Shown here: in pieces, positions 1 through 64,000 of the stretch
Layout: the number at the start of each line of letters is the position of its first letter
How positions within the stretch are numbered: the stretch's first letter is position 1
DNA from: Streptomyces populi
GTDB taxonomy: Bacteria; Actinomycetota; Actinomycetes; Streptomycetales; Streptomycetaceae
DNA: 64,000 bases
Reading direction: 5' to 3'
Assembly: GCF_002911015.1 (NCBI RefSeq)
Contig: NZ_KZ626846.1
Location: 62,001-126,000, forward strand
Made by a program: the position numbers and the translations under genes
Notes under the pieces: generated by a model
The model's database searches: none
Told to the model about the DNA's origin: nothing
Seen by the model: the letters and a program-made list of their open reading frames with translations, nothing else

Positions 1-1
1 T

Positions 2-169
2 GCGGGCGGAACGGTCCGCGCTGTCGGGAAGACAGCCATGGACTTCCACGTACACATGCCCGGCGGTATCGGCTACCTGCATCTGGCCTTCTCGGTGCCG
101 CTGAGCGGCACCGAGAGCCCGATGGGGGACCTGTGCGACGCCATCGCCCACTCCTTGCGCTGGGTCTGA
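2..169 (+). CDS. C-terminal end of an unidentified protein (partial)
   Basis: The frame is open from base 2 and ends at a TGA at 167-169, so only the last 55 codons of a gene that starts before the window are present. The tail ends MGDLCDAIAHSLRWV. Codon use is typical of Streptomyces, with G/C at most third positions. No motif allows a function to be assigned. An internal ATG at 38 exists but has no convincing ribosome binding site, so a truncated gene is the better reading. Confidence 0.55.
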   Translation, partial: AGGTVRAVGKTAMDFHVHMPGGIGYLHLAFSVPLSGTESPMGDLCDAIAHSLRWV

Positions 170-262
170 TGTCCGCCTGAGCACCGAGCGCACGGACGAT
201 GCCGGGCGAGGCGAACGACGGCTCGATGACAAGCGGCCGTCCGCGGGCGTCGGCGCCGGATC

Positions 263-1060
263 TCACCCTCTGGCGGTGTCGGCACCACCCGCCCGTGAAC
301 GGCGCATCACATGCATGTGGAGTTCGCTGCGCCGCTCCTCCGTGATCAGCGTCAGCCAGGAGCCGTCGGTGAAGCGGATGCGCAGTCTGTCGCTCGCGTG
401 TTCATTGCGGAGCGGGTCCTCAAGGACCGCGCTGTCCGCGGGGATCTCCGCGACGACCTGTACGAGGCTCTCTCGGCGGATGGACACACGCTTCGGCGGT
501 GACGCCAGCACGATGCGGCCCTCGGTCAGGGCGACGAGCCGCTGGTGATGGGAGGAGTGGCCGTACCAGCGCAGCAGGAGCTGCCCGGCGGCGCTGTTCC
601 AGTCGCCGTCGAAGGTCTTGTCGAGTCCGTGTTCGGTGACGGCCCGATCGCGGATCTTGGCCGCCCGACGTTCGGACCGGGACGCGTCTCGTTCCTCTTT
701 CGTCGCCAGCACTGCCTGGAGGGCTTCGACGCAGGTCGCGAGGAGGCCGAGGAGCAGGCCGATGAGCATGAAGGGAGCAGCAAGGGCGACCCCGGCCATG
801 GCCGGGGGCCGCATGACCGCCGGGCGTGTCCGCCCCGCGCCGGCCGCCTGGCGGACGGCCTCAGGGGGATCGGGGATCCTGCCGATCGTGCACCAGGCCG
901 CGGCATCCGGAATGAACCCGAGTCTGTTCTTCCGAGAGGTGAGGAGAGCACTGTTTTTTCGCGCGTTCCGCGCCTGCCCCGCCCGAGGTCCAGCATCGAT
1001 CGTGCTGGTGAATCGTGCCGAGGCGTCGGACGATTCCACGGATTTCTCAGGACGTGACAC
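263..1060 (-). CDS. Hypothetical membrane-anchored protein
   Basis: A protein of about 265 residues with one clear hydrophobic segment around the MAGVALAAPFMLIGLLLGLL stretch, followed by a charged helical region (KEERDASRSERRAAKIRDR) and a C-terminal domain of short strands ending near ITEERRSELHMHVM. The layout suggests a single-pass membrane protein with a cytoplasmic C-terminal domain. No family was recognised. The start is uncertain. GTG at 1060 has AGGGA six bases upstream and was chosen; an in-frame GTG at 1096 would add 12 residues. The N-terminal 60 residues look poorly ordered, so a later start is also possible. It does not appear to be in an operon. Confidence 0.55.
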   Translation of the reverse strand: MSRPEKSVESSDASARFTSTIDAGPRAGQARNARKNSALLTSRKNRLGFIPDAAAWCTIGRIPDPPEAVRQAAGAGRTRPAVMRPPAMAGVALAAPFMLIGLLLGLLATCVEALQAVLATKEERDASRSERRAAKIRDRAVTEHGLDKTFDGDWNSAAGQLLLRWYGHSSHHQRLVALTEGRIVLASPPKRVSIRRESLVQVVAEIPADSAVLEDPLRNEHASDRLRIRFTDGSWLTLITEERRSELHMHVMRRSRAGGADTARG

Positions 1061-1288
1061 TTCGGTTCCCTGTCTTCCTCGCGATCCAGGTCGCACCGAT
1101 GATGGTCACCCGCACTCTGAAGTTCGCTTTATTACCCAGCTGTTCGAGGAAAGTCCCAGTCATTTCGCCTGCTTTCCTTGCGGTGTTAGCACGGTTTCCG
1201 GGGTGCGAGCTTGAGTGTTCCCTGCCGAGTGTCCGCCGTGGGCACGCGGCCGACTCTCGACGGATCCCCATGGCGTGAACGGATGCCG

Positions 1289-2332
1289 TCACCGGTTGAC
1301 CGACTGGATCTCCTGCACGGTGATGTCCTGGGTGGTCCCGAAGGTCCCGTCGGGCAGGTCACCGCCGGCGCCTCCGGTACCGGTCCAGGTGACGTTCCAG
1401 GTGATGGTGGCCCGGAGCCTGTACGTGCCGTCGCCCGATGAGCGCAGGTATTTGATTCCGCAGGGCGGGGTCTGACCGGCCTTGCCCTTGGCGTACGGGG
1501 TGCCGATGGAGTGGTCGTCGTTCAGCCGGCACTCTCCCGAGGCCGGGTAGGTCTCGGCGTCGCTCGTGCCGGGATCCAGCCTGAGCGAGACGGGCTTCGC
1601 GGTGGTGGTCGCCGAGATATTGAGCCCGGCGACGTTGAGGGCGGCGGTCACGGAGACGTCCTTGAAGGTCGCCTTGTCGAGCCAGGCCCAGGTGGGCAGG
1701 TTGACCTTGGTGGTGTCGCGGGGGGCGAGGGTGACTTCGGTCGCCGGGAGCGTGATCCTGTTGTAGGCGAGTTCCGCCAGCACCTGCGGGGTCACGGCGT
1801 TCTTCACCGCGGGAGTGTCCCCGTTCAGGACCCAGAACGGCAGCTCACTACAGGTGAAGGCGGCGGGATCGTCCAGGCGGTTCGGGTTCTGCACCGATAC
1901 CCACCAGTTGCCCTCGTCCGCCTCGTCGAGGTTGTAGTCCTTGTACTTGCCGTCTTTGTAGATGTCCCGGAACTGGCCCGTCGCCGACTTGGCGTAGTTG
2001 GGCTGCTGGGGATCGTTGACGACTTCGTCGTACTCGCCTTCGACCTTCTTCTTGAACTCGGCAGCCGACACAGGTTCGTACCAGCAGGCCGGAGGCGTCC
2101 AGTTTCCTACCGGCGTGACGTTGCCGGAAGACTTGCCACCGCTTCCACGAGCGCTGCCGGAGTACGTGATCCGCGACTCCAGCGTGTGGCCGGAGCGCTT
2201 TGCGGACGTGTTGACGCTGGTATCGGAACCGCCGGTGCCGCGATCGGCGAAAGCCGGGCTGGGCAACAGCACGCAGGTCGTCGCAAGGGCGCCGACGGTG
2301 AACATCCGGCTCTTGGACCTCAGCGCGTGCAT
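1289..2332 (-). CDS. Hypothetical secreted protein
   Basis: A 347-residue protein with an N-terminal signal peptide (basic start, hydrophobic core ending near SPAFADRG), so it is probably exported through Sec. The mature part is rich in Trp, Thr and Asp and has at least four Cys (ACWYEP, FTCSEL, GECRLN, PPCGIK), which could form two disulfides outside the cell. The C-terminal third looks like a beta-sandwich (TYRLRATITWNVTWTG). The ATG at 2332 lies inside the end of the upstream lipoprotein gene, an overlap of 13 bases, so the two are probably translationally coupled. No enzymatic motif is visible. The pair may form one cell-surface assembly. Confidence 0.7.
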   Translation of the reverse strand: MHALRSKSRMFTVGALATTCVLLPSPAFADRGTGGSDTSVNTSAKRSGHTLESRITYSGSARGSGGKSSGNVTPVGNWTPPACWYEPVSAAEFKKKVEGEYDEVVNDPQQPNYAKSATGQFRDIYKDGKYKDYNLDEADEGNWWVSVQNPNRLDDPAAFTCSELPFWVLNGDTPAVKNAVTPQVLAELAYNRITLPATEVTLAPRDTTKVNLPTWAWLDKATFKDVSVTAALNVAGLNISATTTAKPVSLRLDPGTSDAETYPASGECRLNDDHSIGTPYAKGKAGQTPPCGIKYLRSSGDGTYRLRATITWNVTWTGTGGAGGDLPDGTFGTTQDITVQEIQSVNR

Positions 2333-2973
2333 TTGCCGCTGCCCCTTTCGGAGACGAGCTGTGTCGTCTGCCAGACGCCGTTGCCGGCCTTCTTCAGATG
2401 AGTGTTGTAGTAGACGTACGAGTTCTTGGTCACCGGGGTTCTGTCGACCTTCTTCGTCTTCACGTCCTTGTTGAACGCCTTGCTCTCGTCCGTGCAGAAC
2501 GTGACTCCCGCGGATGTCGTTCCGTAGAGCGTCACATCGGGACGGAAGTACCGAACGGTGCCGGTGTACGTGATTCCGGCGTCCACGAAGGACTTGACCC
2601 ACTGAGCGCCGCCGACGAGGGCGTCGCCCTGCCGGTAGAAGGCGAGGGCCGGCTCGTCGGGATTCCCCTTGATGATGGCGTAGTTCGTGGCAGTCTGCGC
2701 CCGACCCGCGTCCGCGAGGATCGCGTCCTTCGTCGCGTCCCCGGTCCTCCACCCCTCGAACTCGTCCTTCACGTCGCCCGGAAGGGTGATGTCGGGCCGG
2801 TCCGCGCCGTCCGAGGCGCTCGCGCTGGAGGAGGCCGAAGCGGTGGCGCTCGTGTCCGCGCCCTTGATCTTGTCGTTCGCCTTCGGGGTGCCGTCCCCAC
2901 CACCACAAGCCGTCAGCAGCAGGGCTGTTGTCGCGGCGAACGCGGTAGCAACGGGCAAAGAGCGGCGCTTCAC
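2320..2973 (-). CDS. Putative lipoprotein
   Basis: A 217-residue protein that starts VKRRSLPVATAF at a GTG preceded by GGGGAGA, about eight bases upstream. The signal peptide ends in the lipobox LTAC followed by GGG, which predicts lipid attachment at the Cys and display on the outer face of the membrane. A Ser/Ala-rich linker (SATASASSSASASDG) follows, then a compact domain containing GNPDEPALAFYRQGDAL and VRYFRPDVTLYG. The fold resembles small extracellular NTF2- or cystatin-like domains of actinobacterial lipoproteins, but this is only an impression. Its 3' end overlaps the start of the secreted-protein gene, so the two form an operon. Confidence 0.75.
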   Translation of the reverse strand: MKRRSLPVATAFAATTALLLTACGGGDGTPKANDKIKGADTSATASASSSASASDGADRPDITLPGDVKDEFEGWRTGDATKDAILADAGRAQTATNYAIIKGNPDEPALAFYRQGDALVGGAQWVKSFVDAGITYTGTVRYFRPDVTLYGTTSAGVTFCTDESKAFNKDVKTKKVDRTPVTKNSYVYYNTHLKKAGNGVWQTTQLVSERGSGKCTR

Positions 2974-3359
2974 AGTGGTCTCCCCGTGGGACGTCGGTCG
3001 GGTGAAGTGGGTCGAGGGAAATGACGGTATCCGTGGGGTTCCTGGTTTCGCCAGGACGGAACCTCCCTGTGGATGGGGGCATACGGGTCTGTTCCGGGGT
3101 GAAGCGGAGCTCTGGGGGCGCCCGATCGTGTTCCGGGACACATCGGTTCGCGCGGTGACGGGGCCGTCTCCACGGCGCGGCCCCACTTTGCGTTCGGCAT
3201 CTTCACCGGTGCGCGAGGGCAGGGGACCGTTCCGCTGCTTGGTTCGTGGGCGGCCTGCCCTTCGCGTGCGTCCCACCTCGTAGGCTGACCCGAGCCGAAC
3301 TGATCGAACGGGTATCTGCAGTTCGCGCGGAGGGACGGACTGACCCCGGAGGGAACACC
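2974..3359. other. Divergent intergenic region
   Basis: This region separates the leftward lipoprotein operon from the rightward toxin locus and should contain promoters for both. On the plus strand a plausible -10 hexamer TAGGCT lies at 3281-3286, about 75 bases before the ATG at 3360, but no good -35 matches it. GGAGGG lies immediately upstream of that ATG. Long open frames on both strands here are a by-product of GC content. No RNA gene was seen. Confidence 0.4.
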
Positions 3360-4010
3360 ATGGACCGCTACATCGAGACGCTCACCGTCGAGCGCGGCGG
3401 ATTTCGGATCAAGGTGCCGGAGTCGTGGTGGGAGTTCGACGTGCGGCCCGAGTCCCGGGACGACTCGATCCGGCGGATGGTGAACGAACGGATCGGACAG
3501 AGGTCCGAGTTGGCTCCGTATCGCGACACCTACGTCCGCTTCCTCCGCAAGGCCGCCGCCGACGCCTGGACGTCCGGTGCCCTCTACTGCGGCTGCATGG
3601 CGGAGTCCTTCGGCGGCGACACCCCGATCACCGGATCGGTCACCGTCTCGATCGTCGGCGGACGTACGCGCACGGGTGAGCCTCTGTCCACCGACCCCCA
3701 GGTCATGGCGGGCCAACTCGCCGTGCGCGAGGCCAAGAAGGAGGGCGACGCCTGGCGCAAGGTCACCACCGTCGACATACCCGGTGTCGGTCCCGCCGCC
3801 CGGACGTACGGCATCGAGGACATCCCCGTCCCCGACGACAGCCTCGGGCGCACGGTCCGTGCCGTGCTCATGCAGACGTTCATCCCGGTGCCCGGCCAGG
3901 AGGGCAAGGTCGCCCTGGTCGCGGGCAGCAGTCAGGTGCTCGATCTCGCCGACTCCTTCTTCGACGTCTTCGACGCCGTCACCTCCACGTTCCGCTTCGC
4001 GCAGCCTTAG
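3360..4010 (+). CDS. Hypothetical protein, possible Mog1/PsbP-fold (DUF1795-like) toxin chaperone
   Basis: A 216-residue protein with no signal peptide or membrane segment; the ATG follows GGAGGGAACACC. The pattern is an N-terminal strand plus 'VPESWWEF', a middle region of strands and helices, and a C-terminal stretch 'TFIPVPGQEGKVALV' leading to 'FFDVFDAVTSTFRF'. That beginning and end resemble Mog1/PsbP-like folds, which include the DUF1795 (Eag) chaperones of Rhs effectors; this is a judgement by eye, not a search result. The gene lies 94 bases upstream of the Rhs toxin on the same strand. An internally deleted relative occurs at 17886-18131 beside another toxin-type partner gene. A dedicated chaperone or adaptor for the toxin is the working inference; unrelated function is possible. 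Confidence 0.6.
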   Translation: MDRYIETLTVERGGFRIKVPESWWEFDVRPESRDDSIRRMVNERIGQRSELAPYRDTYVRFLRKAAADAWTSGALYCGCMAESFGGDTPITGSVTVSIVGGRTRTGEPLSTDPQVMAGQLAVREAKKEGDAWRKVTTVDIPGVGPAARTYGIEDIPVPDDSLGRTVRAVLMQTFIPVPGQEGKVALVAGSSQVLDLADSFFDVFDAVTSTFRFAQP

Positions 4011-4104
4011 CCCCGCGGCGGCTTCCTTCCTCACCTTGCGCCGGTCCAGTAACTTCGCTCGTGCGTACGGGTGTTGTTGAGACGGGCGTGACGGGGGTTG
4101 CGGC

Positions 4105-7100
4105 ATGGCGGGGAACCGGCCGGGGGACTGGCATGTGCTGGATCTGGACCGGGATCCGACGCCGGGTGATCCGGACCGGGTGCGGAAGCTGTCGAAGGAT
4201 CTGCATGATTTCGCCGATGACGTGTCGGACGCGTTGCGGCTGATCAAGGGGATGGCGGGCGAGGACGCCGTTCTGGCCTGGGCGGGGAAGTCGGCGGAGG
4301 CGTTCCAGGCCGAGTTCTCGGGTGTGCCGAAGCAGTTGAAGAAGCTGAAGAAGTCGTACGAGATGGCGGGGGACGCGCTCGGGGACTACTGGCCGAGGCT
4401 GGAGCGGGCGCAGGCGCTGGCGGACAAGGCGCTGGTGAAGGGGCGGGAGGCGCAGGCCGATCTCGCCTCGGCCAAGTCGCGTCTGTCGTCGGCGGATTCG
4501 TGGGTGACGCGGGCCGGCAAGGAGGCGGACAAGTACAAGGACGATCCGACCGGCAGCAAGGAGGCGGAGAAGCCGGACGAGGCGAAGGTCCGTGCCGCGA
4601 CCCGGGACGCCCAGCACGCCAAGTCGGCGCAGGCCAGTGCGCGGTCGGACGTGGCGGATGCGAACGGTGCGCTGGACGCGGCGAAGAAGATGGCCGAGGA
4701 CGCCCGGAAGATGCGGGAGGAGGCGGCGCGGGACGCGAAGTCGAAGATCGGCGAGGCGTCGGACGCGGGGATCCACAACCGGAAGTGGTGGGAGGAGGTC
4801 GGGGACTGGTTCTCCGACAACTGGGACACCATCGTCACGGTGTGCAAGGTCGTCGTGGCGGTGGTCGGGGTCATCGCGATGATCATCGGGGGGCCGATCC
4901 TCGGCGCGATCGTGCTGGTCGCTGCCCTGGTCGTGCTTGCCGACACGCTCAACAAATACGCGAAGGGGCAGGCGTCCCTGTGGGACGTGGCCTTCGCGGC
5001 GCTGGACTGCATACCGGGCGGCAAGGGCATCACCAGCCTGGGCAAGCTGGCCAAGGGGCTCAAGGGCCTGAAGGGCCTGGGCAAGACCGGGCTCAAAGGC
5101 ATGGCCATGAGCCTGCGCGGTCTCGGTCCACGCATGAAGAACCTCGGGCGACAGATGAAGAAGCTCGTCACCCGTGGTGATCCGATCGACATGGCCACCG
5201 GCCAGATGGTCATGTCGGCGACCGACGTCAGCCTGGACGGCATGCTGCCGCTGCTCTTCGAACGCCACCACCGCACCGGGGTCCACGGCGGCCGTCTGCT
5301 GGGACCCGGCTGGACCTCGACGTTCGACCAGAGGCTGCTTCTCGACGCGACCGGAGTGAGGCTCGTCGTGGAGGACGGCATGGTGCTCACGTATCCCGTG
5401 CCCGAGCCCGAGGTCCCGGTCATGCCGGTGGCGGGTCCGCGTTGGCCGCTCGGCTGGGACGGCGGGGAGCTCACCGTCCACCGCCCCGAGACGGGCCGGA
5501 CACTGCGCTTCCGGCCCGTCCCCGGCCGCCCGCCGTCGGAACAGGTCCTCACCCTCGTCACCGACCGCAACGGCAACACCGTCTCGGTCGTGTACGGCAC
5601 CGACGGCACGCCCACGGAGATCGTCCACCACGGCGGCTACCGGATCGGCGTGGCCTGTGAGGACGGCCGTGTCGTCGAACTGAAGCTGACCAGCCACCCG
5701 GAGCGGCCCACGTTGGTCCGGTACGCCTACGACCGGAGGGGAGACCTCGCCGGGGTCCGCAACTCCTCCGGTCTCTGGCTGGAGTTCGACTACGACGACC
5801 GGCATCGCATGACGGGCTGGAAGGACCGCAACGGCTTCAGGTACCGCTTCGCGTACGACGAGGCGGGCCGGTGCGTCGCCGGGCGTGGGGACGACGGCAT
5901 CCTCGACTACGCCTTCAGCTACGACGACGCGGCCCGGCGCACCACCGCCGTCGACTCCCTCGGCCGGACCACCGTCTACCAGTTCGACGACGCCTACCGA
6001 CTGACGTCCGAGACAGATCCGTTGGGCCGCACCACCGTCCAGGAGTGGAACCACAGGGATCAGCTGGTCGCGCGGACCGATCCGTTGGGCCGTACCCTGC
6101 GGCTCGACTGGGACGAGGAGGACAACCTCGTAGCCGTTCGCCTGCCCGACGGCTCCGTCTCGACGACCGTGTTCAACGAGCTGAACCTCCCGGTCGAGGT
6201 GACGGGATACGACGGGACCACCACGCGGCAGGGCTGGGACGAGCGGGGCAACTGCGTCTCCGTGACGGACGCGTCGGGCGCCGCCGCCGTGTTCACCCAC
6301 GATCGGACCGGCGCCCTGACCTCGCTGAGCGATCCGCTGGGCGCGGTGCGGACGTTCGTCAACAATGCCGCGGGGCAGCCCGTTTCGGCCGTCGATCCGC
6401 TCGGGGCGGAGACGCGCGTCGCCTACGACGACTTCGGCCGGCCCGTCACGCTCACCGATCCGCTGGGCCTCATCACGTCCCTCGCCTGGACCGTCGAAGG
6501 GCACCAGGCGTCGCGCACCGACCCCGACGGAGGAACGGAGTCGTGGACGTACGACGGTGAGGGCAACTGCGTCACGAACACCGACGTCCTCGGCCGGGTG
6601 ACCCGTTACGCCTACGGCGGCTTCGACGTGGTCAAGGCCCGGACCACGCCCGAGGGCGTCCGCCACACGTTCACGCACGACACCGAGTTGCGGCTCACCC
6701 AGGTCACCGATCCCCGCGGACTGACCTGGGACTACGTCTACGACGCCGTGGGCAACCTCACGTCGGAGACCGACTTCGACGGCCGGACCATGCGCTACGT
6801 CCACGACCCCGCGGGTCAGCTGCTCAGCATCACCAATCCGCTGGGGCAGGAGACGGCGTACGCGTACGACCTCGTCGGCAACCGGACCGGGAAGACGGTC
6901 GACGGCCGGGCCACGGCCTTCGCGTACGACGCGAACGGCCGCCTCCTGCGGGCCACGGGGCCCGACGTCACCCTCGCCTTCGCCTACGACCCGGCCGGCC
7001 GTGTCACCGCCCAGGAGGCCGACGGACGCACACTGACCACGGCGTACGACGTGCTCGGGCGTCCCGTCGGACGGACCACGCCCGCCGGCGCCACCGCCTC

Positions 7101-8655
7101 GTACACCTATGACACCGCCGGCAACCGCACCTTGCTGGACACCTCCGGTCACCGCCTCGCCTCCGCGTACGACCCGCTGGGCCGCGAGATCACCCGCCGG
7201 CTCGGGGACCGGGGGCTCACCCTGACCCAGACCTGGGACGCCGACGACCGCCTCACCGTTCGCACGCTGGACGCCGGGGGCAGGCGGCTGAAGCACGACG
7301 CGTACACCTACCGTGCCGACGGCAGCGTCACCGCTGTGGAGGACTCCGCCCGTGGGCGGCGCAGCCTCGACGTCGACGGGACCGGCCGGGTGACCGGGGT
7401 GAGGGCCGCCGACTGGACGGAGTCCTACGCCTACGACGAGGTCGGCAACCAGACACGGGCCGCGTGGCCGGAGGGGCTGCCGCTTCCCGACGCGCGCGGG
7501 GACCGCGCCTATGCCGGCAACCGCGTCAGCCGGGCCGGCTCCGTCCACTACGAGTACGACACCGCGGGCCGGGTCGTCCTGCGCCGCAAGGCGCGGCTGT
7601 CCCGCAAGGCCGCCGTCTGGCGCTACACGTGGGACGCCGAGGACTGCCTCACCTCGGTGGTCACTCCCGACGGAACGGTCTGGCGCTACGTCTACGACCC
7701 GATGGGCCGGCGGACGGCCAAGCAGCGCCTCGGACCCGACGGGTCGACGGTCATGGAGGAGACCCTCTTCACCTGGGACGGTCCCCACCTGGTGGAGCAG
7801 ACGACCCGGACCGCCGGCGGCGTGGAGGAGGTCACCCTCACCTGGGACCGGGACGGCATCCGGCCGCTCGCCCAGACGGAACGCCGCAGCACGCCGGACG
7901 ATCCGCGGCGGCACGTCGACGAACGCTTCCACGCCATCGTCACCGACCTGGTGGGGACGCCGACCGAGCTCGTCTCGGAGGACGGTGCCGTCGACTGGCG
8001 CGCCACCGCCACGTTGTGGGGCCTGACCACATGGGCCGAGGACGCCGTCGCGAGCACACCGCTCCGCTTCCCCGGTCAGTACGACGACCCCGAGACCGGA
8101 CTTCACTACAACTTCTTCCGCTACTACGACCCGGCGACCGCGACCTATCTCAGTCCGGATCCCCTGGGCATGGACGCGGGGCCCAACCCGCGCGGATATG
8201 TCCTCGATCCGCTCCTGTGGGCCGACTACCTGGGTCTGCTGACCTGCCGGCAGAACGCCAGGCGGCTGCGCAGGAACATGCGGCGCGAGGGGCGGCCGGT
8301 GAGCCGGGGACAGGCCGCCGCCCACATCGTCCCGTCGGGCGGCACCGCCGGGCACTGGGTGCCCGGGGCCAGAAGCCGTGCCCTGCTGGACAGGTACGGT
8401 GTCGACGTGAACGACGCGGCGAACGGCATACCGCTCGGTCACCCGAGCCCGCACAACTTCACTCACCGCGAGCCCTTCCTGCAACGCGTCAACCAGCGGC
8501 TGGACCAGCTGGTGCAGGACAGGACGGCCCGCGGCTTCGGCGTCCGGGCGATCCGTACGGAGCTCCGGCGGGAGCTGCGCGCCATCGGACGCGAGGTCGA
8601 GGGAGAGCTCTCGACCGGCGTACCCTCACCGACCGCATTCTGGACGGGACCGTAG
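4105..8655 (+). CDS. Rhs-repeat polymorphic toxin with C-terminal AHH-type nuclease domain
   Basis: A 1516-residue antagonistic toxin. Residues 1-210 are helical with a WXG-like motif (LAWAGKSAEAF), which suggests export through a type VII-like route. A hydrophobic stretch spans about 242-288, then a Gly/Lys-rich linker. The Rhs region begins near 358 (GDPIDMATGQ), with many YD-type repeats up to the Rhs core around 1321-1358 (DDPETGLHYNFFRYYDP, then YLSPDPLG). The tip from about 1379 contains AAAHIVPSGG (H1407), NDAANGIPL and HPSPHNFTHREPF (H1446, H1450, H1454). This is the pattern of AHH nucleases of the HNH/EndoVII superfamily, so DNA or RNA cleavage in target cells is expected. Two candidate immunity genes follow immediately. 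The export route is inferred, since no ESX core genes lie in the window. Confidence 0.9.
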   Translation: MAGNRPGDWHVLDLDRDPTPGDPDRVRKLSKDLHDFADDVSDALRLIKGMAGEDAVLAWAGKSAEAFQAEFSGVPKQLKKLKKSYEMAGDALGDYWPRLERAQALADKALVKGREAQADLASAKSRLSSADSWVTRAGKEADKYKDDPTGSKEAEKPDEAKVRAATRDAQHAKSAQASARSDVADANGALDAAKKMAEDARKMREEAARDAKSKIGEASDAGIHNRKWWEEVGDWFSDNWDTIVTVCKVVVAVVGVIAMIIGGPILGAIVLVAALVVLADTLNKYAKGQASLWDVAFAALDCIPGGKGITSLGKLAKGLKGLKGLGKTGLKGMAMSLRGLGPRMKNLGRQMKKLVTRGDPIDMATGQMVMSATDVSLDGMLPLLFERHHRTGVHGGRLLGPGWTSTFDQRLLLDATGVRLVVEDGMVLTYPVPEPEVPVMPVAGPRWPLGWDGGELTVHRPETGRTLRFRPVPGRPPSEQVLTLVTDRNGNTVSVVYGTDGTPTEIVHHGGYRIGVACEDGRVVELKLTSHPERPTLVRYAYDRRGDLAGVRNSSGLWLEFDYDDRHRMTGWKDRNGFRYRFAYDEAGRCVAGRGDDGILDYAFSYDDAARRTTAVDSLGRTTVYQFDDAYRLTSETDPLGRTTVQEWNHRDQLVARTDPLGRTLRLDWDEEDNLVAVRLPDGSVSTTVFNELNLPVEVTGYDGTTTRQGWDERGNCVSVTDASGAAAVFTHDRTGALTSLSDPLGAVRTFVNNAAGQPVSAVDPLGAETRVAYDDFGRPVTLTDPLGLITSLAWTVEGHQASRTDPDGGTESWTYDGEGNCVTNTDVLGRVTRYAYGGFDVVKARTTPEGVRHTFTHDTELRLTQVTDPRGLTWDYVYDAVGNLTSETDFDGRTMRYVHDPAGQLLSITNPLGQETAYAYDLVGNRTGKTVDGRATAFAYDANGRLLRATGPDVTLAFAYDPAGRVTAQEADGRTLTTAYDVLGRPVGRTTPAGATASYTYDTAGNRTLLDTSGHRLASAYDPLGREITRRLGDRGLTLTQTWDADDRLTVRTLDAGGRRLKHDAYTYRADGSVTAVEDSARGRRSLDVDGTGRVTGVRAADWTESYAYDEVGNQTRAAWPEGLPLPDARGDRAYAGNRVSRAGSVHYEYDTAGRVVLRRKARLSRKAAVWRYTWDAEDCLTSVVTPDGTVWRYVYDPMGRRTAKQRLGPDGSTVMEETLFTWDGPHLVEQTTRTAGGVEEVTLTWDRDGIRPLAQTERRSTPDDPRRHVDERFHAIVTDLVGTPTELVSEDGAVDWRATATLWGLTTWAEDAVASTPLRFPGQYDDPETGLHYNFFRYYDPATATYLSPDPLGMDAGPNPRGYVLDPLLWADYLGLLTCRQNARRLRRNMRREGRPVSRGQAAAHIVPSGGTAGHWVPGARSRALLDRYGVDVNDAANGIPLGHPSPHNFTHREPFLQRVNQRLDQLVQDRTARGFGVRAIRTELRRELRAIGREVEGELSTGVPSPTAFWTGP

Positions 8656-9276
8656 ATGACCGACAGCACCTCGAACGCCCTTGCCGTCTACCGCCTGCTG
8701 CCGCGCATGGGCGAGTTCCGGACGCTGCTCCTCGGCAGTTCCCTGAGGAAACTCATCCGCTGGCAGATCACCGGGTCCGAGGCGGACATGCCGACCTCGT
8801 TCACCGGTTCGTGGGACGGCAATCCCGGCTGGCGCAGGAGCGAGTTCCCGAGCGGCTATCCAGGCGCTCCGGTCCTGAGCCGACGCGTGGCGGGCCTGCT
8901 CGAGGCCGAGCTGTCGGACTCGGGCCCCCTCGTGCCGGTCGTCACCGAACCGGCCGACCGGGCCCTCCCCGGCGGCGGCGACGGTTCCGACGACTACGTC
9001 CTCCACGTCGTGGAGCCCGTCGTCGACTGCCTGGACACCCGCCGGTCGTCCAAGCCGAAGAGGACCACCGGCGAGATCACCAAGGCCCATTTCCGTCCGG
9101 AGGCCCTGCCCGTCGGACTCGCCGCGTTCCGGATCCCGGAGTATCGCGGCGGTGTCTACTGGAACGGCTGGGCGGTCGACCGTCTGGCCGCCCTGGTCGG
9201 CGACGACCTGGAGACCCGCCTGGTCTGGTCGCAGGACCCGGCCGCCACCCCCCATCCGGCGCCCTGGGGGTTCTGA
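8656..9276 (+). CDS. Candidate immunity protein, copy 1 (Imm11/DUF1629-like)
   Basis: The ATG directly abuts the TAG of the Rhs toxin (stop 8653-8655, start 8656), the usual position of a cognate immunity gene. The 206-residue product has no signal or membrane segment, consistent with cytoplasmic protection of the producer. The middle reads YVLHVVEPVVDCLD followed by a Ser/Lys-rich turn, then 'ALPVGLAAFRIPEY' and a C-terminal 'GDDLETRLVWSQDP'. This arrangement resembles Imm11 (DUF1629) immunity proteins, but the family call is from pattern only. It is clearly paralogous to the next gene over its full length. Confidence 0.75.
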   Translation: MTDSTSNALAVYRLLPRMGEFRTLLLGSSLRKLIRWQITGSEADMPTSFTGSWDGNPGWRRSEFPSGYPGAPVLSRRVAGLLEAELSDSGPLVPVVTEPADRALPGGGDGSDDYVLHVVEPVVDCLDTRRSSKPKRTTGEITKAHFRPEALPVGLAAFRIPEYRGGVYWNGWAVDRLAALVGDDLETRLVWSQDPAATPHPAPWGF

Positions 9277-9310
9277 AGCCGGCCCCGGTCTCCGTCGCGG
9301 TGACGGCGTG

Positions 9311-9907
9311 ATGATGGCCTCCATGAACTCCGAGCCCCTGGCCGTGTACCGGCTGATGCCGAGCACCCGGAATCTGCGCACGCTCCGTCTGGACGACTCG
9401 CTGGTCGACCTCAAGCGCCGGCAGTTGCAGGGCGACCGGGCCCCGCGGCCCACCGCGTTCGGGGCGGAGTGGACGGGGGACCCGAAGGGCCGCAAGGCCG
9501 AGTTCGCGTCCGACTATCCCGGCGCTCCGATCCTCGGCGGCCGACTCGTGGACCACCTGGGGGCCGACCTGGAGAAGTCGGGCCCGCTGCTCCCGGTCCG
9601 CGTGGAGGGGTCCCCCGAGGACACCTACGTCCTGCACCTCGTGGACCGGATCGTCGACTGCGTGGACGCCCGCTCGTCGTCCCGGCCCAAGAAGGCCACC
9701 GGCGAGATGCGGAAGACCGTGTTCAGCCCGGACGCACTCCCGCTCGACCTGCCCTCCTTCCGCGTTCCGCAGTTCCCCGTCGCGGTCCAGTGGAACGGCT
9801 GGGCCGTCGCCCGCCTGGCCGAACTCCTCGGCGACGACCTGGAGACCCGCCTCGTCTGGTCACAGGACCCGGCCGCCGAGCCCCACCCGAGCCCGTGGGG
9901 CTTCTGA
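9311..9907 (+). CDS. Candidate immunity protein, copy 2 (paralog of preceding gene)
   Basis: This gene follows copy 1 after 34 bases and encodes about 198 residues. It matches copy 1 from LAVYRL at the N-terminus to the shared C-terminal block GDDLETRLVWSQDPAA, then PHP-PWGF. Tandem duplication is the simple explanation, and the last 70 bases remain close even at DNA level. GTG 9308 and ATGs at 9311, 9314 and 9323 are all possible starts; none has a strong ribosome binding site, and 9311-9314 best matches copy 1. A second copy could protect against variant toxin tips carried by sibling strains, or be a spare left after tip exchange. Confidence 0.72.
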   Translation: MMASMNSEPLAVYRLMPSTRNLRTLRLDDSLVDLKRRQLQGDRAPRPTAFGAEWTGDPKGRKAEFASDYPGAPILGGRLVDHLGADLEKSGPLLPVRVEGSPEDTYVLHLVDRIVDCVDARSSSRPKKATGEMRKTVFSPDALPLDLPSFRVPQFPVAVQWNGWAVARLAELLGDDLETRLVWSQDPAAEPHPSPWGF

Positions 9908-10373
9908 GCCCGGCTCTCGGCCTTCGAGGCGCCGTCGGTGGCGTTCAGGGGTGGGGTGGTCATCCGGGCCGTGACGGCTGTCCTCCGTGTGGCTGAAAGA
10001 TCATGTCCTTACGGCCTCATCCGTAAGCGCCTCGTGCAGGCATCGTGCACACCCGGTGACGAAGTGCCGGAAAGGGGCATGTCAGAGATTCGCTGCCGCA
10101 CAGGTCGGGTGCCCGATGGAACGGTGTGCTCAACAGGGAACCGGAAGGCTGCCGTTGCGCGTCGATAACGTCGAGTCGGGTGTGCTGTAGGGCCCTTGGG
10201 GCGCCTTGAGGGGCTTATGTGCGGCTGATACGGTGCCATGGCTTGACACCCGCTCCAGCGCTGGCTATCCGGCCAGGTCGCACGGTCCGTCCCGTATGGG
10301 GGCGGAGGAGTGAAGTGTCCTGAATGGCGCGTGAATTGGCAGGCATCATCTTGGGTGTACGGGGAGCGGTCGC
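9908..10373. other. Intergenic region upstream of the Tad operon
   Basis: No coding gene is supported across these 466 bases; the short open frames have poor codon bias. It contains the promoter described at 10243-10271 and a leader of about 100 bases before the cpaB-like gene, whose GTG follows GGGGAGC. The 9990-10200 stretch is less G/C-rich than its surroundings and could hold an unrecognised small RNA or the remnant of a gene, but nothing specific was identified. Confidence 0.4.
10243..10271 (+). promoter_or_regulatory. Vegetative-type promoter of the Tad operon
   Basis: A perfect -35 TTGACA at 10243-10248 is separated by 17 bases from TATCCG at 10266-10271. The -35 and spacing fit the main housekeeping sigma factor (HrdB) consensus; the -10 is a moderate match. 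Transcription would start near 10278, about 96 bases before the first gene of the pilus operon. Confidence 0.6.
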
Positions 10374-11102
10374 GTGAGGATCCAAGAGCGTACGGGGGCG
10401 GGCAACGGCCGTTCCGCCGGGTCGGCGCAACCGGCGATCGGTGAGCGTCTGCCCACCCCGCCTCGCGAGCGCAAACCCGCACTGGCCGCCCTCGCGGTGC
10501 TCCTCATCCTCGTCGGCGCGCTCGGCGCGACCATGCTGGTGCTGCGTGCCGGTGACCGGGTCGAGGTCGTGAAGGTGACGAGCGACATCCAGGCCGGCGA
10601 GTCCGTGGGCGACCACGTGATCTCCGTGCTGGTCGCGGACGACGCCTCCATCAACTACGTCCCGTGGGCACAGATCGGCGAGCTCAAGAAGCTCAAGGCC
10701 AAGTCCCCGATCTACAAGGGGACCGTGGTCATCGGTGAGATGTTCGCCGAGGGGGCCGAACTGCCCGCCGGCAAGGTCTCCGTGGGCGTCTCCCTGAAGG
10801 AGGGCCAGTACCCCGCGGGCATCAAGCCCGGTGACACGGTGGCCGTCTACCGCGTCGGCGACACCGGATCGAGCGGCAGCCGCGGTTCGTCGAACGCGAC
10901 GGGCTCCTCCGGTTCCTCGGGCGCGGACAACAGCCTCATCGTCGAGCGGGCGAAGGTCAGTTCGGTCAAGAGCGACTCGGACAGCACGATCAGCAGCACC
11001 AACCTGCCCGTCACGCTGATCCTGGACAGCGGTCAGGCGGCGGCCGTCACCGCCGCGGCCTCGGCGGGCCAGGTCGCCCTCGTCATCGTTCCCGGCAACT
11101 AG
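10374..11102 (+). CDS. cpaB: CpaB/RcpC-like pilus assembly protein with SAF domain
   Basis: A 242-residue protein with a single membrane segment near residues 34-57 (ALAALAVLLILVGALGATML) and an outside SAF-like domain starting 'VEVVKVTSDIQAGE', the hallmark of CpaB/RcpC and FlgA relatives. A Ser/Gly-rich loop (GSSGSRGSSNATGSSG) interrupts the C-terminal half. CpaB-like proteins sit in the envelope and help assemble or gate the Tad pilus; in a Gram-positive there is no secretin, so it may contact peptidoglycan instead. GTG start with GGGGAGC upstream. It is the first gene of the Tad operon and is followed after 20 bases by the TadZ-like ATPase. Confidence 0.85.
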   Translation: MRIQERTGAGNGRSAGSAQPAIGERLPTPPRERKPALAALAVLLILVGALGATMLVLRAGDRVEVVKVTSDIQAGESVGDHVISVLVADDASINYVPWAQIGELKKLKAKSPIYKGTVVIGEMFAEGAELPAGKVSVGVSLKEGQYPAGIKPGDTVAVYRVGDTGSSGSRGSSNATGSSGSSGADNSLIVERAKVSSVKSDSDSTISSTNLPVTLILDSGQAAAVTAAASAGQVALVIVPGN

Positions 11103-11122
11103 AGGCGAGTGAGTAGACGGAC

Positions 11123-11983
11123 ATGGCGCTCATCGCCCTCGCCGCAGACAAGGGTTCCCCCGGGGTCACCACCGCCGCCGTGGCGCTCGCGGCGGTCTGG
11201 CCCCGCCGGGTCCTGCTCGCCGAGACCGACCCGGCCGGCGGCGACCTCGTGTACCGCAGCGCGGCGGCCCACGGCGGCCCGCTGAACCCCAACACCGGCA
11301 TGCTGTCGATCGCGGCGACCGCCCGGCGCGGTCTCGTGCCCGACCAGCTCTGGGACCACGTACAGCCGTTGAGCGGCGGCCTCGAGGTCCTCGTCGGCCT
11401 CGGGATGTCCGAGCAGGCCGCCGGTCTCGCCGGACTCTGGCCCACCCTGGGCCGGGCGTTCGCCCAGCTCGCCGACTCCCCGGACGCGCCCGCCGACGTC
11501 ATCGCCGACTGCGGCCGGATCAGCGGGGACACCCCCGCCGCCGAACTCTTCCCGCACGCCGCCCTGGTGCTCCTGCTGGCCCGCACCGAACCCGAGTCCA
11601 TCGCCCGCGTCCGCGACCGCGCCGCGGCCCTGTCCGCCAAGCTGCACGGCGGCCCGCGCGGCGCCGGCGGACTCGCCACCCCGTTCATCGGCGTCGTCCT
11701 CGTCGCCGACCCGGGCGACTCCGCCAAGCTCGTCCACCAGGTCAACGACATGCTCGTCGCGGCCCAGACCGGAGCCCGCGTCGTCGGGACGATCGCCGAC
11801 GACCCGGCCGGCGCCGCCCAGCTCGCCGGCCGCCGGCGCGGCCGCCTCGACAAGTCGTTGCTCATCCGCTCGGCCCGCAAGGTGACCGCGGACCTGTACC
11901 AGCAGTACGGCGCCGCCTGGTCCGCACCCGCGGACGGACCCCGTGCCGGGCAGGGACAGCCCGCCGCCGGAGCCGGCCGGTGA
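11123..11983 (+). CDS. tadZ: TadZ/CpaE-like ParA-family ATPase
   Basis: A 286-residue cytoplasmic protein of the MinD/ParA class that would localise the Tad apparatus at its assembly site. The N-terminus carries a deviant Walker A (ADKGSPGVTTAAVALA), followed by LLAETDPAGGDL, equivalent to the switch region, and VIADCGRISGD, equivalent to Walker B. The usual second Lys and final Ser/Thr arrangement of the P-loop is altered (KGSPGVTT), as is common in CpaE/TadZ proteins, so ATP hydrolysis may be weak. The stop overlaps the GTG of tadA in a GTGA, which implies coupled translation. Confidence 0.85.
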   Translation: MALIALAADKGSPGVTTAAVALAAVWPRRVLLAETDPAGGDLVYRSAAAHGGPLNPNTGMLSIAATARRGLVPDQLWDHVQPLSGGLEVLVGLGMSEQAAGLAGLWPTLGRAFAQLADSPDAPADVIADCGRISGDTPAAELFPHAALVLLLARTEPESIARVRDRAAALSAKLHGGPRGAGGLATPFIGVVLVADPGDSAKLVHQVNDMLVAAQTGARVVGTIADDPAGAAQLAGRRRGRLDKSLLIRSARKVTADLYQQYGAAWSAPADGPRAGQGQPAAGAGR

Positions 11984-13290
11984 CCGCCGTCGACCACCAG
12001 CTGGTCAAGCGGTTCCGGCAGGACGCCGGTGACCGCATCTCCGAACAGCGCCGCGAGGACCAGGTCCGCGGCGTCACCCCGATGTCCGGCGAGGACGAAC
12101 GGCACTACGCCCGTGCCGTCATCGCCCAGATACTCGAGGACCACGCCCGCACCGAGATCAACCTCGGCCGCACCCCGCTCGACGCGGAGACCGAGGAGCA
12201 GTACGCGGCCGCCGTCCACGCCGCGCTCTTCGGCGTCGGCCGTCTCCAGCCGCTGCTCGACGACCCGGAAGTCGAGAACATCGACATCAACGGGTGCGAC
12301 GAGGTCTTCATCGGCTACGCCGACGGCCGGGAGGCGAAGGGGGACCCCGTCGCCGAGACCGACGAGGAACTCGTCGAGCTGATCCAGGTCCTCGGCGCCT
12401 ACTCGGGTCTGTCGTCCCGGCCCTTCGACTCCGCGAACCCGCAGCTCGACCTCAGGCTGCCGGACGGTTCCCGGCTCTCCGCCGTCATGGACGTGACCCG
12501 CCGCCCGGCGCTGTCGATCCGCCGCGCCCGCCTCGGCAAGGTCTTCATGTCCGACCTCGTGGGCAACGGCACGCTGGCCCCCGAGGTCGCGCACTTCCTC
12601 GCCTGCGCCGTCCGCGCCCGCAAGAACATCATGATCGCGGGAGCGACGAACGCGGGAAAGACGACCCTGCTGCGCGCCCTCGCCAACGAGATCCCGCCGC
12701 ACGAGCGCCTCATCACCGTCGAGCGTGCCCTGGAGCTCGGCCTCGACACCTTCGCCGAACTGCACCCGAACGTCGTGGCGTTCGAGGAGCGGCTGCCCAA
12801 CTCCGAGGGCCAGGGCGCCATCACGATGGCCGAGCTGGTGCGCCGATCGCTGCGCATGAACCCCTCGCGCGTCATCGTCGGCGAGGTCCTCGGCGACGAG
12901 ATCGTGACGATGCTCAACGCGATGTCGCAGGGCAACGACGGCTCGCTGTCCACGATCCACGCGAACAGCTCCAGCGAGGTCTTCAACCGCATCTCCACGT
13001 ACGCGCTCCAGGCGAGCGAGCGGCTGCCCATCGAGGCCAGCCAGATGCTCATCGCGGGCGCGGTGAACTTCGTGGTCTTCATCCAGCGCCGCAACGGCTA
13101 CGAGTCCGGCGGCCGGCTCCAGCGCATGGTGACCTCCGTGCGCGAGGTGAACGGCGTCGACGGACGGGTGCTGTCCAGCGAGGTGTTCGCGGAGGCCCCG
13201 GACGGCCGGATCGTCCCGCACGCGCCCATCGCCTGCCTCGACGAACTCGTCGCGCAGGGCTACCGGCTGCCCGGCAGCGGGAATTGGTGA
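11980..13290 (+). CDS. tadA: TadA/CpaF-family secretion ATPase
   Basis: A 436-residue hexameric traffic ATPase that powers Flp pilus assembly from the cytoplasmic face. The N-terminal domain contains the typical 'DDPEVENIDINGCDEVFI' stretch. The Walker A is GATNAGKTT at about residues 221-229, followed by ITVERALELGLD, an Asp-box-like region, and the Walker B block RVIVGEVLGDEIVTML. A His-box-like ST-HANS segment (SLSTIHANSSSE) follows. This matches CpaF/TadA rather than PilB ATPases. It overlaps tadZ upstream and tadB downstream by four bases each (GTGA), marking a tight operon. Confidence 0.95.
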   Translation: MTAVDHQLVKRFRQDAGDRISEQRREDQVRGVTPMSGEDERHYARAVIAQILEDHARTEINLGRTPLDAETEEQYAAAVHAALFGVGRLQPLLDDPEVENIDINGCDEVFIGYADGREAKGDPVAETDEELVELIQVLGAYSGLSSRPFDSANPQLDLRLPDGSRLSAVMDVTRRPALSIRRARLGKVFMSDLVGNGTLAPEVAHFLACAVRARKNIMIAGATNAGKTTLLRALANEIPPHERLITVERALELGLDTFAELHPNVVAFEERLPNSEGQGAITMAELVRRSLRMNPSRVIVGEVLGDEIVTMLNAMSQGNDGSLSTIHANSSSEVFNRISTYALQASERLPIEASQMLIAGAVNFVVFIQRRNGYESGGRLQRMVTSVREVNGVDGRVLSSEVFAEAPDGRIVPHAPIACLDELVAQGYRLPGSGNW

Positions 13291-14375
13291 CGACGATGAC
13301 CCAGGACATGACGGCGGCCACGGTCGCCGCGGTGCCGCACCTGACCACGGCCGTGGCGCCGGGCGGCACCCCGGACACGGCCCCCCTCGCGGGGCTCGGC
13401 ACCCCGGACACGATCCCGCTCGCGGCCCTCGACTCGCTCGGCACCATGGGCGGACTGTTCTCCCTGCCCGTGCTGTACGCGCTCACCTGCGGGATCGCCG
13501 TCGGCGGCGGCCTCGCGCTGTTCGTGATCGCGGTACGCGGACTGCCCGCCAAGCCCGAGCACGAGCGGCAGAAGGCGAGCGAGCGGGCCAACGAGCTGCT
13601 CCGCTTCGCCGGCCGGCGCGGCTCGACCGCCGCCATCGCCGGTCTCGTCGTCCTCCTGCTCACCCGCTGGGCCGTCGCCGGACTCGCGGCCGGCGTCCTC
13701 GTCTTCTTCTGGGACAAGCTCTTCGGCGGCGCCTCCGAGGAGAAGGCCGCGATGCGCCGGGTCGAGGCCCTGGCCTCCTGGACCGAGTCGCTGCGCGACA
13801 CCATCGCCGGCGCGGTCGGCCTGGAGCAGGCCATCCCGGCCTCGGCACGCGCCTCCGCCCCCGTACTGCGGCCGCACCTGGACGCGCTGGTGGACCGGCT
13901 GCGCTCCCGGACACCGCTCCCCGACGCCCTTCAGCAGCTCGCCGACGAGATCGACGACGCGTCCGCGGACATCATCGTGGCGGCCCTCATCCTCAACGCG
14001 CGGCTGCGCGGGCCGGGGCTCCGCCAGGTGCTGGGCGCACTGGCCAAGTCGGCGCGCGAGGAGGTCGACATGCGCCAGCGCGTGATGGCCCAGCGCGCCT
14101 CGACCCGCCGCTCGGTGCAGATCGTCGTCGCGGTGTCGATCGCCTTCGTCCTCGGACTGTCCATCTTCAACCGTCAGTTCGTCGAGCCGTACGGCACGGC
14201 GGTCGGACAGCTCGTCCTCGCCTGTGTCTGCGGCCTGTTCGGCCTCGGCTTCTGGTGGCTGCGCAAGCTGTCCACGATCGAGACCCCGGAACGCTTCCTG
14301 GTACGGGACGAGGCGTCCGTGCGGTTCGTGCGGCCCCGTACACCGGTTTCCGGGGACGAGGCGGTGCGCCGATGA
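13287..14375 (+). CDS. tadB: TadB-like pilus platform protein (T2SSF domain)
   Basis: An integral membrane protein of about 362 residues forming half of the platform that couples TadA to the pilus. The first membrane segment is near LPVLYALTCGIAVGGGLALF, followed by others around AAIAGLVVLLLTRW and VAGLAAGVLVFFW. The cytoplasmic T2SSF domain (EALASWTESLRDTIAG to ILNARLRGPG) comes next, and two C-terminal helices end at FGLGFWWLRK. GTG 13287 overlaps the tadA stop in a GTGA and was chosen; ATG 13296 is an alternative. The N-terminal 50 residues are an unusual Thr/Pro/Ala-rich extension of low complexity. Confidence 0.9.
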   Translation: MTTMTQDMTAATVAAVPHLTTAVAPGGTPDTAPLAGLGTPDTIPLAALDSLGTMGGLFSLPVLYALTCGIAVGGGLALFVIAVRGLPAKPEHERQKASERANELLRFAGRRGSTAAIAGLVVLLLTRWAVAGLAAGVLVFFWDKLFGGASEEKAAMRRVEALASWTESLRDTIAGAVGLEQAIPASARASAPVLRPHLDALVDRLRSRTPLPDALQQLADEIDDASADIIVAALILNARLRGPGLRQVLGALAKSAREEVDMRQRVMAQRASTRRSVQIVVAVSIAFVLGLSIFNRQFVEPYGTAVGQLVLACVCGLFGLGFWWLRKLSTIETPERFLVRDEASVRFVRPRTPVSGDEAVRR

Positions 14376-15295
14376 ACCTGACCATGCCGATCCTGATCGG
14401 CGCCGTCCTGGGCCTCGGCGTCTACGCCCTGGTCCGCGCGCTCATGCCGTCCCGGCGCAGCGCGGTCGCGCAGGTCGCCCGGATCGACGCGATGCGGGCC
14501 CGCGGGGCGGCGTACGAGTCCGCGCACCAGGGGCAGCGGGACAGCGGGCGCTTCGCGGGACTGCGCGCCCAGGTCGGTGCGCGCGTCGCCGAGCTCTACC
14601 TCCAGCAGGGCTGGGAACAGCGCTCGCTGCGCGCCGACCTGGCCGTCCTGGACCGGAGCTGGGAGAGGTTCCTCGCGACGAAGGTGCTGCTGGCCGCGGC
14701 CGGTGTCTTCTTCGGCCCGTTCCTCTTCGCCGTCGTCTGGACCCTCGGTGTCGGGCGCAGTCCGATCATCCCGGTCTGGCTCGCGCTGCTGTTCGCGGTC
14801 GTCTTCTTCTTCCTGCCCGATCTGGAGGTGCGGCGGGACGCGGTGGACCGGCGCCGCGACCTGCGGCGGGTGATCGGCGCGTATCTGGACCTCGTGTCGA
14901 TGAGCCTGGCCGGCGGGCGCGGTCTGCCCGAGGCGCTGATGGCCGCCGCCGAGATCTCCGACGGCTGGGCCACGCAGCGCATCCGCAACGCGCTCGCCGA
15001 CGCCCGGATCACCGGTACCAGCCAGTGGCAGGCGCTCGGCTCGCTCGGCGAGGAACTCGGCGTCGAGGAGCTCAAGGACCTGTCCGCCTCCCTGGCGCTC
15101 GTCGCGGACGACGGCGCCAAGGTGCGCGAGTCGCTCGCCTCGCGCGCCGAGACCATGCGCCACCGCGAGCTGTCCGAGATCGAGGGCAGCGCCGGCGAGA
15201 AGTCGCAGTCGATGCTCGTCGCCCAGCTGCTGCTGTGCGCCGGCTTCCTGGTGTTCCTGATCTTCCCGGCGGCGATGCGCGTGTTCCAGGTCTGA
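14372..15295 (+). CDS. tadC: TadC-like pilus platform protein (T2SSF domain)
   Basis: A 307-residue partner of TadB in the inner platform. An N-terminal membrane helix (MPILIGAVLGLGVYALVRAL) is followed by a basic linker, two central helices (VLLAAAGVFFGPFLFAVVW and IIPVWLALLFAVVFFFLPDL), a T2SSF domain with the typical 'MSLAGGRGLPEALMAAAE' and 'GVEELKDLSASLALVADDG' blocks, and a last helix ending at IFPAAMRVFQV. The ATG overlaps the tadB stop (ATGA). Two different F-domain proteins side by side are the norm in Tad systems. Confidence 0.92.
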   Translation: MNLTMPILIGAVLGLGVYALVRALMPSRRSAVAQVARIDAMRARGAAYESAHQGQRDSGRFAGLRAQVGARVAELYLQQGWEQRSLRADLAVLDRSWERFLATKVLLAAAGVFFGPFLFAVVWTLGVGRSPIIPVWLALLFAVVFFFLPDLEVRRDAVDRRRDLRRVIGAYLDLVSMSLAGGRGLPEALMAAAEISDGWATQRIRNALADARITGTSQWQALGSLGEELGVEELKDLSASLALVADDGAKVRESLASRAETMRHRELSEIEGSAGEKSQSMLVAQLLLCAGFLVFLIFPAAMRVFQV

Positions 15296-15346
15296 TCCTC
15301 GCCCCGCTCCAACGGCCACCACTCTTCTTCGAGAGGACAACTCACC

Positions 15347-15598
15347 ATGAACGGACGGAACTTCAGCACCGGGATCCCGGGGGTGGACTTCCTGATCACC
15401 TTCCTCCAGGGACGGGTGCAGCGCGCCCGCTCCGGCGAACTCGACCGGGGGGCGTCCGCGGTCGAGTGGGTCATCATCTCCGCCGTCGTCGTCGCCATCG
15501 TCGGCGTGGTCGCCGCGATCATCAACGCGGCGCTGAGCGACGGCGCCAACAAGGTCGGCAACTGCATCAAGGGCGCCGACGCGGGCAAGACCTGCTGA
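15347..15598 (+). CDS. flp: Flp-type pilin precursor
   Basis: An 83-residue prepilin, the likely main subunit of the pilus. The leader runs to Gly35, giving the cleavage site RG/ASAVEW with Glu40 at mature position +5, as required for type IV pilin processing and packing. The hydrophobic stem is VIISAVVVAIVGVVAAIINAAL, and the mature form would be only about 48 residues, typical of Flp pilins. Two Cys near the C-terminus (GNCIKG and the final Cys) may form a disulfide. The leader of 35 residues is long compared with most Flp prepilins. A prepilin peptidase gene lies at 26996-27733, 11 kb downstream. Confidence 0.92.
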   Translation: MNGRNFSTGIPGVDFLITFLQGRVQRARSGELDRGASAVEWVIISAVVVAIVGVVAAIINAALSDGANKVGNCIKGADAGKTC

Positions 15599-15618
15599 GT
15601 CCGTAGACGGGGATATGA

Positions 15619-16074
15619 GTGAGCGAGGACCGAGGGGTACGCCGCTGGGCGCGCCGCAGGGTGGAGGCGGCCTCCGCCCGCGGCGACTCCGGCATGACCG
15701 CGATCGAGTTCGTGCTGCTCACTCCGGTGCTGTTCTTCATGATCTTCGCGACGGTGCAGTTCGCGCTGTACTTCTTCGCGGACCATGTCGCCCAGGCGGC
15801 GGCCCAGGCGGGCGCCCGCAAGGCCCGCGCCACGGCGGACGCGCAGCCCGGCGCGTGGCGCGGGGAGGCGGGCGACGTCGTCGACAGCTACATCCGCCAG
15901 CTCGGCCCGAAGCTGGTGCTGTCCCCGGACGTGAGGATGCTCCAGCCGGAGCAGGACACCGTGGGCGTCGAGATCACGGCGAGGGTCCCGGCGGTGTTCC
16001 CGGGCCTGGACCTGACCGTGCACGCGCGGTCGTCGGGCCCGGTGGAGCGGTTCGTGAAGGAGGAGGGGCCGTGA
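15619..16074 (+). CDS. tadE: TadE-like pseudopilin 1
   Basis: A 151-residue minor pilin. A basic leader ends at Gly25, and the motif SG/MTAIEF places Glu30 at +5, followed by the hydrophobic segment FVLLTPVLFFMIFATVQFALYFF. This agrees with the TadE family, which is cleaved by the same peptidase as the pilin and helps start or tip the fibre. GTG 15619 is used because the overlapping ATG at 15615 reads another frame. It overlaps the next pseudopilin gene in a GTGA. Confidence 0.9.
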   Translation: MSEDRGVRRWARRRVEAASARGDSGMTAIEFVLLTPVLFFMIFATVQFALYFFADHVAQAAAQAGARKARATADAQPGAWRGEAGDVVDSYIRQLGPKLVLSPDVRMLQPEQDTVGVEITARVPAVFPGLDLTVHARSSGPVERFVKEEGP

Positions 16075-16517
16075 GGGGGCCGAGGGCCCTGCTCGGGGCC
16101 GTGCGCGACCGCGTGGGCGGCGACCACCGTGACCGGGGGCTGTCCACCATCGAGGTGGTCATCCTGGCGCCGGTGATGATCCTCTTCATTCTCGTGCTGG
16201 TGGCGTTCGGGCAACTGGTCGACGGCCGCGGGGCGCTGGACGGCGCGGCCCGGGACGCAGCTAGGGCCGGCTCGATCCAGAAGGACCACGCGACCGCCAT
16301 GGCCGAGGCACGGAAGGCGGCCGAGGCCGACCTCGGGGACGTCTGCTCGGGGCCGGTGAACGTGACGCAGACCAGCACGGGCTTCGAGCCGGACACGCTG
16401 TTCACCGTCGAGGTGAGCTGCGAGGTACGGGGCCTGGCGATGATCGGCCTCGACGTGCCGACCACTCTCCGGTCGTCCTTCAGCTCCCCTCTCGACCCGT
16501 TCCGGAGGACGGCATGA
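16071..16517 (+). CDS. TadE-like pseudopilin 2
   Basis: A 148-residue second minor pilin. The leader ends at Gly23 (RG/LSTIEV), with Glu28 at +5 and the hydrophobic stretch VVILAPVMILFILVLVAFGQ. The mature domain has two Cys (DVCSGP and VSCEVR) that are likely to pair outside the cell. GTG start in a GTGA overlap with the previous gene; its own stop overlaps the ATG of the TadG-like gene. The two TadE proteins differ in sequence outside the stem, so they are probably not interchangeable. Confidence 0.9.
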   Translation: MRGPRALLGAVRDRVGGDHRDRGLSTIEVVILAPVMILFILVLVAFGQLVDGRGALDGAARDAARAGSIQKDHATAMAEARKAAEADLGDVCSGPVNVTQTSTGFEPDTLFTVEVSCEVRGLAMIGLDVPTTLRSSFSSPLDPFRRTA

Positions 16518-17041
16518 AGCGGGGCTCCGCAGCGGGGGCGGGGACGAGGCCGTGCTCCTCCGTGGGGGAGGGCGTGAAGCCGTTCCCCGCCGTACGCGGC
16601 TGGGTGGCCGCGCGCCGGGGGCGGCTGGACGACCGCGGGTCGGGCGCCGGCGCGGTCATCATCTTCGCGCTCGTCTTCCTCTCGCTCTCGGCCTTCGTCA
16701 TCGACGGCGGCATGTCCATCTCCAAGCGGGAGCGGGCCGCGGACATCGCCGAGCAGGCGGCCCGTTACGCCGCCGAGGACATCGACCTCGAATCCCTCTA
16801 CGAGAACGAGAACGGCCCGGCGCCCATCAACTTCGAGAACTGCGGTGCCCGGGTGAAGGCGTTCGCCCGCGAGATGGGCATGTCCGGCGCGGACATCGCC
16901 GCCACCCACTGCGTGACCGCCGACGCCGACCAGGTCGAGGTGGAGGTCCAGCTGACCTATTCGCCGGTCTTCACGGGCATGTTCTACGGCGGAGACGTGA
17001 CGGTCCACGGCCGGGCGGTGGCGGAGAACGAGGTGGGCTGA
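16514..17041 (+). CDS. TadG-like pilus-associated protein
   Basis: A 175-residue protein and the last gene of the Tad operon, starting in an ATGA overlap. A basic N-terminus of 42 residues precedes RGSGAGAVIIFALVFLSLSAFVIDGG, the membrane segment. The position where pilins carry Glu +5 is not acidic here, which fits the TadG-like class (N-terminal 'Flp pilus-assembly TadG' region) and suggests that it stays in the membrane. Two Cys (ENCGAR and THCVTA) lie in the outside domain. The protein is much shorter than Gram-negative TadG, which usually carries a von Willebrand A domain. Confidence 0.82.
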   Translation: MKRGSAAGAGTRPCSSVGEGVKPFPAVRGWVAARRGRLDDRGSGAGAVIIFALVFLSLSAFVIDGGMSISKRERAADIAEQAARYAAEDIDLESLYENENGPAPINFENCGARVKAFAREMGMSGADIAATHCVTADADQVEVEVQLTYSPVFTGMFYGGDVTVHGRAVAENEVG

Positions 17042-17066
17042 GGCGCCGGCCCCGTCCCGGCGGGGT

Positions 17067-17087
17067 CCCGGCTCCCGTTCTGCCGGG
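17067..17087 (+). terminator. Possible terminator of the Tad operon
   Basis: CCCGGC at 17067-17072 pairs with GCCGGG at 17082-17087 around a nine-base loop. It lies between two convergent genes and may serve both strands. The stem is short and has no T tract. Confidence 0.35.
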
Positions 17088-17094
17088 GAGGGAC

Positions 17095-17490
17095 TCAGCC
17101 CACCGCGACCCCGAGATCGCGCGTGAGGATCTCCAGCAGCCGTGCTTCGGGCACCTCTGGAACCCGGTACCGGGCGTTCCTGACGTGGGTGAGGAAGTCC
17201 GGGGGCAGGGAGACGTGGTACGTGCCGAGGTAGTGGGCCAGGTCCTGCCGCCACAGCCAGGTCCCGTCCGTGGACAGGGACCCGATGCCGGACAGGACGG
17301 GGCCCCGCGGGTCCAGGACGTCGGGCCCCGCGCTCGTCTCGGCCCAGACCCCGGCACCCCGCCCGAGATAGCCGACGATCCGGGCCTCGTCCGGCTCGCC
17401 CACCGGGTTCACGGCATCCCGCAGAAACCCGTCCGGGGGAAGCCCCCACCCCGGTTCGAGCTCACGGAAGAACCCCACGACCCGGATCAT
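17095..17490 (-). CDS. Hypothetical protein of the immunity island
   Basis: A 131-residue soluble protein of unknown family, starting at ATG 17490. It has a Gly/Pro-rich first half (GFFRELEPGWGLPPDGFL) and a second half with WLWRQDLAHYLGTYHVSLPPDFL and VPEARLLEILTRDLG. Small acidic proteins of this type downstream of toxin loci in Streptomyces are often immunity proteins, but nothing specific identifies it here. It is the last gene of the minus-strand island and is convergent with the Tad operon. Confidence 0.65.
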   Translation of the reverse strand: MIRVVGFFRELEPGWGLPPDGFLRDAVNPVGEPDEARIVGYLGRGAGVWAETSAGPDVLDPRGPVLSGIGSLSTDGTWLWRQDLAHYLGTYHVSLPPDFLTHVRNARYRVPEVPEARLLEILTRDLGVAVG

Positions 17491-17521
17491 CCCCGCACCT
17501 CGCCGATCCGCTGTCCCAGGG

Positions 17522-17851
17522 CTACTTCGCCCCGTCCTTCTTCTCCGTCTTCACGCCCTCCGAGACGTCCTTGGCCAGCTGGTCGTCGAGTTTGCGGAAC
17601 TCGCGGACGACGGCGTCGGACATCTTGGCGAGGGCGTCGAGGGACTGGCCGATGTCCTCGCGGCCGTCCTCCCAGCCGGACTCGAAGTCGTCCAGGGCGT
17701 CGTAGACGGTGCGGTCGCCGAGGTCGTCCTCGTACGACTCGAAGAGCTTCTTGGTGTGGTTCAGCCGGGTCTTGATGTCCCGCAGCCGGCCGCCGTAGTC
17801 CTCCAGCTCGCTCAGCGGGAGCGCGAGGTCGCTCTTGCCGCCACCACCCAT
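17522..17851 (-). CDS. WXG100-like helical protein, paralog of the toxin partner at 23078-23398
   Basis: A 109-residue, almost entirely helical protein without a signal peptide. The core LGDRTVYDALDDFESGW, then 'REDIGQSLDAL', lines up with LGNQRIVDAFDEFASNW, then 'RKDLAEQIETL', in the partner protein encoded at 23078-23398, so the two are paralogs. Proteins of this size and composition commonly form dimers with the helical N-terminus of type VII-exported toxins. No toxin gene remains next to this copy, which suggests an orphan left after deletion of a toxin or a helper for a toxin elsewhere. Confidence 0.72.
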   Translation of the reverse strand: MGGGGKSDLALPLSELEDYGGRLRDIKTRLNHTKKLFESYEDDLGDRTVYDALDDFESGWEDGREDIGQSLDALAKMSDAVVREFRKLDDQLAKDVSEGVKTEKKDGAK

Positions 17852-17885
17852 GTCCGTTCCCCCTCCTGGAGTCCTGATGTGCCGG

Positions 17886-18131
17886 TCAGGCGAACCGGAA
17901 CGTGCCGGTGACCGCGCCGAAGATGTCGTGGAAGGCCGCGGCCAGGTCGAGCACCGGGCTGGTTCCGGAGACGAGAACGACCTTGTCGGTGGTTCCCGGG
18001 ACCGGGATGCACGTCTGGGGCAGCACCATGCGGAGGGTGCGGATGCCGAACTCCCACCAGGACTCCGGGACGGACGGGGAGAAACCCGGGAACAGGCCGG
18101 GGGCCTCCGGAGGCGCGGGGCTTTCGATCAC
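17886..18131 (-). CDS. Internally deleted paralog of the protein encoded at 3360-4010
   Basis: An 81-residue frame starting at GTG 18131, which overlaps the upstream stop in a GTGA. It contains 'SVPESWWEFGIRTLRMVL' joined directly to QTCIPVPGTTDKVVLV and FHDIFGAVTGTFRF. The 216-residue relative has the same two ends separated by about 115-125 residues, so the middle has been lost in frame. The reading frame and the translational coupling are intact, so this may be a functional mini-protein or a decaying copy. It sits between the orphan WXG-like gene and the Cys-containing gene. Confidence 0.65.
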   Translation of the reverse strand: MIESPAPPEAPGLFPGFSPSVPESWWEFGIRTLRMVLPQTCIPVPGTTDKVVLVSGTSPVLDLAAAFHDIFGAVTGTFRFA

Positions 18132-18826
18132 GCGTCCTCCTCGTCGAAGGTGACGGGGGTGTACGTCTTCGCGTGGGCGGCGAGAAACGTGCGGGCTTCC
18201 TCGGGAAAGGGAAGGGGCGCCAGGGCCACGTAGTCGATGAGATTCTTCGGCGCGTAGTAGTCGACGAAACGGTATTCCACACGGGCCAGTTCGGTCGTGT
18301 CCGCGTACCGGTGGGCCACCCCGAGTGCTTCCAGGAGGTCGGAAAGTCCGTACGTTCCGACCTCGTCCCCGAGGTCGACGGGAAGCCGGTAACGGGTCAC
18401 CTCGGAAGCCGAGACCGGAATTTCGTCCGAGCCGATGGCCCGGAGCTGGGCCAGACCGAAGCCGAACCACGGACCGGTCTTGCTCACGAGCATCCAGCGA
18501 TCGGCCTTCCCGCTCTGGAAGATGTCGCACTCGTCGCCCGAGAAGACGGGAAACATACTCAGGCCCATCCTGGTGAGCGGCGGGTGGGACTTCTCCAGGC
18601 CGGAGATCTCCTCGTGCCCGGCTTGAACGAGGTGGACGAATTCCGCGTGGAACGCCTCCCGTTCCTCCGATCGCTCGAGGCACGAGAAGTGGAGATTCCC
18701 GTCGAGGAAGGAGGGGGAGTCGGACCACTGGTCCCGAAGCAGGCGGTATCCGATGATCTCCCCGGAATGCCCGTCGACCGGGGGAGCCGCCTCGCCGCAG
18801 ATCTGGCAAAGGTTGATGTCGGGCAC
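18128..18826 (-). CDS. Hypothetical protein with N-terminal CxxC
   Basis: A 232-residue soluble protein. GTG 18826 is preceded by AGGAGAG. The N-terminus reads PDINLCQICGEAAPP and later LHFSCLERSEER, so C-x2-C with a nearby His and Cys could bind zinc. The remainder is mixed alpha/beta with no recognised catalytic motif (SMFPVFSGDECDIF, WFGFGLAQLRAIG, PKNLIDYVALAPLPFP). Its location among toxin partner genes suggests immunity or regulation of the toxin, but this is inference. It overlaps the deleted paralog downstream by four bases. Confidence 0.65.
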   Translation of the reverse strand: MPDINLCQICGEAAPPVDGHSGEIIGYRLLRDQWSDSPSFLDGNLHFSCLERSEEREAFHAEFVHLVQAGHEEISGLEKSHPPLTRMGLSMFPVFSGDECDIFQSGKADRWMLVSKTGPWFGFGLAQLRAIGSDEIPVSASEVTRYRLPVDLGDEVGTYGLSDLLEALGVAHRYADTTELARVEYRFVDYYAPKNLIDYVALAPLPFPEEARTFLAAHAKTYTPVTFDEEDA

Positions 18827-18881
18827 GGCTCTCCTGGCGGTGGTCGGTCCGATGGGAGGGGACGATGGTCTGGGCGCGGCT

Positions 18882-19241
18882 TCAGGCGTCGAAGGTCCGG
18901 TCGTCGATGAGCTCACCGCTCTCCGACCACTTCTTGATCGAACGAACCGTCCCGCGCGCGCCGTACTCCTTCTCGACGGCGAGCCGGCCGTTCTGGTGCC
19001 AGTCCCGCCACCGGCCGTACGGAATTCCTCGCCGGCACTGGCCTTCCGCCCTGTCCGTTCCGTCCGAATACCATGCGCGGGCGGGGCCGTCCTCCAGGCC
19101 CTCGGCGTAGGTGGTCACGGCGACCACCTGCCCTGTCCGGGGATCCGTTTCGACGGTTTCTCCGGTGAACGGCCGACCTTGACGGATCAGTGACTGGTCG
19201 ATTCCCACGTCCAGTTCGGGATCGTCGACGTCGATGCGCAT
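18882..19241 (-). CDS. YwqK/MORN-like repeat protein, candidate antitoxin or immunity factor
   Basis: A 119-residue protein starting at ATG 19241 (MRIDVDDPELDVG). It contains MORN-like repeats seen as 'GLEDGPARAWYSDGT', 'GIPYGRWRDWHQNGRL' and 'GTVRSIKKWSESGEL', the pattern of the YwqK family, members of which accompany polymorphic toxins as antitoxins. No signal peptide is visible. It is separated from the CxxC gene by 55 bases and lies on the same strand. A partner toxin is not evident next to it, so it may be an orphan immunity gene kept for protection against relatives. Confidence 0.7.
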   Translation of the reverse strand: MRIDVDDPELDVGIDQSLIRQGRPFTGETVETDPRTGQVVAVTTYAEGLEDGPARAWYSDGTDRAEGQCRRGIPYGRWRDWHQNGRLAVEKEYGARGTVRSIKKWSESGELIDDRTFDA

Positions 19242-19296
19242 CAGTGGGTGACTCCCGGGACGAGACCTGTGGACGAAGCCGCGAAACCCGGAGGCA

Positions 19297-19503
19297 CTAC
19301 CGCCGCCGGGGTGCGGCGACCGTTCCGGTGCGTATGGCGCGGAGGAGGTGGTCGACCGGGGCCGGGGTGGTGCTGAGGACGACACCGGGGTCGTCGGATT
19401 CGCGGAGGTGCAGGGCGGCAGCGGTCGAGGCGAGCTCGACGCAGGCGTTTCCTTCGCCGCCGCCGGAGAAGGAGGACTTCTGCCAGGTGTAGGGGGTGCT
19501 CAT
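19297..19503 (-). CDS. DUF397 family protein, small partner of the XRE regulator
   Basis: A 68-residue DUF397 protein: TWQKSSFSGGGEGNACVELA is the family's signature opening, followed by ALHLRESDDPG and a C-terminal helix. In Streptomyces these small proteins are encoded next to XRE regulators with a DUF5753 domain (as in whiJ-type pairs) and are thought to counteract or modulate them. Here the regulator gene ends eight bases upstream. ATG 19503 is preferred to ATG 19515, which would add four residues. Confidence 0.88.
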   Translation of the reverse strand: MSTPYTWQKSSFSGGGEGNACVELASTAAALHLRESDDPGVVLSTTPAPVDHLLRAIRTGTVAAPRRR

Positions 19504-19511
19504 GCCGCGCC

Positions 19512-20363
19512 TCACAGTTCCTTTGTCAGCCGGTGGATGAAGTCGCGCGACCGCTCGGGCTCGAACGACACGCTCCTCACCTTACGGAACAGCGATCTGA
19601 GACGGTCGAGTTGAGCTTCCGAATCGATGAACGCCGTGCCGTACGGAGCATCGCGCACGAAGGTGTCCAGGCGGGGAACGGCGCCACCCATGTGCACCAT
19701 GGCGCTGCCGGCCCCGGCGAATCCGTCGAGGTCGTAGGGAATGACCCGCACGGTCACGTGGTCGGCCTCGGAGAGCTCCAGGATCCTGCCCAGCTGCACC
19801 CGAGTGGCCGCTCGGTCGCCGACCCTGATCCGCAGCGCCGACTCGTGGATCACCGTCTCGTACGGAATCGTCCTCGGCCCTTCCAGGATCGTGCGACGTC
19901 GCATCCTGTGCCGCACCCATGACTCCAGCTGATCCGGGCGCAGTTCAGGAGTCGTGAACGAGAACAGCGCGCGGGCGTAGTCCTCGGTCTGGAGGAGCCC
20001 GGGTACGTGGAGGAAGTCGACGTCGCGGCGGAACGTGGCGTGGTGCTCCAGCTCCGCGAGGTCCAGGAAGGGCGCGGGGAGGATTCCGCGGTACTCCTCC
20101 CACCAGCCGCGGGTGCGATCCGTGGCCAGTGCTGCCAGGCCGTCGATCAAAGCCTCGTCGAGGCAGGCGTAGTGGGCGGCGAGGCGGCGAAGGCGTGCTT
20201 CGCTGACACCCGACAGTCCGGACTCGACATGGGTCATCTGGGACGAGTTCACTCCGAGGAGCGCGGCTGTCTCCCGCGCCGTCATGCCTGCCGACTCGCG
20301 CATCCTGCGCAGCTCCGCGCCCAGGCGCAGTTGTCGAGCGGTGGGGTGGTTCCGCAGCGGCAT
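19512..20363 (-). CDS. XRE-family transcriptional regulator with DUF5753 domain
   Basis: A 283-residue DNA-binding regulator. ATG 20363 has GAAGGAG six bases upstream; an upstream ATG at 20378 would be less well placed. The helix-turn-helix is near residues 15-65 (LGAELRRMRESAGMTARETA, then SSQMTHVESG). The rest is DUF5753, recognised by 'FLDLAELEHHATF', 'VPGLLQTEDYARAL' and 'ITYETVIHES'-like blocks, ending FVRDAPYGTAFIDSE. It pairs with the DUF397 gene immediately downstream. Such pairs are abundant in Streptomyces and influence development or antibiotic genes; here control of the adjacent toxin island is possible but not shown by the sequence. Confidence 0.9.
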   Translation of the reverse strand: MPLRNHPTARQLRLGAELRRMRESAGMTARETAALLGVNSSQMTHVESGLSGVSEARLRRLAAHYACLDEALIDGLAALATDRTRGWWEEYRGILPAPFLDLAELEHHATFRRDVDFLHVPGLLQTEDYARALFSFTTPELRPDQLESWVRHRMRRRTILEGPRTIPYETVIHESALRIRVGDRAATRVQLGRILELSEADHVTVRVIPYDLDGFAGAGSAMVHMGGAVPRLDTFVRDAPYGTAFIDSEAQLDRLRSLFRKVRSVSFEPERSRDFIHRLTKEL

Positions 20364-20752
20364 CGACGGCTCCTTCACTGCAACTCGGCGCTCTGGGTGC
20401 CTCGTTCGGGTGTCAGGCTACGGCAACGGATTGTGCTGCCTCGATTTTGAGGTCTGCGTTCGGTGACGCGAAGGTCGCTCTGTGGCGTCCGGAGACCCGG
20501 AAGCGCGCCACTCCGTCCTGCCGTGACGGCTGTGACACCGCCACCGCACCCGCGGCCGGCCATCGACTCCCCCCATCGGAAACGGGGTTCACCCGTGCCC
20601 GAAGGGGCCCGCGGCCCTGCGCCTGCACCGGCGGGACGGGGTGCCGCGGATCGGTGCCCGGGACGCGAGCCCGCTGCCACTCCCGTACGGCGGGCGGGGC
20701 GCGGCCGACGCGGAAGCCGGCCGGGGTCTCGTCCTGGTCCGCCCCGCGCTCC
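20364..20752. other. Intergenic region upstream of the XRE regulator
   Basis: No gene is supported. On the minus strand, near the regulator, an imperfect palindrome CCTCAAAATCGAGG (plus-strand 20438-20451) is followed by CACAAT and could be an autoregulatory operator with a -10 element. The left-over sequence is G/C-rich with several short hairpins and probably holds the terminator of the minus-strand gene ending at 20753. Confidence 0.35.
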
Positions 20753-21127
20753 TCAGACGGGCATGGCCCGGGCGTGCTGGTCCCGGAGCGCCGCCCAGGC
20801 CAGTTCCTGGGCCGGGCCGGGCATGGCGGGAGCGGGGTGGCCGGCCCTGTCGATGAGCACCAGGGCCGTGGCGATGAAACCGAGGCTCAGGGAACGGAGG
20901 ATTCCCTGGTCCGACGCGGTGAATCGGGCTACGGCCACTTCGGAGAGCTTCCGGAAGCGTTCGAAATCCACGACGCATTCACCGGCTGCGAGTGGTCCCA
21001 CTCCCGAGTCCGTCCGATAGATCCCCGAGAAGACGTCCGAACTGCCCTTGAAGGCGTGGGCGACCTCGGCGTCAGGGCACCAGATGTCGCGTCCGGGCAT
21101 GTCGCTCGAGTGGAACCTGAACTTCAC
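20753..21127 (-). CDS. Hypothetical small protein of the toxin island
   Basis: A protein of about 124 residues beginning VKFRFHSSDMPGRDIWCPDAEV at GTG 21127; a TTG at 21139 that overlaps the previous stop is another possible start. It has a helical C-terminal half (SEVAVARFTASDQG, then LSLGFIATALVLIDRAG). The opening 'DIWCPDAEV' and this second half recall DUF6086-type actinobacterial proteins, but this is a weak impression. The nine-base gap from the SitI3-like gene places it in the CdiA-toxin operon, as a second immunity gene or accessory factor. Confidence 0.6.
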   Translation of the reverse strand: MKFRFHSSDMPGRDIWCPDAEVAHAFKGSSDVFSGIYRTDSGVGPLAAGECVVDFERFRKLSEVAVARFTASDQGILRSLSLGFIATALVLIDRAGHPAPAMPGPAQELAWAALRDQHARAMPV

Positions 21128-21135
21128 TGGAGAAC

Positions 21136-21627
21136 TCAATCCATGTCCATGGTGTGGGTCTCCCGGCGATAGGGCCGGGGCGCGAGAGCGAGCCGATCCG
21201 CCGGCCAGAGATCGTCCCGTTCGTTGAGGCTCAGTTCGCCGTTCTTGCGGAGCAGCCAGACGACCTCGAACTGGTAGTGCAGTACGGCGTCGCCCTCGAT
21301 CCGGTCCAGCAGGGGTGCGATCAGGCGGATCATGTCGTTCTGCTGGTCCGAGGTGTCTGCCTCCTTGCCCATGCGGAAGCCGACGCCGACCGTCGGAGCG
21401 AACCCGAGATTCGTGACGACGGGGTCCCACGGCTGGGGTGGCCGCTGCTGGAGCACGCTGACGCACGTCTCACGACGGGTGTACGCGAAAACTCCCCTCT
21501 CCGTCAGTCGCTCCCCCGTGATCGATTCGTCGAACACGCCGGATTCCCTGCCGATCTCGGCGAGCCAGGATGCGACCTCGGATGCGGGTGACCGTGTCGC
21601 GATGTCGAGGTCATATTCGATTGCCAT
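21136..21627 (-). CDS. SitI3-family candidate immunity protein
   Basis: A 163-residue soluble protein with the typical SitI3-like opening MAIEYDLDIATRSPASEVA and the C-terminal block YQFEVVWLLRKNGELSLNE followed by RDDLWP. SitI3 was named for an immunity protein of a myxobacterial contact-dependent toxin exchange system, and the family is common beside Streptomyces toxins. The ATG at 21627 has AAGGGA upstream. It begins 20 bases after the CdiA-type toxin gene ends, the classic immunity position, so it probably neutralises that toxin in the cytoplasm. Confidence 0.82.
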   Translation of the reverse strand: MAIEYDLDIATRSPASEVASWLAEIGRESGVFDESITGERLTERGVFAYTRRETCVSVLQQRPPQPWDPVVTNLGFAPTVGVGFRMGKEADTSDQQNDMIRLIAPLLDRIEGDAVLHYQFEVVWLLRKNGELSLNERDDLWPADRLALAPRPYRRETHTMDMD

Positions 21628-21647
21628 GCGGAAAGATCCCTTGATTC

Positions 21648-23081
21648 CTACGGATAGAGGTGAACTATGTTGCCCTCGCGATCGATGACCATCACCTCCT
21701 TCAAGCCCTCCTTGGGCCAACTGTGGAACTGCTGTCGAAGAGCGCCCAGATCGGCTCCGCTGTCTCCGAGGTTCAGGACGACGCGCTCCGTCTGTCCCTT
21801 GTCGACCTTCTTCTCCACGGCCCGCCAGATGGAGCGGGGGTTGTCGGAGGTGGGGGCGTAGTTGTCGAATATCTTTCCTTCGACACGGAAGTCGGGTTTG
21901 GTTCCGTTGGGCATCTTCCCGGGAGACTGTTCGACGTCGTACCCCTGCCGGGCCAAGGTTTCGGCCGAGTGCACTTCCCGGCCTTTCGCGCGTATCGTCT
22001 CGGCGTCGTCGTTCTTGCTGAGGGATTCCGGATTCCCGCGAGGCTGGGCATGGGGGTCCGCCTCGCCCGACGGCTTGGTCCGGTCGACCTTGGCCGCCGT
22101 GTCCCAGTCGCCGCCCCCGCCCCCGCCCGAGCCGTCGGACGTCATGTCGACCCGGTCGGGCCCCATCGCGTCGTTCATGATGCCGGCCGCGCCGGCGCCC
22201 GCGATCGAGAGCCCGGCGGCGATCTGGGCCGCGGCCGCGACGTTGATGGGAATCCCGAGAGCCGCTCCGATCCCGGTCGCGTCCAGCAGGATGCCGCCGA
22301 CTTCCTCACCGGCCCCCAGCGCCGCCAGGCCGAGCCCTCCGAGCACGGCCAGCGTCGATGGGAGATCGTCCACCATGGCCTTGCCGATGGAGGCGAGGTC
22401 CGAGACGAGGACCTCACCCGCCTCCGTCAGCGCCTCTCCGACCTCGGAGGCGACGGAGTCCACGGCATCGCCGAACTTGTCCCATCGGGAATCGTGCATC
22501 CCGTCGTGGGTGATGGCGCGGTGGATGATCGCGGCAGCCCGGTCCGCGGCGTCGTCACGAACGCGCTCGGCCTCCCGCAGCAGGGCCTTCGCGTCATCGA
22601 GGTCACCCGCGGCGGCGTCCCGTTTCTTCTTCAGCCGCACCAGTTCGGGATCGTCGTCCTTGGTGTGCGGCGGAAGGTTCCCGATGCCCGTGACCGCCGA
22701 CCGGTGGTCGGCGTCCGCGTCCTTGGCCGCTTTCAACGCCTTGTCGGCCAGCTGCTGGGCGTGCTCGAGGGCCGAGGCCCAGTCGCCCGTGCTGCCGGGG
22801 CGGACGCGCGTGCCCATCGCGCTCGCGGCCTTGTCGTAGCGGTGGTAGGCCTTCCGCAGGGGTTTGATCGTGTCCTGCGCCGTGTCGCGGAAGGAGTCGG
22901 CCGCCTTGGACTTCCAGGACTCGACACCGCTCAGCGCCTCGACGTCGCCCGCTTCGCGCTGGATGTCGTTCGCCATCTCGCGGAGCGACTGTCCGAGCAG
23001 CGCGATCGCATCCGGGTCCCCCGGAACCGGATCGCCGTCCTCACCCAGTACGGACCACTCGTGGGCCGGTGGACGGCTCAC
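21648..23081 (-). CDS. WXG-type toxin with CdiA-like C-terminal nuclease domain
   Basis: A 477-residue polymorphic toxin. Residues 1-200 are helical, with a WXG-like turn (VESWKSKAADSFRDT). Residues about 240-307 are hydrophobic and Gly/Ala-rich (STLAVLGGLGLAALGAGEE through IAAGLSIAGAGAAG). A disordered Gly/Pro linker leads to the tip at about 360-477: 'HSAETLARQGYDVEQSP', KPDFRVEGKIFDNYAPT and 'KGQTERVVLNLGDSG', ending VHLYP. This matches the CdiA C-terminal tRNase family of contact-dependent inhibition systems, so cleavage of RNA in rival cells is likely. GTG 23081 overlaps the partner gene stop (GTGA). A SitI3-like immunity gene follows. Confidence 0.85.
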   Translation of the reverse strand: MSRPPAHEWSVLGEDGDPVPGDPDAIALLGQSLREMANDIQREAGDVEALSGVESWKSKAADSFRDTAQDTIKPLRKAYHRYDKAASAMGTRVRPGSTGDWASALEHAQQLADKALKAAKDADADHRSAVTGIGNLPPHTKDDDPELVRLKKKRDAAAGDLDDAKALLREAERVRDDAADRAAAIIHRAITHDGMHDSRWDKFGDAVDSVASEVGEALTEAGEVLVSDLASIGKAMVDDLPSTLAVLGGLGLAALGAGEEVGGILLDATGIGAALGIPINVAAAAQIAAGLSIAGAGAAGIMNDAMGPDRVDMTSDGSGGGGGGDWDTAAKVDRTKPSGEADPHAQPRGNPESLSKNDDAETIRAKGREVHSAETLARQGYDVEQSPGKMPNGTKPDFRVEGKIFDNYAPTSDNPRSIWRAVEKKVDKGQTERVVLNLGDSGADLGALRQQFHSWPKEGLKEVMVIDREGNIVHLYP

Positions 23082-23398
23082 GAGGGCCCCGGACCCTGTT
23101 CGGTCTTCGCGTCCTGCCGGCGCAGGGCGGCGGCGAGTTCCGCGTCGATGGCGTCGTAGCTCTTGGCCGCTTCCCAGGTGATCGTGCCGAGCGTCTCGAT
23201 CTGCTCGGCCAGGTCCTTGCGGTGGATCTTCCAATTGCTGGCGAATTCGTCGAACGCGTCGACGATGCGCTGGTTTCCCAGTTCTGCCGGCGAGAAGTCC
23301 TCGGCCGGGTTGGCTCGGTCGGTGAAGGAGTGGTAGATCCGCTGCAACGCGCGAGAACACTCGCGTATGCGCTGTGTGTCCGCCTTCAGATCGCTCAT
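23078..23398 (-). CDS. WXG100-like toxin partner protein
   Basis: A 106-residue helical protein, ATG 23398, with no signal peptide. It contains the region NQRIVDAFDEFASNWKIHRK that is conserved with the protein encoded at 17522-17851. The four-base overlap with the toxin gene indicates one-to-one production. By analogy with type VII exported LXG or WXG toxins, small helical proteins encoded just before the toxin bind its N-terminal helices and aid targeting to the export machine. No ESX machinery genes are in the window. Confidence 0.8.
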   Translation of the reverse strand: MSDLKADTQRIRECSRALQRIYHSFTDRANPAEDFSPAELGNQRIVDAFDEFASNWKIHRKDLAEQIETLGTITWEAAKSYDAIDAELAAALRRQDAKTEQGPGPS

Positions 23399-23792
23399 CG
23401 ACGCCCCGTGGTCCGACGCGCGGTTCCGTCTGCGCGCACTCTGTGTTCATGCCAACCTTGTGACTCTATGCGAGCCCGGTTCGGCCCGGGTATAGCCGAA
23501 TTCAACGGCAGGCAAAGGGCGCTGTGCTCGATCGGAAGCGTCGCACCCCAACAGGCCTGTCGCGCACGGTGCGTGAAGGCGGTCCCGCGGACGGTGTGAG
23601 AGCGGTGGGGGTCAACGGGGGAGGCGGGTGCCGGGGGTGAAGAGGCAACTCGGTCGTGCCGGACGGTCGGTGAGGAGACAGGCGGGGTGGGGGCGATGTC
23701 CCCTGCCGGGCCTTCGACACCCTCTTTAGACTCTCAGTAGGCTCGGTTCACCCCGAACCGACATCTTCCCCATACGACCCCAGGACACCGCC
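23399..23792. other. Divergent intergenic region between the toxin operon and the LysM-BTAD gene
   Basis: No gene is supported. The right half carries the promoter described at 23714-23743. The left half, read on the minus strand, has TATACC and TAGAGT hexamers that could be -10 elements of the toxin operon, and a short CCCGG/CCGGG hairpin near 23477-23492. Confidence 0.4.
23714..23743 (+). promoter_or_regulatory. Probable promoter of the LysM-BTAD gene
   Basis: TCGACA at 23714-23719 is separated by 18 bases from TAGGCT at 23738-23743, a fair match to the Streptomyces housekeeping consensus. The start point would be near 23750, giving a leader of about 43 bases. An overlapping TAGACT at 23727 is a second possible -10 element. 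Confidence 0.5.
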
Positions 23793-26700
23793 ATGGCGCG
23801 ACGCACCAACTCCAGTCCGACGGGCGGCTCGCCGGGTCCGAGGAATCGGACGCCGCAGCCCCTGCCCCGGCGTCGTCGGACGTTCGGGGACTTCGTGAAG
23901 GCGTTCGGGGCGCTCGTCGCCCTGCTGGTGCTGCTCGTCGGCGTGCCCGGCGCGCTGGTGGCGGTCGTGGGCTGGCCGCTGCCGCACGGGACGCCCTCGC
24001 TGGACTGGCTCCAGCAGGAGATCACCGTCGGCACGTTCCTCCACGTCCTGACGGTCCTCGTGTGGCTCGCGTGGGCGCAGTTCGCCGCGTGCGTCCTCGT
24101 CGAGATGAAGGCCGCGCTCTCGGGCGTCGGGCTGCCGAACCGCGTGCCGGGCGCCGGGCCGAGCCAGTTGCTCGCCCGTCAGCTCGTCGCGGCGCTCCTG
24201 CTCGTCGGCGCGGCCGCCGCGAGCTTCGCACCGGGCCTGTCCCAGCTCGGCCAGGGCCTGGAGGGCAGCCGGCACGGCTCCGTCGCCGCCGCCCGGCACA
24301 CGCCGGGCGGGCTGCTCGGGCAGCAGCAGGAGCGGACCGCCGCCGACGCCGCCGCGGCGGTCGCCGAGCAGGCCGACGCCGCCTCCCGGGCCGCCTCCCG
24401 GCCGGACGGCGGAGCCTCCGCCCGGCACGGCGACACGAAGTACTACCGGATCCAGCCCCCCGAGGGCCGTCACCACGACTCCCTCTGGGAGATCGCGCAG
24501 CGCCACCTCGGCGACGGGCGCCGGTACAAGGAGATCTACGAGCTCAACAAGGACCGTACGCAGCCCGACGGGTCCAAGCTGTCCGAGGCCAGCCTCATCC
24601 GGCCCGGCTGGATCATGGAGATGCCCGGCGACGCCCACGGCGGCGAGCTCGTCGAGATGCCCGACGCGAAGCCCGGGATCCCGGAGCAGGTCCAGCAGCA
24701 GATCCACGACTACGCGAAGACCGGCGACCACCGGCAGGCCGACGGCGAGCAGGGCGGCGGCGCCGGGCGGCAGAGCGGCCGGAACGACCAGGTCGACCGG
24801 GACACCGGGCACTTCCGCGTGCCCCAGCAGCGCGCCGGCGGCGACCACGGCCAGGAGCGCGGGCGCGCCTCCGCCGAGGAGGCCTCCGTGGACTCCCACC
24901 ACGGACAGGGATCGCACGCGGCCTCCGACGGGAGCGGCTTCGGGCTGCCCGAGGCCCTCGTCGGCGCGCCCCTCCTCGCCGCGGGCCTCCTCGGCGCCCT
25001 CGGCCGGCGCCGCCGCCAGGCCCTGTGGCAGTCGGCGCTCGGCGCCGTCGGCGAACGGCGCGGCACGGAGCCGCCGGTTCCCACCGGATCCGCCGCGGAC
25101 GCCCAGGACGCGCTGCTCGTCGGCGCCGACCCCGAGGGCGTACGCCTCCTCGACCTGTCGCTGCGCGGACTCGCCGCCGCCCTCGCCGCCGAGTCGCGCC
25201 CGCTGCCGACCGTCTACGCGGCCTGGCTCGGCGGCAACGGCGATCTGCACCTCCAGCTCGCCCAGCCGGCCGGCAAGCCGCCCGCGCCGTGGCAGCTCGG
25301 CCAGGACCAGACGTTCTGGATGCTGGCGCGCGCGGACGCCGAGCGGTACGAGGAGACCGACACCGCCGCCCCCTACCCGGGCCTCGTCAGCCTCGGCACC
25401 ATGGACGACTCACGGCTCCTGCTCAACCTGGAGGCCGTGCCCGGCATCGTCTCCCTGAGCGGAAGCGCGGCCGACCGCGCGGGCGTCTTCGCCTCCGTCG
25501 CCGCCGAACTGGCCACCAACGGCTGGTCGGACCGCATGACGATCACCCTCGTCGGCTTCGGCGAGGACCTGACCCCGCTCGCGCCCAACCGGCTGCGCCA
25601 CCTCGACGACGTCGAGGCGCTCATGGAGACCATGGAGGCCGAGACGCGGCAGCGGCGCGGAGCGCTGGGCGCCGCCGGACACGACTCCGTGCTCACCGGC
25701 CGCACCGGGCCCGCCCAGCACACCCGTTGGGCCCCGCACCTCGTCCTCCTCGCCGCCGAACCGTCCTCCGCCGACGCCCTCAGGCTCGCCGAACTCGCCT
25801 CCGACGCGGCACGGTTGGGGATCGGCTGTCTCGTCGGCACCGAGTCCGGCGAACTGCCGGGCGCCGCCTGGGAGATGGAGATCACCGGCGAGGGCAAGCT
25901 GCTCGCACCCCTCCTCGGCCTCGAACTCGACGCGCAGATGCTGCCGGTCGCCCAGCAGCGGGCGGTCGTCGAACTCTTCGTGGAGGCGGACCCGGAGGGC
26001 GGGCCCGACGGACCGAACGACTCCCCGCCGTTCCTCGTCGACGTCAGCGAGCAGGGCCGGCCCGCCGTGTACGCCCGGCTCGTCGGCGCGTACGAGATCA
26101 TCGGCCTGGAGACGCCCGAGGGCGAACGCAGTCCGCTGCTGCACGAGGCGCTGGCGCTGCTCCTGCTGCACCGCGAAGGGGTGCACCCGCGCGTGCTGTC
26201 CTCCGCGCTGTGGCCGCGCGGTGTCACCGACGACGTGCGGGACGCGCTCGTCGAGCGGTTGCGCGGCTGGCTCGGCGACGACCCCGACGGCACGCCCCGT
26301 CTCGGCACCGACGCGACCGGACGGCTCACGCTCGCCAAGTCCGTCGTCTCCGACCTGGACGTGCTGCGCTCCCTCTACCACGAGGCGACGCAGGGCAAGG
26401 GCGTCGACAGCCGGGTGGTCCGCGGGCGGCTGCTCACCGACGCGCTCGTCCTCGTCCGCGGTCCGCTGCTCGCCGACCGTCCCGAGGGGCGTTACGGCTG
26501 GCTCACCCACGAGATCATCGACGCCCGGCTGCCGCTGCTCGTGGCGGACATCGGCCTCGCGCTCTCCGCGTTCCACCTGGAGAAGGGCCGGGCGGAGAAG
26601 GCGATCGAGGCGCTGAACGCGTCGATGAACTCGGCGCCGACGGACGAGCGGCTGTGGAACGAACTGCTGCGCGCGACCCACGCGACGGGGGACGAGGACG

Positions 26701-26822
26701 AGGTGAAGCGGCTCGCCGCGGACCTGGTGGCCCGCAGCGGGGCGCGGGGGCTGCCGCCCCGGACGGAGGCGCTGCTCGACGAGCTGCTGCCGACCTGGCG
26801 GAGCGGCGCGGCGGTGGGCTGA
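23793..26822 (+). CDS. Membrane protein with LysM and BTAD (SARP-type TPR) domains
   Basis: A 1009-residue multidomain protein. Hydrophobic segments occur near residues 36-62, 75-105 and 128-150. A LysM domain at about 216-283 (DSLWEIAQRHLGDGRRYKEI, then LIRPGWIMEMP) would bind peptidoglycan. After a Gly/Gln/Arg-rich linker comes another hydrophobic stretch near 385-405 (LPEALVGAPLLAAGLLGALG) followed by a large domain. The C-terminal part, about 800-1000, is the BTAD TPR module of SARP-type regulators (LLTDALVLVRGPLLADRPEG, then AFHLEKGRAEKAIEALN). No obvious DNA-binding OmpR-type domain precedes BTAD in usual form; a winged-helix-like segment (LSSALWPRG) is present. It may sense the cell wall and control or scaffold the Tad pilus encoded nearby. 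Confidence 0.82.
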   Translation: MARRTNSSPTGGSPGPRNRTPQPLPRRRRTFGDFVKAFGALVALLVLLVGVPGALVAVVGWPLPHGTPSLDWLQQEITVGTFLHVLTVLVWLAWAQFAACVLVEMKAALSGVGLPNRVPGAGPSQLLARQLVAALLLVGAAAASFAPGLSQLGQGLEGSRHGSVAAARHTPGGLLGQQQERTAADAAAAVAEQADAASRAASRPDGGASARHGDTKYYRIQPPEGRHHDSLWEIAQRHLGDGRRYKEIYELNKDRTQPDGSKLSEASLIRPGWIMEMPGDAHGGELVEMPDAKPGIPEQVQQQIHDYAKTGDHRQADGEQGGGAGRQSGRNDQVDRDTGHFRVPQQRAGGDHGQERGRASAEEASVDSHHGQGSHAASDGSGFGLPEALVGAPLLAAGLLGALGRRRRQALWQSALGAVGERRGTEPPVPTGSAADAQDALLVGADPEGVRLLDLSLRGLAAALAAESRPLPTVYAAWLGGNGDLHLQLAQPAGKPPAPWQLGQDQTFWMLARADAERYEETDTAAPYPGLVSLGTMDDSRLLLNLEAVPGIVSLSGSAADRAGVFASVAAELATNGWSDRMTITLVGFGEDLTPLAPNRLRHLDDVEALMETMEAETRQRRGALGAAGHDSVLTGRTGPAQHTRWAPHLVLLAAEPSSADALRLAELASDAARLGIGCLVGTESGELPGAAWEMEITGEGKLLAPLLGLELDAQMLPVAQQRAVVELFVEADPEGGPDGPNDSPPFLVDVSEQGRPAVYARLVGAYEIIGLETPEGERSPLLHEALALLLLHREGVHPRVLSSALWPRGVTDDVRDALVERLRGWLGDDPDGTPRLGTDATGRLTLAKSVVSDLDVLRSLYHEATQGKGVDSRVVRGRLLTDALVLVRGPLLADRPEGRYGWLTHEIIDARLPLLVADIGLALSAFHLEKGRAEKAIEALNASMNSAPTDERLWNELLRATHATGDEDEVKRLAADLVARSGARGLPPRTEALLDELLPTWRSGAAVG

Positions 26823-26995
26823 CACCCCCGCCCCGGCCGCCGGACCCGTCCCGGTGGCCGGACCCGTGTCGGCCCCGGTCGAATCCGTACCGGCGGCCAG
26901 CCGTACCCGTACCGGCCGGCCGCAACCGGCGGCCGCGGGGCGGGCGTCGTGACCGTCGCCGTGTTTGTCGTACCGGACTCGTCCTGGGGGAAAGC

Positions 26996-27733
26996 GTGGA
27001 TCTCGACCTCTGGCTCACCGTCGTCGCCGCGCTCTGGGGCGCGGCGGCGGGGTTCCTGGTGCCCCGGCCCGCGTACCGCCTCGCCGTCGACCCGGACGAG
27101 CCGTGGCGGGACCGCTGTCCCGAGGGGCAGCCGATCACCGGGGCCGCGCGCGGGTGGCTGGGGCCCGCCCGTTCCCCGGGCGGAATCCGTTACGGCCCGA
27201 GCGTCCTCCTCGTCCCGCCGGTCACCGCCCTGCTCTGCGCCGGGCTCGCCCTCGCGACCGGTACGCGTCCGGAGCTGGGGGTCTGGCTGCTGCTGGCGCC
27301 GCTCGGCGTCCTGCTCGCCGTGGTGGACTTCCGGGTCCAGCGGCTGCCGGACGCGCTGACCCTGCCGCTCGCGGCGGCGGCGCTGCTGCTGCTCGGGGTG
27401 GCCGCCGCGCTGCCCGAGCACGCGGGGGAGTGGCCGACGGCGCTGTTCGGGGCGCTCGCGCTCGGGGGCGCGTACTTCGTGCTGTTCCTCGTCAACCCGA
27501 ACGGCATGGGCTTCGGCGACGTGAAACTGGCCCTCGGCCTCGGCGCGGTGCTCGGCTGGTACGGGTGGAGCGTGGTCGTCCTCGGGACCTTCGCCGGGTT
27601 CCTGTTCGGCGGGCTGTACGGGGCGGCGCTGGTGATCGCGCGGCGCGCGGGGCGCAGGACGTCGATCCCGTTCGGGCCGTTCCTGATCGCGGGGGCCTAC
27701 GTGGGACTTCTGATCGGGGCCTACGCGGCCTGA
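26996..27733 (+). CDS. Prepilin peptidase, TadV-type (A24 family)
   Basis: A 245-residue polytopic membrane aspartic peptidase that would cleave the leader of the Flp pilin and TadE pseudopilins. The two catalytic Asp are Asp111 in LLAVVDFRVQRLPD and Asp175 in the GMGFGDVK motif (GxGD type). The Cys-rich N-terminal methyltransferase domain of PilD is absent, as in TadV and archaeal homologs, so N-methylation of the pilin is not expected from this protein. GTG 26996 follows GGGGGAAAGC. It is the only processing enzyme for the Tad locus in this window. Confidence 0.9.
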   Translation: MDLDLWLTVVAALWGAAAGFLVPRPAYRLAVDPDEPWRDRCPEGQPITGAARGWLGPARSPGGIRYGPSVLLVPPVTALLCAGLALATGTRPELGVWLLLAPLGVLLAVVDFRVQRLPDALTLPLAAAALLLLGVAAALPEHAGEWPTALFGALALGGAYFVLFLVNPNGMGFGDVKLALGLGAVLGWYGWSVVVLGTFAGFLFGGLYGAALVIARRAGRRTSIPFGPFLIAGAYVGLLIGAYAA

Positions 27734-27776
27734 CGCGGCCGGCGGGCCTGGCGTCGGCCGGTGCGGTGGCCTGGCG

Positions 27777-27782
27777 TAGGGT
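27777..27782 (+). promoter_or_regulatory. Possible -10 element of mqnC
   Basis: TAGGGT at 27777-27782, 41 bases upstream of the mqnC GTG, matches the TAnnnT -10 pattern common in Streptomyces. No good -35 hexamer lies at the right distance. Confidence 0.4.
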
Positions 27783-27823
27783 GGTTGAGTCTGTCCACAA
27801 CCCTTACGAAAGGGACGCTCCCG

Positions 27824-29023
27824 GTGACCGAGAAGGCCGACCTTCAGTCCGTGCTGGACCGTGCCGCCGAGGGTGGGCGGATCACCCCGGAAGAGGCGCT
27901 CGTCCTCTACCGCGACGCCCCGCTGCACGCGCTCGGCGCCGCCGCCGACGCCGTACGCCGCCACAGGTACGCGGGTACCGAGCACATCGCGACGTACATC
28001 ATCGAGCGCAACATCAACTACACGAACGTGTGCGTCACGGCGTGCAAGTTCTGCGCCTTCTACGCGGCCCCCAAGGACACCGCCAAGGGCTGGACGCGCG
28101 ACCTCGACGACATCCTGCGCCGCTGCGCGGAGACCGTCGAGCTCGGCGGGACGCAGATCATGTTCCAGGGCGGGCACCACCCGGACTACGGCGTCGAGTA
28201 CTACGAGAAGCACTTCGCCGCGATCAAGGGCGCGTACCCCGAGCTGGTCATCCACTCCCTCGGCGCCTCCGAGGTCGAGCACATGGCCCGGATCTCCAAG
28301 GTGAGCGTCGAGGAGGCCATCCAGCGGATCCACGCCGCCGGTCTCGACTCGTTCGCCGGCGCCGGCGCCGAGCTGCTCCCCGCCCGCCCGCGCAAGGCGA
28401 TCGCCCCGCTCAAGGAGAGCGGCGAGCGGTGGCTGGAGATCATGGAGATCGCCCACGGGCTGGGCGTCGAGTCGACGTCCACCATGCTCATGGGCACCGG
28501 CGAGACCAACGCCGAGCGCATCGAGCACCTGCGGATGATCCGCGACGTGCAGGACCGTACGGGCGGCTTCCGCGCCTTCATCCCGTACACCTACCAGCCC
28601 GAGAACAACCACCTGAAGGGCCGTACGCAGGCGACGCTCTTCGAGTACCTGCGGATGATCGCGATCGCCCGCCTCTTCCTCGACAACGTGGCCCACATCC
28701 AGGGCTCCTGGCTGACCACCGGCAAGGAGGTCGGCCAGCTCTCCCTGCACTACGGCGCGGACGACCTCGGCTCGATCATGCTGGAGGAGAACGTCGTCTC
28801 CTCCGCCGGCGCCAAGCACCGCTCCAACCGCCTGGAGATCATCGACCTGATCCGCAAGGCGGACCGCGTCCCGGCCCAGCGGACCACGACGTACGAGCAC
28901 ATCGTCGTCCACGACGACCCGGCGCACGACCCGGTCGACGAGCGCGTCATGTCCCACATCTCCTCGACGGCGATCGAGGGCGGCACGGCGCATCCCGAGC
29001 TGAAGCTGCTGGCCTCCAACTAG
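27824..29023 (+). CDS. mqnC: MqnC, cyclic dehypoxanthine futalosine synthase (radical SAM)
   Basis: A 399-residue radical SAM enzyme of the futalosine route to menaquinone. It converts dehypoxanthine futalosine to its cyclic form in the cytoplasm. The cluster motif C-x3-C-x2-C is at Cys70, Cys74 and Cys77 (CVTACKFCAFY), with the preceding NYTNVC typical of MqnC/MqnE/CofH-type enzymes. Further family blocks are 'GGTQIMFQGGHHPDYG' and 'TSTMLMGTGETNAER'. Length matches family members. GTG 27824 is preceded by AAAGGGA. This shows that the organism makes menaquinone by the futalosine pathway rather than the classical men route. Confidence 0.97.
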   Translation: MTEKADLQSVLDRAAEGGRITPEEALVLYRDAPLHALGAAADAVRRHRYAGTEHIATYIIERNINYTNVCVTACKFCAFYAAPKDTAKGWTRDLDDILRRCAETVELGGTQIMFQGGHHPDYGVEYYEKHFAAIKGAYPELVIHSLGASEVEHMARISKVSVEEAIQRIHAAGLDSFAGAGAELLPARPRKAIAPLKESGERWLEIMEIAHGLGVESTSTMLMGTGETNAERIEHLRMIRDVQDRTGGFRAFIPYTYQPENNHLKGRTQATLFEYLRMIAIARLFLDNVAHIQGSWLTTGKEVGQLSLHYGADDLGSIMLEENVVSSAGAKHRSNRLEIIDLIRKADRVPAQRTTTYEHIVVHDDPAHDPVDERVMSHISSTAIEGGTAHPELKLLASN

Positions 29024-29030
29024 CCGCGCC

Positions 29031-29630
29031 GTGCTGACACTTCACGTCGCCGAACAGTCGCCCGGGACGGCGGTCCTGGTCGACGGGGCGGCCGTCGCCG
29101 CCGTCGGCCCGTACGAGGAACTGGCCGCCGTCCGCCCGACCGCGAGGGTGCGGCGCTGGCCCGGGATCCTGACGCCGGGCCTGCTGAACCCGTACGGTCC
29201 GGAGCTCCTGGAAGCCACGTACCACCCGGACCCGCGTGAGGCCGACGCCCTCGGCACCGAGCCCATCGGAGGGGAGCGGGCCCGGGCGATCTTCCGGGCC
29301 GACCCCGCGCGCCTCGGCGCGAGCGCCCGGCGCGGGGTCCAGCGGATGCTGGCGCACGGGACGGTGGCGGTGGCCGGGGAGCTGCGGTCGCGCGCGGTGG
29401 TCGACGCGGTGCGCAGGTCCGGGCTCGCGGTGGGCCGGCGGCCGGACCGGCTGCCGGGTCCGGCGGCGCTGTCCCCGGTCCCGCTGGTCCTGCTGCCGGG
29501 GCTGGTTCCGGGCGGTCCCGCCCGGTTCGCCGTGTTCGACGTCGCGGACCGCGCCGAACTGGTGCGGCGCGGTGCGGGGACCTGTGTGGCGACCGTGATC
29601 GGCGGACGACTGGTGTACCGCGGCCGCTGA
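29031..29630 (+). CDS. Short imidazolonepropionase-like (degenerate amidohydrolase) protein
   Basis: A 199-residue protein that starts seven bases after mqnC. The N-terminus looks like the small beta domain of amidohydrolases such as imidazolonepropionase: GTAVLVDGAAVAAVGPYEEL, then 'RRWPGILTPGLLNPYGPELLE'. In true amidohydrolases the equivalent of this last segment has the metal-binding HxH; here both His are missing. The C-terminus (VATVIGGRLVYRGR) is also typical of the amidohydrolase beta domain. The catalytic barrel is mostly absent, so hydrolysis by this fold is unlikely. Coupling to mqnC suggests a menaquinone-related accessory role. Confidence 0.75.
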   Translation: MLTLHVAEQSPGTAVLVDGAAVAAVGPYEELAAVRPTARVRRWPGILTPGLLNPYGPELLEATYHPDPREADALGTEPIGGERARAIFRADPARLGASARRGVQRMLAHGTVAVAGELRSRAVVDAVRRSGLAVGRRPDRLPGPAALSPVPLVLLPGLVPGGPARFAVFDVADRAELVRRGAGTCVATVIGGRLVYRGR

Positions 29631-29710
29631 TCACGGCACGCGGTGTCGGTTCGGCCGGTGGAGGTCTTCGGGTGTGCCCCGGGTCCGGTTTGACGGCACG
29701 TGGTGTCGGC

Positions 29711-30748
29711 TCAGCCCGCGAACGCCTTCGCGAACGCCCCCGCGCTCTGCTTCACCCCGCTGCAGTCGGTCGCCGCGTCGCCCGCCGTGGCGCTGCCCTT
29801 CTCGCACTGCCGGTCCCGGAACGTCGACCACATCGACACCCAGGCCACCCCCTTCTCCTCGGCGAACTCCCGTACCTGTGCCGCGTCCGCGAGCCCGAAC
29901 GTCTCGTTGTCCACGTCGTTGACGCCGATCATCGAGGTGAGCGCGAGCCCCTGCCAGGCGTCGGCGCCCGACAGCCCGAACACCTTCTTCAGCTGGTCGT
30001 GGGCCTTCTCGGCGGACGTGATCGCGTAGTCGCCCATGTCGCCGGCGTACGAACTGCCGTAGTTCATGGTCATGATGTTGACCGTGGAGACGTCCACGGA
30101 GTGGTCGTTGGCGGACTCCAGGAGGGCGAGGCCCTCGGCGTCGAGTCCGGACGGCATCACGGGCAGGGTGAAGGACACCGTCAGCCCGGGGCGCTTCCGC
30201 TGGAGCAGCGCGATGGCCTCGGAGCGCAGCGCGACCGAGTCGGAGTCACCCAACTGGCCGCCCTCGACGTCGAAGTCGGCCTGGGTGGAGCCGGCGGCGT
30301 CCAGCGCCGCGCCGTAGGCCGCGGCGAGGTCGGCCGCGCTGTCGCACGTCGACGCCAGTTCCTTGCCGGACGCGCCGCCGAACGACACCCGCACCCGCGC
30401 GCCGGACTTCCCGAGCGCCGATATCCGGGACTTCACGGCCGTGTCGCCGATCGCGTACGCGCCGTCCCACGTCGGGGTGCAGTCGCTGCCGTCCGAGATC
30501 ACGAAGGCCAGGTTGTAGGCGGTCGGCGATCCCGTCGAGTCGGTGGCGGCGGCGGTCGTGGCGCTCACGTACGGGGCGTACGAGGTGGTCGACGAGCCCG
30601 TCGTGCCCGGGTCCGCCGACGCGGCGGCGGCCGTCGTCCGGCCGGGGCGCGCGGACGCCGCGTCCGAGGCGCCGCCCGAGGAGCACCCCGCGCAGGCCAG
30701 GGCCACCAGACAGAGAACCCCCGCGGTCGGCTTCAGGAAACTCCGCAT
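29711..30748 (-). CDS. Glycoside hydrolase family 18 (chitinase-like) lipoprotein
   Basis: A 345-residue exported protein. The signal peptide ends in ALACAGCSSGG, an atypical lipobox (Cys at -3) that still predicts lipidation. A Ser/Thr/Ala-rich linker (about residues 30-65) precedes a TIM-barrel GH18 domain. The catalytic motif is ADFDVEGG, with Glu162 as general acid and Asp160; 'VSTVNIMTMNYGSSY' is the conserved MxMxY block. The family acts on chitin or related N-acetylglucosamine polymers by substrate-assisted catalysis. ATG 30748 was chosen. The gene is divergent from the polysaccharide unit that follows, whose deacetylase acts on a similar polymer type. Confidence 0.88.
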   Translation of the reverse strand: MRSFLKPTAGVLCLVALACAGCSSGGASDAASARPGRTTAAAASADPGTTGSSTTSYAPYVSATTAAATDSTGSPTAYNLAFVISDGSDCTPTWDGAYAIGDTAVKSRISALGKSGARVRVSFGGASGKELASTCDSAADLAAAYGAALDAAGSTQADFDVEGGQLGDSDSVALRSEAIALLQRKRPGLTVSFTLPVMPSGLDAEGLALLESANDHSVDVSTVNIMTMNYGSSYAGDMGDYAITSAEKAHDQLKKVFGLSGADAWQGLALTSMIGVNDVDNETFGLADAAQVREFAEEKGVAWVSMWSTFRDRQCEKGSATAGDAATDCSGVKQSAGAFAKAFAG

Positions 30749-31066
30749 CGTGCGCGCACCCGCTCTCGTGATGTCTCGTGATGTCTGTCTCAGGACGGAA
30801 ACAAACGGCCGTTTCCCGACTGGAAATGTGTCACACCCGGAGCGGATTGCCGAACGGGGATCACGCATGGAAATCGCGAGAGGAAATCCCGACAAACGGG
30901 GTGTTGCGGGCTCTGAAATGGCGCATTTCCCTCATGTCCATCGGGCCCGGGGCGCGCGGGCATTTCTTGATTCTCATAGAGAAACTACAGGTTGAGGCGC
31001 CCCTCATGGGTCGCTCACACGGAATCCGGAGTTTCTGACACATAAACGCGTCCTACCGTCCGGGGA
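30749..31066. other. Divergent intergenic region between GH18 and the polysaccharide unit
   Basis: Contains an inverted repeat GGAAACAAACGGCCGTTTCC at 30796-30815, a good candidate operator, and a tandem TCTCGTGATG next to the GH18 start. On the plus strand TACCGT at 31054-31059 lies seven bases before the next ATG and could be the -10 of a leaderless transcript. It is less G/C-rich than the genes on either side. Confidence 0.4.
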
Positions 31067-31483
31067 ATGCAATCCGAGTCCGCCATCGAAAACCGTGTCC
31101 ACGTGCGTGGCCGCCGCCGCAAGCGCGGCGGCGGGGCCACGGACGGCCCCGTGTTCGTCGACAACTCCGGGCGCAGAGCCCGCCTGCTGAGCAGAATCGG
31201 CATGCTCGTCGGCGTCGGCTGCCTCGGTTACGCGGTCGTGCTCGGCATGGCCTTCATGGGCTGGGGCACCTCGTTGACGCCGTCCTCGCTCCTCCCCTTC
31301 GACGGCGGCCGGGCCGGATCGGCGCCCGGCGGGGGCCCCGGCGGACGGCAGAGCGGTGTCACGCCCAGCGGCGCCCCGGGCCAGGGACCCACCGGTGCCC
31401 CGCCCTCGGATCCACCCACCGGGGCCGCGGCCTCCTCCGCCACGACTACCGCCGGGGCGTCAGCCGCCACCGGCACCGGCTGA
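31067..31483 (+). CDS. Small single-pass membrane protein of the polysaccharide unit
   Basis: A 138-residue protein with a very basic N-terminus (VRGRRRKRGGG), one membrane segment (IGMLVGVGCLGYAVVLGMAF) and an outside tail of Gly, Pro, Ser and Thr only, likely unstructured. It begins without an obvious ribosome binding site, consistent with a leaderless message. The next gene starts 19 bases downstream, so the two are likely co-transcribed. It may anchor or stabilise the deacetylase-glycosyltransferase in the membrane. Confidence 0.75.
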   Translation: MQSESAIENRVHVRGRRRKRGGGATDGPVFVDNSGRRARLLSRIGMLVGVGCLGYAVVLGMAFMGWGTSLTPSSLLPFDGGRAGSAPGGGPGGRQSGVTPSGAPGQGPTGAPPSDPPTGAAASSATTTAGASAATGTG

Positions 31484-31502
31484 CGGGGGCGCGGACACTC
31501 TC

Positions 31503-33848
31503 ATGACCACGACGACACCCGCGCGCGGCCGACGGCGCGCCCCCTCCAGGATGGAACGGGCCGCCGGCCGGGCCGCCGCACTACAGAAACCCCGTGTCAT
31601 CCTCGCCCTGCTGCTCCTGCTGGCGCTCGGCAGCGTGATGCTGCTCGACGGCTACCTGCGCTCCGAGATCGGCAACGACGCCCGGGTGCGCGACGGCGCG
31701 GCCTACGACGAGGTCCCCCGGAAGATCCTCGACGGCGGGCCCATCCTGACGTTCTCCGGCGGCACCGCGAAGACGCAGTCCGTGCCGAAGAAGACCATCG
31801 TGCTGACCTTCGACGACGGTCCGACCGCGAACTGGACGCCCGAAGTCCTCGAGGTCCTGGAGGAGAACGACGTCCAGGGCACCTTCTTCATGGTCGGCTC
31901 GATGGTCTCCCGCTACCCGGACGTGGTGAGGACCCTGGTGGACCAGGGCAACGAGGTCGGCATCCACACCTTCACCCACGTCGACCTCTCCTACCAGAGC
32001 ACCGCGCGCCTCCGGCGTGAGCTGAAGCAGACGCAGCTGGCCCTCGCGGGTGCGGCCGGTGTCACCACCACGCTGTTCCGCGCCCCGTACTCGTCGGAGA
32101 TCAGCGCCGTCGACAACTACAGCTGGCCCGTCTACAAGGAGCTCGGCGGTCTCGGCTACACCAGCGTCTTCGTCGACACCGACAGCGACGACTGGAAGAA
32201 GCCGGGCGTCTCGAAGATCGTCCGGTGGGCGACGCCGAAGAACGGCCAGGGTGCCATCGTCCTCATGCACGACGCCGGCGGCGACCGCTCGCAGACGGTC
32301 GCGGCGCTCGGCGCGTACATCAAGAAGATGAAGGCGAAGGGCTACACCTTCACCACCGTCAGCGGTGCCCGGGCCGAGCTGGACCGGGCCGCGGCGGCGG
32401 CCCGCGGCACCGGGGGGACCGCGGGGACCGCAGGGTCGCGTCAGGTCCCGGGACAGCGGACGGACGGACAGCGGTCCGGCCCGGGTTCGGCCGGGACGGA
32501 TCCGGCCGCCGGTGCCGGCACCGGCGCGGGCGGTGCCGCGCAGGCCGCCCAGCGGAAGGCCACCGGCGCGACCCTCTACGAGGGCAAGGCACTCGTCTAC
32601 GCCGTGGCGGTCGCCGAATGGGTCGTACCGGCGCTTTCCTGGTTCCTCGCCGTCGTCGGCGTCGCCGTCATGGGCCGGTTCGCGATGATGCTGGTCCTCG
32701 CCCGCCGTCACCACCGGCAGCGCAACCGCCGGCGCGGCCGGGGCGGGGGGTTCCGCTGGGGACCGGCGGTCACCCGGCCGGTGACCGTGATCGTGCCCGC
32801 GTACAACGAGAAGGAATGCATCGCCAACACCCTGAAGTCGCTCGCCATGAGCACGCACCCGATCGAGATCATCGTGGTCGACGACGGTTCCGAGGACGGC
32901 ACGGCCGAGATCGCCGAGTCGCTCGGCATGCCGAACGTCCGGGTCATCAGGCAGGAGAACGCGGGCAAGCCCGCCGCGCTCAACAACGGTGTCCGCAACG
33001 CCCGTCACGACATCGTCGTGATGATGGACGGCGACACCGTCTTCGAGCCGGACGCCGTGCACCAGCTCGTCCAGCCCTTCGCCGACCCGGAGATCGGGGC
33101 GGTCGCGGGCAACGCCAAGGTCGGCAACCGCGACACGCTGATCGGCGCCTGGCAGCACATCGAGTACGTGATGGGCTTCAACCTCGACCGCCGCATGTAC
33201 GACCTGCTGCGCTGCATGCCCACCATTCCCGGTGCGATCGGCGCGTTCCGCAGGGACGCCGTGCTGGAGGTCGGGGGGATGAGCGAGGACACGCTCGCCG
33301 AGGACACCGACATCACCATCGCCATGCACCGCGCGGGATGGCGGGTCGTCTACCAGGAGCACGCCAAGGCCTGGACGGAGGCGCCCGGTTCGCTCAAGCA
33401 GCTCTGGTCGCAGCGCTACCGCTGGTCGTACGGCACCATGCAGGCGCTGTGGAAGCACCGCAAGTCCCTCACGGACAAGGGGCCTTCGGGCCGGTTCGGA
33501 CGCGTGGGCATGCCCCTGGTGGTGCTCTTCCAGATCGTCACGCCGGTCTTCGCGCCGCTCATCGACGTGTTCACCGTCTATTCGATGATCTTCGTGGACT
33601 TCCGGGCCGCGCTGCTCGCCTGGCTGGCCGTTCTCGCGGTCCAACTGGTCTGCGCCGCCTACGCGTTCCGGCTCGACCGGGAGAAGTACCGCTACCTCGC
33701 GATGCTGCCGCTACAGCAACTCGCCTACCGCCAGATGATGTACCTGGTTCTGATCCACTCCTGCGTCACGGCTCTGACCGGCGGCCGCCTCCGCTGGCAG
33801 AAGCTCAAGCGCACGGGCGAGGTCGGGACCCCGGCAGGAGTGAACTAG
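31503..33848 (+). CDS. Fused polysaccharide deacetylase (NodB, CE4) and family 2 glycosyltransferase
   Basis: A 781-residue membrane protein with two enzymes. After a membrane helix near 30-50, the NodB domain (about 95-290) has TFDDGPT, H155 and H159 in IHTFTHVDL, RAPYSSE, DTDSDDW and VLMHDAGGDR. It would act on the outer face to remove N-acetyl groups. A Gly/Ala/Gln-rich linker and a membrane helix lead to the GT2 domain (from about 420) with VIVPAYNE, VVDDGSEDG, MMDGDT, EDTD and QRYRW (Q637). This is a processive synthase of the chitin/cellulose/PNAG type, followed by membrane helices. The organisation suggests that a beta-linked N-acetylhexosamine polymer is made and deacetylated by one protein. 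Confidence 0.95.
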   Translation: MTTTTPARGRRRAPSRMERAAGRAAALQKPRVILALLLLLALGSVMLLDGYLRSEIGNDARVRDGAAYDEVPRKILDGGPILTFSGGTAKTQSVPKKTIVLTFDDGPTANWTPEVLEVLEENDVQGTFFMVGSMVSRYPDVVRTLVDQGNEVGIHTFTHVDLSYQSTARLRRELKQTQLALAGAAGVTTTLFRAPYSSEISAVDNYSWPVYKELGGLGYTSVFVDTDSDDWKKPGVSKIVRWATPKNGQGAIVLMHDAGGDRSQTVAALGAYIKKMKAKGYTFTTVSGARAELDRAAAAARGTGGTAGTAGSRQVPGQRTDGQRSGPGSAGTDPAAGAGTGAGGAAQAAQRKATGATLYEGKALVYAVAVAEWVVPALSWFLAVVGVAVMGRFAMMLVLARRHHRQRNRRRGRGGGFRWGPAVTRPVTVIVPAYNEKECIANTLKSLAMSTHPIEIIVVDDGSEDGTAEIAESLGMPNVRVIRQENAGKPAALNNGVRNARHDIVVMMDGDTVFEPDAVHQLVQPFADPEIGAVAGNAKVGNRDTLIGAWQHIEYVMGFNLDRRMYDLLRCMPTIPGAIGAFRRDAVLEVGGMSEDTLAEDTDITIAMHRAGWRVVYQEHAKAWTEAPGSLKQLWSQRYRWSYGTMQALWKHRKSLTDKGPSGRFGRVGMPLVVLFQIVTPVFAPLIDVFTVYSMIFVDFRAALLAWLAVLAVQLVCAAYAFRLDREKYRYLAMLPLQQLAYRQMMYLVLIHSCVTALTGGRLRWQKLKRTGEVGTPAGVN

Positions 33849-35231
33849 ATGAGCTGGGGCGCGGAGCAGCAGGGGCAGGGACACGACGGCGGGTACGGGC
33901 ACGGCTCCGGGTACGACGGCGGGCACGGTCAGGGCCCCGCGTACGGGTACGACCCCGGGTACGGGCTCCCGTACGACCGGACCCCGTCGTACGGGCAGCC
34001 GACGGCGTACGGGCAGGCGGTGTCGTACGAGGAGCCGGTGTCGTACGAGGAGCAGTGGCAGTACGTTCCCGGGCCGGAGGAACCTGCCCCGACGAAGGCG
34101 GAGGCGGAGGCCGAGGCGGAGGCGGTGACGACGGAGGCCGCGGCGACCGAGCCGCCCCCGGTCCCGTCCCCGCCGCCTTCCCCCGAGAAGGGAGCGGGGG
34201 GCGCCCGGGACCGCTACTTCGACGCCCTGCGCGCCGTCGCCCTGGTCCGTGTCGTCACGTACCACACCTTCGGCTGGGCCTGGGCGGGACTGGTCTTCCC
34301 GTCGATGGGCGTGATGTTCGCGCTCGCCGGCACGCTGATGGCCAAGTCCCTGGAGCGTCCCGCGATCGGGGTGGTCCGGAGCCGGATGCGGCGCCTGCTG
34401 CCGCCGTTCTGGTTCTGGGGCCTCCTCGTCGTGCTGGCGATGATGATCCACGGCTGGATGCCGGGCTGGCAGATCGTGTTCTGGATCGTCCCGGTCGGGG
34501 ACCCCCCGGGCGACCAGTGGGGCGCGCAGGCCTGGGAGATCCTCTGGTACCTGCGCACGTACCTCTGGTTCGTGCTGCTCTCGCCCCTGCTGCTGAAGAT
34601 CTTCCGCAGGGCCCCGGTTCCGGCGCTGCTCGTCTCGCTCGTCCCGATCGTGGTCTTCCAGTACGGCTGGCAGCCGCCCTACGACCGCTTCGGCAGCGCC
34701 CTCACGGACCTCGCCACCTATCTCTTCTGCTGGCTCGCCGGCTTCGCCCACCGCGAGGGGGTGCTCCGGCGCCTGAGGCCGTCCGCGGTGGTCCTCGCCT
34801 CGCTGGCCGCCCTCGCGTACGGCGGCTGGTACGCCCTCGCGCACCGGTCGGAGTTCGGCACGTACGACCTCGACGAGATCCCCCTCGCCCAGGCCTTCTG
34901 GTCGGCGGGCTTCGTGACGCTGCTCATGTGCTTCAAGGCGTACCACGACGTCGACTTCGCCTGGCTCGCCCGCTTCGAGCGGCTCGACCGCGTGGTGACG
35001 GTCTTCAACGCGCGCGCGGTCACGATCTACCTCTGGCACGAGATCGCGCTGGTCCTGGCCGTCCCGCTGATCGACCAGTTCTGGAAGGTGCCGGCCTTCG
35101 AGAAGTGGCTGCCCCTGGAGAGCCAGTGGTTCATGTTCGCCGTCGGCTGGGTGCTGATCTGGATCGCGATCCTCCTGTTCGGCTGGGTCGAGGACCTGGC
35201 CGCCCGGAAGAGGCCCCGGCTGCTGCCGTAG
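33849..35231 (+). CDS. Membrane acyltransferase 3 family protein
   Basis: A 460-residue membrane protein; its ATG directly follows the stop of the glycosyltransferase gene. The first 120 residues are a Gly/Tyr/Pro-rich repetitive cytoplasmic tail (repeating YGxGxGYDxG, later [11 protein letters not shown]), then about ten membrane helices beginning '[21 protein letters not shown]', the acyltransferase 3 signature with Arg and His in the first helix. Such proteins transfer acetyl or other acyl groups to extracytoplasmic polysaccharides, here presumably the product of the preceding enzyme. The tail is probably disordered and may bind other proteins at the tip. Confidence 0.88.
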
Positions 35232-35352
35232 CGGCCCGGAGACCGTCCGGAACCGGCGTCCGGCCCCCTGCCCGTACCCCCTGCGGACGCGGCGGCGGAA
35301 ATCACCGCCGCGTCCGCGGCCGGGCGCCGGAGAGCCGTCCGGCCCCTGCTGC

Positions 35353-35358
35353 CACAAT
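35353..35358 (+). promoter_or_regulatory. -10 element for a leaderless menG transcript
   Basis: CACAAT at 35353-35358 ends six bases before the GTG of menG, with no Shine-Dalgarno between them. This places the start point on or next to the initiation codon, as in the many leaderless Streptomyces mRNAs. The -35 region is not well conserved. Confidence 0.5.
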
Positions 35359-35364
35359 GGGACC

Positions 35365-36060
35365 GTGACCCGCGCATCCCTGGACAAGCAGCCGCACGAA
35401 GTCGCCTCGATGTTCGACGACGTGGCGGAACGGTACGACCTGACGAACGACCTGCTGTCGCTCGGCCAGGACCGGGCGTGGCGCAAGGAGGTCGCGAAGG
35501 CGGTCGACGCGCGCCCCGCGCAGAAGATCCTCGACCTCGCGGCCGGCACCGCGACCTCGTCGCTCCCCTTCGCCCGCACCGGCGCGTACGTGGTCCCCTG
35601 CGACTTCTCCCTCGGCATGCTCCGCGTCGGCAAGCGGAACCACCCCTGGCTGCCGCTGACCGCCGGTGACGCGACGAAGCTGCCCTTCAAGGACGACACG
35701 TTCGACGCCGTCACGATCTCCTTCGGGCTGCGCAACGTCCAGGACACCGACACCGCGCTCCGCGAGCTGTACCGCGTGACCAGGCCGGGCGGGCGCGTCG
35801 TGATCTGCGAGTTCTCGCACCCCACCTGGGCGCCGTTCCGCACGGTCTACACCGAGTACCTGATGCGCGCGCTGCCCCCGGTCGCCCGGGCCGCCTCCTC
35901 CAACCCCGACGCGTACGTCTACCTCGCCGAGTCCATCCGCGCCTGGCCGACCCAGCCGGAACTGGCCCAGCGGCTGATCGGGGCCGGCTGGTCGAAGGTG
36001 GCCTGGCGCAACCTCACGGGCGGCATCGTGGCCCTCCACCGGGGCTACAAGCAGGCCTGA
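35365..36060 (+). CDS. menG: Demethylmenaquinone methyltransferase (MenG/UbiE family)
   Basis: A 231-residue SAM-dependent methyltransferase that adds the C-methyl group in the last step of menaquinone synthesis. It has the SAM-binding motif [12 protein letters not shown], the opening '[20 protein letters not shown]' and the family blocks '[14 protein letters not shown]' and '[14 protein letters not shown]'. The length is standard. The gene is not cotranscribed with mqnC, which lies 6 kb upstream, but both serve the same pathway. GTG 35365 is the likely start of a leaderless mRNA. Confidence 0.95.
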
Positions 36061-36076
36061 CCCCGTTCGCGGGACC

Positions 36077-36099
36077 GCGGGGCCGACGACCGGCCCCGC
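36077..36099 (+). terminator. Terminator between menG and the PASTA gene
   Basis: A perfect nine-base stem, GCGGGGCCG at 36077-36085 with CGGCCCCGC at 36091-36099, has a five-base loop. It lies between convergent genes 17 bases after the menG stop and can work in both directions. No T tract, as usual in Streptomyces. Confidence 0.7.
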
Positions 36100-36122
36100 C
36101 CCCGGGAACCTGTCGACGGCGG

Positions 36123-36455
36123 CTACCCGATGACCTCGAACGGGTCGCCGGGCAGGTCGAGTTCGCGGCGCAGCCCGCCCGACGGCGGACGGGGCGGACG
36201 CGGTTCACGCACTCCGGCGCCGCCCTCCGCGTCCCCGAGGTCGAACCACACCGTGACGACGGCTCCGCGCGGCACCTCGGCCCCGGGCTGCGGAAATTGA
36301 CGTACGACGTAGTCGACGACCGTCCGATGGAAATCGGGCCGGTCGGGCGCGGCGAGCAGAACACCGCGAGCCTCTGCCGTCTCACGCGCGTCCATGGCCA
36401 TCAGACCGACGAGCCGCGGTACACGCACTTCGGGTGTCTTGGGTGTTATGCGCAC
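36123..36455 (-). CDS. Small PASTA-domain protein
   Basis: A protein of about 110 residues containing one PASTA-like domain: VPRLVGLMAMDARETAEARG, then PDFHRTVVDYVVRQFPQPG and AEVPRGAVVTVWFDLG. PASTA domains in Stk kinases and PBPs bind peptidoglycan, but there is no signal peptide or membrane helix here, so it may act inside the cell as a small stand-alone domain. GTG 36455 (VRITPKTPEVRV) with GGGGTGA upstream was chosen; an ATG at 36515 would add 20 residues of low complexity. It lies 45 bases downstream of the divergent-side acetyltransferase on the same strand. Confidence 0.7.
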   Translation of the reverse strand: MRITPKTPEVRVPRLVGLMAMDARETAEARGVLLAAPDRPDFHRTVVDYVVRQFPQPGAEVPRGAVVTVWFDLGDAEGGAGVREPRPPRPPSGGLRRELDLPGDPFEVIG

Positions 36456-36560
36456 GGACGTCACCCCCAGCGGTACCGGAAGGGTAAGCCTCGCCCGTGC
36501 CCTTCCGGAAGCCATGGGGAGACGCGCCGGGCTCCGGTACGGGGCCGGCCCCGGCGACGG

Positions 36561-37067
36561 TCACAGGGCCAGCCGGTAGCGGTGCCCCTCCTGCCGGGAC
36601 GAGGGCAGCGTGAACCGTTCCGCGAGCTCCATGCCGAGCCGCTTCGTCACCGCGATGGAACGGGCGTTGCCCGCGTTGACCATGGCGACGACGTCCGTGA
36701 CGCCCGCCGCGCGGACCCGCTCCAGGGTGATGCGCGCCGCCGCCGTGACGTACCCCTTGCCCCAGTGCGCCCGCCCCAGCCGCCAGCCGATCTCGATCTT
36801 CCCGGCCGGACCCCAGGAGTGCGGCCACGGCTGCGCGCCGGTGAAGCCCAGCACCTCGTCCCCGGGACCGAGCACCGTCCACAGGCAGAACCCGTACTCC
36901 GCGTCGTGCCGCCGCTGGCGCGCCGTGAGTTCCTCGTAGACGGACCGCTCGGCCGCGCGGCCCCCGTGGAACTCCATGACCTCGGGGTCGTCGAAGACCC
37001 GGTGCCATTCGAGGGCGTCCTCGTCGGTGGGGACGCGCAGTCGTACAGCGGGGAGAGCTCGGTTCAC
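36561..37067 (-). CDS. GNAT-family N-acetyltransferase
   Basis: A 168-residue acetyltransferase of the RimJ/RimL-like group. The acetyl-CoA loop is 'RLGRAHWGKGYVTAAAR', followed by the typical NAGNARSIAVTKRLGMEL segment. N-terminal 'LRVPTDEDALEWHRVFDDPE' is also usual for this group, which acetylates protein N-termini or small amines; the substrate cannot be deduced. GTG start at 37067. It is transcribed away from the MenJ-like gene. Confidence 0.85.
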   Translation of the reverse strand: MNRALPAVRLRVPTDEDALEWHRVFDDPEVMEFHGGRAAERSVYEELTARQRRHDAEYGFCLWTVLGPGDEVLGFTGAQPWPHSWGPAGKIEIGWRLGRAHWGKGYVTAAARITLERVRAAGVTDVVAMVNAGNARSIAVTKRLGMELAERFTLPSSRQEGHRYRLAL

Positions 37068-37104
37068 GGGGCAGCCCTTCAGCCGGGTGATCGGTACCGC
37101 TGCA

Positions 37105-37110
37105 TAGACT
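37105..37110 (+). promoter_or_regulatory. -10 element of the MenJ-like gene
   Basis: TAGACT at 37105-37110 matches the -10 consensus and would start transcription near 37117, after the ATG at 37115. This supports the GTG at 37166, with GGGGAG upstream, as the true start of translation. Confidence 0.5.
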
Positions 37111-37165
37111 GCCCATGTCCAGTGCCCGTCGGCACGTTGATTTCGAGTCTTGGGGAGACCCCGCC

Positions 37166-38467
37166 GTGACCGAGCCCCAGCCCCTCTCCGAGAACACCGC
37201 CGACGTCATCGTCGTCGGGGCCGGGCCAGCCGGCTCCACCACCGCCTACTACCTGGCGAAGGCGGGGCTCGACGTCCTGCTCCTGGAGAAGACGGCCTTC
37301 CCGCGCGAGAAGGTCTGCGGTGACGGGCTGACCCCGCGCGCCACCAAGCAGCTGGTGTCGATGGGCATCGACATCTCCGAGGAGGCCGGCTGGCTCCGCA
37401 ACAAGGGTCTGCGCATCATCGGCGGCGGTGTGCGCCTCCAGCTCGACTGGCCGGATCTCGCCTCCTTCCCCGACTACGGACTCGTGCGCAAGCGCGACGA
37501 CTTCGACGAGCAGCTCGCGCGGCAGGCGCAGAAGGCGGGCGCGCGGCTGTACGAGCGCTGCAACGTCGGCGCCCCGGTCCTCGACGAGCGCACCGGCCGG
37601 ATCGTCGGCGTGCACGCCAAGCTGGGCGACGCCGACTCCAAGGAGAAGCGGGAGGTGACCTTCCGCGCCCCGCTGGTGGTGGCCGCGGACGGGAACTCCA
37701 GCCGTCTCTCCCTCGCGATGGGCCTGCACCGCCGCGAGGACCGCCCGATGGGCGTCGCCGTCCGCACGTACTTCACCTCGCCGCGCCACGACGACGACTA
37801 CCTGGAGTCGTGGCTGGAGCTGTGGGACCGCCGGGGCGCCGAGGACCGTCTGCTGCCCGGTTACGGATGGATCTTCGGCATGGGCGACGGCACCTCGAAC
37901 GTCGGCCTCGGCGTCCTCAACACCTCCGACTCCTTCAAGGAGCTCGACTGGCGCGAGGTCCTGAAGGCCTGGTGCGCCTCGATGCCGGAGGACTGGGGCT
38001 ACACCCCCGAGAACATGACCGGCCCGATCCGCGGCGCGGCCCTGCCGATGGCCTTCAACCGCCAGCCGCACTACACCAAGGGCCTGCTGCTGGTGGGTGA
38101 CGCCGGCGGCCTGGTGAACCCCTTCAACGGCGAGGGCATCGCCTACGCCATGGAGTCCGGCCAGATCGCGGCCGACGTCATCGTCCAGGCCCACGCGCGC
38201 GCCACCCCCGGCCAGCGCGAACTGGCCCTCCACCGCTACCCGCGCGTCCTCAAGGACACCTACGGCGGCTACTACACGCTCGGCCGCGCCTTCGTGAAGC
38301 TCATCGGCAACCCGAAGGTCATGAAGATCGCCACGCAGCGCGGTCTGACCCACCCGATGCTGATGAAGTTCACCCTGAAGATGCTCGCGAACCTCACCGA
38401 CCCGACGGGCGGCGACGCGATGGACCGCATCATCAACGGCCTCTCGAAGGTGGCCCCGAAGGCCTGA
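37166..38467 (+). CDS. FAD-dependent geranylgeranyl reductase family protein (MenJ-like menaquinone reductase)
   Basis: A 433-residue flavoprotein. The FAD-binding Rossmann motif is ADVIVVGAGPAGSTTAYYLA, with LEKTAFPREKVCGDGLTPRA next; the C-terminal 'LLLVGDAGGLVNPFNGEGIA' binds the flavin pyrophosphate. In mycobacteria the homolog MenJ saturates one isoprene unit of menaquinone; in Streptomyces the same family makes partly hydrogenated MK-9. Location near menG and directly ahead of the nuo region supports a menaquinone role. An alternative is reduction of other geranylgeranyl lipids. GTG 37166 is preceded by GGGGAGACCCC. Confidence 0.85.
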   Translation: MTEPQPLSENTADVIVVGAGPAGSTTAYYLAKAGLDVLLLEKTAFPREKVCGDGLTPRATKQLVSMGIDISEEAGWLRNKGLRIIGGGVRLQLDWPDLASFPDYGLVRKRDDFDEQLARQAQKAGARLYERCNVGAPVLDERTGRIVGVHAKLGDADSKEKREVTFRAPLVVAADGNSSRLSLAMGLHRREDRPMGVAVRTYFTSPRHDDDYLESWLELWDRRGAEDRLLPGYGWIFGMGDGTSNVGLGVLNTSDSFKELDWREVLKAWCASMPEDWGYTPENMTGPIRGAALPMAFNRQPHYTKGLLLVGDAGGLVNPFNGEGIAYAMESGQIAADVIVQAHARATPGQRELALHRYPRVLKDTYGGYYTLGRAFVKLIGNPKVMKIATQRGLTHPMLMKFTLKMLANLTDPTGGDAMDRIINGLSKVAPKA

Positions 38468-38514
38468 CCGCGCGCGGGGGACCGCCCGGACGGTCACCCG
38501 GCGGCCTCCCGGCC

Positions 38515-38593
38515 GTCCGGGCCGACGTCCGGGCCGACGTCCGGGCCGACGTCCGGGCCGACGTCCGGGCCGACGTCCGGGCCGACGTCCGGG
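38515..38593. repeat. Tandem 12-bp repeat, about 6.5 perfect copies
   Basis: The unit GTCCGGGCCGAC occurs six times without a mismatch, followed by a partial copy. The unit itself contains CGGGCCG, so each copy can pair with its neighbours. Such G/C tandem repeats readily change copy number by slippage. Location just after the MenJ-like gene suggests a spacer or transcription-end function. Confidence 0.9.
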
Positions 38594-38754
38594 CGGTCAC
38601 CGGGACGGCCGCGGCCCGGCGGCGCGACGGGTCACCACCCGCTCGCGCCGCTCGGCCGCGTGCGCTCCTGGGGCGCCCTTCCGCTCCCTCCGGGAGGGAG
38701 GTGAGGAGAGCCGCCGCCGACAAGGCACCGGAACCGGTCCTTCGGACAGCCCGA

Positions 38755-38784
38755 AGGGCCGCTCCCCGCACAGGAAGCGGCCCT
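38755..38784. terminator. Bidirectional terminator between the MenJ-like and NlpC/P60 genes
   Basis: AGGGCCGCT at 38755-38763 pairs with AGCGGCCCT at 38776-38784 (nine bases, 12-base loop). It lies just beyond the stop of the minus-strand hydrolase gene and downstream of the plus-strand reductase gene. Confidence 0.7.
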
Positions 38785-38802
38785 CCGGGAGTCACTCGCG
38801 GG

Positions 38803-39606
38803 TCAGAGCACGCGCACCGCGCCCGTGGCCGGGTAGCCCGAGAGGTCCTGGATCACGACGCCCTTGGAGGGGTTGGCCGCGTCGAGGTACTGCCCGTTAC
38901 CGATGTACACACCGACGTGGTAGGCCGAACCCGCCGCACCCCAGTACAGAATGTCGCCGACCTGGACATTGGACAGGGAAACCGGCGTACCGGACACCGA
39001 CTGGTCCTGGGAGACGCGCGGCAGGTCGACGCCGACCTGCTTGAACGCCGCCTGCACCAGACCGGAGCAGTCCCACGCGTTGGGTCCGGTGCCGCCCATG
39101 ACGTACGCGTCGCCGACCTGCGCCTTGAGGAAGGCGATGACGGTCGCGACACTGCCGCTGGCCGGGGCCGCGACGCTCGTGGACGTGGACGCGCTCGCCG
39201 ACAGGGTGGTCCGCGCCGAGGAACGGGAGACGGCGTCGGCCGCGGCGGCCTTGCGCGCGGCTTCCGCCTTCTTCTTGGCCTCGGCCTTCTTCTTGGCCTC
39301 GGCCAGGTCGGCCTTGGCCTGCTTGGCGGCCTTGGCGGCGGCCGCGTCTCGCTCCGCCTGCAGCTCGTAGTCGGCCGCGGCCTGCTGGGTGGCGTCCGCG
39401 GACTGCGCGACCTGGGTGGCCAGGTCGGCCGTCAGGGTCGGCAGCTCCATGATCTGGGTGACGGGCTCGGCGGCGCTCGCCGAACCCGCTGCCGCGGCCA
39501 CTGCCAGGGTGCTGAGGACGCCACCGGCAACTCCGGCGCGCATCGCGAGCGACGGGGCGTTGCGACGGGGCTTCCGGTGGCTTCGTATGGGTGCGGTGTG
39601 GGACAT
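38803..39606 (-). CDS. Secreted NlpC/P60 peptidoglycan endopeptidase
   Basis: A 267-residue exported cell-wall hydrolase. After a signal peptide (hydrophobic VAGGVLSTLAVAAAAGSASA, cleaved near SASAAEP) comes a coiled-coil region of about residues 60-115 rich in Ala, Lys and Glu (AEAKKKAEAKKKAEAARKAA), then a linker and the NlpC/P60 domain. Catalytic Cys180 is in NAWDCSGLVQAAF, and the His is in 'SAYHVGVYIG'. Such enzymes cut peptide stems in peptidoglycan during growth and sporulation. ATG 39606 was chosen; starts at 39633 or 39663 are in frame but would put extra residues before the basic region. Transcribed away from nuoA. Confidence 0.92.
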   Translation of the reverse strand: MSHTAPIRSHRKPRRNAPSLAMRAGVAGGVLSTLAVAAAAGSASAAEPVTQIMELPTLTADLATQVAQSADATQQAAADYELQAERDAAAAKAAKQAKADLAEAKKKAEAKKKAEAARKAAAADAVSRSSARTTLSASASTSTSVAAPASGSVATVIAFLKAQVGDAYVMGGTGPNAWDCSGLVQAAFKQVGVDLPRVSQDQSVSGTPVSLSNVQVGDILYWGAAGSAYHVGVYIGNGQYLDAANPSKGVVIQDLSGYPATGAVRVL

Positions 39607-40214
39607 GGGTACTAGCGGTACCAGGGGCTCCTCCATACCTTCAAGAAACGTGTGGTGCGCCACAGTTGTTCAATCGGCCGCCGAATTCGTCGCCCGTCAC
39701 TCTTTATTGACGCCGTAACGGGCATTGCGGACACTGTCCATCAGGCCCGTGATCATGGCCTTTCAGTAATACGTCCGAATTGCCCCCCGCCTACCACCGG
39801 TTGAAGAGGATGGCCAAGCCCGGCTTATCTGACCCATAGGTAGATGTGGCGCAGGTCACGGAACGGTCACCCCGGCGGCCGCGTCCCGCGCGTGGAGCCC
39901 GCCCGCTCCCGGGTCGCCCCCGCTCGTGAATGCGTGCACGTGTCCACATCGGTCCCGCCGGTCCCTCCGAAGTGTGAACGCGGCCCTCTATCAAGCGGGT
40001 GCGTCCGACGCCAATTTGCATGCGAAGGAAGTCTCTTGATATTGAGACGACCCTCCGGGCCTGCGGCGATGAGCGAAAATGTCACGTCTGGTGATCGACC
40101 TGACGCTTCGAGTGTGAAGATCACTGCTCATCCGACTTCATGATCGTTCGTCAGGTGGTGGAGATCACAAAGCTAAGGGGATACCCCGTGTCGCAGATCA
40201 CAGACCGCCAGGCA

Positions 40215-40220
40215 TAAGAT
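40215..40220 (+). promoter_or_regulatory. -10 element of the nuo operon promoter
   Basis: TAAGAT at 40215-40220 is a good -10 hexamer. The -35 region (about 40191-40198) is weak, which fits a promoter dependent on a regulator or an alternative sigma factor. Transcription would start near 40227, giving a leader of about 133 bases before nuoA. Confidence 0.55.
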
Positions 40221-40236
40221 GCGAGGCAGTTGGGCT

Positions 40237-40252
40237 TGTGACCTGCTTCACA
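40237..40252 (+). promoter_or_regulatory. Rex operator (ROP) of the nuo operon
   Basis: The inverted repeat TGTGACCTGCTTCACA at 40237-40252 matches the Streptomyces Rex operator pattern TGTGAnnnnnnTCACA in all ten conserved bases, and an extra T/A flank is present on both sides. Rex is the NADH/NAD+ sensor that blocks respiratory genes when NADH is low and lets go when NADH rises. The site lies about ten bases downstream of the likely start of transcription, so binding would block the polymerase. Rex control of nuo has been reported in Streptomyces. Confidence 0.88.
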
Positions 40253-40359
40253 TGTCCGCGATCTTCGCCGGGACGGGCGGGGTTGGCGGTACGGACGGGG
40301 CAGGGGTGCAGGCTCGCCGAACCGCCACCAGTCAGTGCCGACTGAGAGGAGCGAGGAGC

Positions 40360-40719
40360 GTGAACGCGTATGCGCCGATCCTCGTACTGGGAGCCCTCGG
40401 GGCAGGCTTTGCGATCTTCTCCGTGGTCATGGCCACGCTGATCGGTCCGAAGCGGTACAACCGCGCCAAGCTCGACGCGTACGAGTGCGGCATCGAGCCG
40501 ACCCCCACGCCGGTCGGCGGCGGGCGTTTTCCCATCAAGTACTACCTGACGGCGATGCTCTTCATCGTCTTCGACATCGAGATCGTCTTCCTCTACCCCT
40601 GGGCCGTCACCTTCGACGCCCTGGGTGTTTTCGGGCTCGTGGAGATGCTGCTCTTCGTGCTCACCGTCTTCGTCGCCTACGCGTACGTATGGCGGCGCGG
40701 CGGCCTGGAATGGGACTGA
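40360..40719 (+). CDS. nuoA: NADH-quinone oxidoreductase subunit A
   Basis: A 119-residue membrane subunit with three helices that help link the peripheral and membrane arms of complex I. It shows the family blocks '[16 protein letters not shown]' (Cys loop) and [23 protein letters not shown] 40360 follows GAGGAGC. First gene of the 14-gene operon; 13 bases separate it from nuoB. Confidence 0.97.
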
Positions 40720-40732
40720 GGGGCCTTTAAGC

Positions 40733-41287
40733 ATGGGACTCGAAGAAAAGCTGCCGAGCGGATTCCTGCTGACGACCGTCGAGCAGGCCGCGGGCTGGGT
40801 GCGCAAGGCGTCCGTCTTCCCCGCGACGTTCGGACTCGCCTGCTGTGCCATCGAGATGATGACGACCGGCGCCGGTCGCTACGACCTGGCGCGCTTCGGT
40901 ATGGAGGTCTTCCGCGGGTCGCCCCGCCAGGCCGACCTGATGATCGTGGCCGGCCGGGTGAGCCAGAAGATGGCGCCGGTGCTGCGGCAGGTCTACGACC
41001 AGATGCCCAACCCCAAGTGGGTCATCTCCATGGGTGTTTGTGCGTCATCGGGCGGAATGTTCAACAACTACGCCATTGTGCAGGGAGTCGACCACATCGT
41101 CCCGGTCGACATCTATTTGCCCGGATGTCCGCCGCGGCCCGAGATGCTGATGGACGCGATCCTCAAGCTCCACCAGAAGATCCAGAGCTCGAAGCTCGGC
41201 GTGAACGCCGAGGAAGCGGCCCGCGAGGCGGAGGAAGCGGCGCTCAAGGCGCTTCCCACCATCGAGATGAAGGGCCTGCTGCGGTGA
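40733..41287 (+). CDS. nuoB: NADH-quinone oxidoreductase subunit B
   Basis: A 184-residue peripheral subunit that holds the last iron-sulfur cluster, N2, which passes electrons to menaquinone. Its ligands are visible in GLACCAIEM (adjacent Cys pair), [12 protein letters not shown] and '[10 protein letters not shown]'. The C-terminal 35 residues are a helical Glu/Ala extension ([15 protein letters not shown]). The stop overlaps the GTG of nuoC (GTGA). Confidence 0.98.
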
Positions 41288-42020
41288 GCGACGCGAACGG
41301 CAACGAGGTCAACCCCGAGAAGGACCTGAGCGCCTCCAACCTTCCCGGTCAGCGGGGCGACAAGGGCGAGGAGATCCGCGTCCAGCGCGGCATGTTCGGC
41401 GCGAACAACGGCGGCGACACCTCCGGCTACGGCGGCCTGGTCCGCTCCATCCGGCTGCCCGGCGCGGCCACCCGCCCCTACGGCGGCTGGTTCGACGAGG
41501 TGGCCGACGAGCTGGAGGGGGCCCTGGAGGAACAGGGACTCGTCCCCGAGAACGTCATCGACAAGACGGTCGTCGACCGCGACGAGATCACGTTCCACGT
41601 CGAACGCGAGTACCTGCTCCCCGTCGCCCGGACCCTGCGCGACGACCCGGCCCTGCGGTTCGAACTGTGCACGGGCGTCTCCGGCGTCCACCTCCCGCAC
41701 GACAAGGGCCGCGAGCTGCACGCCGTCTACCACCTGCGCTCGATCACCCACAACCGGCTCATCCGGCTGGAGGTCAGCGCCCCGGACGCGGACCCGCACG
41801 TCCCCTCGCTCGTCACCGTCTATCCGACGAACGACTGGCACGAGCGCGAGGCGTACGACTTCTTCGGCCTGATCTTCGACGGCCATCCCGCGCTGACGCG
41901 GATCATGATGCCGGACGACTGGCAGGGCTTCCCGCAGCGCAAGGACTATCCCCTCGGCGGCATCCCCGTCGAGTACAAGGGCGCCCAGATCCCGGCTCCG
42001 GACCAGCGGAGGTCGTACTC

Positions 42021-42024
<4 letters not shown>
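41284..42024 (+). CDS. nuoC: NADH-quinone oxidoreductase subunit C
   Basis: A 246-residue peripheral subunit of the quinone module. The first 75 residues are a Gly/Asn-rich extension absent from most bacterial NuoC; the conserved core follows, with '[21 protein letters not shown]'-like [20 protein letters not shown] and the closing '[11 protein letters not shown]'. It is separate from NuoD, unlike the fused NuoCD of E. coli. It starts in a GTGA overlap with nuoB and ends in an ATGA overlap with nuoD. Confidence 0.97.
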
Positions 42025-43357
<1,333 letters not shown>

Positions 43358-43361
<4 letters not shown>

Positions 43362-44200
43362 CCACCACCCCCGAGGGCGTCAGCCTGGGCATGCCCCAAC
43401 TGCCCGCGCCCGACTACCCGGCCGACGTCCGGGCCCGGCTGGAGGCGGACGCGCGCGAGATCATCGCCCGCTACCCCGACTCCCGCTCGGCGCTCCTTCC
43501 GTTGCTGCATCTCGTGCAGTCGCAGGAGGGCCATGTCACCCGCACGGGACAGCGGTTCTGCGCGGAGGTACTGGGCCTGACCACGGCCGAGGTCGCCGCG
43601 GTCGCGACCTTCTACTCGATGTACCGGCGCAAGCCGAGCGGCGACTACCAGGTGGGTGTCTGCACCAACACCCTGTGTGCCGTGATGGGTGGCGACGCCA
43701 TCTTCGAGGCCCTCCAGGACCACCTGGGCGTCGGCAACGGGGAGACCACCGGTGACGGCAAGGTCACCCTGGAGCACATCGAGTGCAACGCGGCCTGCGA
43801 CTTCGCGCCGGTCGTGATGGTCAACTGGGAGTTCTTCGACAACCAGACCGTGGACTCGGCCAAGCGTCTCGTCGACGACCTGCGCGCGGGCGCCGACGTC
43901 GACCCGACCCGCGGCGCCCGGCTGTGCACCTTCAAGGAGACCGCCCGGATCCTGGCCGGTTTCCCCGACGAGCGCGAGGGCGCGGTGGAGGCCGGCGGCA
44001 GCGCGGGCCACGCGTCACTGGTGGGGCTGCGCCTGGCCAAGGGGGAGGACGCCCCCGCGCGTGTGGTGCATCCGCGGGGCGGAGGAGCACCCCAGAACCA
44101 GCGGCCCGCCGAGCACCCGAGTTCGCACGACGCGCCGCAGGACACGTCGGCCTCCGACCCGTCCCACCCGGCGGGTCCTGTGGCAGAGGAGGGGGAGTGA
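43358..44200 (+). CDS. nuoE: NADH-quinone oxidoreductase subunit E
   Basis: A 280-residue thioredoxin-like subunit with the N1a 2Fe-2S cluster, bound by CTNTLC (C-x4-C) and 'CNAACDFAP' (C-x3-C). The core is about 180 residues; the C-terminal 80 residues ([19 protein letters not shown] and onward) form a hydrophilic tail with no match in most bacteria and are probably disordered. Starts at a GTGA overlap and ends with TGATG at nuoF. Confidence 0.97.
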
Positions 44201-45549
44201 TGACCTTGGCAGCCGAGATCAACGAGACCAGTCCCGAAAAACTGCTCGCGCCCGTGCTGTCGGCCTTCTGGGACGAGGACCGGTCCTGGTCGCTGGACGT
44301 CTACCGAAGGCACGAGGGGTACGAGGGCCTGCGCAAGGCACTCGCCATGTCACCGGACGACCTGATCGCGTACGTCAAGGAGTCCGGGCTGCGGGGCCGC
44401 GGCGGCGCCGGCTTCCCGACCGGAATGAAATGGCAGTTCATTCCCCAGGGAGACGGCAAACCTCACTATCTAGTTGTCAACGCCGACGAATCGGAGCCGG
44501 GAACCTGCAAGGACATCCCGCTCCTCTTCGCGAACCCGCACAGCCTCATCGAGGGCATTGTGATCGCGTGCTATGCCATCCGGTCTTCGCATGCCTTCAT
44601 CTATCTCCGCGGTGAAGTGGTCCCCGTACTGCGGCGGCTGCACGAGGCCGTACGTGAGGCCTACGCGGCGGGCTACCTCGGCGAGAACATCCTGGGCAGC
44701 GGACTCGACCTCCAGCTCACCGTGCACGCGGGCGCGGGCGCGTACATCTGCGGTGAGGAGACCGCACTGCTCGACTCGCTCGAAGGCCGCCGTGGTCAAC
44801 CGCGGCTCCGTCCCCCTTTCCCTGCTGTCGCGGGCCTCTATGCGTGTCCAACTGTTGTGAACAACGTCGAGTCGATCGCGTCAGTTCCCGCAATTCTCCA
44901 AAAAGGCAAGGAATGGTTCAGGTCGATGGGCAGCGAGAAGTCCCCGGGCTTCACGCTCTACTCGCTCAGCGGCCATGTCGCCAGCCCCGGCCAGTACGAG
45001 GCGCCGCTCGGGATCACCCTGCGTCAACTCCTCGACATGAGCGGTGGGATGCGCCCCGGCCACCGGCTGAAGTTCTGGACGCCGGGCGGCTCCTCGACCC
45101 CGATGTTCACCGACGAGCACCTCGACGTCCCTCTTGATTACGAAGGAGTGGGCGCCGCGGGTTCCATGCTCGGCACGAAAGCACTCCAGTGCTTCGACGA
45201 GACGACCTGTGTCGTCCGCGCCGTCACCCGCTGGACCGAGTTCTACGCCCACGAGTCCTGCGGCAAGTGCACGCCCTGCCGCGAAGGAACGTACTGGCTG
45301 GTGCAGTTGCTGCGCGACATCGAGGCCGGCAAGGGCGTCATGTCCGACCTCGACAAGCTGAACGACATCGCCGACAACATCAACGGCAAGTCCTTCTGCG
45401 CCCTCGGCGACGGCGCCGCCTCGCCGATCTTCTCCTCGCTCAAGTACTTCCGCGAGGAGTACGAGCAGCACATCACGGGCCGCGGCTGCCCCTTCGACCC
45501 CGCCAGGTCCACGGCCTGGGCGGACAAGCACACGGAGGTGAACGCATGA
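44200..45549 (+). CDS. nuoF: NADH-quinone oxidoreductase subunit F
   Basis: A 449-residue subunit that binds NADH and FMN, the electron entry site. The nucleotide loops are '[14 protein letters not shown]' and '[14 protein letters not shown]', and the 4Fe-4S N3 ligands are in '[13 protein letters not shown]' and '[11 protein letters not shown]'. ATG 44200 overlaps the nuoE stop (TGATG); a GTG at 44197 is also in frame. It has the normal length for the family. Confidence 0.98.
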
Positions 45550-48050
45550 CAGTGACCACCAGCGCTCCCTCCGGAGGCGGGGAAGCACCGGTCCCGCCGG
45601 AGGACCTCGTCTCGCTGACGATCGACGGCGTCGAGATGAGCGTGCCCAAGGGCACCCTGGTCATCCGGGCCGCCGAACAGCTCGGCATCGAGATCCCCCG
45701 GTTCTGCGACCACCCGCTCCTCGACCCGGCCGGCGCCTGCCGCCAGTGCATCGTCGAGGTCGAGGGCCAGCGCAAGCCCATGGCGTCCTGCACGATCACC
45801 TGTACGGACGGGATGGTCGTCAAGACTCAACTCACCTCCCAGGTCGCCGAGAAGGCCCAGCACGGTGTGATGGAGCTGCTGCTCATCAACCACCCGCTGG
45901 ACTGCCCGGTCTGCGACAAGGGCGGCGAGTGCCCCCTGCAGAACCAGGCGATGTCCCACGGCAACGCCGAGTCCCGCTTCGAGGGCAGGAAGCGGACGTA
46001 CGAGAAGCCGGTCCCGATCTCCACCCAGGTTCTCCTGGACCGCGAGCGGTGCGTGCTGTGCGCCCGCTGCACCCGCTTCTCGAACCAGATCGCGGGCGAC
46101 CCCATGATCGAACTGGTCGAGCGGGGCGCGCTCCAGCAGGTCGGCACCGGTGACGGCGACCCCTTCGAGTCGTACTTCTCCGGCAACACGATCCAGATCT
46201 GTCCGGTGGGCGCGCTCACGTCGGCGGCGTACCGCTTCCGCTCGCGGCCCTTCGACCTCATCTCCTCGCACTCCGTGTGCGAGCACTGCTCCGGCGGCTG
46301 CGCGACGCGCACCGACCACCGGCGCGGCAAGGTGATGCGGCGTCTCGCGGCACCGGACCCCGAGGTCAACGAGGAATGGGTCTGCGACAAGGGCCGGTTC
46401 GGGTTCCGGTACGCGCAGCAGCGCGACCGCCTCGACACCCCCCTGGTGCGCAACGCCGACGGCGTCCTCGAGCCCGCTTCCTGGCCGGAGGCCCTCCAGG
46501 TCGCCGCCCAGGGGCTGACGGCGGCCCGCGGCCGCGCCGGTGTCCTCACCGGCGGCCGGCTCACCGTCGAGGACGCCTACGCCTACAGCAAGTTCGCGCG
46601 CGTGGCCCTCGACACGAACGACATCGACTTCCGCGCGCGCGTGCACAGCTCCGAGGAGGCCGACTTCCTGGCCGCCCGGGTCGCCGGACGCGGCCGGAAC
46701 CTCGACGGCACGGGCGTCACGTACACCTCACTGGAGAAGGCGCCCGCCGTCCTGCTGGTGGGCCTGGAGTCGGAGGAGGAGGCGCCCGGCGTCTTCCTGC
46801 GGCTGCGCAAGGCCTGGCGCGGGCACGGGCAGAGGACCTTCTCCCTCGCCACGCACGCCACCCGCGGCCTGGAGAAGGCGGGCGGCACGCTGCTGCCGGC
46901 CGCGCCCGGCACCGAGACCGAGTGGCTGGACGCGCTCGCGAGCGGTGTGGGCCTGGAGAGCGACGGCGCCAAGGCCGCCGAGGCGCTGCGCGCCGAGGGT
47001 GCCGTGATCGTCGTCGGCGAGCGGCTGGCCGCCGTGGCGGGCGCCCTGACCGCCGCCGTGCGGACCGCCGCCGCCACCGGCGCCCACCTGGTGTGGATCC
47101 CGCGCCGGGCCGGGGAACGCGGGGCGATCGAGGCCGGCGCGCTTCCGTCGCTGCTGCCGGGCGGACGCCCGGCCACCGACCCGCGCGCGCGGGAGGAGGT
47201 CGCGGCCGCGTGGGGCGTCTCCGAACTCCCGCACCGCCACGGCCGTGACACCGGCCAGATCGTGGAGGCCGCCGCCGGCGGCGAACTGCGGGCCCTGGTG
47301 GTCGCGGGTGTGGAGGTCGCCGACCTTCCCGACCCCACGCGCGCGCGTGAGGCCCTGTCCGAAGTGGGCTTCCTGGTGTCGCTCGAACTGCGGCCCAGCG
47401 AGGTGACCGAGCACGCGGACGTCGTCCTGCCGGTCGCCGCGGTCGCCGAGAAGCCCGGAAGCTTCCTCAACTGGGAGGGCCGGGTCCGCTCCTTCGAGGC
47501 CGCTCTCAAGCCCGACCAGATGACCCGGCGCCTCGCGCCCGCCGACGCGCGCGTCCTGCAGATGCTGGCCGACGCCATGGACGTCCACCTCGGGCTGCCG
47601 GACCTGCGCACCGCGCGCGGGGAGATCGACCGGCTCGGCGCCTGGGACGGGCCGCGAGCCGGTGAGCCCGAGGAGACCGGGGTGCAGATGCCCCGGCCGG
47701 CCGCGGGCGAGGCCGTACTGGCCGGACACCGGCTGCTGCTCGACCAGGGACGTCTCCAGGAGGGCGACGACGCGCTCGCCGGGACGCGGCACGCCGCACG
47801 CGCGCGCGTGTCGGCCGCCACCGCCGCCGAGGCCGGGGTCAAGGACGGCGACGTCATCGCCGTGACCGGTCCCGGCGGAGCGGTCGAACTGCCGCTGCAG
47901 ATCACCGAGATGCCCGACCGCGTGGTCTGGCTCCCGCTGAACTCGACCGGAGGGGGCGTCGCCTCCGACACCGGGGCGCTGCCCGGCGCACTCGTCCGCA
48001 TCGGCCCGGCGACGACCGTCGCCGAGGCCCCCAAGGAGGTGGAGGCATGA
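45546..48050 (+). CDS. nuoG: NADH-quinone oxidoreductase subunit G
   Basis: An 834-residue subunit with several clusters: the 2Fe-2S ferredoxin-like domain ([20 protein letters not shown]), '[13 protein letters not shown]', the '[11 protein letters not shown]' 4Fe-4S motif and a further set '[15 protein letters not shown]' in the molybdopterin-type domain. The second half is a molybdopterin oxidoreductase-like domain that has no cofactor in complex I. The central part is more variable and rich in Ala and Arg. It overlaps nuoF and nuoH by four bases each. Confidence 0.97.
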
Positions 48051-49417
48051 CGCCGTACCTCGCCGCTGAAGACCTCTCGATGTTCGGCCACGACCCCTGG
48101 TGGCTGGTCGTCGTCAAGGCGGTGTTCTGCTTCGCCTTCCTGATGGTGACCGTGCTCTTCTCCATCGTGTGGGAACGCAAGGTCGTCGCCTGGATGCAGC
48201 TGCGCATCGGCCCCAACCGGCACGGCCCCTGGGGCATGCTCCAGTCGCTCGCCGACGGCGTGAAGCTGATGCTCAAGGAAGACGTCGTCGTCAAGCGCGC
48301 GGACAAGGTCGTCTACGTCCTCGCGCCGATCGTCGCGGCCGTTCCGGCCTTCATGGCGATCGCGGTGATCCCCTTCGGGCCCGCGGACAACGAGATCTCG
48401 ATCTTCGGCCAGCGCACCACGATGCAGCTCACCGACCTCCCGATCGCGATGCTCTACATCCTCGCGGTGGCCTCGGTGGGCATCTACGGGATCGTGCTCG
48501 CCGGCTGGAGCTCCGGATCCACCTATCCGCTGCTGGGCGGTCTGCGCTCCTGCGCCCAGATGATCTCGTACGAGATCGCCATGGGCGCCGCGTTCGCCTC
48601 GGTGTTCCTCTACTCCGGTTCGATGTCGACCTCGACGATCGTCGAGCAGCAGCAGGACCGCTGGTACATCCTCCTGCTCCCGGTCTCGTTCCTGATCTAC
48701 GTCGTGACGATGATCGGCGAGACCAACCGGGCCCCCTTCGACATGCCGGAGTCCGAGGGCGACCTGGTCGGCGGCTTCAACACCGAGTACTCGTCCATCA
48801 AGTTCGCGCTCTTCATGCTCGCCGAGTACGTGAACATGGTGACGGTCTCGGCCGTGTCCACGACGCTCTTCCTGGGCGGCTGGCGGGCACCGTGGCCGAT
48901 CAGCAGCTTCTGGGAGGGCGCCAACCACGGCTGGTGGCCGATGCTCTGGTTCGTGGTGAAGGTGCAGCTGCTGCTGTTCTTCTTCATCTGGCTGCGCGGC
49001 ACGCTGCCGCGCGTCCGCTACGACCAGCTGATGAAGCTCGGCTGGAAGGTGCTCATCCCGGTCTCCGTGGTCTGGCTGATGCTCGTCGCGACGGTACGGA
49101 CGCTGCGCAACGAGCACTACGGATTCTCGGACATCGCGCTGTACGTCGGCGGAGGCGTCCTCGCCCTGCTGCTGCTGTCGTTCGTGGCGGACATCTTCCG
49201 CGGCAAGCAGGCCGAGGAGACGCCCGCCGAGCCCGCCGCCTTCGACCCGATGGCCGGCGGATTCCCCGTGCCCCCGCTGCCCGGCCAGGAGCTGCCGCCG
49301 GTGCCGCGGCGCCGCCCGCGCCGCGAGCGGGAGCTGATTGTCAGTGGCGGATCCGATACTGCGAGTGATGGACCGGTCACCGGATCTCGTGACGGAAAGG
49401 AGGGTTCCGATGGCTGA
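48047..49417 (+). CDS. nuoH: NADH-quinone oxidoreductase subunit H
   Basis: A 456-residue membrane subunit with about eight helices that forms the entrance for quinone. Conserved blocks are '[19 protein letters not shown]', 'YEIAMGAAF' and '[19 protein letters not shown]'. The C-terminal 60 residues ([21 protein letters not shown] and beyond) are a Pro/Arg-rich cytoplasmic tail. The stop lies eight bases inside the frame of nuoI, so the two genes overlap and are co-translated. Confidence 0.97.
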
Positions 49418-50039
49418 GGAGCCGAAGGAGACCAAACCCGGTTTCCAGAACCCCGTCGCCGGCTTCGGCGTGACCTTCAAGGCCATGTTCAAGAAGCGGC
49501 TGACCGAGCAGTACCCGGAACAGCAGAAGACCACCGCACCGCGGTTCCACGGCCGGCACCAGCTCAACCGCCATCCGGACGGCCTGGAGAAGTGCGTCGG
49601 CTGTGAGCTGTGCGCCTGGGCCTGTCCCGCGGACGCCATCTACGTGGAGGGCGCGGACAACACCGAGGAGGAGCGCTACTCCCCGGGCGAGCGCTACGGC
49701 CGCGTCTACCAGATCAACTACGCCCGCTGCATCCTGTGCGGCCTGTGCATCGAGGCGTGCCCCACGCGCGCGCTGACGATGACGAACGAGTTCGAGCTCG
49801 CGGACAGCAGCCGTGCCAACCTCATCTACACCAAGGAGCAGCTGCTCGCCGGACTCCAGGAAGGCATGGTCGACACACCGCACTCGATCTTCCCGGGCAC
49901 GGACGAGCAGGACTACTACCGGGGTCTGGTGACCGAGGCCGCGCCCGGCACCGAGCGCCAGGTGGCCGTCTCCAAGGGCGAGTTGCACCCCTCGGCGAGC
50001 CCTTCGGGCACGTCGGCGGGAGAGGGGGCGGAGGCATGA
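49410..50039 (+). CDS. nuoI: NADH-quinone oxidoreductase subunit I
   Basis: A 209-residue ferredoxin-like subunit that carries clusters N6a and N6b. The two 4Fe-4S motifs are [12 protein letters not shown] and [12 protein letters not shown], each C-x2-C-x2-C-x3-CP. ATG 49410 has AAAGGAGGG upstream, the strongest Shine-Dalgarno in the operon, and lies within the nuoH end. A C-terminal 35-residue Ser/Gly tail follows the conserved core. Confidence 0.97.
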
Positions 50040-50854
50040 CCGCCAACCTGGCCGCGTACTCCACCTCCACCGGGGAGGCCTTCCAGTTCTGGGTCCTCGG
50101 CACCGTCGCGGTGATCGGCGCCCTGTGCACCGTCTTCATGAGGAAGGCCGTGCACAGCGCGCTGTGCCTCGCCGGGACCATGATCGTCCTGGCGGTGTTC
50201 TACCTCGCCAACGGCGCCTACTTCCTGGGCATCGTCCAGATCGTCGTCTACACCGGCGCGATCATGATGCTGTTCCTCTTCGTCGTCATGCTCGTCGGTG
50301 TCACCGCGGCGGACTCGCTGAAGGAGACCATCAAGGGGCAGCGCTGGCTGGCCCTGCTCTGCGGGCTCGGCTTCGGCATCCTGCTGTTCGCGGGCATCGG
50401 CAACGCGTCCGTCCAGGACTTCGACGGCCTGGCGAAGGCGAACGCGAACGGCAACGTGGAGGGACTGGCCGCCCTCATCTTCACGAAGTACGTCTTCGCC
50501 TTCGAGATCACCGGCGCCCTGCTCATCACGGCCACCATCGGCGCCATGGTGCTCACCCACCGCGAGCGCACCGAGCGTGCGCGGACCCAGCGCGAGCTGT
50601 CCGAGCAGCGGGTGCGCGAGGGCAAGCACGTCCCGCCGCTGCCGGCTCCGGGTGTCTACGCCCGGCACAACGCGGTGGACATCGCGGGCCTGCTGCCCGA
50701 CGGCACCCCGTCCGAGCTGACCGTCAGCAAGACGCTGCGCGACCGCGGGCAGATCCGTGACGTGTCGGCCGACGCGCTGAAGGACCTCAAGGCGCTGGAG
50801 CAGCGTGCCGAGGAGCGCCTGGAGCGCACGAAGCCGGAGGAGGCGTCCAAGTGA
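50036..50854 (+). CDS. nuoJ: NADH-quinone oxidoreductase subunit J
   Basis: A 272-residue membrane subunit. Five helices cover residues 15-185, with the conserved [22 protein letters not shown] segment that bends when the enzyme turns over. The remaining 85 residues are charged and cytoplasmic ([20 protein letters not shown] to [11 protein letters not shown]), longer than in most bacteria. ATG 50036 overlaps the nuoI stop, and its own stop overlaps nuoK. Confidence 0.96.
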
Positions 50855-51150
50855 ATCCGGTCAACTACCTCTACCTTTCCGCTCTGTTGTTCACGATCGG
50901 CGCCACCGGTGTCCTGATCAGACGGAACGCGATCGTGGTGTTCATGTGCATCGAGCTCATGCTCAACGCCTGCAACCTCGCCTTCGTCGTCTTCTCCCGG
51001 ATGCACGGCAACCTCGACGGCCAGATCATCGCCTTCTTCACGATGGTCGTCGCCGCCGCGGAGGTCGTGGTCGGGCTCGCGATCATCGTGTCGCTGTTCC
51101 GTTCCCGCCACTCGGCCTCGGTCGACGACGCCAGCCTGATGAAGCTGTAA
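50851..51150 (+). CDS. nuoK: NADH-quinone oxidoreductase subunit K
   Basis: A 99-residue three-helix membrane subunit with the conserved '[16 protein letters not shown]' and '[16 protein letters not shown]' blocks, each with a Glu in the middle of a helix that belongs to the proton pathway. GTG 50851 overlaps the nuoJ stop. Confidence 0.97.
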
Positions 51151-51164
51151 GGGGTCGCTGAATC

Positions 51165-53078
<1,914 letters not shown>

Positions 53079-53083
53079 TACCG

Positions 53084-54655
53084 ATGTCCTTTCCCCTCCT
53101 GACAGCGACGGCGGTGCTCCCGGCCCTCGGGGCGATCGCCACGGCCGCCGTGCCGGCCGCGCAGCGCGTCGCGGCCAAGTGGCTGGCGCTGCTCGTCTCC
53201 CTCGGCACGCTGGCGCTCGCCGCGGTCACCCTGGTGCGTTTCGACCCCGACGGCGCCCGCTACCAGCTCACCGAGTCCCACGCCTGGATCCCGGACTTCG
53301 GGGTGCGCTACCAACTGGGCGTGGACGGCATCGGGGTGGCGCTCGTCGCGCTCACCGCGCTGCTGATCCCGTTCGTGATCCTCGCGGGCTGGCACGACGC
53401 CGACCCGATGGAGACCGGAAGCAGGCGCTGGCGTCCGACCCAGGGCTTCTTCGCCCTGATCCTGGCCGTCGAGGCGATGGTGATCATCTCCTTCGAGGCC
53501 ACCGACGTCTTCCTCTTCTACATCTTCTTCGAAGCCATGCTGATCCCGATGTACTTCCTCATCGGCGGCTTCGGGGACCGTGCCCACGAGCACGGCGACG
53601 AGGCGGCGGCGACGCAGCGCTCGTACGCCGCGGTGAAGTTCCTGCTCTACAACCTGGTCGGCGGCCTGATCATGCTGGCCGCCGTGATCGGCCTCTACGT
53701 GGTGGCCGGGAGCTTCTCGCTCCAGGAGATCGTCCACGCGCGGGCCGACGGGTCGCTGCACATGGCGACCAGCACCGAGCGGTGGCTGTTCCTCGGCTTC
53801 TTCTTCGCCTTCGCGGTGAAGGCGCCGCTGTGGCCGCTGCACACCTGGCTGCCCAACGCCATGGGCGAGGCCACCGCGCCGGTCGCCGTGCTGATCACGG
53901 CGGTCGTCGACAAGGTCGGCACCTTCGCGATGCTCCGCTTCTGCCTCCAGCTCTTCCCGGAGGCGAGCAAGTGGGCGACGCCCGCGATCCTCGTACTGGC
54001 GCTGATCAGCATCGTCTACGGGGCGCTGCTCGCCGTCGGACAGCGCGACATCAAGCGGCTGGTCGCCTACGCGTCGATCTCGCACTTCGGGTTCATCATC
54101 CTGGGCATCTTCGCGTTGACCACCCAGGGCCAGTCGGGCGCGACGCTCTACATGGTCAACCACGGGATCTCGACCGCCGCCCTGATGCTGGTGGCCGGCT
54201 TCCTGATCTCGCGGCGCGGTTCGCGCCTGATCGCCGACTACGGAGGGGTGCAGAAGGTCGCCCCGGTGCTCGCCGGCACCTTCCTGATCGGCAGCCTCGC
54301 GACCCTCTCGCTCCCGGGCCTCGCGCCCTTCGTGAGTGAATTCCTTGTCCTGGTCGGAACGTTCACGCGCTACCCGGTGGTCGGCATCATCGCCACCTTC
54401 GGCATCGTCCTCGCCGCGCTCTACACCCTCGTCCTCTACCAGCGGACGATGACGGGCCCGGTCAGGGCCGAGGTGGCCGAGATGCCGGACCTCAGGGTGC
54501 GTGAGCTCCTGGTGGTCGCCCCGCTGATCGCACTGCTGATCTTCCTGGGCGTCTACCCGAAGCCGATCACCGACATCGTCAACCCGGCGGTCAAGCAGAC
54601 CATGTCAGACGTCCAGAAGACGGACCCCCAGCCCGAGGTGGAGGCGGCCAAGTGA
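53084..54655 (+). CDS. nuoM: NADH-quinone oxidoreductase subunit M
   Basis: A 523-residue antiporter-like subunit with 14 helices, similar to NuoL and NuoN. Typical blocks are FLFYIFFEAMLIPMYFLIG, 'APLWPLHTWLPNAMGEA' and 'GQRDIKRLVAYASISHFGF', each with conserved Lys, Glu or His for proton transfer. It starts five bases after nuoL and ends in a GTGA overlap with nuoN. Confidence 0.97.
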   Translation: MSFPLLTATAVLPALGAIATAAVPAAQRVAAKWLALLVSLGTLALAAVTLVRFDPDGARYQLTESHAWIPDFGVRYQLGVDGIGVALVALTALLIPFVILAGWHDADPMETGSRRWRPTQGFFALILAVEAMVIISFEATDVFLFYIFFEAMLIPMYFLIGGFGDRAHEHGDEAAATQRSYAAVKFLLYNLVGGLIMLAAVIGLYVVAGSFSLQEIVHARADGSLHMATSTERWLFLGFFFAFAVKAPLWPLHTWLPNAMGEATAPVAVLITAVVDKVGTFAMLRFCLQLFPEASKWATPAILVLALISIVYGALLAVGQRDIKRLVAYASISHFGFIILGIFALTTQGQSGATLYMVNHGISTAALMLVAGFLISRRGSRLIADYGGVQKVAPVLAGTFLIGSLATLSLPGLAPFVSEFLVLVGTFTRYPVVGIIATFGIVLAALYTLVLYQRTMTGPVRAEVAEMPDLRVRELLVVAPLIALLIFLGVYPKPITDIVNPAVKQTMSDVQKTDPQPEVEAAK

Positions 54656-56310
54656 GTGCATCAGCCGTCCACAGCCTGTGGACAACGGCCGCGACCGCGG
54701 CCGAGCCGATCTCCAAGATCGATGCGCCGAAGATCGAGTACGCGCAGTTGTCGCCCACCCTGATCGTCATCGGCGCGGCGGTCGTCGGGGTTCTGGTCGA
54801 GGCCTTCGTGCCGCGCAAGTCCCGTTACTACACACAGGTGTTCGTCGCCGTCGTCGCACTGGCCGCGGCCTTCTCCGCGGTCGTCGCCCTCGCGGCGAGC
54901 GGATACGGCACGACGAAGGCACACATCGCGGCGATGGGCGCGATCGCCGTCGACGGACCGGCCCTGTTCCTCCAGGGCACGATCCTGCTCGCCGGAATCC
55001 TCGGCGTCTTCACCTTCGCCGAGCGGCGCCTGGACCCCGAGGCACACGGAAACCGGGTCGACGCGTTCGCCGCGCAGGCGTCGTCGGTGCCCGGCAGCGA
55101 CAGCGAGAAGGCCGCCGTGAAGGCCGGGTTCACCACCACCGAGGTGTTCCCGCTGCTGCTCTTCGCCATCAGCGGCATGCTGGTCTTCCCCTCGGCCAAC
55201 GACCTGCTGACCCTGTTCGTCGCGCTGGAGGTCTTCTCCCTGCCGCTGTACCTCCTGTGCGCCGTGGCCCGCCGCAAGCGGCTCATGTCGCAGGAGGCGG
55301 CGGTCAAGTACTTCCTGCTCGGCGCCTTCGCCTCCGCGTTCACGCTCTTCGGCATCGCCCTGCTGTACGGCTACGCGGGCTCGATGTCCTACGCGACGAT
55401 CGCGCACGTCGTCGACGGCACGGTCACGAACGTCGACCCCGCCCTCGCCGGCACCATGGGCAACGACGTGCTGCTGCTCATGGGCATGGCCCTGGTCGTC
55501 ATGGGTCTGCTCTTCAAGGTCGGCGCGGTGCCCTTCCACATGTGGACGCCCGACGTCTACCAGGGCGCGCCGACCCCGGTCACCGGCTTCATGGCGGCGG
55601 CGACGAAGGTGGCGGCGTTCGGCGCGCTGCTGCGCCTGCTGTACGTCGTCCTGCCGGGTATGCGCTGGGACTGGCGGCCGGTCATGTGGGCCGTCGCGAT
55701 CGTCACCATGCTGGGCGGTGCGATCGTCGCGATCACCCAGACCGACATCAAGCGGCTCCTGGCGTACTCGTCGATCGCCCACGCCGGATTCATCCTCGCG
55801 GGTGTCATCGCGACCTCGCCGGACGGCGTCTCGTCGGTCCTCTTCTACCTCGGCGCGTACTCCTTCGTCACGATCGGCGCCTTCGCCGTCGTCACGCTCG
55901 TACGGGACGCGGGCGGAGAGGCCACGCACCTGTCCAAGTGGGCGGGGCTCGGACGCAGGTCCCCGCTGGTGGCCGCGGTGTTCGCGGTCTTCCTGCTGGC
56001 CTTCGCCGGCATCCCGCTCACCTCGGGATTCGCCGGAAAGTTCGCCGTGTTCAGGGCGGCGGCCGAGGGTGGCGCGGGCGCGCTGGTCGTGGTCGGTGTG
56101 ATCTCGTCGGCGATCGCGGCGTTCTTCTACATCCGTGTGATCGTGCTGATGTTCTTCAGCGAGCCGAAGCCCGAGGGACCGACGGTCGCCGTGCCGTCAC
56201 CGCTGACGATGACGGCGATCGCGGCGGGCGTGGTGGTCACGCTGGTGCTCGGTGTGGCGCCGCAGTACTTCCTGAACCTGGCGAACCAGGCCGGGGTCTT
56301 CGTGCGCTGA
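54652..56310 (+). CDS. nuoN: NADH-quinone oxidoreductase subunit N
   Basis: A 552-residue antiporter-like subunit and the last gene of the operon. Blocks include 'LFVALEVFSLPLYLLCAV', 'VPFHMWTPDVYQGAPTPVT' and TQTDIKRLLAYSSIAHAGF. An extra 50-residue loop follows the third helix (RRLDPEAHGNRVDAFAAQAS), as seen in other actinobacteria. The terminator at 56330 follows 20 bases after the stop. Confidence 0.97.
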   Translation: MSASAVHSLWTTAATAAEPISKIDAPKIEYAQLSPTLIVIGAAVVGVLVEAFVPRKSRYYTQVFVAVVALAAAFSAVVALAASGYGTTKAHIAAMGAIAVDGPALFLQGTILLAGILGVFTFAERRLDPEAHGNRVDAFAAQASSVPGSDSEKAAVKAGFTTTEVFPLLLFAISGMLVFPSANDLLTLFVALEVFSLPLYLLCAVARRKRLMSQEAAVKYFLLGAFASAFTLFGIALLYGYAGSMSYATIAHVVDGTVTNVDPALAGTMGNDVLLLMGMALVVMGLLFKVGAVPFHMWTPDVYQGAPTPVTGFMAAATKVAAFGALLRLLYVVLPGMRWDWRPVMWAVAIVTMLGGAIVAITQTDIKRLLAYSSIAHAGFILAGVIATSPDGVSSVLFYLGAYSFVTIGAFAVVTLVRDAGGEATHLSKWAGLGRRSPLVAAVFAVFLLAFAGIPLTSGFAGKFAVFRAAAEGGAGALVVVGVISSAIAAFFYIRVIVLMFFSEPKPEGPTVAVPSPLTMTAIAAGVVVTLVLGVAPQYFLNLANQAGVFVR

Positions 56311-56329
56311 GCAGAGCCTTGCGCGGTCC

Positions 56330-56362
56330 CGGGCCCCGCCCCCTTCGGGGGAGCGGGGCCCG
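56330..56362 (+). terminator. Terminator of the nuo operon
   Basis: CGGGCCCCGC at 56330-56339 pairs with GCGGGGCCCG at 56353-56362, and an inner CCCCC/GGGGG closes on a TTC loop. The stem of about 15 pairs is very stable and lies between convergent genes, so it probably ends both transcripts. Confidence 0.85.
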
Positions 56363-56370
56363 AGTCGTTC

Positions 56371-57075
56371 TCAGCGGACGGCGCGCGCCTTGCCCGCGGT
56401 CCCGGTGTGCGTGGTGGACGACGAGCCTGTGTGCGCCGTCGACGACGAGCCGGTGTGGGCCGTCCCGGACGAGCCGGTGTGGGCCGTGTCCGACTTGCCG
56501 GGGTGGGCCGGAGCGGCCGGGCACTTCACCCTGGGGTTCCAGCGGTCGAACAGCCCGTTGGGGTTCTGCTTCCAGAGCCAGACGTGCAGGTCGTAGTGGA
56601 TCGGCATGCCCGGGTAGTGACCCGGCATCGGACCGTCGAACTTCTGGCCGCCGAACATCGACGGCCGGTCCTTGCTGGTCTTCAGGTTCTGGTCGGAGTC
56701 CAGCACGATCCACTCGACCCCGGCCAGCCGGCGCTTTCCGTCCTTGCCGTCCTCGAAGAGGAGAGCCGCGGGCTTCGCCGGATCGAGCGAGCCGTAGCGG
56801 GACTCGTTGAAGTAGTGGTAGCCCATGCTGCCGTGCCCCGCGGGGTCCGAGGAGCACTGGTGGGGGACGTACCCGTCGGCGAGGGCGACCTTCTCGTCGC
56901 GGTACTTGACGCTGGCCAGGTACGCCTTGACCAGATCCCGCATGGCCTTCGGATCGGCCGGGCGGTCCGCGGCCCGGGCGGGACTCGCGGTGGGGGCGGG
57001 ACCCGTGGACAGGGCGAGCGACGCGGTGGCGGCGGTCACGAGGGTGATGGCGGTCCTGAGGGGACGCTGGGGCAT
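56371..57075 (-). CDS. Secreted protein of unknown function with C-terminal octapeptide repeats
   Basis: A 234-residue exported protein. The signal peptide is hydrophobic to SPARAADRP. The main domain includes 'KYRDEKVALADGYVPHQC', 'GSMGYHYFNESRYG', 'RLAGVEWIVLDSD' and 'GMPIHYDLHVWLWKQNPNG', with several His and one Asp that could bind a metal; the arrangement is known in other actinobacteria, but the function is not. After the Cys-containing KCPAAPAHPG come four copies of an eight-residue repeat close to TAHTGSSS, likely disordered or glycosylated. ATG 57075 is used because the longer frame upstream has no signal peptide. Confidence 0.8.
   Translation of the reverse strand: MPQRPLRTAITLVTAATASLALSTGPAPTASPARAADRPADPKAMRDLVKAYLASVKYRDEKVALADGYVPHQCSSDPAGHGSMGYHYFNESRYGSLDPAKPAALLFEDGKDGKRRLAGVEWIVLDSDQNLKTSKDRPSMFGGQKFDGPMPGHYPGMPIHYDLHVWLWKQNPNGLFDRWNPRVKCPAAPAHPGKSDTAHTGSSGTAHTGSSSTAHTGSSSTTHTGTAGKARAVR
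56402..56497. repeat. 24-bp tandem repeat (four copies) in the 3' end of the secreted-protein gene
   Basis: Four adjacent 24-base units begin CC(G/T)GTGTG(C/G)G and encode the TAHTGSSS-type octapeptides on the minus strand. The units vary at 3-8 positions, and an incomplete fifth unit follows at 56498. The repeat number is likely to vary among strains. Confidence 0.8.
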
Positions 57076-57365
57076 GCGAGGACTCCTAGAGGCACGAGAG
57101 AGGCGTACGGACTGCACGGGTCCGTCGACTGCGGGCCCCCTCCTCCCGCCCGAGCAGCATGGCCCTCGGCTCCGAAACGCCGCCATACGAGCGGGGCCAT
57201 CGGGTTGAACCCGGCCGGGGCGCGCCGTGCAGGGGAGTGAGACGGAACGGACACCGATACGTAGGGAAGCCGGTCCCTCGCAGCCTGTGGACAACTCTCG
57301 GACTGTCGGCGCGGACCCCTATCGTGGACGCAGTGGTCGAGGGGCGACGTACGGGGGACAGGACG

Positions 57366-59375
57366 ATGGGCGGGACGGGTGTGATGACCGGAGCGGACGT
57401 GACGGAGAAGCTGGGAGAGAGCGAGGCACTGGCCACCCTCCACCGGGTCTTCGGGTACGACGCCTTCCGCGGCGAGCAGGAAGCGATCATCGAGCATGTG
57501 GCGGCGGGCGGTGACGCCGTCGTCCTGATGCCGACCGGTGGCGGAAAGTCCCTCTGCTACCAGATCCCTTCCCTGGTCAGACCGGGTACGGGCGTTGTGG
57601 TCTCCCCGCTCATCGCGCTCATGCAGGACCAGGTGGACGCGCTGAGGGCACTGGGCGTGCGCGCCGGGTTCATGAACTCCACGCAGGACTTCGACGAGCG
57701 GCGCGTGGTCGAGGCGGAGTTCCTGGCCGGAGAACTCGACCTGCTCTATCTGGCCCCCGAGCGGCTGCGTCTCGACAGCACGCTGGACCTGCTGTCCCGC
57801 GGGAAGATCTCCGTCTTCGCGATCGACGAGGCGCACTGCGTGGCGCAGTGGGGCCACGACTTCCGTCCCGACTACCTGGCGCTCTCGCTGCTCGGCGAAC
57901 GCTGGCCGGACGTCCCGCGCATCGCGCTGACGGCCACGGCCACGCGTGCGACGCACAGGGAGATCACCCAGCGCCTGGGCATGCCCACGGCCCGCCACTT
58001 CGAGGCGAGCTTCGACCGGCCCAACATCCAGTACCGGATCGTCCCCAAGGCCGACCCGAAGAAGCAGTTGCTGTCCTTCCTGCGCGAGGAACACGCGGGT
58101 GACGCGGGCATCGTGTACTGCCTCTCGCGCAACTCGGTCGAGAAGACCGCCGAGTTCCTCTCCCGCAACGGCATCGAGGCGGTGCCGTACCACGCGGGCC
58201 TGGAGGCGGGCGTCCGTGCCGCGCACCAGTCCCGCTTCCTGCGGGAGGAAGGTCTCGTGGTGGTGGCCACGATCGCCTTCGGCATGGGCATCGACAAGCC
58301 GGACGTCCGGTTCGTCGCCCATCTCGACCTGCCGAAGTCGGTCGAGGGCTACTACCAGGAGACGGGGCGCGCCGGCCGTGACGGACTCCCCTCCACGGCC
58401 TGGATGGCCTACGGCCTTCAGGACGTGGTCCAGCAGCGCAAGCTGATCCAGGGTTCGGAGGGCGACGAGGCGTTCAGGCGCCGGGCCGCCTCCCACCTGG
58501 ACTCGATGCTCGCCCTGTGCGAGACGGCACAGTGCCGGCGCTCACAGCTCCTGGCCTACTTCGGCCAGGACCCCGACACCCCGGCCTGCGGCAACTGCGA
58601 CACCTGTCTGACGCCCCCGGAGACCTGGGACGGCACGGTCGCGGCGCAGAAGCTGCTGTCCACGGTGGTGCGCCTCCAGCGCGAGCGGGGACAGAAGTTC
58701 GGCGCGGGCCAGATCGTCGACATCCTGCTGGGACGCAAGACCGCCAAGGTGATCCAGTTCGACCATGACCAGCTGTCCGTCTTCGGCATCGGTGAGGAGC
58801 TGGCGGAGTCCGAATGGCGCGGTGTCGTACGGCAGTTGCTGGCCCAGGGGCTGATCGCGGTCGAGGGTGAGTACGGCACGCTGGTGCTGACCGAAGCGAG
58901 CGGCACCGTGCTGCGGCGCGAGCGCGACGTGCCGTTGCGCAAGGAGCCTCCGAAGCCGGTCGTGTCCCGGTCGTCGGCGTCCAAGGGTGAGCGCAAGACC
59001 AAGGCGGCGGCTGCCGAACTGCCCGCCGAGCTCGTTCCCGCGTTCGAGGCGCTGCGCGCCTGGCGTGGCGAGCGGGCGCGGGAGCAGGGTGTCCCGGCGT
59101 ACGTCATCTTCCACGACGCCACGCTGCGGGAGATCGCCACGGTGTGGCCCACCTCCGTGAAGGACCTGGGCGGCATCAGCGGGGTGGGCGAGAAGAAGCT
59201 GGCCACATACGGAGAGGGCGTCATCGGGGTGCTCGCCTCGCTGGGCGGTGGCACGCCCGAGGAGCCGCCCACCGGCGGCGGACCCGAAGCCGCACCGGTT
59301 CCGGCGGCCGCCGCGGGACCGGACCCGGACTGGCCCGAGCTGGACCAGGAGCCGGAGCCCGAGGACTGGATGTAG
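57366..59375 (+). CDS. recQ: RecQ-type DNA helicase
   Basis: A 669-residue 3'-5' DNA helicase for recombination and repair. Walker A is [16 protein letters not shown] near residue 55; the DExH box [18 protein letters not shown] is near 152; helicase motifs V and VI are '[19 protein letters not shown]' and [10 protein letters not shown]. The zinc site is built by the Cys in '[16 protein letters not shown]' and 'CGNCDTC', followed by the RQC winged helix and a C-terminal HRDC domain (about 560-640). The last 60 residues are acidic and Pro-rich. ATG 57366 follows GGGGGACAGGACG; 57384 is an alternative. Confidence 0.96.
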
Positions 59376-59392
59376 TGGGAGTCGTCGTGGGG

Positions 59393-59420
59393 CACGGTGG
59401 CCAGGGCCCTGGCCACCGTG
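59393..59420. terminator. 28-bp perfect palindrome, bidirectional terminator
   Basis: The sequence CACGGTGGCCAGGG followed by CCCTGGCCACCGTG is a perfect palindrome with no separate loop; in RNA it would fold into a stem of about 12 pairs with a four-base loop. It lies between the convergent recQ and fumarylacetoacetase genes and can act on both. A second weaker hairpin (TACCCCG..CGGGG) follows at 59436-59461. Confidence 0.75.
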
Positions 59421-59452
59421 ACACGGACCGTCCCGTACCCCGCTGAAGAGGG

Positions 59453-60682
59453 CTACGGGGAGACGGCCGGGGTGATGAGGCCCCGGACCTCGCCGAGGCC
59501 CACCCGGGTGCCGCCCGGACCGGGAGCCCAGGCCGTCAGGGTGACCTCGTCGCCGTCCTCGAGGAACGTGCGCTTGCCGTCGGGGAGTTCGAGGGCGTCG
59601 CGCCCGTTCCAGGTGAGTTCGAGCAGGGAGCCGCGCTCGCCCTCGGAGGCGCCGCTGACGGTCCCGGAACCGTAGAGGTCACCGGTGCGCAGGGAGGCGC
59701 CGTTGACCGTCATGTGGGCCAGCTGCTGGGCGGCCGTCCAGTACATGGTGGAGAAGGGGGGCTCGGAGACGACGTGGCCGTTGATGGCCACGGAGATCCG
59801 GAGGTCGTAGCCGCCCGGTTCCTCGGAGGCGTCGTCGAGATAGGGGAGAAGGGGGTGCGTACGGACGGGCGGGGCCACGCGGGCGTCGTCCAGGGCGTCG
59901 AGCGGGGTGATCCACGCCGACACGGACGTCGCGAAGGACTTGCCGAGGAAGGGACCGAGCGGGACGTACTCCCAGGCCTGGATGTCGCGCGCCGACCAGT
60001 CGTTGAGCAGGCAGAGGCCGAAGACGTGGTCGCGGTAGTCGCCCAGGGGCACCGGCCGGCCCTGTTCCGAGGGAGTGCCGACCACGAAGCCGACCTCCGC
60101 CTCGATGTCCAGGCGGATCGAGGGGCCGAAGACCGGGGCGGTGTCCGCGGGGGCCTTGCGCTGGCCCGACGGGCGTACGACATCCGTGCCGGAGACCACG
60201 ACCGTGCCGGAGCGGCCGTGATAGCCGATCGGCAGGTGCTTCCAGTTGGGCGTGAGGGAATCGGCGGCGTCGGGGCGGAAGATCTGGCCGACGTTCCGTG
60301 CGTGGTTCTCGGAGGCGTAGAAGTCGACGTAGTCCGCGACGGTGAACGGGAGGTGCAGCGTCACGTCGGAGAGCGGGTGGAAATGGGGGGCGAGGGTCTC
60401 CCGGTGGGCGGGGACGGTCACCCAGGCTGTCAGCGCGCGCCGGACATCCGACCACGCGGTGCGGCCGGCGGCGAGCAGCGGGTCGAGGGTCGGCTGGGCG
60501 AGCAGCCCGGCGTAGGGGGAGCCGAGCGCGTGGGCGGCGGCGCCCGCGTCGAGCACATGGTCGCCGAGCCGTACGCCGACGCGTCGCTCGGGGGCGCCGG
60601 CCGGGTCGGTCAGGGAGAACACGCCGTACGGCAGGTTGTGCGGGCCGAAGGGATCGCCCTCGGGGACATCGAAGGGGGGCAT
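59453..60682 (-). CDS. fahA: Fumarylacetoacetase
   Basis: A 409-residue hydrolase that splits 4-fumarylacetoacetate into fumarate and acetoacetate, the last step of tyrosine/phenylalanine breakdown. It has the typical N-terminal 'GDPFGPHNLPYGVFS', the substrate block FYASENHARNVGQIFRP, 'PIGYHGRSGTVVVSG', the metal site around 'DIEAEVGFVVG' and 'NDWSARDIQAWEYVPLGPFL'. ATG 60682 with GCGAGG nine bases upstream was chosen over upstream ATGs. The gene stands alone. Confidence 0.96.
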   Translation of the reverse strand: MPPFDVPEGDPFGPHNLPYGVFSLTDPAGAPERRVGVRLGDHVLDAGAAAHALGSPYAGLLAQPTLDPLLAAGRTAWSDVRRALTAWVTVPAHRETLAPHFHPLSDVTLHLPFTVADYVDFYASENHARNVGQIFRPDAADSLTPNWKHLPIGYHGRSGTVVVSGTDVVRPSGQRKAPADTAPVFGPSIRLDIEAEVGFVVGTPSEQGRPVPLGDYRDHVFGLCLLNDWSARDIQAWEYVPLGPFLGKSFATSVSAWITPLDALDDARVAPPVRTHPLLPYLDDASEEPGGYDLRISVAINGHVVSEPPFSTMYWTAAQQLAHMTVNGASLRTGDLYGSGTVSGASEGERGSLLELTWNGRDALELPDGKRTFLEDGDEVTLTAWAPGPGGTRVGLGEVRGLITPAVSP

Positions 60683-61398
60683 CGGTTGGTGCCTCGCTTT
60701 CGGGTTCGTACTCGCCATGTGGTGCATGCGTTCCACGCGTTTTATGTGGTCGGGGCCCACGTTACGGGGGAGTGCCCCTGCTGTGGCAGGGCCTAAAGGG
60801 TTTGCGATGTCCGTATTGCTGTTATCTGCTTCGGTAATTCCGTCTTGGTGTTGTTTGGGGGCGCGGGGTGGGGAGGGGAGGGGGGAGGGGCCCCCAAGGT
60901 CGGACTCCCCGAAGACGGGTGCCCCCAGGTGCGTGTCGGCCGACACCTGCCGACACCGGCAGGAACCTTCCGGGCCGCCTCGCGCGCACGGCTGCGTCCT
61001 CGGCCGTGCCCCCGGTCGCCCCCTCGGCCACGCTCTCGGCCGCACCCCCGGATCGGCGAACCGTGTCCGGACCGACCTCTGTCGAGCCGGAGTTGGAGAT
61101 GGCTGGCTCAATGACGCTGTTCCGTAACGCACTTGTCGACGCTTGCCGATGAAGACTGCTCCGGCCTGCGCCCGTGCCGAGGCGGCTCGTTGGCGAGTCG
61201 CCCTTGTTCCAGGGGGTGTTGGGGTGTTGTGGTCGGTCGTGTGCGGGAAAGTCGGTGTGGGCGGAAGCGGAGCCTGGGTGATCCAAAACGGTCGCAACGC
61301 GCTTGCCACCGTGCGGTGAACGGCGTTGCTGACGGGATACCGGACGTCGTCCGGTTCAGGCCGGGCCGATGAGTCGTTCGATCCGTATTCTTCGGATC
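60683..61398. other. Long intergenic region between fumarylacetoacetase and the HAD gene
   Basis: About 716 bases with no supported gene; open frames on both strands have weak codon bias and no motifs. A G-rich run GGGGTGGGGAGGGGAGGGGGGAGGGG lies near 60865-60890 on the plus strand and could form a quadruplex. Sequence next to the minus-strand gene has ATAAAACGCGTGGAACGC (plus-strand 60730-60750), a possible promoter or operator. The region could hold an unrecognised small RNA. Confidence 0.4.
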
Positions 61399-62208
61399 AT
61401 GGCCGCTCCGACTGCATATTCACTCATCGCCACTGACCTGGACGGAACGCTGCTGCGCGGCGACGACACGCTCTCCGACCGGACACGCGCCGCGTTGGCG
61501 AAGGTGACCGGGGCGGGCGCCCGGCATCTCGTGGTCACGGGCCGCCCCGCACCGCGCGTGCGACCGCTTCTCGACGAACTCGGCGGTGAGGGACTGGCGG
61601 TGTGCGGGCAGGGGGCGCAGCTGTACGACGCCGGCGCGGACCGGATGCTGTGGTCGGTGACCCTGGACAGGGAACTGGCGGAGACGGCGCTCGGCAAGAT
61701 CGAGGCGGAGGTCGGGCTGCTGTACGCGGCGGTCGACCAGGACGGAGTGGACGGGCTCACGCTCATCGAACCGGGGTACGTGATGCCGCATCCCACGCTG
61801 CCGGCGGTGCGGGTGCCGCGCCGGGACGACCTCTGGGCGGAGCCGATCAGCAAGGTGTTGCTCCGTCACCCGTCGCTGTCCGACGACGAGTTGGCGGCCA
61901 CGGCACGGGGAGTGGTCGGTTCGCTGGCGACGGTCACCATGTCCGGGCCCGGCACCGTCGAACTCCAGCCATGCGGGGTGACCAAGGCGACGGGCCTCGC
62001 TCTCGCCGCGGCGCACCTCGGGCTCACCCCCTGCGCGACGCTCGCCTTCGGCGACATGCCCAACGACATCCCGATGTTCGACTGGGCCGCCCGGGGCGTG
62101 GCCATGGCCAACGCCCACCCGGAGCTGAAGGCGGTGGCCGACGAGGTCACCCTGTCGAACGAGGACGACGGCATCGCGGTGGTCCTGGAGCGCGTCTTCG
62201 GCTTCTAG
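61399..62208 (+). CDS. Cof-type HAD hydrolase
   Basis: A 269-residue phosphatase of the HAD superfamily, subclass IIB (Cof type). Motif I is IATDLDGTLLRGDD (nucleophile Asp), motif II is 'LVVTGRPAPRV', motif III Lys is in 'ISKVLLRHP' or 'CGVTKATGL', and motif IV is 'LAFGDMPNDIPMFDWA'. The cap domain lies between motifs II and III. Substrates of the family are sugar phosphates and related compounds; none can be named. ATG 61399 places the nucleophile about 11 residues in, as is normal; an ATG at 61369 would add ten residues. Confidence 0.9.
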   Translation: MAAPTAYSLIATDLDGTLLRGDDTLSDRTRAALAKVTGAGARHLVVTGRPAPRVRPLLDELGGEGLAVCGQGAQLYDAGADRMLWSVTLDRELAETALGKIEAEVGLLYAAVDQDGVDGLTLIEPGYVMPHPTLPAVRVPRRDDLWAEPISKVLLRHPSLSDDELAATARGVVGSLATVTMSGPGTVELQPCGVTKATGLALAAAHLGLTPCATLAFGDMPNDIPMFDWAARGVAMANAHPELKAVADEVTLSNEDDGIAVVLERVFGF

Positions 62209-62230
62209 CCGCGTCGACGCACCCGCTGAC

Positions 62231-62270
62231 GCACCCGCCGACGGGCCCGGAGGGCGCCGTCGGCGGGTGC
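62231..62270. terminator. Bidirectional terminator after the HAD and LysM genes
   Basis: GCACCCGCCGACGG at 62231-62244 pairs perfectly with CCGTCGGCGGGTGC at 62257-62270 (14 bases), with a 12-base loop that can itself fold. It lies between two convergent genes. This is one of the strongest hairpins in the window. Confidence 0.85.
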
Positions 62271-62296
62271 GGTGAAGTCGGGGGTGCGGGGTGCGA

Positions 62297-63067
62297 TCAG
62301 TAGGCGCCGTTGACGTTGTCGATGGAGCCGTACTTGTCGGCCGCGTAGTTGCAGGCGGCGGTGATGTTCGCGACCGGGTCGTAGATGTTCGTCGACGTGC
62401 CGGCGACGTGGTACGCCTGGAACGTGGGGTCGATCACCTGGAGCAGACCCTTGGAGGGGATGCCGGCGGCGGCGTTGGAGTCCCAGTTGTTGATGGCGTT
62501 GGGGTTGCCGGAGGACTCACGCATCACGTTGCGGTGGATGCCGTCGTAGCTGCCCGGGATGCCGGCCTTGGCCATGACGTCGAGGGATTCCTTGATCCAG
62601 CCGTCGAGGTTGTTGGCGTACGTCTTGGCGGAGGCCTGGGTGACGGTGGTCACCTTGGACTTGGCGACGGCGGCGGTCGCGTTCGCCGTGGTGCTGACGG
62701 TCTTCGACTTCAGCGTCTTCGTGCCCACGGTCAGCTTCAGGCCCGGACGGAGCACGGAGGGGTTGTCGCCGATGACGGCGCGGTTCGCCGCGTACAGCTT
62801 CTTCCAGCCACCGCTCTTGGGGTACTTCTGCGCGACCTTGGAGAGGGTGTCGCCCTTGACCACCTTGTAGGTGATGAGCTGCACGTTGGGCACCACCGCG
62901 GTGTGGGCGGTCTTCGCGACCTGGGGGGCCTGCGCCGGGGTGGCGGCGTTGGCGCCGGTCGCGCTCACGAGCGGGAGGGCGAGAGCGATACCGCCGGTTC
63001 CGGCGGCGATCATGCCCCGGGTGATGACGTTGGACTTCATGCGGCGGTGCTTGCCTCGTGCGAGCAT
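62297..63067 (-). CDS. Secreted LysM and transglycosylase (SLT-type) cell-wall hydrolase
   Basis: A 256-residue exported protein. A twin-Arg-like basic start (MLARGKHRRMKSN) and hydrophobic segment end in ANAATPAQ, the likely cleavage site. A LysM domain at about 66-115 (YKVVKGDTLSKVAQKYPKSG) binds peptidoglycan. The C-terminal domain (about 150-256) is a lytic transglycosylase SLT-like domain with the probable catalytic Glu184 in 'NVMRESSGNPNAINNWDSN', then 'SKGLLQVIDPTFQAYH'. Such enzymes cut glycan strands during growth and spore germination. ATG 63067 has GAGAGGAAATT upstream. Expression is controlled by the c-di-AMP riboswitch in its leader. Confidence 0.92.
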   Translation of the reverse strand: MLARGKHRRMKSNVITRGMIAAGTGGIALALPLVSATGANAATPAQAPQVAKTAHTAVVPNVQLITYKVVKGDTLSKVAQKYPKSGGWKKLYAANRAVIGDNPSVLRPGLKLTVGTKTLKSKTVSTTANATAAVAKSKVTTVTQASAKTYANNLDGWIKESLDVMAKAGIPGSYDGIHRNVMRESSGNPNAINNWDSNAAAGIPSKGLLQVIDPTFQAYHVAGTSTNIYDPVANITAACNYAADKYGSIDNVNGAY

Positions 63068-63085
63068 GGCGAATTTCCTCTCCGA

Positions 63086-63262
63086 CGCCTGCGAGGTGAG
63101 CTGTCGGGTTCGGGCGGGAGATGCCCGGCCGTGCTGTGGGCACGGCTTCACCCCTAGCCGGTCCGGTGCGTCCGGATCGGCGGCTTACCTGTGGTTCCCC
63201 CGCTCCTGCCGTGCGTGGGTCGATGGGTTACCGGGCGGCGGCAGGATTCGGCGATCCGCCCG
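63086..63262 (-). ncRNA. c-di-AMP riboswitch (ydaO/yuaA type)
   Basis: Reading on the minus strand, the leader contains the conserved blocks of the ydaO family: GATCGCCGAATCC at the start, 'GCGGGGGAACCAC', 'TAGGGGTGAAGCCG', then CCCGAACCCGACAGCTCACCTCGCAGG at the end (in two parts). The order and spacing match actinobacterial ydaO elements, which bind cyclic di-AMP and turn off cell-wall hydrolase genes such as rpfA in Streptomyces. It lies 18 bases upstream of the LysM-transglycosylase ATG, within a leader of about 200 bases. Confidence 0.92.
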
Positions 63263-63273
63263 GGGTCGACCAG

Positions 63274-63303
63274 AACGTATGCGAGAGCACATGTCCGAAA
63301 CAA
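63274..63303 (-). promoter_or_regulatory. Promoter of the riboswitch-controlled hydrolase gene
   Basis: On the minus strand TTGTTT (plus-strand 63298-63303) is separated by 18 bases from TACGTT (plus-strand 63274-63279). The start point would be near 63267, just ahead of the riboswitch, so the whole element would be transcribed. The -35 and -10 fit the housekeeping consensus moderately. Confidence 0.55.
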
Positions 63304-64000
63304 GACGAGATTTGACCGCGAAGATCGCTTTGGCCTGGTTGATGAGGGGGTAAAAAGTCCGATTGTGCCGGAATCGGATCCTCAACTTGCCTTTGGCAAA
63401 TGGGTTGGTCGAGTGGGGGCGTGTGGCGGGGGCCCGATTCACCGGTGACCCAATTCACGAGACCAAAGGGCATCAAGTCGGCATGGCGGGTAATTCGGGC
63501 ATCTTGCTCGTGGTGGCGGCGGTCGCCGGACCCTCCCGAGGGCGCCGAGCGGCCCTTCGTGCGGCGGGAATTGTGGTGCGGGACACGTCGGAGAGTGCGG
63601 CCCGGTGGCTCGCTCTCCGGCCACCGGGCCGCGTCGATGTGCGGCCGGTTCTCCCACCTCGGATGTCGTGCGGGACCGGCCTGGACGCGAGTCGGGTCCA
63701 GGCGGTCGCAAGGCCAAGTGCGGCCCGCTTGAACGGCGTTCGGCGTTCGGTGTGCGCGCGTCGCGACGGCGCCCGATGCGCACGCCATGCACCGGCGCCC
63801 GGCGTGCGCGCCATGCGTCGGTGCTCGGCGTGCGCGCCATGCGTCGGTGCTCGGCGTACGCGTGTTGTGCCGGTGCGGGCCAGGGCGCGCGGAGGCCGCA
63901 GGGGGTGAACTCCCTTGCTTGCGCGCTCTGTCAGCCGTCCGTGCAAGGGATTCTCTTCCCCCTGGGGATGGGGGCGGCCTCGACGCGGTCCTTGTGGAGG
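63304..64000. other. Right end of the window, no gene supported
   Basis: No convincing gene was found. Open frames are present on both strands, but they are repeats or GC-rich chance frames. It contains a small perfect inverted repeat TTGCCTTTGGCAA at 63387-63399, a region of lower G/C before 63490, and the 26-base repeats at 63784-63861. Confidence 0.45.
63784..63861. repeat. 26-bp tandem repeat, three copies
   Basis: Three adjacent units of the pattern GCCATGCGTCGGTGCTCGGCGTGCGC; units two and three differ by one base, and unit one differs from them at four. A decayed fourth unit may follow. The repeat contains GCGTGCGC-like inverted sequence. It is not part of a supported gene. Confidence 0.8.

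What the first reader, a model, noticed from the sequence alone, without database searches (positions are those of the whole stretch)
23793..26822. Membrane LysM-BTAD hybrid next to a prepilin peptidase
BTAD modules normally belong to soluble SARP-type regulators, whereas LysM binds peptidoglycan and needs to be outside the membrane. This protein has several hydrophobic segments, LysM near 216-283 and BTAD near 800-1000, so it could carry cell-wall information across the membrane to a regulatory or scaffold domain for pilus assembly.
Basis: partly seen in the sequence, partly recalled or inferred. Interest (0 to 1): 0.6.

Follow-up and report, generated by a model that had tools for sequence, protein, structure and literature searches.

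The report
Wall-anchored platform protein of Tad pili
In Streptomyces and many other actinobacteria, one branch of pilus-building machines carries a hitherto undescribed membrane protein that probably grips the cell wall outside and, inside the cell, holds a dead motor domain and a regulator-like domain that no longer looks able to bind DNA, so it is more likely a structural platform than a gene switch.

Summary
ORF 23793-26822 (1009 aa) has three N-terminal membrane segments, an external LysM domain, a fourth membrane segment ending in RRRR, and a C-terminal BTAD; a prepilin peptidase follows. (1) A full Tad locus (cpaB-tadZABC-flp-tadE-tadE-tadG, 10374-17041) lies upstream in the window, separated only by a toxin island. 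(2) The protein (here 'LBT') is the conserved last gene of this branch of Tad loci: in 53 of 80 regions from diverse actinobacteria it follows tadG on the same strand, often with a 4-bp overlap. A TadA tree puts all 70 LBT-bearing rows on one side of a 100%-supported branch. (3) Between TM4 and BTAD lie a degenerate FtsK/EccC-type P-loop domain without Walker A and a winged helix, so the C-terminus is a complete SARP module. Here four of six AfsR DNA-contact positions are changed (one to an acid in 79 of 80 Streptomyces orthologues); accessory and plasmid LBTs keep a basic helix. Best reading: a wall-anchored scaffold/coupling subunit of the Tad machine, FimV-like in layout, rather than a DNA-binding regulator in this clade. 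An EssC-like type VII ATPase lies within 40 kb of LBT in 36 of 43 genomes. No function was tested.

The parts
23793..26822 (+). LBT protein (LysM - degenerate FtsK/EccC-like - wHTH-BTAD), 1009 aa
   Evidence: ORF, GC3 0.96; homologues
23913..24239 (+). three N-terminal transmembrane segments (about residues 41-59, 85-103, 131-149)
   Evidence: hydrophobicity and charge; present in nearly all 47 diverse members
24432..24641 (+). LysM domain, residues ~214-283, predicted outside the membrane
24936..25013 (+). fourth transmembrane segment and RRRR stop (residues ~382-407)
   Evidence: motif found in 77 of 80 Streptomyces orthologues; R407 invariant across 47 members
25365..25997 (+). degenerate FtsK/EccC-type P-loop domain without Walker A (residues ~525-735)
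   Evidence: hhalign probability 90.5, 60 column shuffles at most 1.07; fold search hits EccC/EssC/FtsK on a modest model
26025..26351 (+). winged-helix domain of SARP type (residues ~745-853); recognition-helix contacts degenerate
   Evidence: profile match to EmbR and AfsR; helix comparison
26352..26792 (+). BTAD / TPR domain (residues ~854-1000)
   Evidence: Pfam BTAD E 6.8e-8
26996..27733 (+). prepilin peptidase (A24 family)
   Evidence: Pfam E 6.9e-16; same strand next to LBT in 77 of 77 Streptomyces loci where it is held
10374..11102 (+). CpaB/RcpC
   Evidence: Pfam RcpC E 1.4e-6, 0.1 bit under cut-off
11123..11983 (+). TadZ-like
   Evidence: position and own profile
11980..13290 (+). 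TadA ATPase
   Evidence: Pfam T2SSE E 9e-30
13287..14375 (+). TadB
   Evidence: Pfam T2SSF
14372..15295 (+). TadC
   Evidence: Pfam T2SSF
15347..15598 (+). Flp pilin candidate
   Evidence: size, position, hydrophobic segment
15619..16074 (+). TadE
   Evidence: Pfam TadE E 2e-13
16071..16517 (+). second TadE-like (start approximate)
16514..17041 (+). TadG-like
   Evidence: Pfam Tad E 4.6e-8

Best explanation
LBT is a dedicated subunit of one branch of actinobacterial Tad (type IVc pilus) machines. Three N-terminal helices and TM4 hold it in the cell membrane and LysM binds peptidoglycan outside, so the machine is fixed to the thick wall of a bacterium without an outer-membrane secretin. Inside, a catalytically dead FtsK/EccC-type domain, a winged helix that no longer reads DNA and a TPR-type BTAD form a docking platform for cytoplasmic partners (TadA/TadB/TadZ and perhaps the nearby EssC-like ATPase). 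Shown: gene order, branch-specific presence, domain matches, missing Walker A, lost DNA-contact residues. Predicted from sequence: topology. Inferred: wall binding, partner docking, scaffold role.
For: Operon membership: in 53 of 80 regions from diverse genomes LBT follows tadG on the same strand; with the start nearest the tadG stop chosen, 28 of 53 have a 4-bp overlap and 49 lie within 100 bp. It is last in the Tad operon on Brachybacterium, S. cellulosae and S. clavuligerus plasmids. TadA tree: 70 LBT+ rows in a 72-row group split off by a 100%-supported branch; 34 rows of other Tad classes lack LBT. Own genome: three Tad loci, one LBT. Topology by charge. Degenerate FtsK/EccC domain: hhalign 90.5 against at most 1.07 for shuffles, Foldseek EccC E 2e-6 and VIA Z about 12. 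Recognition helix: charge -0.2 and contact score 2.1/6 in the chromosomal clade, against +2.3 and 4.6/6 for the genome's own SARPs.
Against: No functional data. LBT-bearing loci were chosen by LBT, so the tree contrast rests on the separate PF00482 sample of 20 genomes. Fifteen of 80 LBT regions show no Tad genes, nine of them beside an EssC-like ATPase instead. In many Streptomyces LBT is separated from tadG by up to about 10 kb, so it is not always in the tad transcript. The structure model of the middle domain is weak (pLDDT 58.6).
Confidence: 0.6

Rival explanations
1. A membrane-tethered transcription regulator, ToxR/CadC-like in principle: LysM senses wall state or pilus assembly, and the inner wHTH-BTAD acts as a SARP activator of tad or neighbouring genes.
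For: wHTH and BTAD match EmbR (E 2e-16) and AfsR (E 2e-11) over both domains; CadC, ToxR and TcpP also match weakly. Accessory/plasmid LBTs keep a basic helix, charge +3.5, score 4.0/6.
Against: In this clade positions equivalent to AfsR R87, T88, S91 and K95 are D817, A818, E821, G825; the S91 position is acidic in 79 of 80 Streptomyces orthologues. The gene behaves as a machine gene by operon position.
Confidence: 0.2
2. A coupling subunit for a type VII-like system: the EccC-like domain pairs with the nearby EssC-like ATPase, so WXG100-type toxins and the Tad machine share a platform.
For: EssC-like ATPase (FHA-like plus FtsK domains) within 40 kb of an LBT in 36 of 43 genomes, 31 within 7.5 kb; beside LBT without Tad in nine regions; WXG100 gene next to it and T7SS-signal toxins flank the tad genes.
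Against: EssC-like genes also occur without LBT, and accessory LBT loci have none nearby. Neighbourhood is not interaction; toxin islands are common insertions.
Confidence: 0.13
3. A random domain fusion with no constrained role, kept by hitch-hiking near tad.
For: None beyond lack of functional data.
Against: Same architecture and position across many families and on plasmids; invariant residues in every domain.
Confidence: 0.02

Closest known systems
PAGK_2369 of Propionibacterium (Cutibacterium) acnes plasmid pIMPLE-HL096PA1 (PMC3666418, table of Tad genes)
   Same: gene inside a Tad locus with Pfam LysM and BTAD; the only earlier mention found in the held library
   Different: listed there as 'TadB', with no comment found on the architecture, the pseudo-ATPase domain or a role; its sequence was not compared here (record not held)
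FimV/HubP polar organisers (PMC12918733)
   Same: LysM outside, membrane segment, acidic cytoplasmic part, C-terminal TPR; linked to type IV pili; LysM binds peptidoglycan
   Different: proteobacterial, one membrane segment, no wHTH or FtsK-like domain; no FimV model matched
AfsR/EmbR SARP regulators
   Same: complete wHTH plus BTAD module
   Different: no membrane or LysM part; LBT carries the module at its C-terminus and this clade lost most DNA-contact residues
EccC/EssC/FtsK ATPases
   Same: fold of the middle domain; EccC5 DUF domain is among the closest structural hits
   Different: no Walker A; not a motor by sequence
ToxR/CadC/TcpP membrane regulators
   Same: wHTH in a membrane protein; weak profile match
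   Different: single membrane segment, no BTAD, no LysM (from general knowledge)

Membership tests
Tad pilus system component | encoded in a Tad locus across distant genomes | tested here: met
Tad pilus system component | needed for Flp pilus assembly | not testable with these tools
   needs mutants
SARP (AfsR/EmbR) family | winged helix followed by BTAD | tested here: met
   profile matches over both domains; alignment with own-genome SARPs
SARP (AfsR/EmbR) family | conserved DNA-contact residues of the recognition helix | tested here: not met
   four of six positions changed in this protein; positions from PMC10936776
SARP (AfsR/EmbR) family | binds promoter repeats and activates transcription | not testable with these tools
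   needs binding assays
FtsK/EccC ATPase family | P-loop domain of FtsK/EccC type | tested here: met
   hhalign with shuffle, reversal and unrelated-profile controls; fold search on a modest model
FtsK/EccC ATPase family | Walker A motif | tested here: not met
   no Walker A in the aligned place; 2 pattern hits among 90 ORFs, both in one protein and elsewhere
FimV/HubP | LysM outside, TM, acidic cytoplasmic part, C-terminal TPR | tested here: met
   (cytoplasmic part pI 4.87); topology is predicted
FimV/HubP | FimV-domain sequence | tested here: not met
   no FimV model among NCBIfam matches at E 0.01

The most novel reading that the evidence does not exclude
LBT joins a Tad pilus machine to an EssC-like type VII ATPase, making a composite wall-anchored apparatus that delivers WXG100/T7SS-signal toxins to neighbouring bacteria through or alongside the pilus.
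Probability: 0.1. Interest if true: 0.9.

Novelty: new variant of a known kind. Interest (0 to 1): 0.6.

Why it matters
Gram-positive bacteria have no outer membrane and so no place for the secretin that guides Tad pili in Gram-negatives; how their pili are fixed in a thick wall is open. A branch-specific subunit with a wall-binding domain outside and a docking platform inside is a direct, testable candidate. It also shows a SARP regulator module that appears to have been turned into a structural part in one clade, and it points to a recurrent genomic link between Tad pili and EssC-like type VII ATPases.

Tried and rejected
AlphaFold of residues 404-1009 failed for want of a diverse alignment (pLDDT 48); only the 510-740 model was used, with caution. 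Two viral-contig scans gave no useful relatives. An isoelectric-point test of the winged helix did not separate LBT from SARPs; residue-level comparison was used instead, and a first motif search for the helix failed. CpaB presence does not distinguish LBT-type Tad loci: other classes have it too. Hypothesis that LBT is always in the tad operon: rejected, 15 of 80 regions lack Tad and six more have it in another orientation. A phylum search with the diverse alignment failed on the server; a single-protein search was run instead.

Full report
Observation. The ORF 23793-26822 is coding and conserved. Its BTAD is secure (residues 854-969, E 6.8e-8). LysM is weak in this one sequence but secure in the family. 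Four hydrophobic segments peak at 41-59, 85-103, 131-149 and about 382-403. The N-tail carries nine positive and one negative residue, the first loop none positive, and RRRR follows TM4, so the positive-inside rule puts LysM outside and everything after TM4 inside. No dedicated topology program was available.

Setting. The window holds a Tad locus from CpaB (10374) to TadG (17041). An island on the other strand follows, with a CdiA_C toxin carrying a T7SS signal, then LBT, then the prepilin peptidase and mqnC. In 80 Streptomyces loci the order cpaB-tadZABC-flp-tadE-tadE-tadG-[gap]-LBT-prepilin peptidase-mqnC recurs as far as each locus reaches. Where tadG is within the fetched flank (56 loci) the gap runs from 106 bp to nearly 10 kb; the peptidase lies downstream on the same strand in 77 of 77.

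Beyond Streptomyces. LBT closes the Tad operon on plasmids of Brachybacterium avium, S. cellulosae and S. clavuligerus. Of 80 regions taken around LBT hits in whole genomes, 53 have LBT downstream of the Tad genes on the same strand, 6 have the Tad operon in another orientation, 6 have only TadZ/TadA-like genes or a truncated view, and 15 have no Tad genes. With the LBT start nearest the tadG stop chosen, 28 of the 53 show a 4-bp overlap and 49 lie within -20 to +100 bp; the choice of start favours overlap somewhat. As a contrast set, Tad loci were found by T2SSF pairs in 20 genomes and fetched. In a tree of 106 TadA rows the 70 LBT+ rows fall in one 72-row group behind a branch of 100% support; the two LBT- rows in it have a partial LBT (L213) or one on the same contig about 25 kb away (L221, L142). 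The 34 rows of other Tad classes have none within the fetched regions. The label needs 3 changes against a shuffled mean of 30, but LBT+ loci were selected by LBT. The own genome has three Tad loci and one LBT. Weaker relatives occur in other classes of the phylum.

Middle domain. Residues 525-735 of 47 diverse members, compared by hhalign with FtsK/EccC domains from relatives, give probability 90.5 and E 1.4e-6 over 157 columns; 60 column-shuffled versions reach at most 1.07, the reversed alignment 0.04, unrelated Tad profiles under 1; TadA, a true P-loop protein, gives 87 against FtsK as a positive control. Walker A is absent from the aligned place. A modest AlphaFold model of 510-740 (pLDDT 58.6, pTM 0.58) finds EccC first in Foldseek (E 2e-6), and EssC, FtsK and the EccC5 DUF domain at VIA Z 12.1-12.3. 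Sequence and fold agree; the model alone would not suffice.

C-terminus. The family profile matches EmbR (E 2e-16) and AfsR (E 2e-11) across winged helix and BTAD. AfsR contacts DNA through R87, T88, S91, R92, R94 and K95 of the recognition helix (PMC10936776). Here these are D817, A818, E821, R822, R824, G825. Fourteen chromosomal-type LBTs average charge -0.2 and 2.1 of 6 contacts; 32 accessory ones +3.5 and 4.0; 13 SARPs of the own genome +2.3 and 4.6 (one SARP window is probably misplaced). The rank tests (p 2e-7 and 4e-5) treat related sequences as independent, so only the direction should be used. The S91 position is acidic in 79 of 80 Streptomyces orthologues.

EssC-like neighbour. All nine Tad-less regions from family f18 carry a multi-domain FtsK-type ATPase near LBT, and eight f19 Tad loci have one just downstream of LBT. 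Those compared are relatives (39-57% identity) of a 1544-aa protein ending 3.9 kb before the window, which has an FHA-like domain, FtsK domains and a WXG100 gene beside it. Among 43 sampled genomes with both, 36 have them within 40 kb, 31 within 7.5 kb. The chance figure printed there assumes independent genomes and is not used. EssC-like genes also occur without LBT.

Interpretation. Gene order and branch specificity make LBT a Tad-system protein with high probability (about 0.85, my estimate). Within that, loss of DNA contacts, a dead P-loop domain, LysM and TPR favour a scaffold or coupling role in this clade (0.6 overall) over a membrane-tethered regulator (0.2). FimV/HubP is the closest functional analogy; its LysM binds peptidoglycan (PMC12918733). 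In P. aeruginosa RcpC/CpaB spans the periplasm to the secretin (PMC12307814); LBT could serve the wall-anchoring need where there is no secretin, which is inference.

Prior knowledge. In the held library the only mention of a LysM-BTAD protein in a Tad locus is one table row for C. acnes (PMC3666418). No paper linking Tad, EssC and LysM was found. The library omits most subscription journals.

Noticed in passing
window 17095-23450 (- strand): Toxin island between tadG and LBT: CdiA_C toxin with T7SS signal, DUF5753 regulator, small proteins. Relatives of the toxin's N-terminal part are found in 22, and of the 109-aa protein (17522-17851) in 41, of 80 Streptomyces loci, so the gap looks like an insertion hotspot.
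   Followed up: partly
window 4105-8655: RHS-repeat protein with AHH nuclease domain and WXG100/T7SS-signal N-terminus upstream of the Tad locus; relatives in 32 of 80 loci.
   Followed up: partly
L278:8489-13117 (3.9 kb before window start): EssC-like ATPase with FHA-like domain, WXG100 gene (13242-13628) and T7SS-signal protein (14065-15348) beside it.
   Followed up: partly
own genome, L195 and L196: Two further Tad loci of other classes, without LBT.
   Followed up: partly
L109-L188: CpaB is present in 51 of the 53 same-strand LBT-type Tad loci, although CpaB/RcpC has been described as absent from Gram-positive tad loci (PMC8467076).
   Followed up: partly
L174, L177, L179, L183, L185: Short TadZ-TadA-like-LBT arrangements without TadB/C/E in family f3; function unknown.
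   Followed up: no
L129, L136, L150, L154, L159, L166: LBT transcribed in the other orientation, beside a Tad operon.
   Followed up: no

Follow-up and report, generated by a model that had tools for sequence, protein, structure and literature searches.

The leader and its gene

On the (-) strand of the window, by which we mean the whole 64-kb stretch of DNA analysed, a gene for a 256-aa protein is preceded by a c-di-AMP aptamer and a candidate promoter (Table 1). Pfam profiles placed a LysM domain at residues 67-114 (PF01476, 29.2 bits against a cut-off of 20.9) and an SLT domain at residues 182-253 (PF01464, 34.9 bits against 21.3). Both scores exceed the curated cut-offs, and the earlier note was right to call this a LysM-transglycosylase transcript. 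The enzyme is probably secreted. Identification of the gene as RpfA was considered and rejected, with a score of 29.3 for the NCBIfam Rpf equivalog NF046106 against a cut-off of 180. A paralogue bearing an Rpf-type domain (L005, PF06737) also stayed below that cut-off, at 127.5.

Table 1. Positions of the features of the leader and its gene in the window
Feature	Position	Strand	Remark
-35 box TTGTTT	63298..63303	(-)	sequence; same pattern in orthologue leaders
-10 box TACGTT	63274..63279	(-)	sequence; same pattern in orthologue leaders
P0 5′ arm CCGGGCGG	63256..63263	(-)	pairs with 63238-63231
P1 5′ strand CGCC	63250..63253	(-)	pairs with 63089-63086
P2 5′ arm CCTGCCG	63239..63245	(-)	pairs with 63211-63205
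P0 3′ arm CCGCCCGG	63231..63238	(-)	abuts P2 5′ arm, in P2 loop
c-di-AMP aptamer RF00379, as reported by cmscan	63071..63231	(-)	59.9 bits; 5′ end too short
P2 3′ arm CGGCAGG	63205..63211	(-)	leader alignment and sequence
Conserved GCGGGG helix	63198..63203	(-)	partner CCTCGC 63096-63091; 100% of cells paired in the 33-leader alignment
Hairpin GGGC-AUCUCCC-GCCC	63112..63126	(-)	loop holds the anti-Shine-Dalgarno UCUCC, 63121-63117
Conserved GAACCCGACAGC block	63100..63111	(-)	cmscan alignment and orthologue leaders
P1 3′ strand GGCG	63086..63089	(-)	leader alignment and sequence
Shine-Dalgarno GGAGAGG, also candidate pseudoknot 3′ strand	63077..63083	(-)	sequence and loop:tail tests
LysM and SLT transglycosylase gene, 256 aa	62297..63067	(-)	ATG 63067-63065

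When the whole window was searched with cmscan, RF00379 (ydaO/c-di-AMP) was the only Rfam match above its cut-off, with 59.9 bits against a gathering score of 38 (E 2.2e-11, model positions 1-134). The covariance-model search proposed in the earlier note thus upheld its claim of a c-di-AMP riboswitch. A chance match was considered as the source of the element and rejected. The note had also stated that all main ydaO blocks are present. The core blocks GGGGGA.CC, GGGGUGAA and GAACCCG.CAGCU.ACC were indeed found in the alignments together with P1, although one consensus A is replaced by C (CAGCUCACC versus the consensus CAGCUAACC).

In the Rfam alignment of this leader, P1 and P2 both contain pairs flagged as non-standard. 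Judged by the orthologue leaders, Rfam sets the 5′ end too far in and misplaces both helices. CGCC, with GGCG as its partner, agrees with the orthologues as the P1 5′ strand and lies in a conserved CGCCGAAUCC at 63253-63244. Thirty-three aligned leaders support this arrangement: 96.6% of the cells pair, and the covariation score is 0.129 versus 0.081 after shuffling (0/500 as high), with slides reaching at most 0.062. CGCC:GGCG is preserved throughout, except for one pair in one leader. The earlier note gave the interval 63086-63303. One end of it coincides with the last base of the P1 3′ strand and the other with the opening base of the -35 box, so it comprises promoter and aptamer.

The candidate promoter has the form TTGTTT-N18-TACGTT (63303-63274). 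With the usual spacing of about 7 nt from the -10 box, the predicted transcription start falls near 63267, which would leave about 14 nt to P1 and about 4 nt to P0, an additional helix described below. A start point a few bases upstream of the element, as had been proposed, is therefore borne out as a prediction. The pattern TTGTNN-N16-20-TANNNT was found in 37 of the 43 orthologue leaders with a P2 call, and in all 37 it ended 26-27 nt before the P2 arm. The six without it were L035 and the divergent orthologues L044, L047, L050, L056 and L061; these five retain the aptamer and, by eye, the P0 pairing. A generic sigma-70 scan of 62200-64000 gave no promoter, and the boxes described here fall outside the rule of that scan. 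A terminator scan of the same stretch found a terminator-like hairpin with a T run shortly before the promoter (63378-63358, (-) strand), one such site against 1.4 expected by chance.

Orthologues were taken from the best 80 of a larger number of loci in a scan of named genomes. Among these 80, the closest are from Streptomyces, with up to 91% identity. The protein match starts within 5 residues of the N-terminus at 47 loci; 32 with inner or C-terminal matches were left unscored. The 3′ core of the aptamer and the Shine-Dalgarno (SD) sequence lie upstream of 45 of the 47. The Actinacidiphila acididurans orthologue (L083) has no element in the 110 nt upstream. At L040 (Streptomyces sp. H27-C3), the aptamer core is decayed and the P1 3′ strand lost, with an SD-like GAGG retained before 1501; the switch may have been lost here naturally. 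L084 has the leader though its protein match spans the C-terminus only. The 47 orthologue leaders referred to below are the 45 with a core plus L040 and L084. The leaders of L019 and L022 have their 5′ half cut off or masked. Near 1321 of L022 the aptamer 3′ end is duplicated beside a run of N, perhaps an assembly artefact.

The host genome (9.59 Mb) contains seven RF00379 elements, all above the cut-off, among which that of the window ranks fourth. Of the genes that follow these elements, six code for wall-acting proteins by Pfam: the SLT and LysM enzyme of the window, three M23 peptidases, an Rpf-type transglycosylase with LysM and an NlpC/P60 protein. The gene behind the seventh (L003), which is cut at the end of its locus, had no Pfam match in 497 aa. 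The riboswitch-controlled proteins of L002, L004 (the window), L005 and L006 have in common the motif GKHRR, located shortly after the start codon. The genome has one DAC-domain (c-di-AMP synthase) gene. All 41 sampled genomes of the genus, this one included, have RF00379 matches, 3 to 8 each. Families f64 and f70 had no such match in the six genomes listed for each.

The riboswitch itself is thus an ordinary feature of the genus, and such leaders on Streptomyces wall hydrolases have already been published. Here and below, statements on cited papers refer to the parts of those papers that were covered. S. coelicolor has seven ydaO leaders (rpfA and six others) and S. venezuelae six (PMC10117811). 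Five of the six in S. lividans were found to be transcribed, and blocking of the ribosome-binding site (RBS) was assumed for them (PMC8079986). The S. lividans leaders include those of SLIV_15360, a 'Transglycosylase', and SLIV_22200, which is LysM/lysozyme-like (PMC8079986). The leader studied here shares riboswitch family, kind of target gene and genus with these, and its likeness to SLIV_15360 is one of description only.

A probable additional helix at the 5′ end

The helix that we call P0 joins the predicted first bases of the transcript to the start of the long P2 loop. It encloses the 5′ strands of P1 and P2, and therefore crosses both helices. The consensus line of RF00379 in Rfam contains no such helix. 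Two overlapping alignments were made from 58 distinct segments, one with 35 (the window, two paralogues and 32 orthologues) and the other with 40 picked for diversity. With 35 segments, 88.9% of the P0 cells pair and 20 cells are changed on both sides versus 5.3 after shuffling; the covariation score is 0.254 versus 0.132 (0/500), and slides reach at most 0.104. With 40 segments, the corresponding values are 74.4%, 54 cells versus 23.3 (0/500) and 0.455 versus 0.197 (0/500), with slides at most 0.250. By eye, at least L044, L050, L056 and L061 in alignments A1-A3, and L006 in A3, are shifted against the other rows, so that the P0 counts come out lower.

Some other measures were not distinctive. 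All eight P0 pairs change on both sides among the 40 segments, as they also do in 121 of 500 shuffles. In that alignment the +1 slide exceeds P0 in pair types (29 versus 25), and in the 35-segment alignment it does so in pairs changed on both sides (6 versus 5). It is in the cell counts and the covariation scores, as computed from these alignments, that the P0 signal stands out.

A second kind of comparison used 191 leaders, drawn from part of the matches listed: seven from the host genome, 47 from orthologues, 89 from other members of the genus and 48 from other Actinomycetota. P2 was called in 119 of them and is long in 97, of which 89 are unique. In these 89, matched arms scored 18.95 versus 14.94 for mismatched ones (0/5000 as high, in a permutation that ignores kinship), and 87 of the 89 form P0 with at least 5 bp. 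An earlier pass with 74 leaders gave a concordant result, and its controls were flat (4050/5000 and 2515/5000). That pass left out L007, L223 and L153, whose P2 calls were wrong on inspection; P2 was re-called for all leaders in the later one, where some positions, such as that of L155, look off by eye.

As a hold-out, 60 of the matches listed from other genera of the class were chosen before their sequences were seen. P2 was called in 23 of the 60 and was long in every case. Their matched score was 20.26 versus 13.19 (0/5000, again with kinship ignored by the permutation), and P0 reached at least 6 bp in 22 of the 23, compared with 6 of 23 for a control stretch (2361/5000). Counts at a threshold of 4 bp were uninformative, as controls reached 69/71 and 21/23.

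Leaders without a P2 call, 72 of the 191 and 37 of the 60, stand outside the P0 counts; by eye, many have a short P2. P0 is plain by eye in some of the uncalled leaders (L276, L289), which are likewise absent from the counts. Short-P2 leaders gave no P0 signal in the first pass (4920/5000) and a weak one when 21 unique leaders were re-tested (60/5000). As P0 is not clear in them, we claim it for long-P2 leaders only. Fourteen of the 15 long-P2 leaders from outside the genus in the phylum sample belong to the class of the window, and the remaining one, L150, pairs weakly. One core base tracks the long P2: position 14 of the anchor GAACCCGACAGCTAACC is C in 68 of 74 long-P2 leaders and A in 32 of 34 short-P2 leaders, as tallied with the earlier P2 calls minus L007, L223 and L153 and with 83 leaders without a P2 call unclassed.

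These comparisons of sequences suggest that P0 is an extra conserved RNA helix absent from the standard family model. We regard it as provisionally new in long-P2 leaders. The parts covered of the papers on Streptomyces leaders and on nlpC (PMC8079986, PMC10117811, PMC9960051) describe no P0-like helix. A covariation survey, in its main text, places RF00379 under longer known helices and not under new pseudoknots (PMC7657543). PMC13273304 makes no mention of the class, and on the point of P0 the covered part of PMC6993869 contributes statistics only. A literature search by title and opening of the abstract, with the original ydaO and crystal-structure papers outside its scope, yielded no P0 paper among the matches listed.

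On paper, P0 and P2 can form together as an H-type pseudoknot with P1 in the connecting loop. In the best-scoring P0 helix, no nucleotide separates P2 from the P0 3′ arm in 38 of 74 leaders, and 4 nt lie between the P0 5′ arm and CCGAA in 41 of 74. In most of the aligned orthologues, by eye, an A/C-rich loop leads to the P2 3′ arm. Loops of this kind occur in H-type pseudoknots. The predicted minimum free energy fold of the leader does not display the aptamer with P0, and the energy model cannot represent pseudoknots.

P0 might instead be a competing 5′ hairpin that forms first, with strands of P1 and P2 in its loop, and that would have to open before the ligand binds, a reading compatible with translational control. 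P0 would be completed first during transcription, and its predicted energy alone is -15.6 kcal/mol against -10.2 kcal/mol for P2 alone; therefore, competition during transcription stays possible. However, the recurrent spacing of the arms is what a stacked H-type pseudoknot needs and a competitor does not. We consider the competing hairpin doubtful, and we infer that P0 is a scaffold that forms together with the aptamer.

Complementarity between the aptamer loop and the Shine-Dalgarno sequence

The loop upstream of GAACCCG is complementary to the SD strand (UCUCC:GGAGA), and the SD lies 9 nt before the ATG. As far as sequences can tell, this is the known loop:tail pseudoknot of the RF00379 family laid on the ribosome site. 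We equate the two because the loop and tail of the crystallised 108-nt ydaO sequence are likewise complementary by eye (PMC5393176). In 46 of the 47 orthologue leaders, GGAGAGG is followed by 8-10 nt and ATG. The helix between the loop and the 3′ tail has 94.5% of its cells paired in the 33-leader alignment. The paralogue L007 has CUUCG:CGAAG as its pair.

Among the 121 unique of the 191 leaders, matched loops and tails scored a mean of 14.13 versus 10.55 for mismatched ones (0/5000 as high), whereas a control stretch further downstream gave 554/5000; the permutation ignores kinship. The separate 60 leaders gave 13.03 versus 11.82 (4/5000, under the same permutation), with 423/5000 for the control. 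In that set the pairing reached at least 6 bp in 29 of 57 unique leaders, compared with 10 of 59 for the control. Control stretches also reached at least 4 bp in 129/151 and 56/59, so counts at that threshold are uninformative, and we therefore relied on matched versus mismatched scores and on the 6-bp threshold.

Within the orthologues of the window gene alone, no loop:SD covariation was detected (the matched score was reached by 1959 of the 2000 mismatched sets), because both strands are nearly fixed. No loop:SD pair in the 33-leader alignment is changed on both sides. The SD is also constrained by the ribosome regardless of any loop pairing.

Proposed control of the transglycosylase by c-di-AMP

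The ATG lies only 18 nt from P1, and the terminator scan found no terminator-like site between them or in the gene down to 62200. The Bacillus-type arrangement, with an intrinsic terminator between aptamer and gene, is thus not what was found here. With so little room and no such site, hiding of the SD is the simplest mode, and the layout of the leader fits a translational riboswitch. It seems likely that the riboswitch takes up almost all of the 5′ leader in the LysM-transglycosylase mRNA and switches translation off at high c-di-AMP. Transcription would begin only a few bases upstream of the element. At the 5′ end, the pseudoknot of P0 (leader with P2 loop) and P2 would be able to form first, with the P1 5′ strand in the connecting loop. 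Binding of c-di-AMP would close P1, and the loop UCUCC would pair with GGAGA of the SD. Ribosomes could then not start, and less of the wall-cutting enzyme would be made. At low c-di-AMP the SD strand would be free. The c-di-AMP level in the cell would thereby be linked to expression of the transglycosylase.

The closest parallel is nlpC of Corynebacterium glutamicum, a translational c-di-AMP riboswitch for which a CTCC:GGAG pseudoknot with the RBS was suggested by its authors for that one RNA (PMC9960051). The SD-pairing layout is alike in both, with translational repression reported for nlpC and predicted for the window. Unlike that single RNA, the pairing described here was compared over 191 leaders and lies in the leader of an SLT enzyme. 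A review also lists ydaO among the classes that hide the RBS (PMC10907184).

We rank transcription attenuation second to translational OFF control. By this account, polymerase would stop in or just after the aptamer, as for rpfA of S. coelicolor, and the SD pairing would be part of the aptamer fold only. Premature termination was reported for that rpfA in vitro with c-di-AMP (St-Onge & Elliot 2017, as cited in PMC10117811 and PMC9960051), and the rpfA transcript was five-fold higher in a disA mutant of S. venezuelae (PMC10117811). The Bacillus prototype has a terminator (PMC9960051), and an RNA-seq data-mining paper reports termination at some ydaO loci, with S. coelicolor among its data sets and the organism unspecified. 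Against this stand the absence of a terminator-like hairpin from P1 to the ATG and in the gene to 62200, the SD itself being one of the pairing strands, and C. glutamicum nlpC, whose transcript was unchanged but whose protein was reduced (PMC9960051). Attenuation is therefore unlikely in our judgement. The earlier note had expected control as known for rpfA; in detail this did not hold, since the gene is not rpfA and its layout points to translation, whereas the rpfA report concerns termination.

Two further readings were considered. The inverted repeat of P0 could be a DNA operator for a protein, as it sits just downstream of the promoter. Cell-wall hydrolase genes are often under transcriptional regulators. 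Conservation of the sequence would be expected of a shared operator, whereas P0 varies in sequence with its complementarity retained, also outside the genus, and we reject the operator as highly improbable. The idea of a degenerate relic, prompted by a score only fourth of seven in the genome, has least in its favour and is likewise rejected: the misplacement of P1 and P2 by Rfam costs a long-P2 leader score, the 3′ core and the helices are conserved among orthologues, and the truly decayed case, L040, looks different.

The leader shares with ydaO/yuaA RF00379 the conserved blocks, P1, P2, the GCGGGG helix, a GGG:CCC helix and the pseudoknot between loop and 3′ tail. It differs in its long P2 with P0, in the SD serving as a pseudoknot strand, in having no terminator-like site and in the C noted above. 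Reports on rpfA speak for control of transcription, and those on nlpC, with the assumption made for S. lividans, for control of translation. The layout with the SD in the knot makes a clear prediction, open to test both for this enzyme and for its paralogues. Binding constructs trimmed at the Rfam boundary would lose P0. P0 is also a new handle on the class, as the crystallised ydaO sequence has, by eye, no long P2 (PMC5393176) and alignment of the leader to the family model goes wrong in its 5′ part. We give about an even chance to the broader view that Actinomycetes use an architecturally distinct class of c-di-AMP riboswitches: the mRNA would be knotted into the P2 loop by its 5′ end, the leader clamped at both ends with the SD as a strand of the second knot, and P0 needed either for sensing the ligand or for timing the switch.
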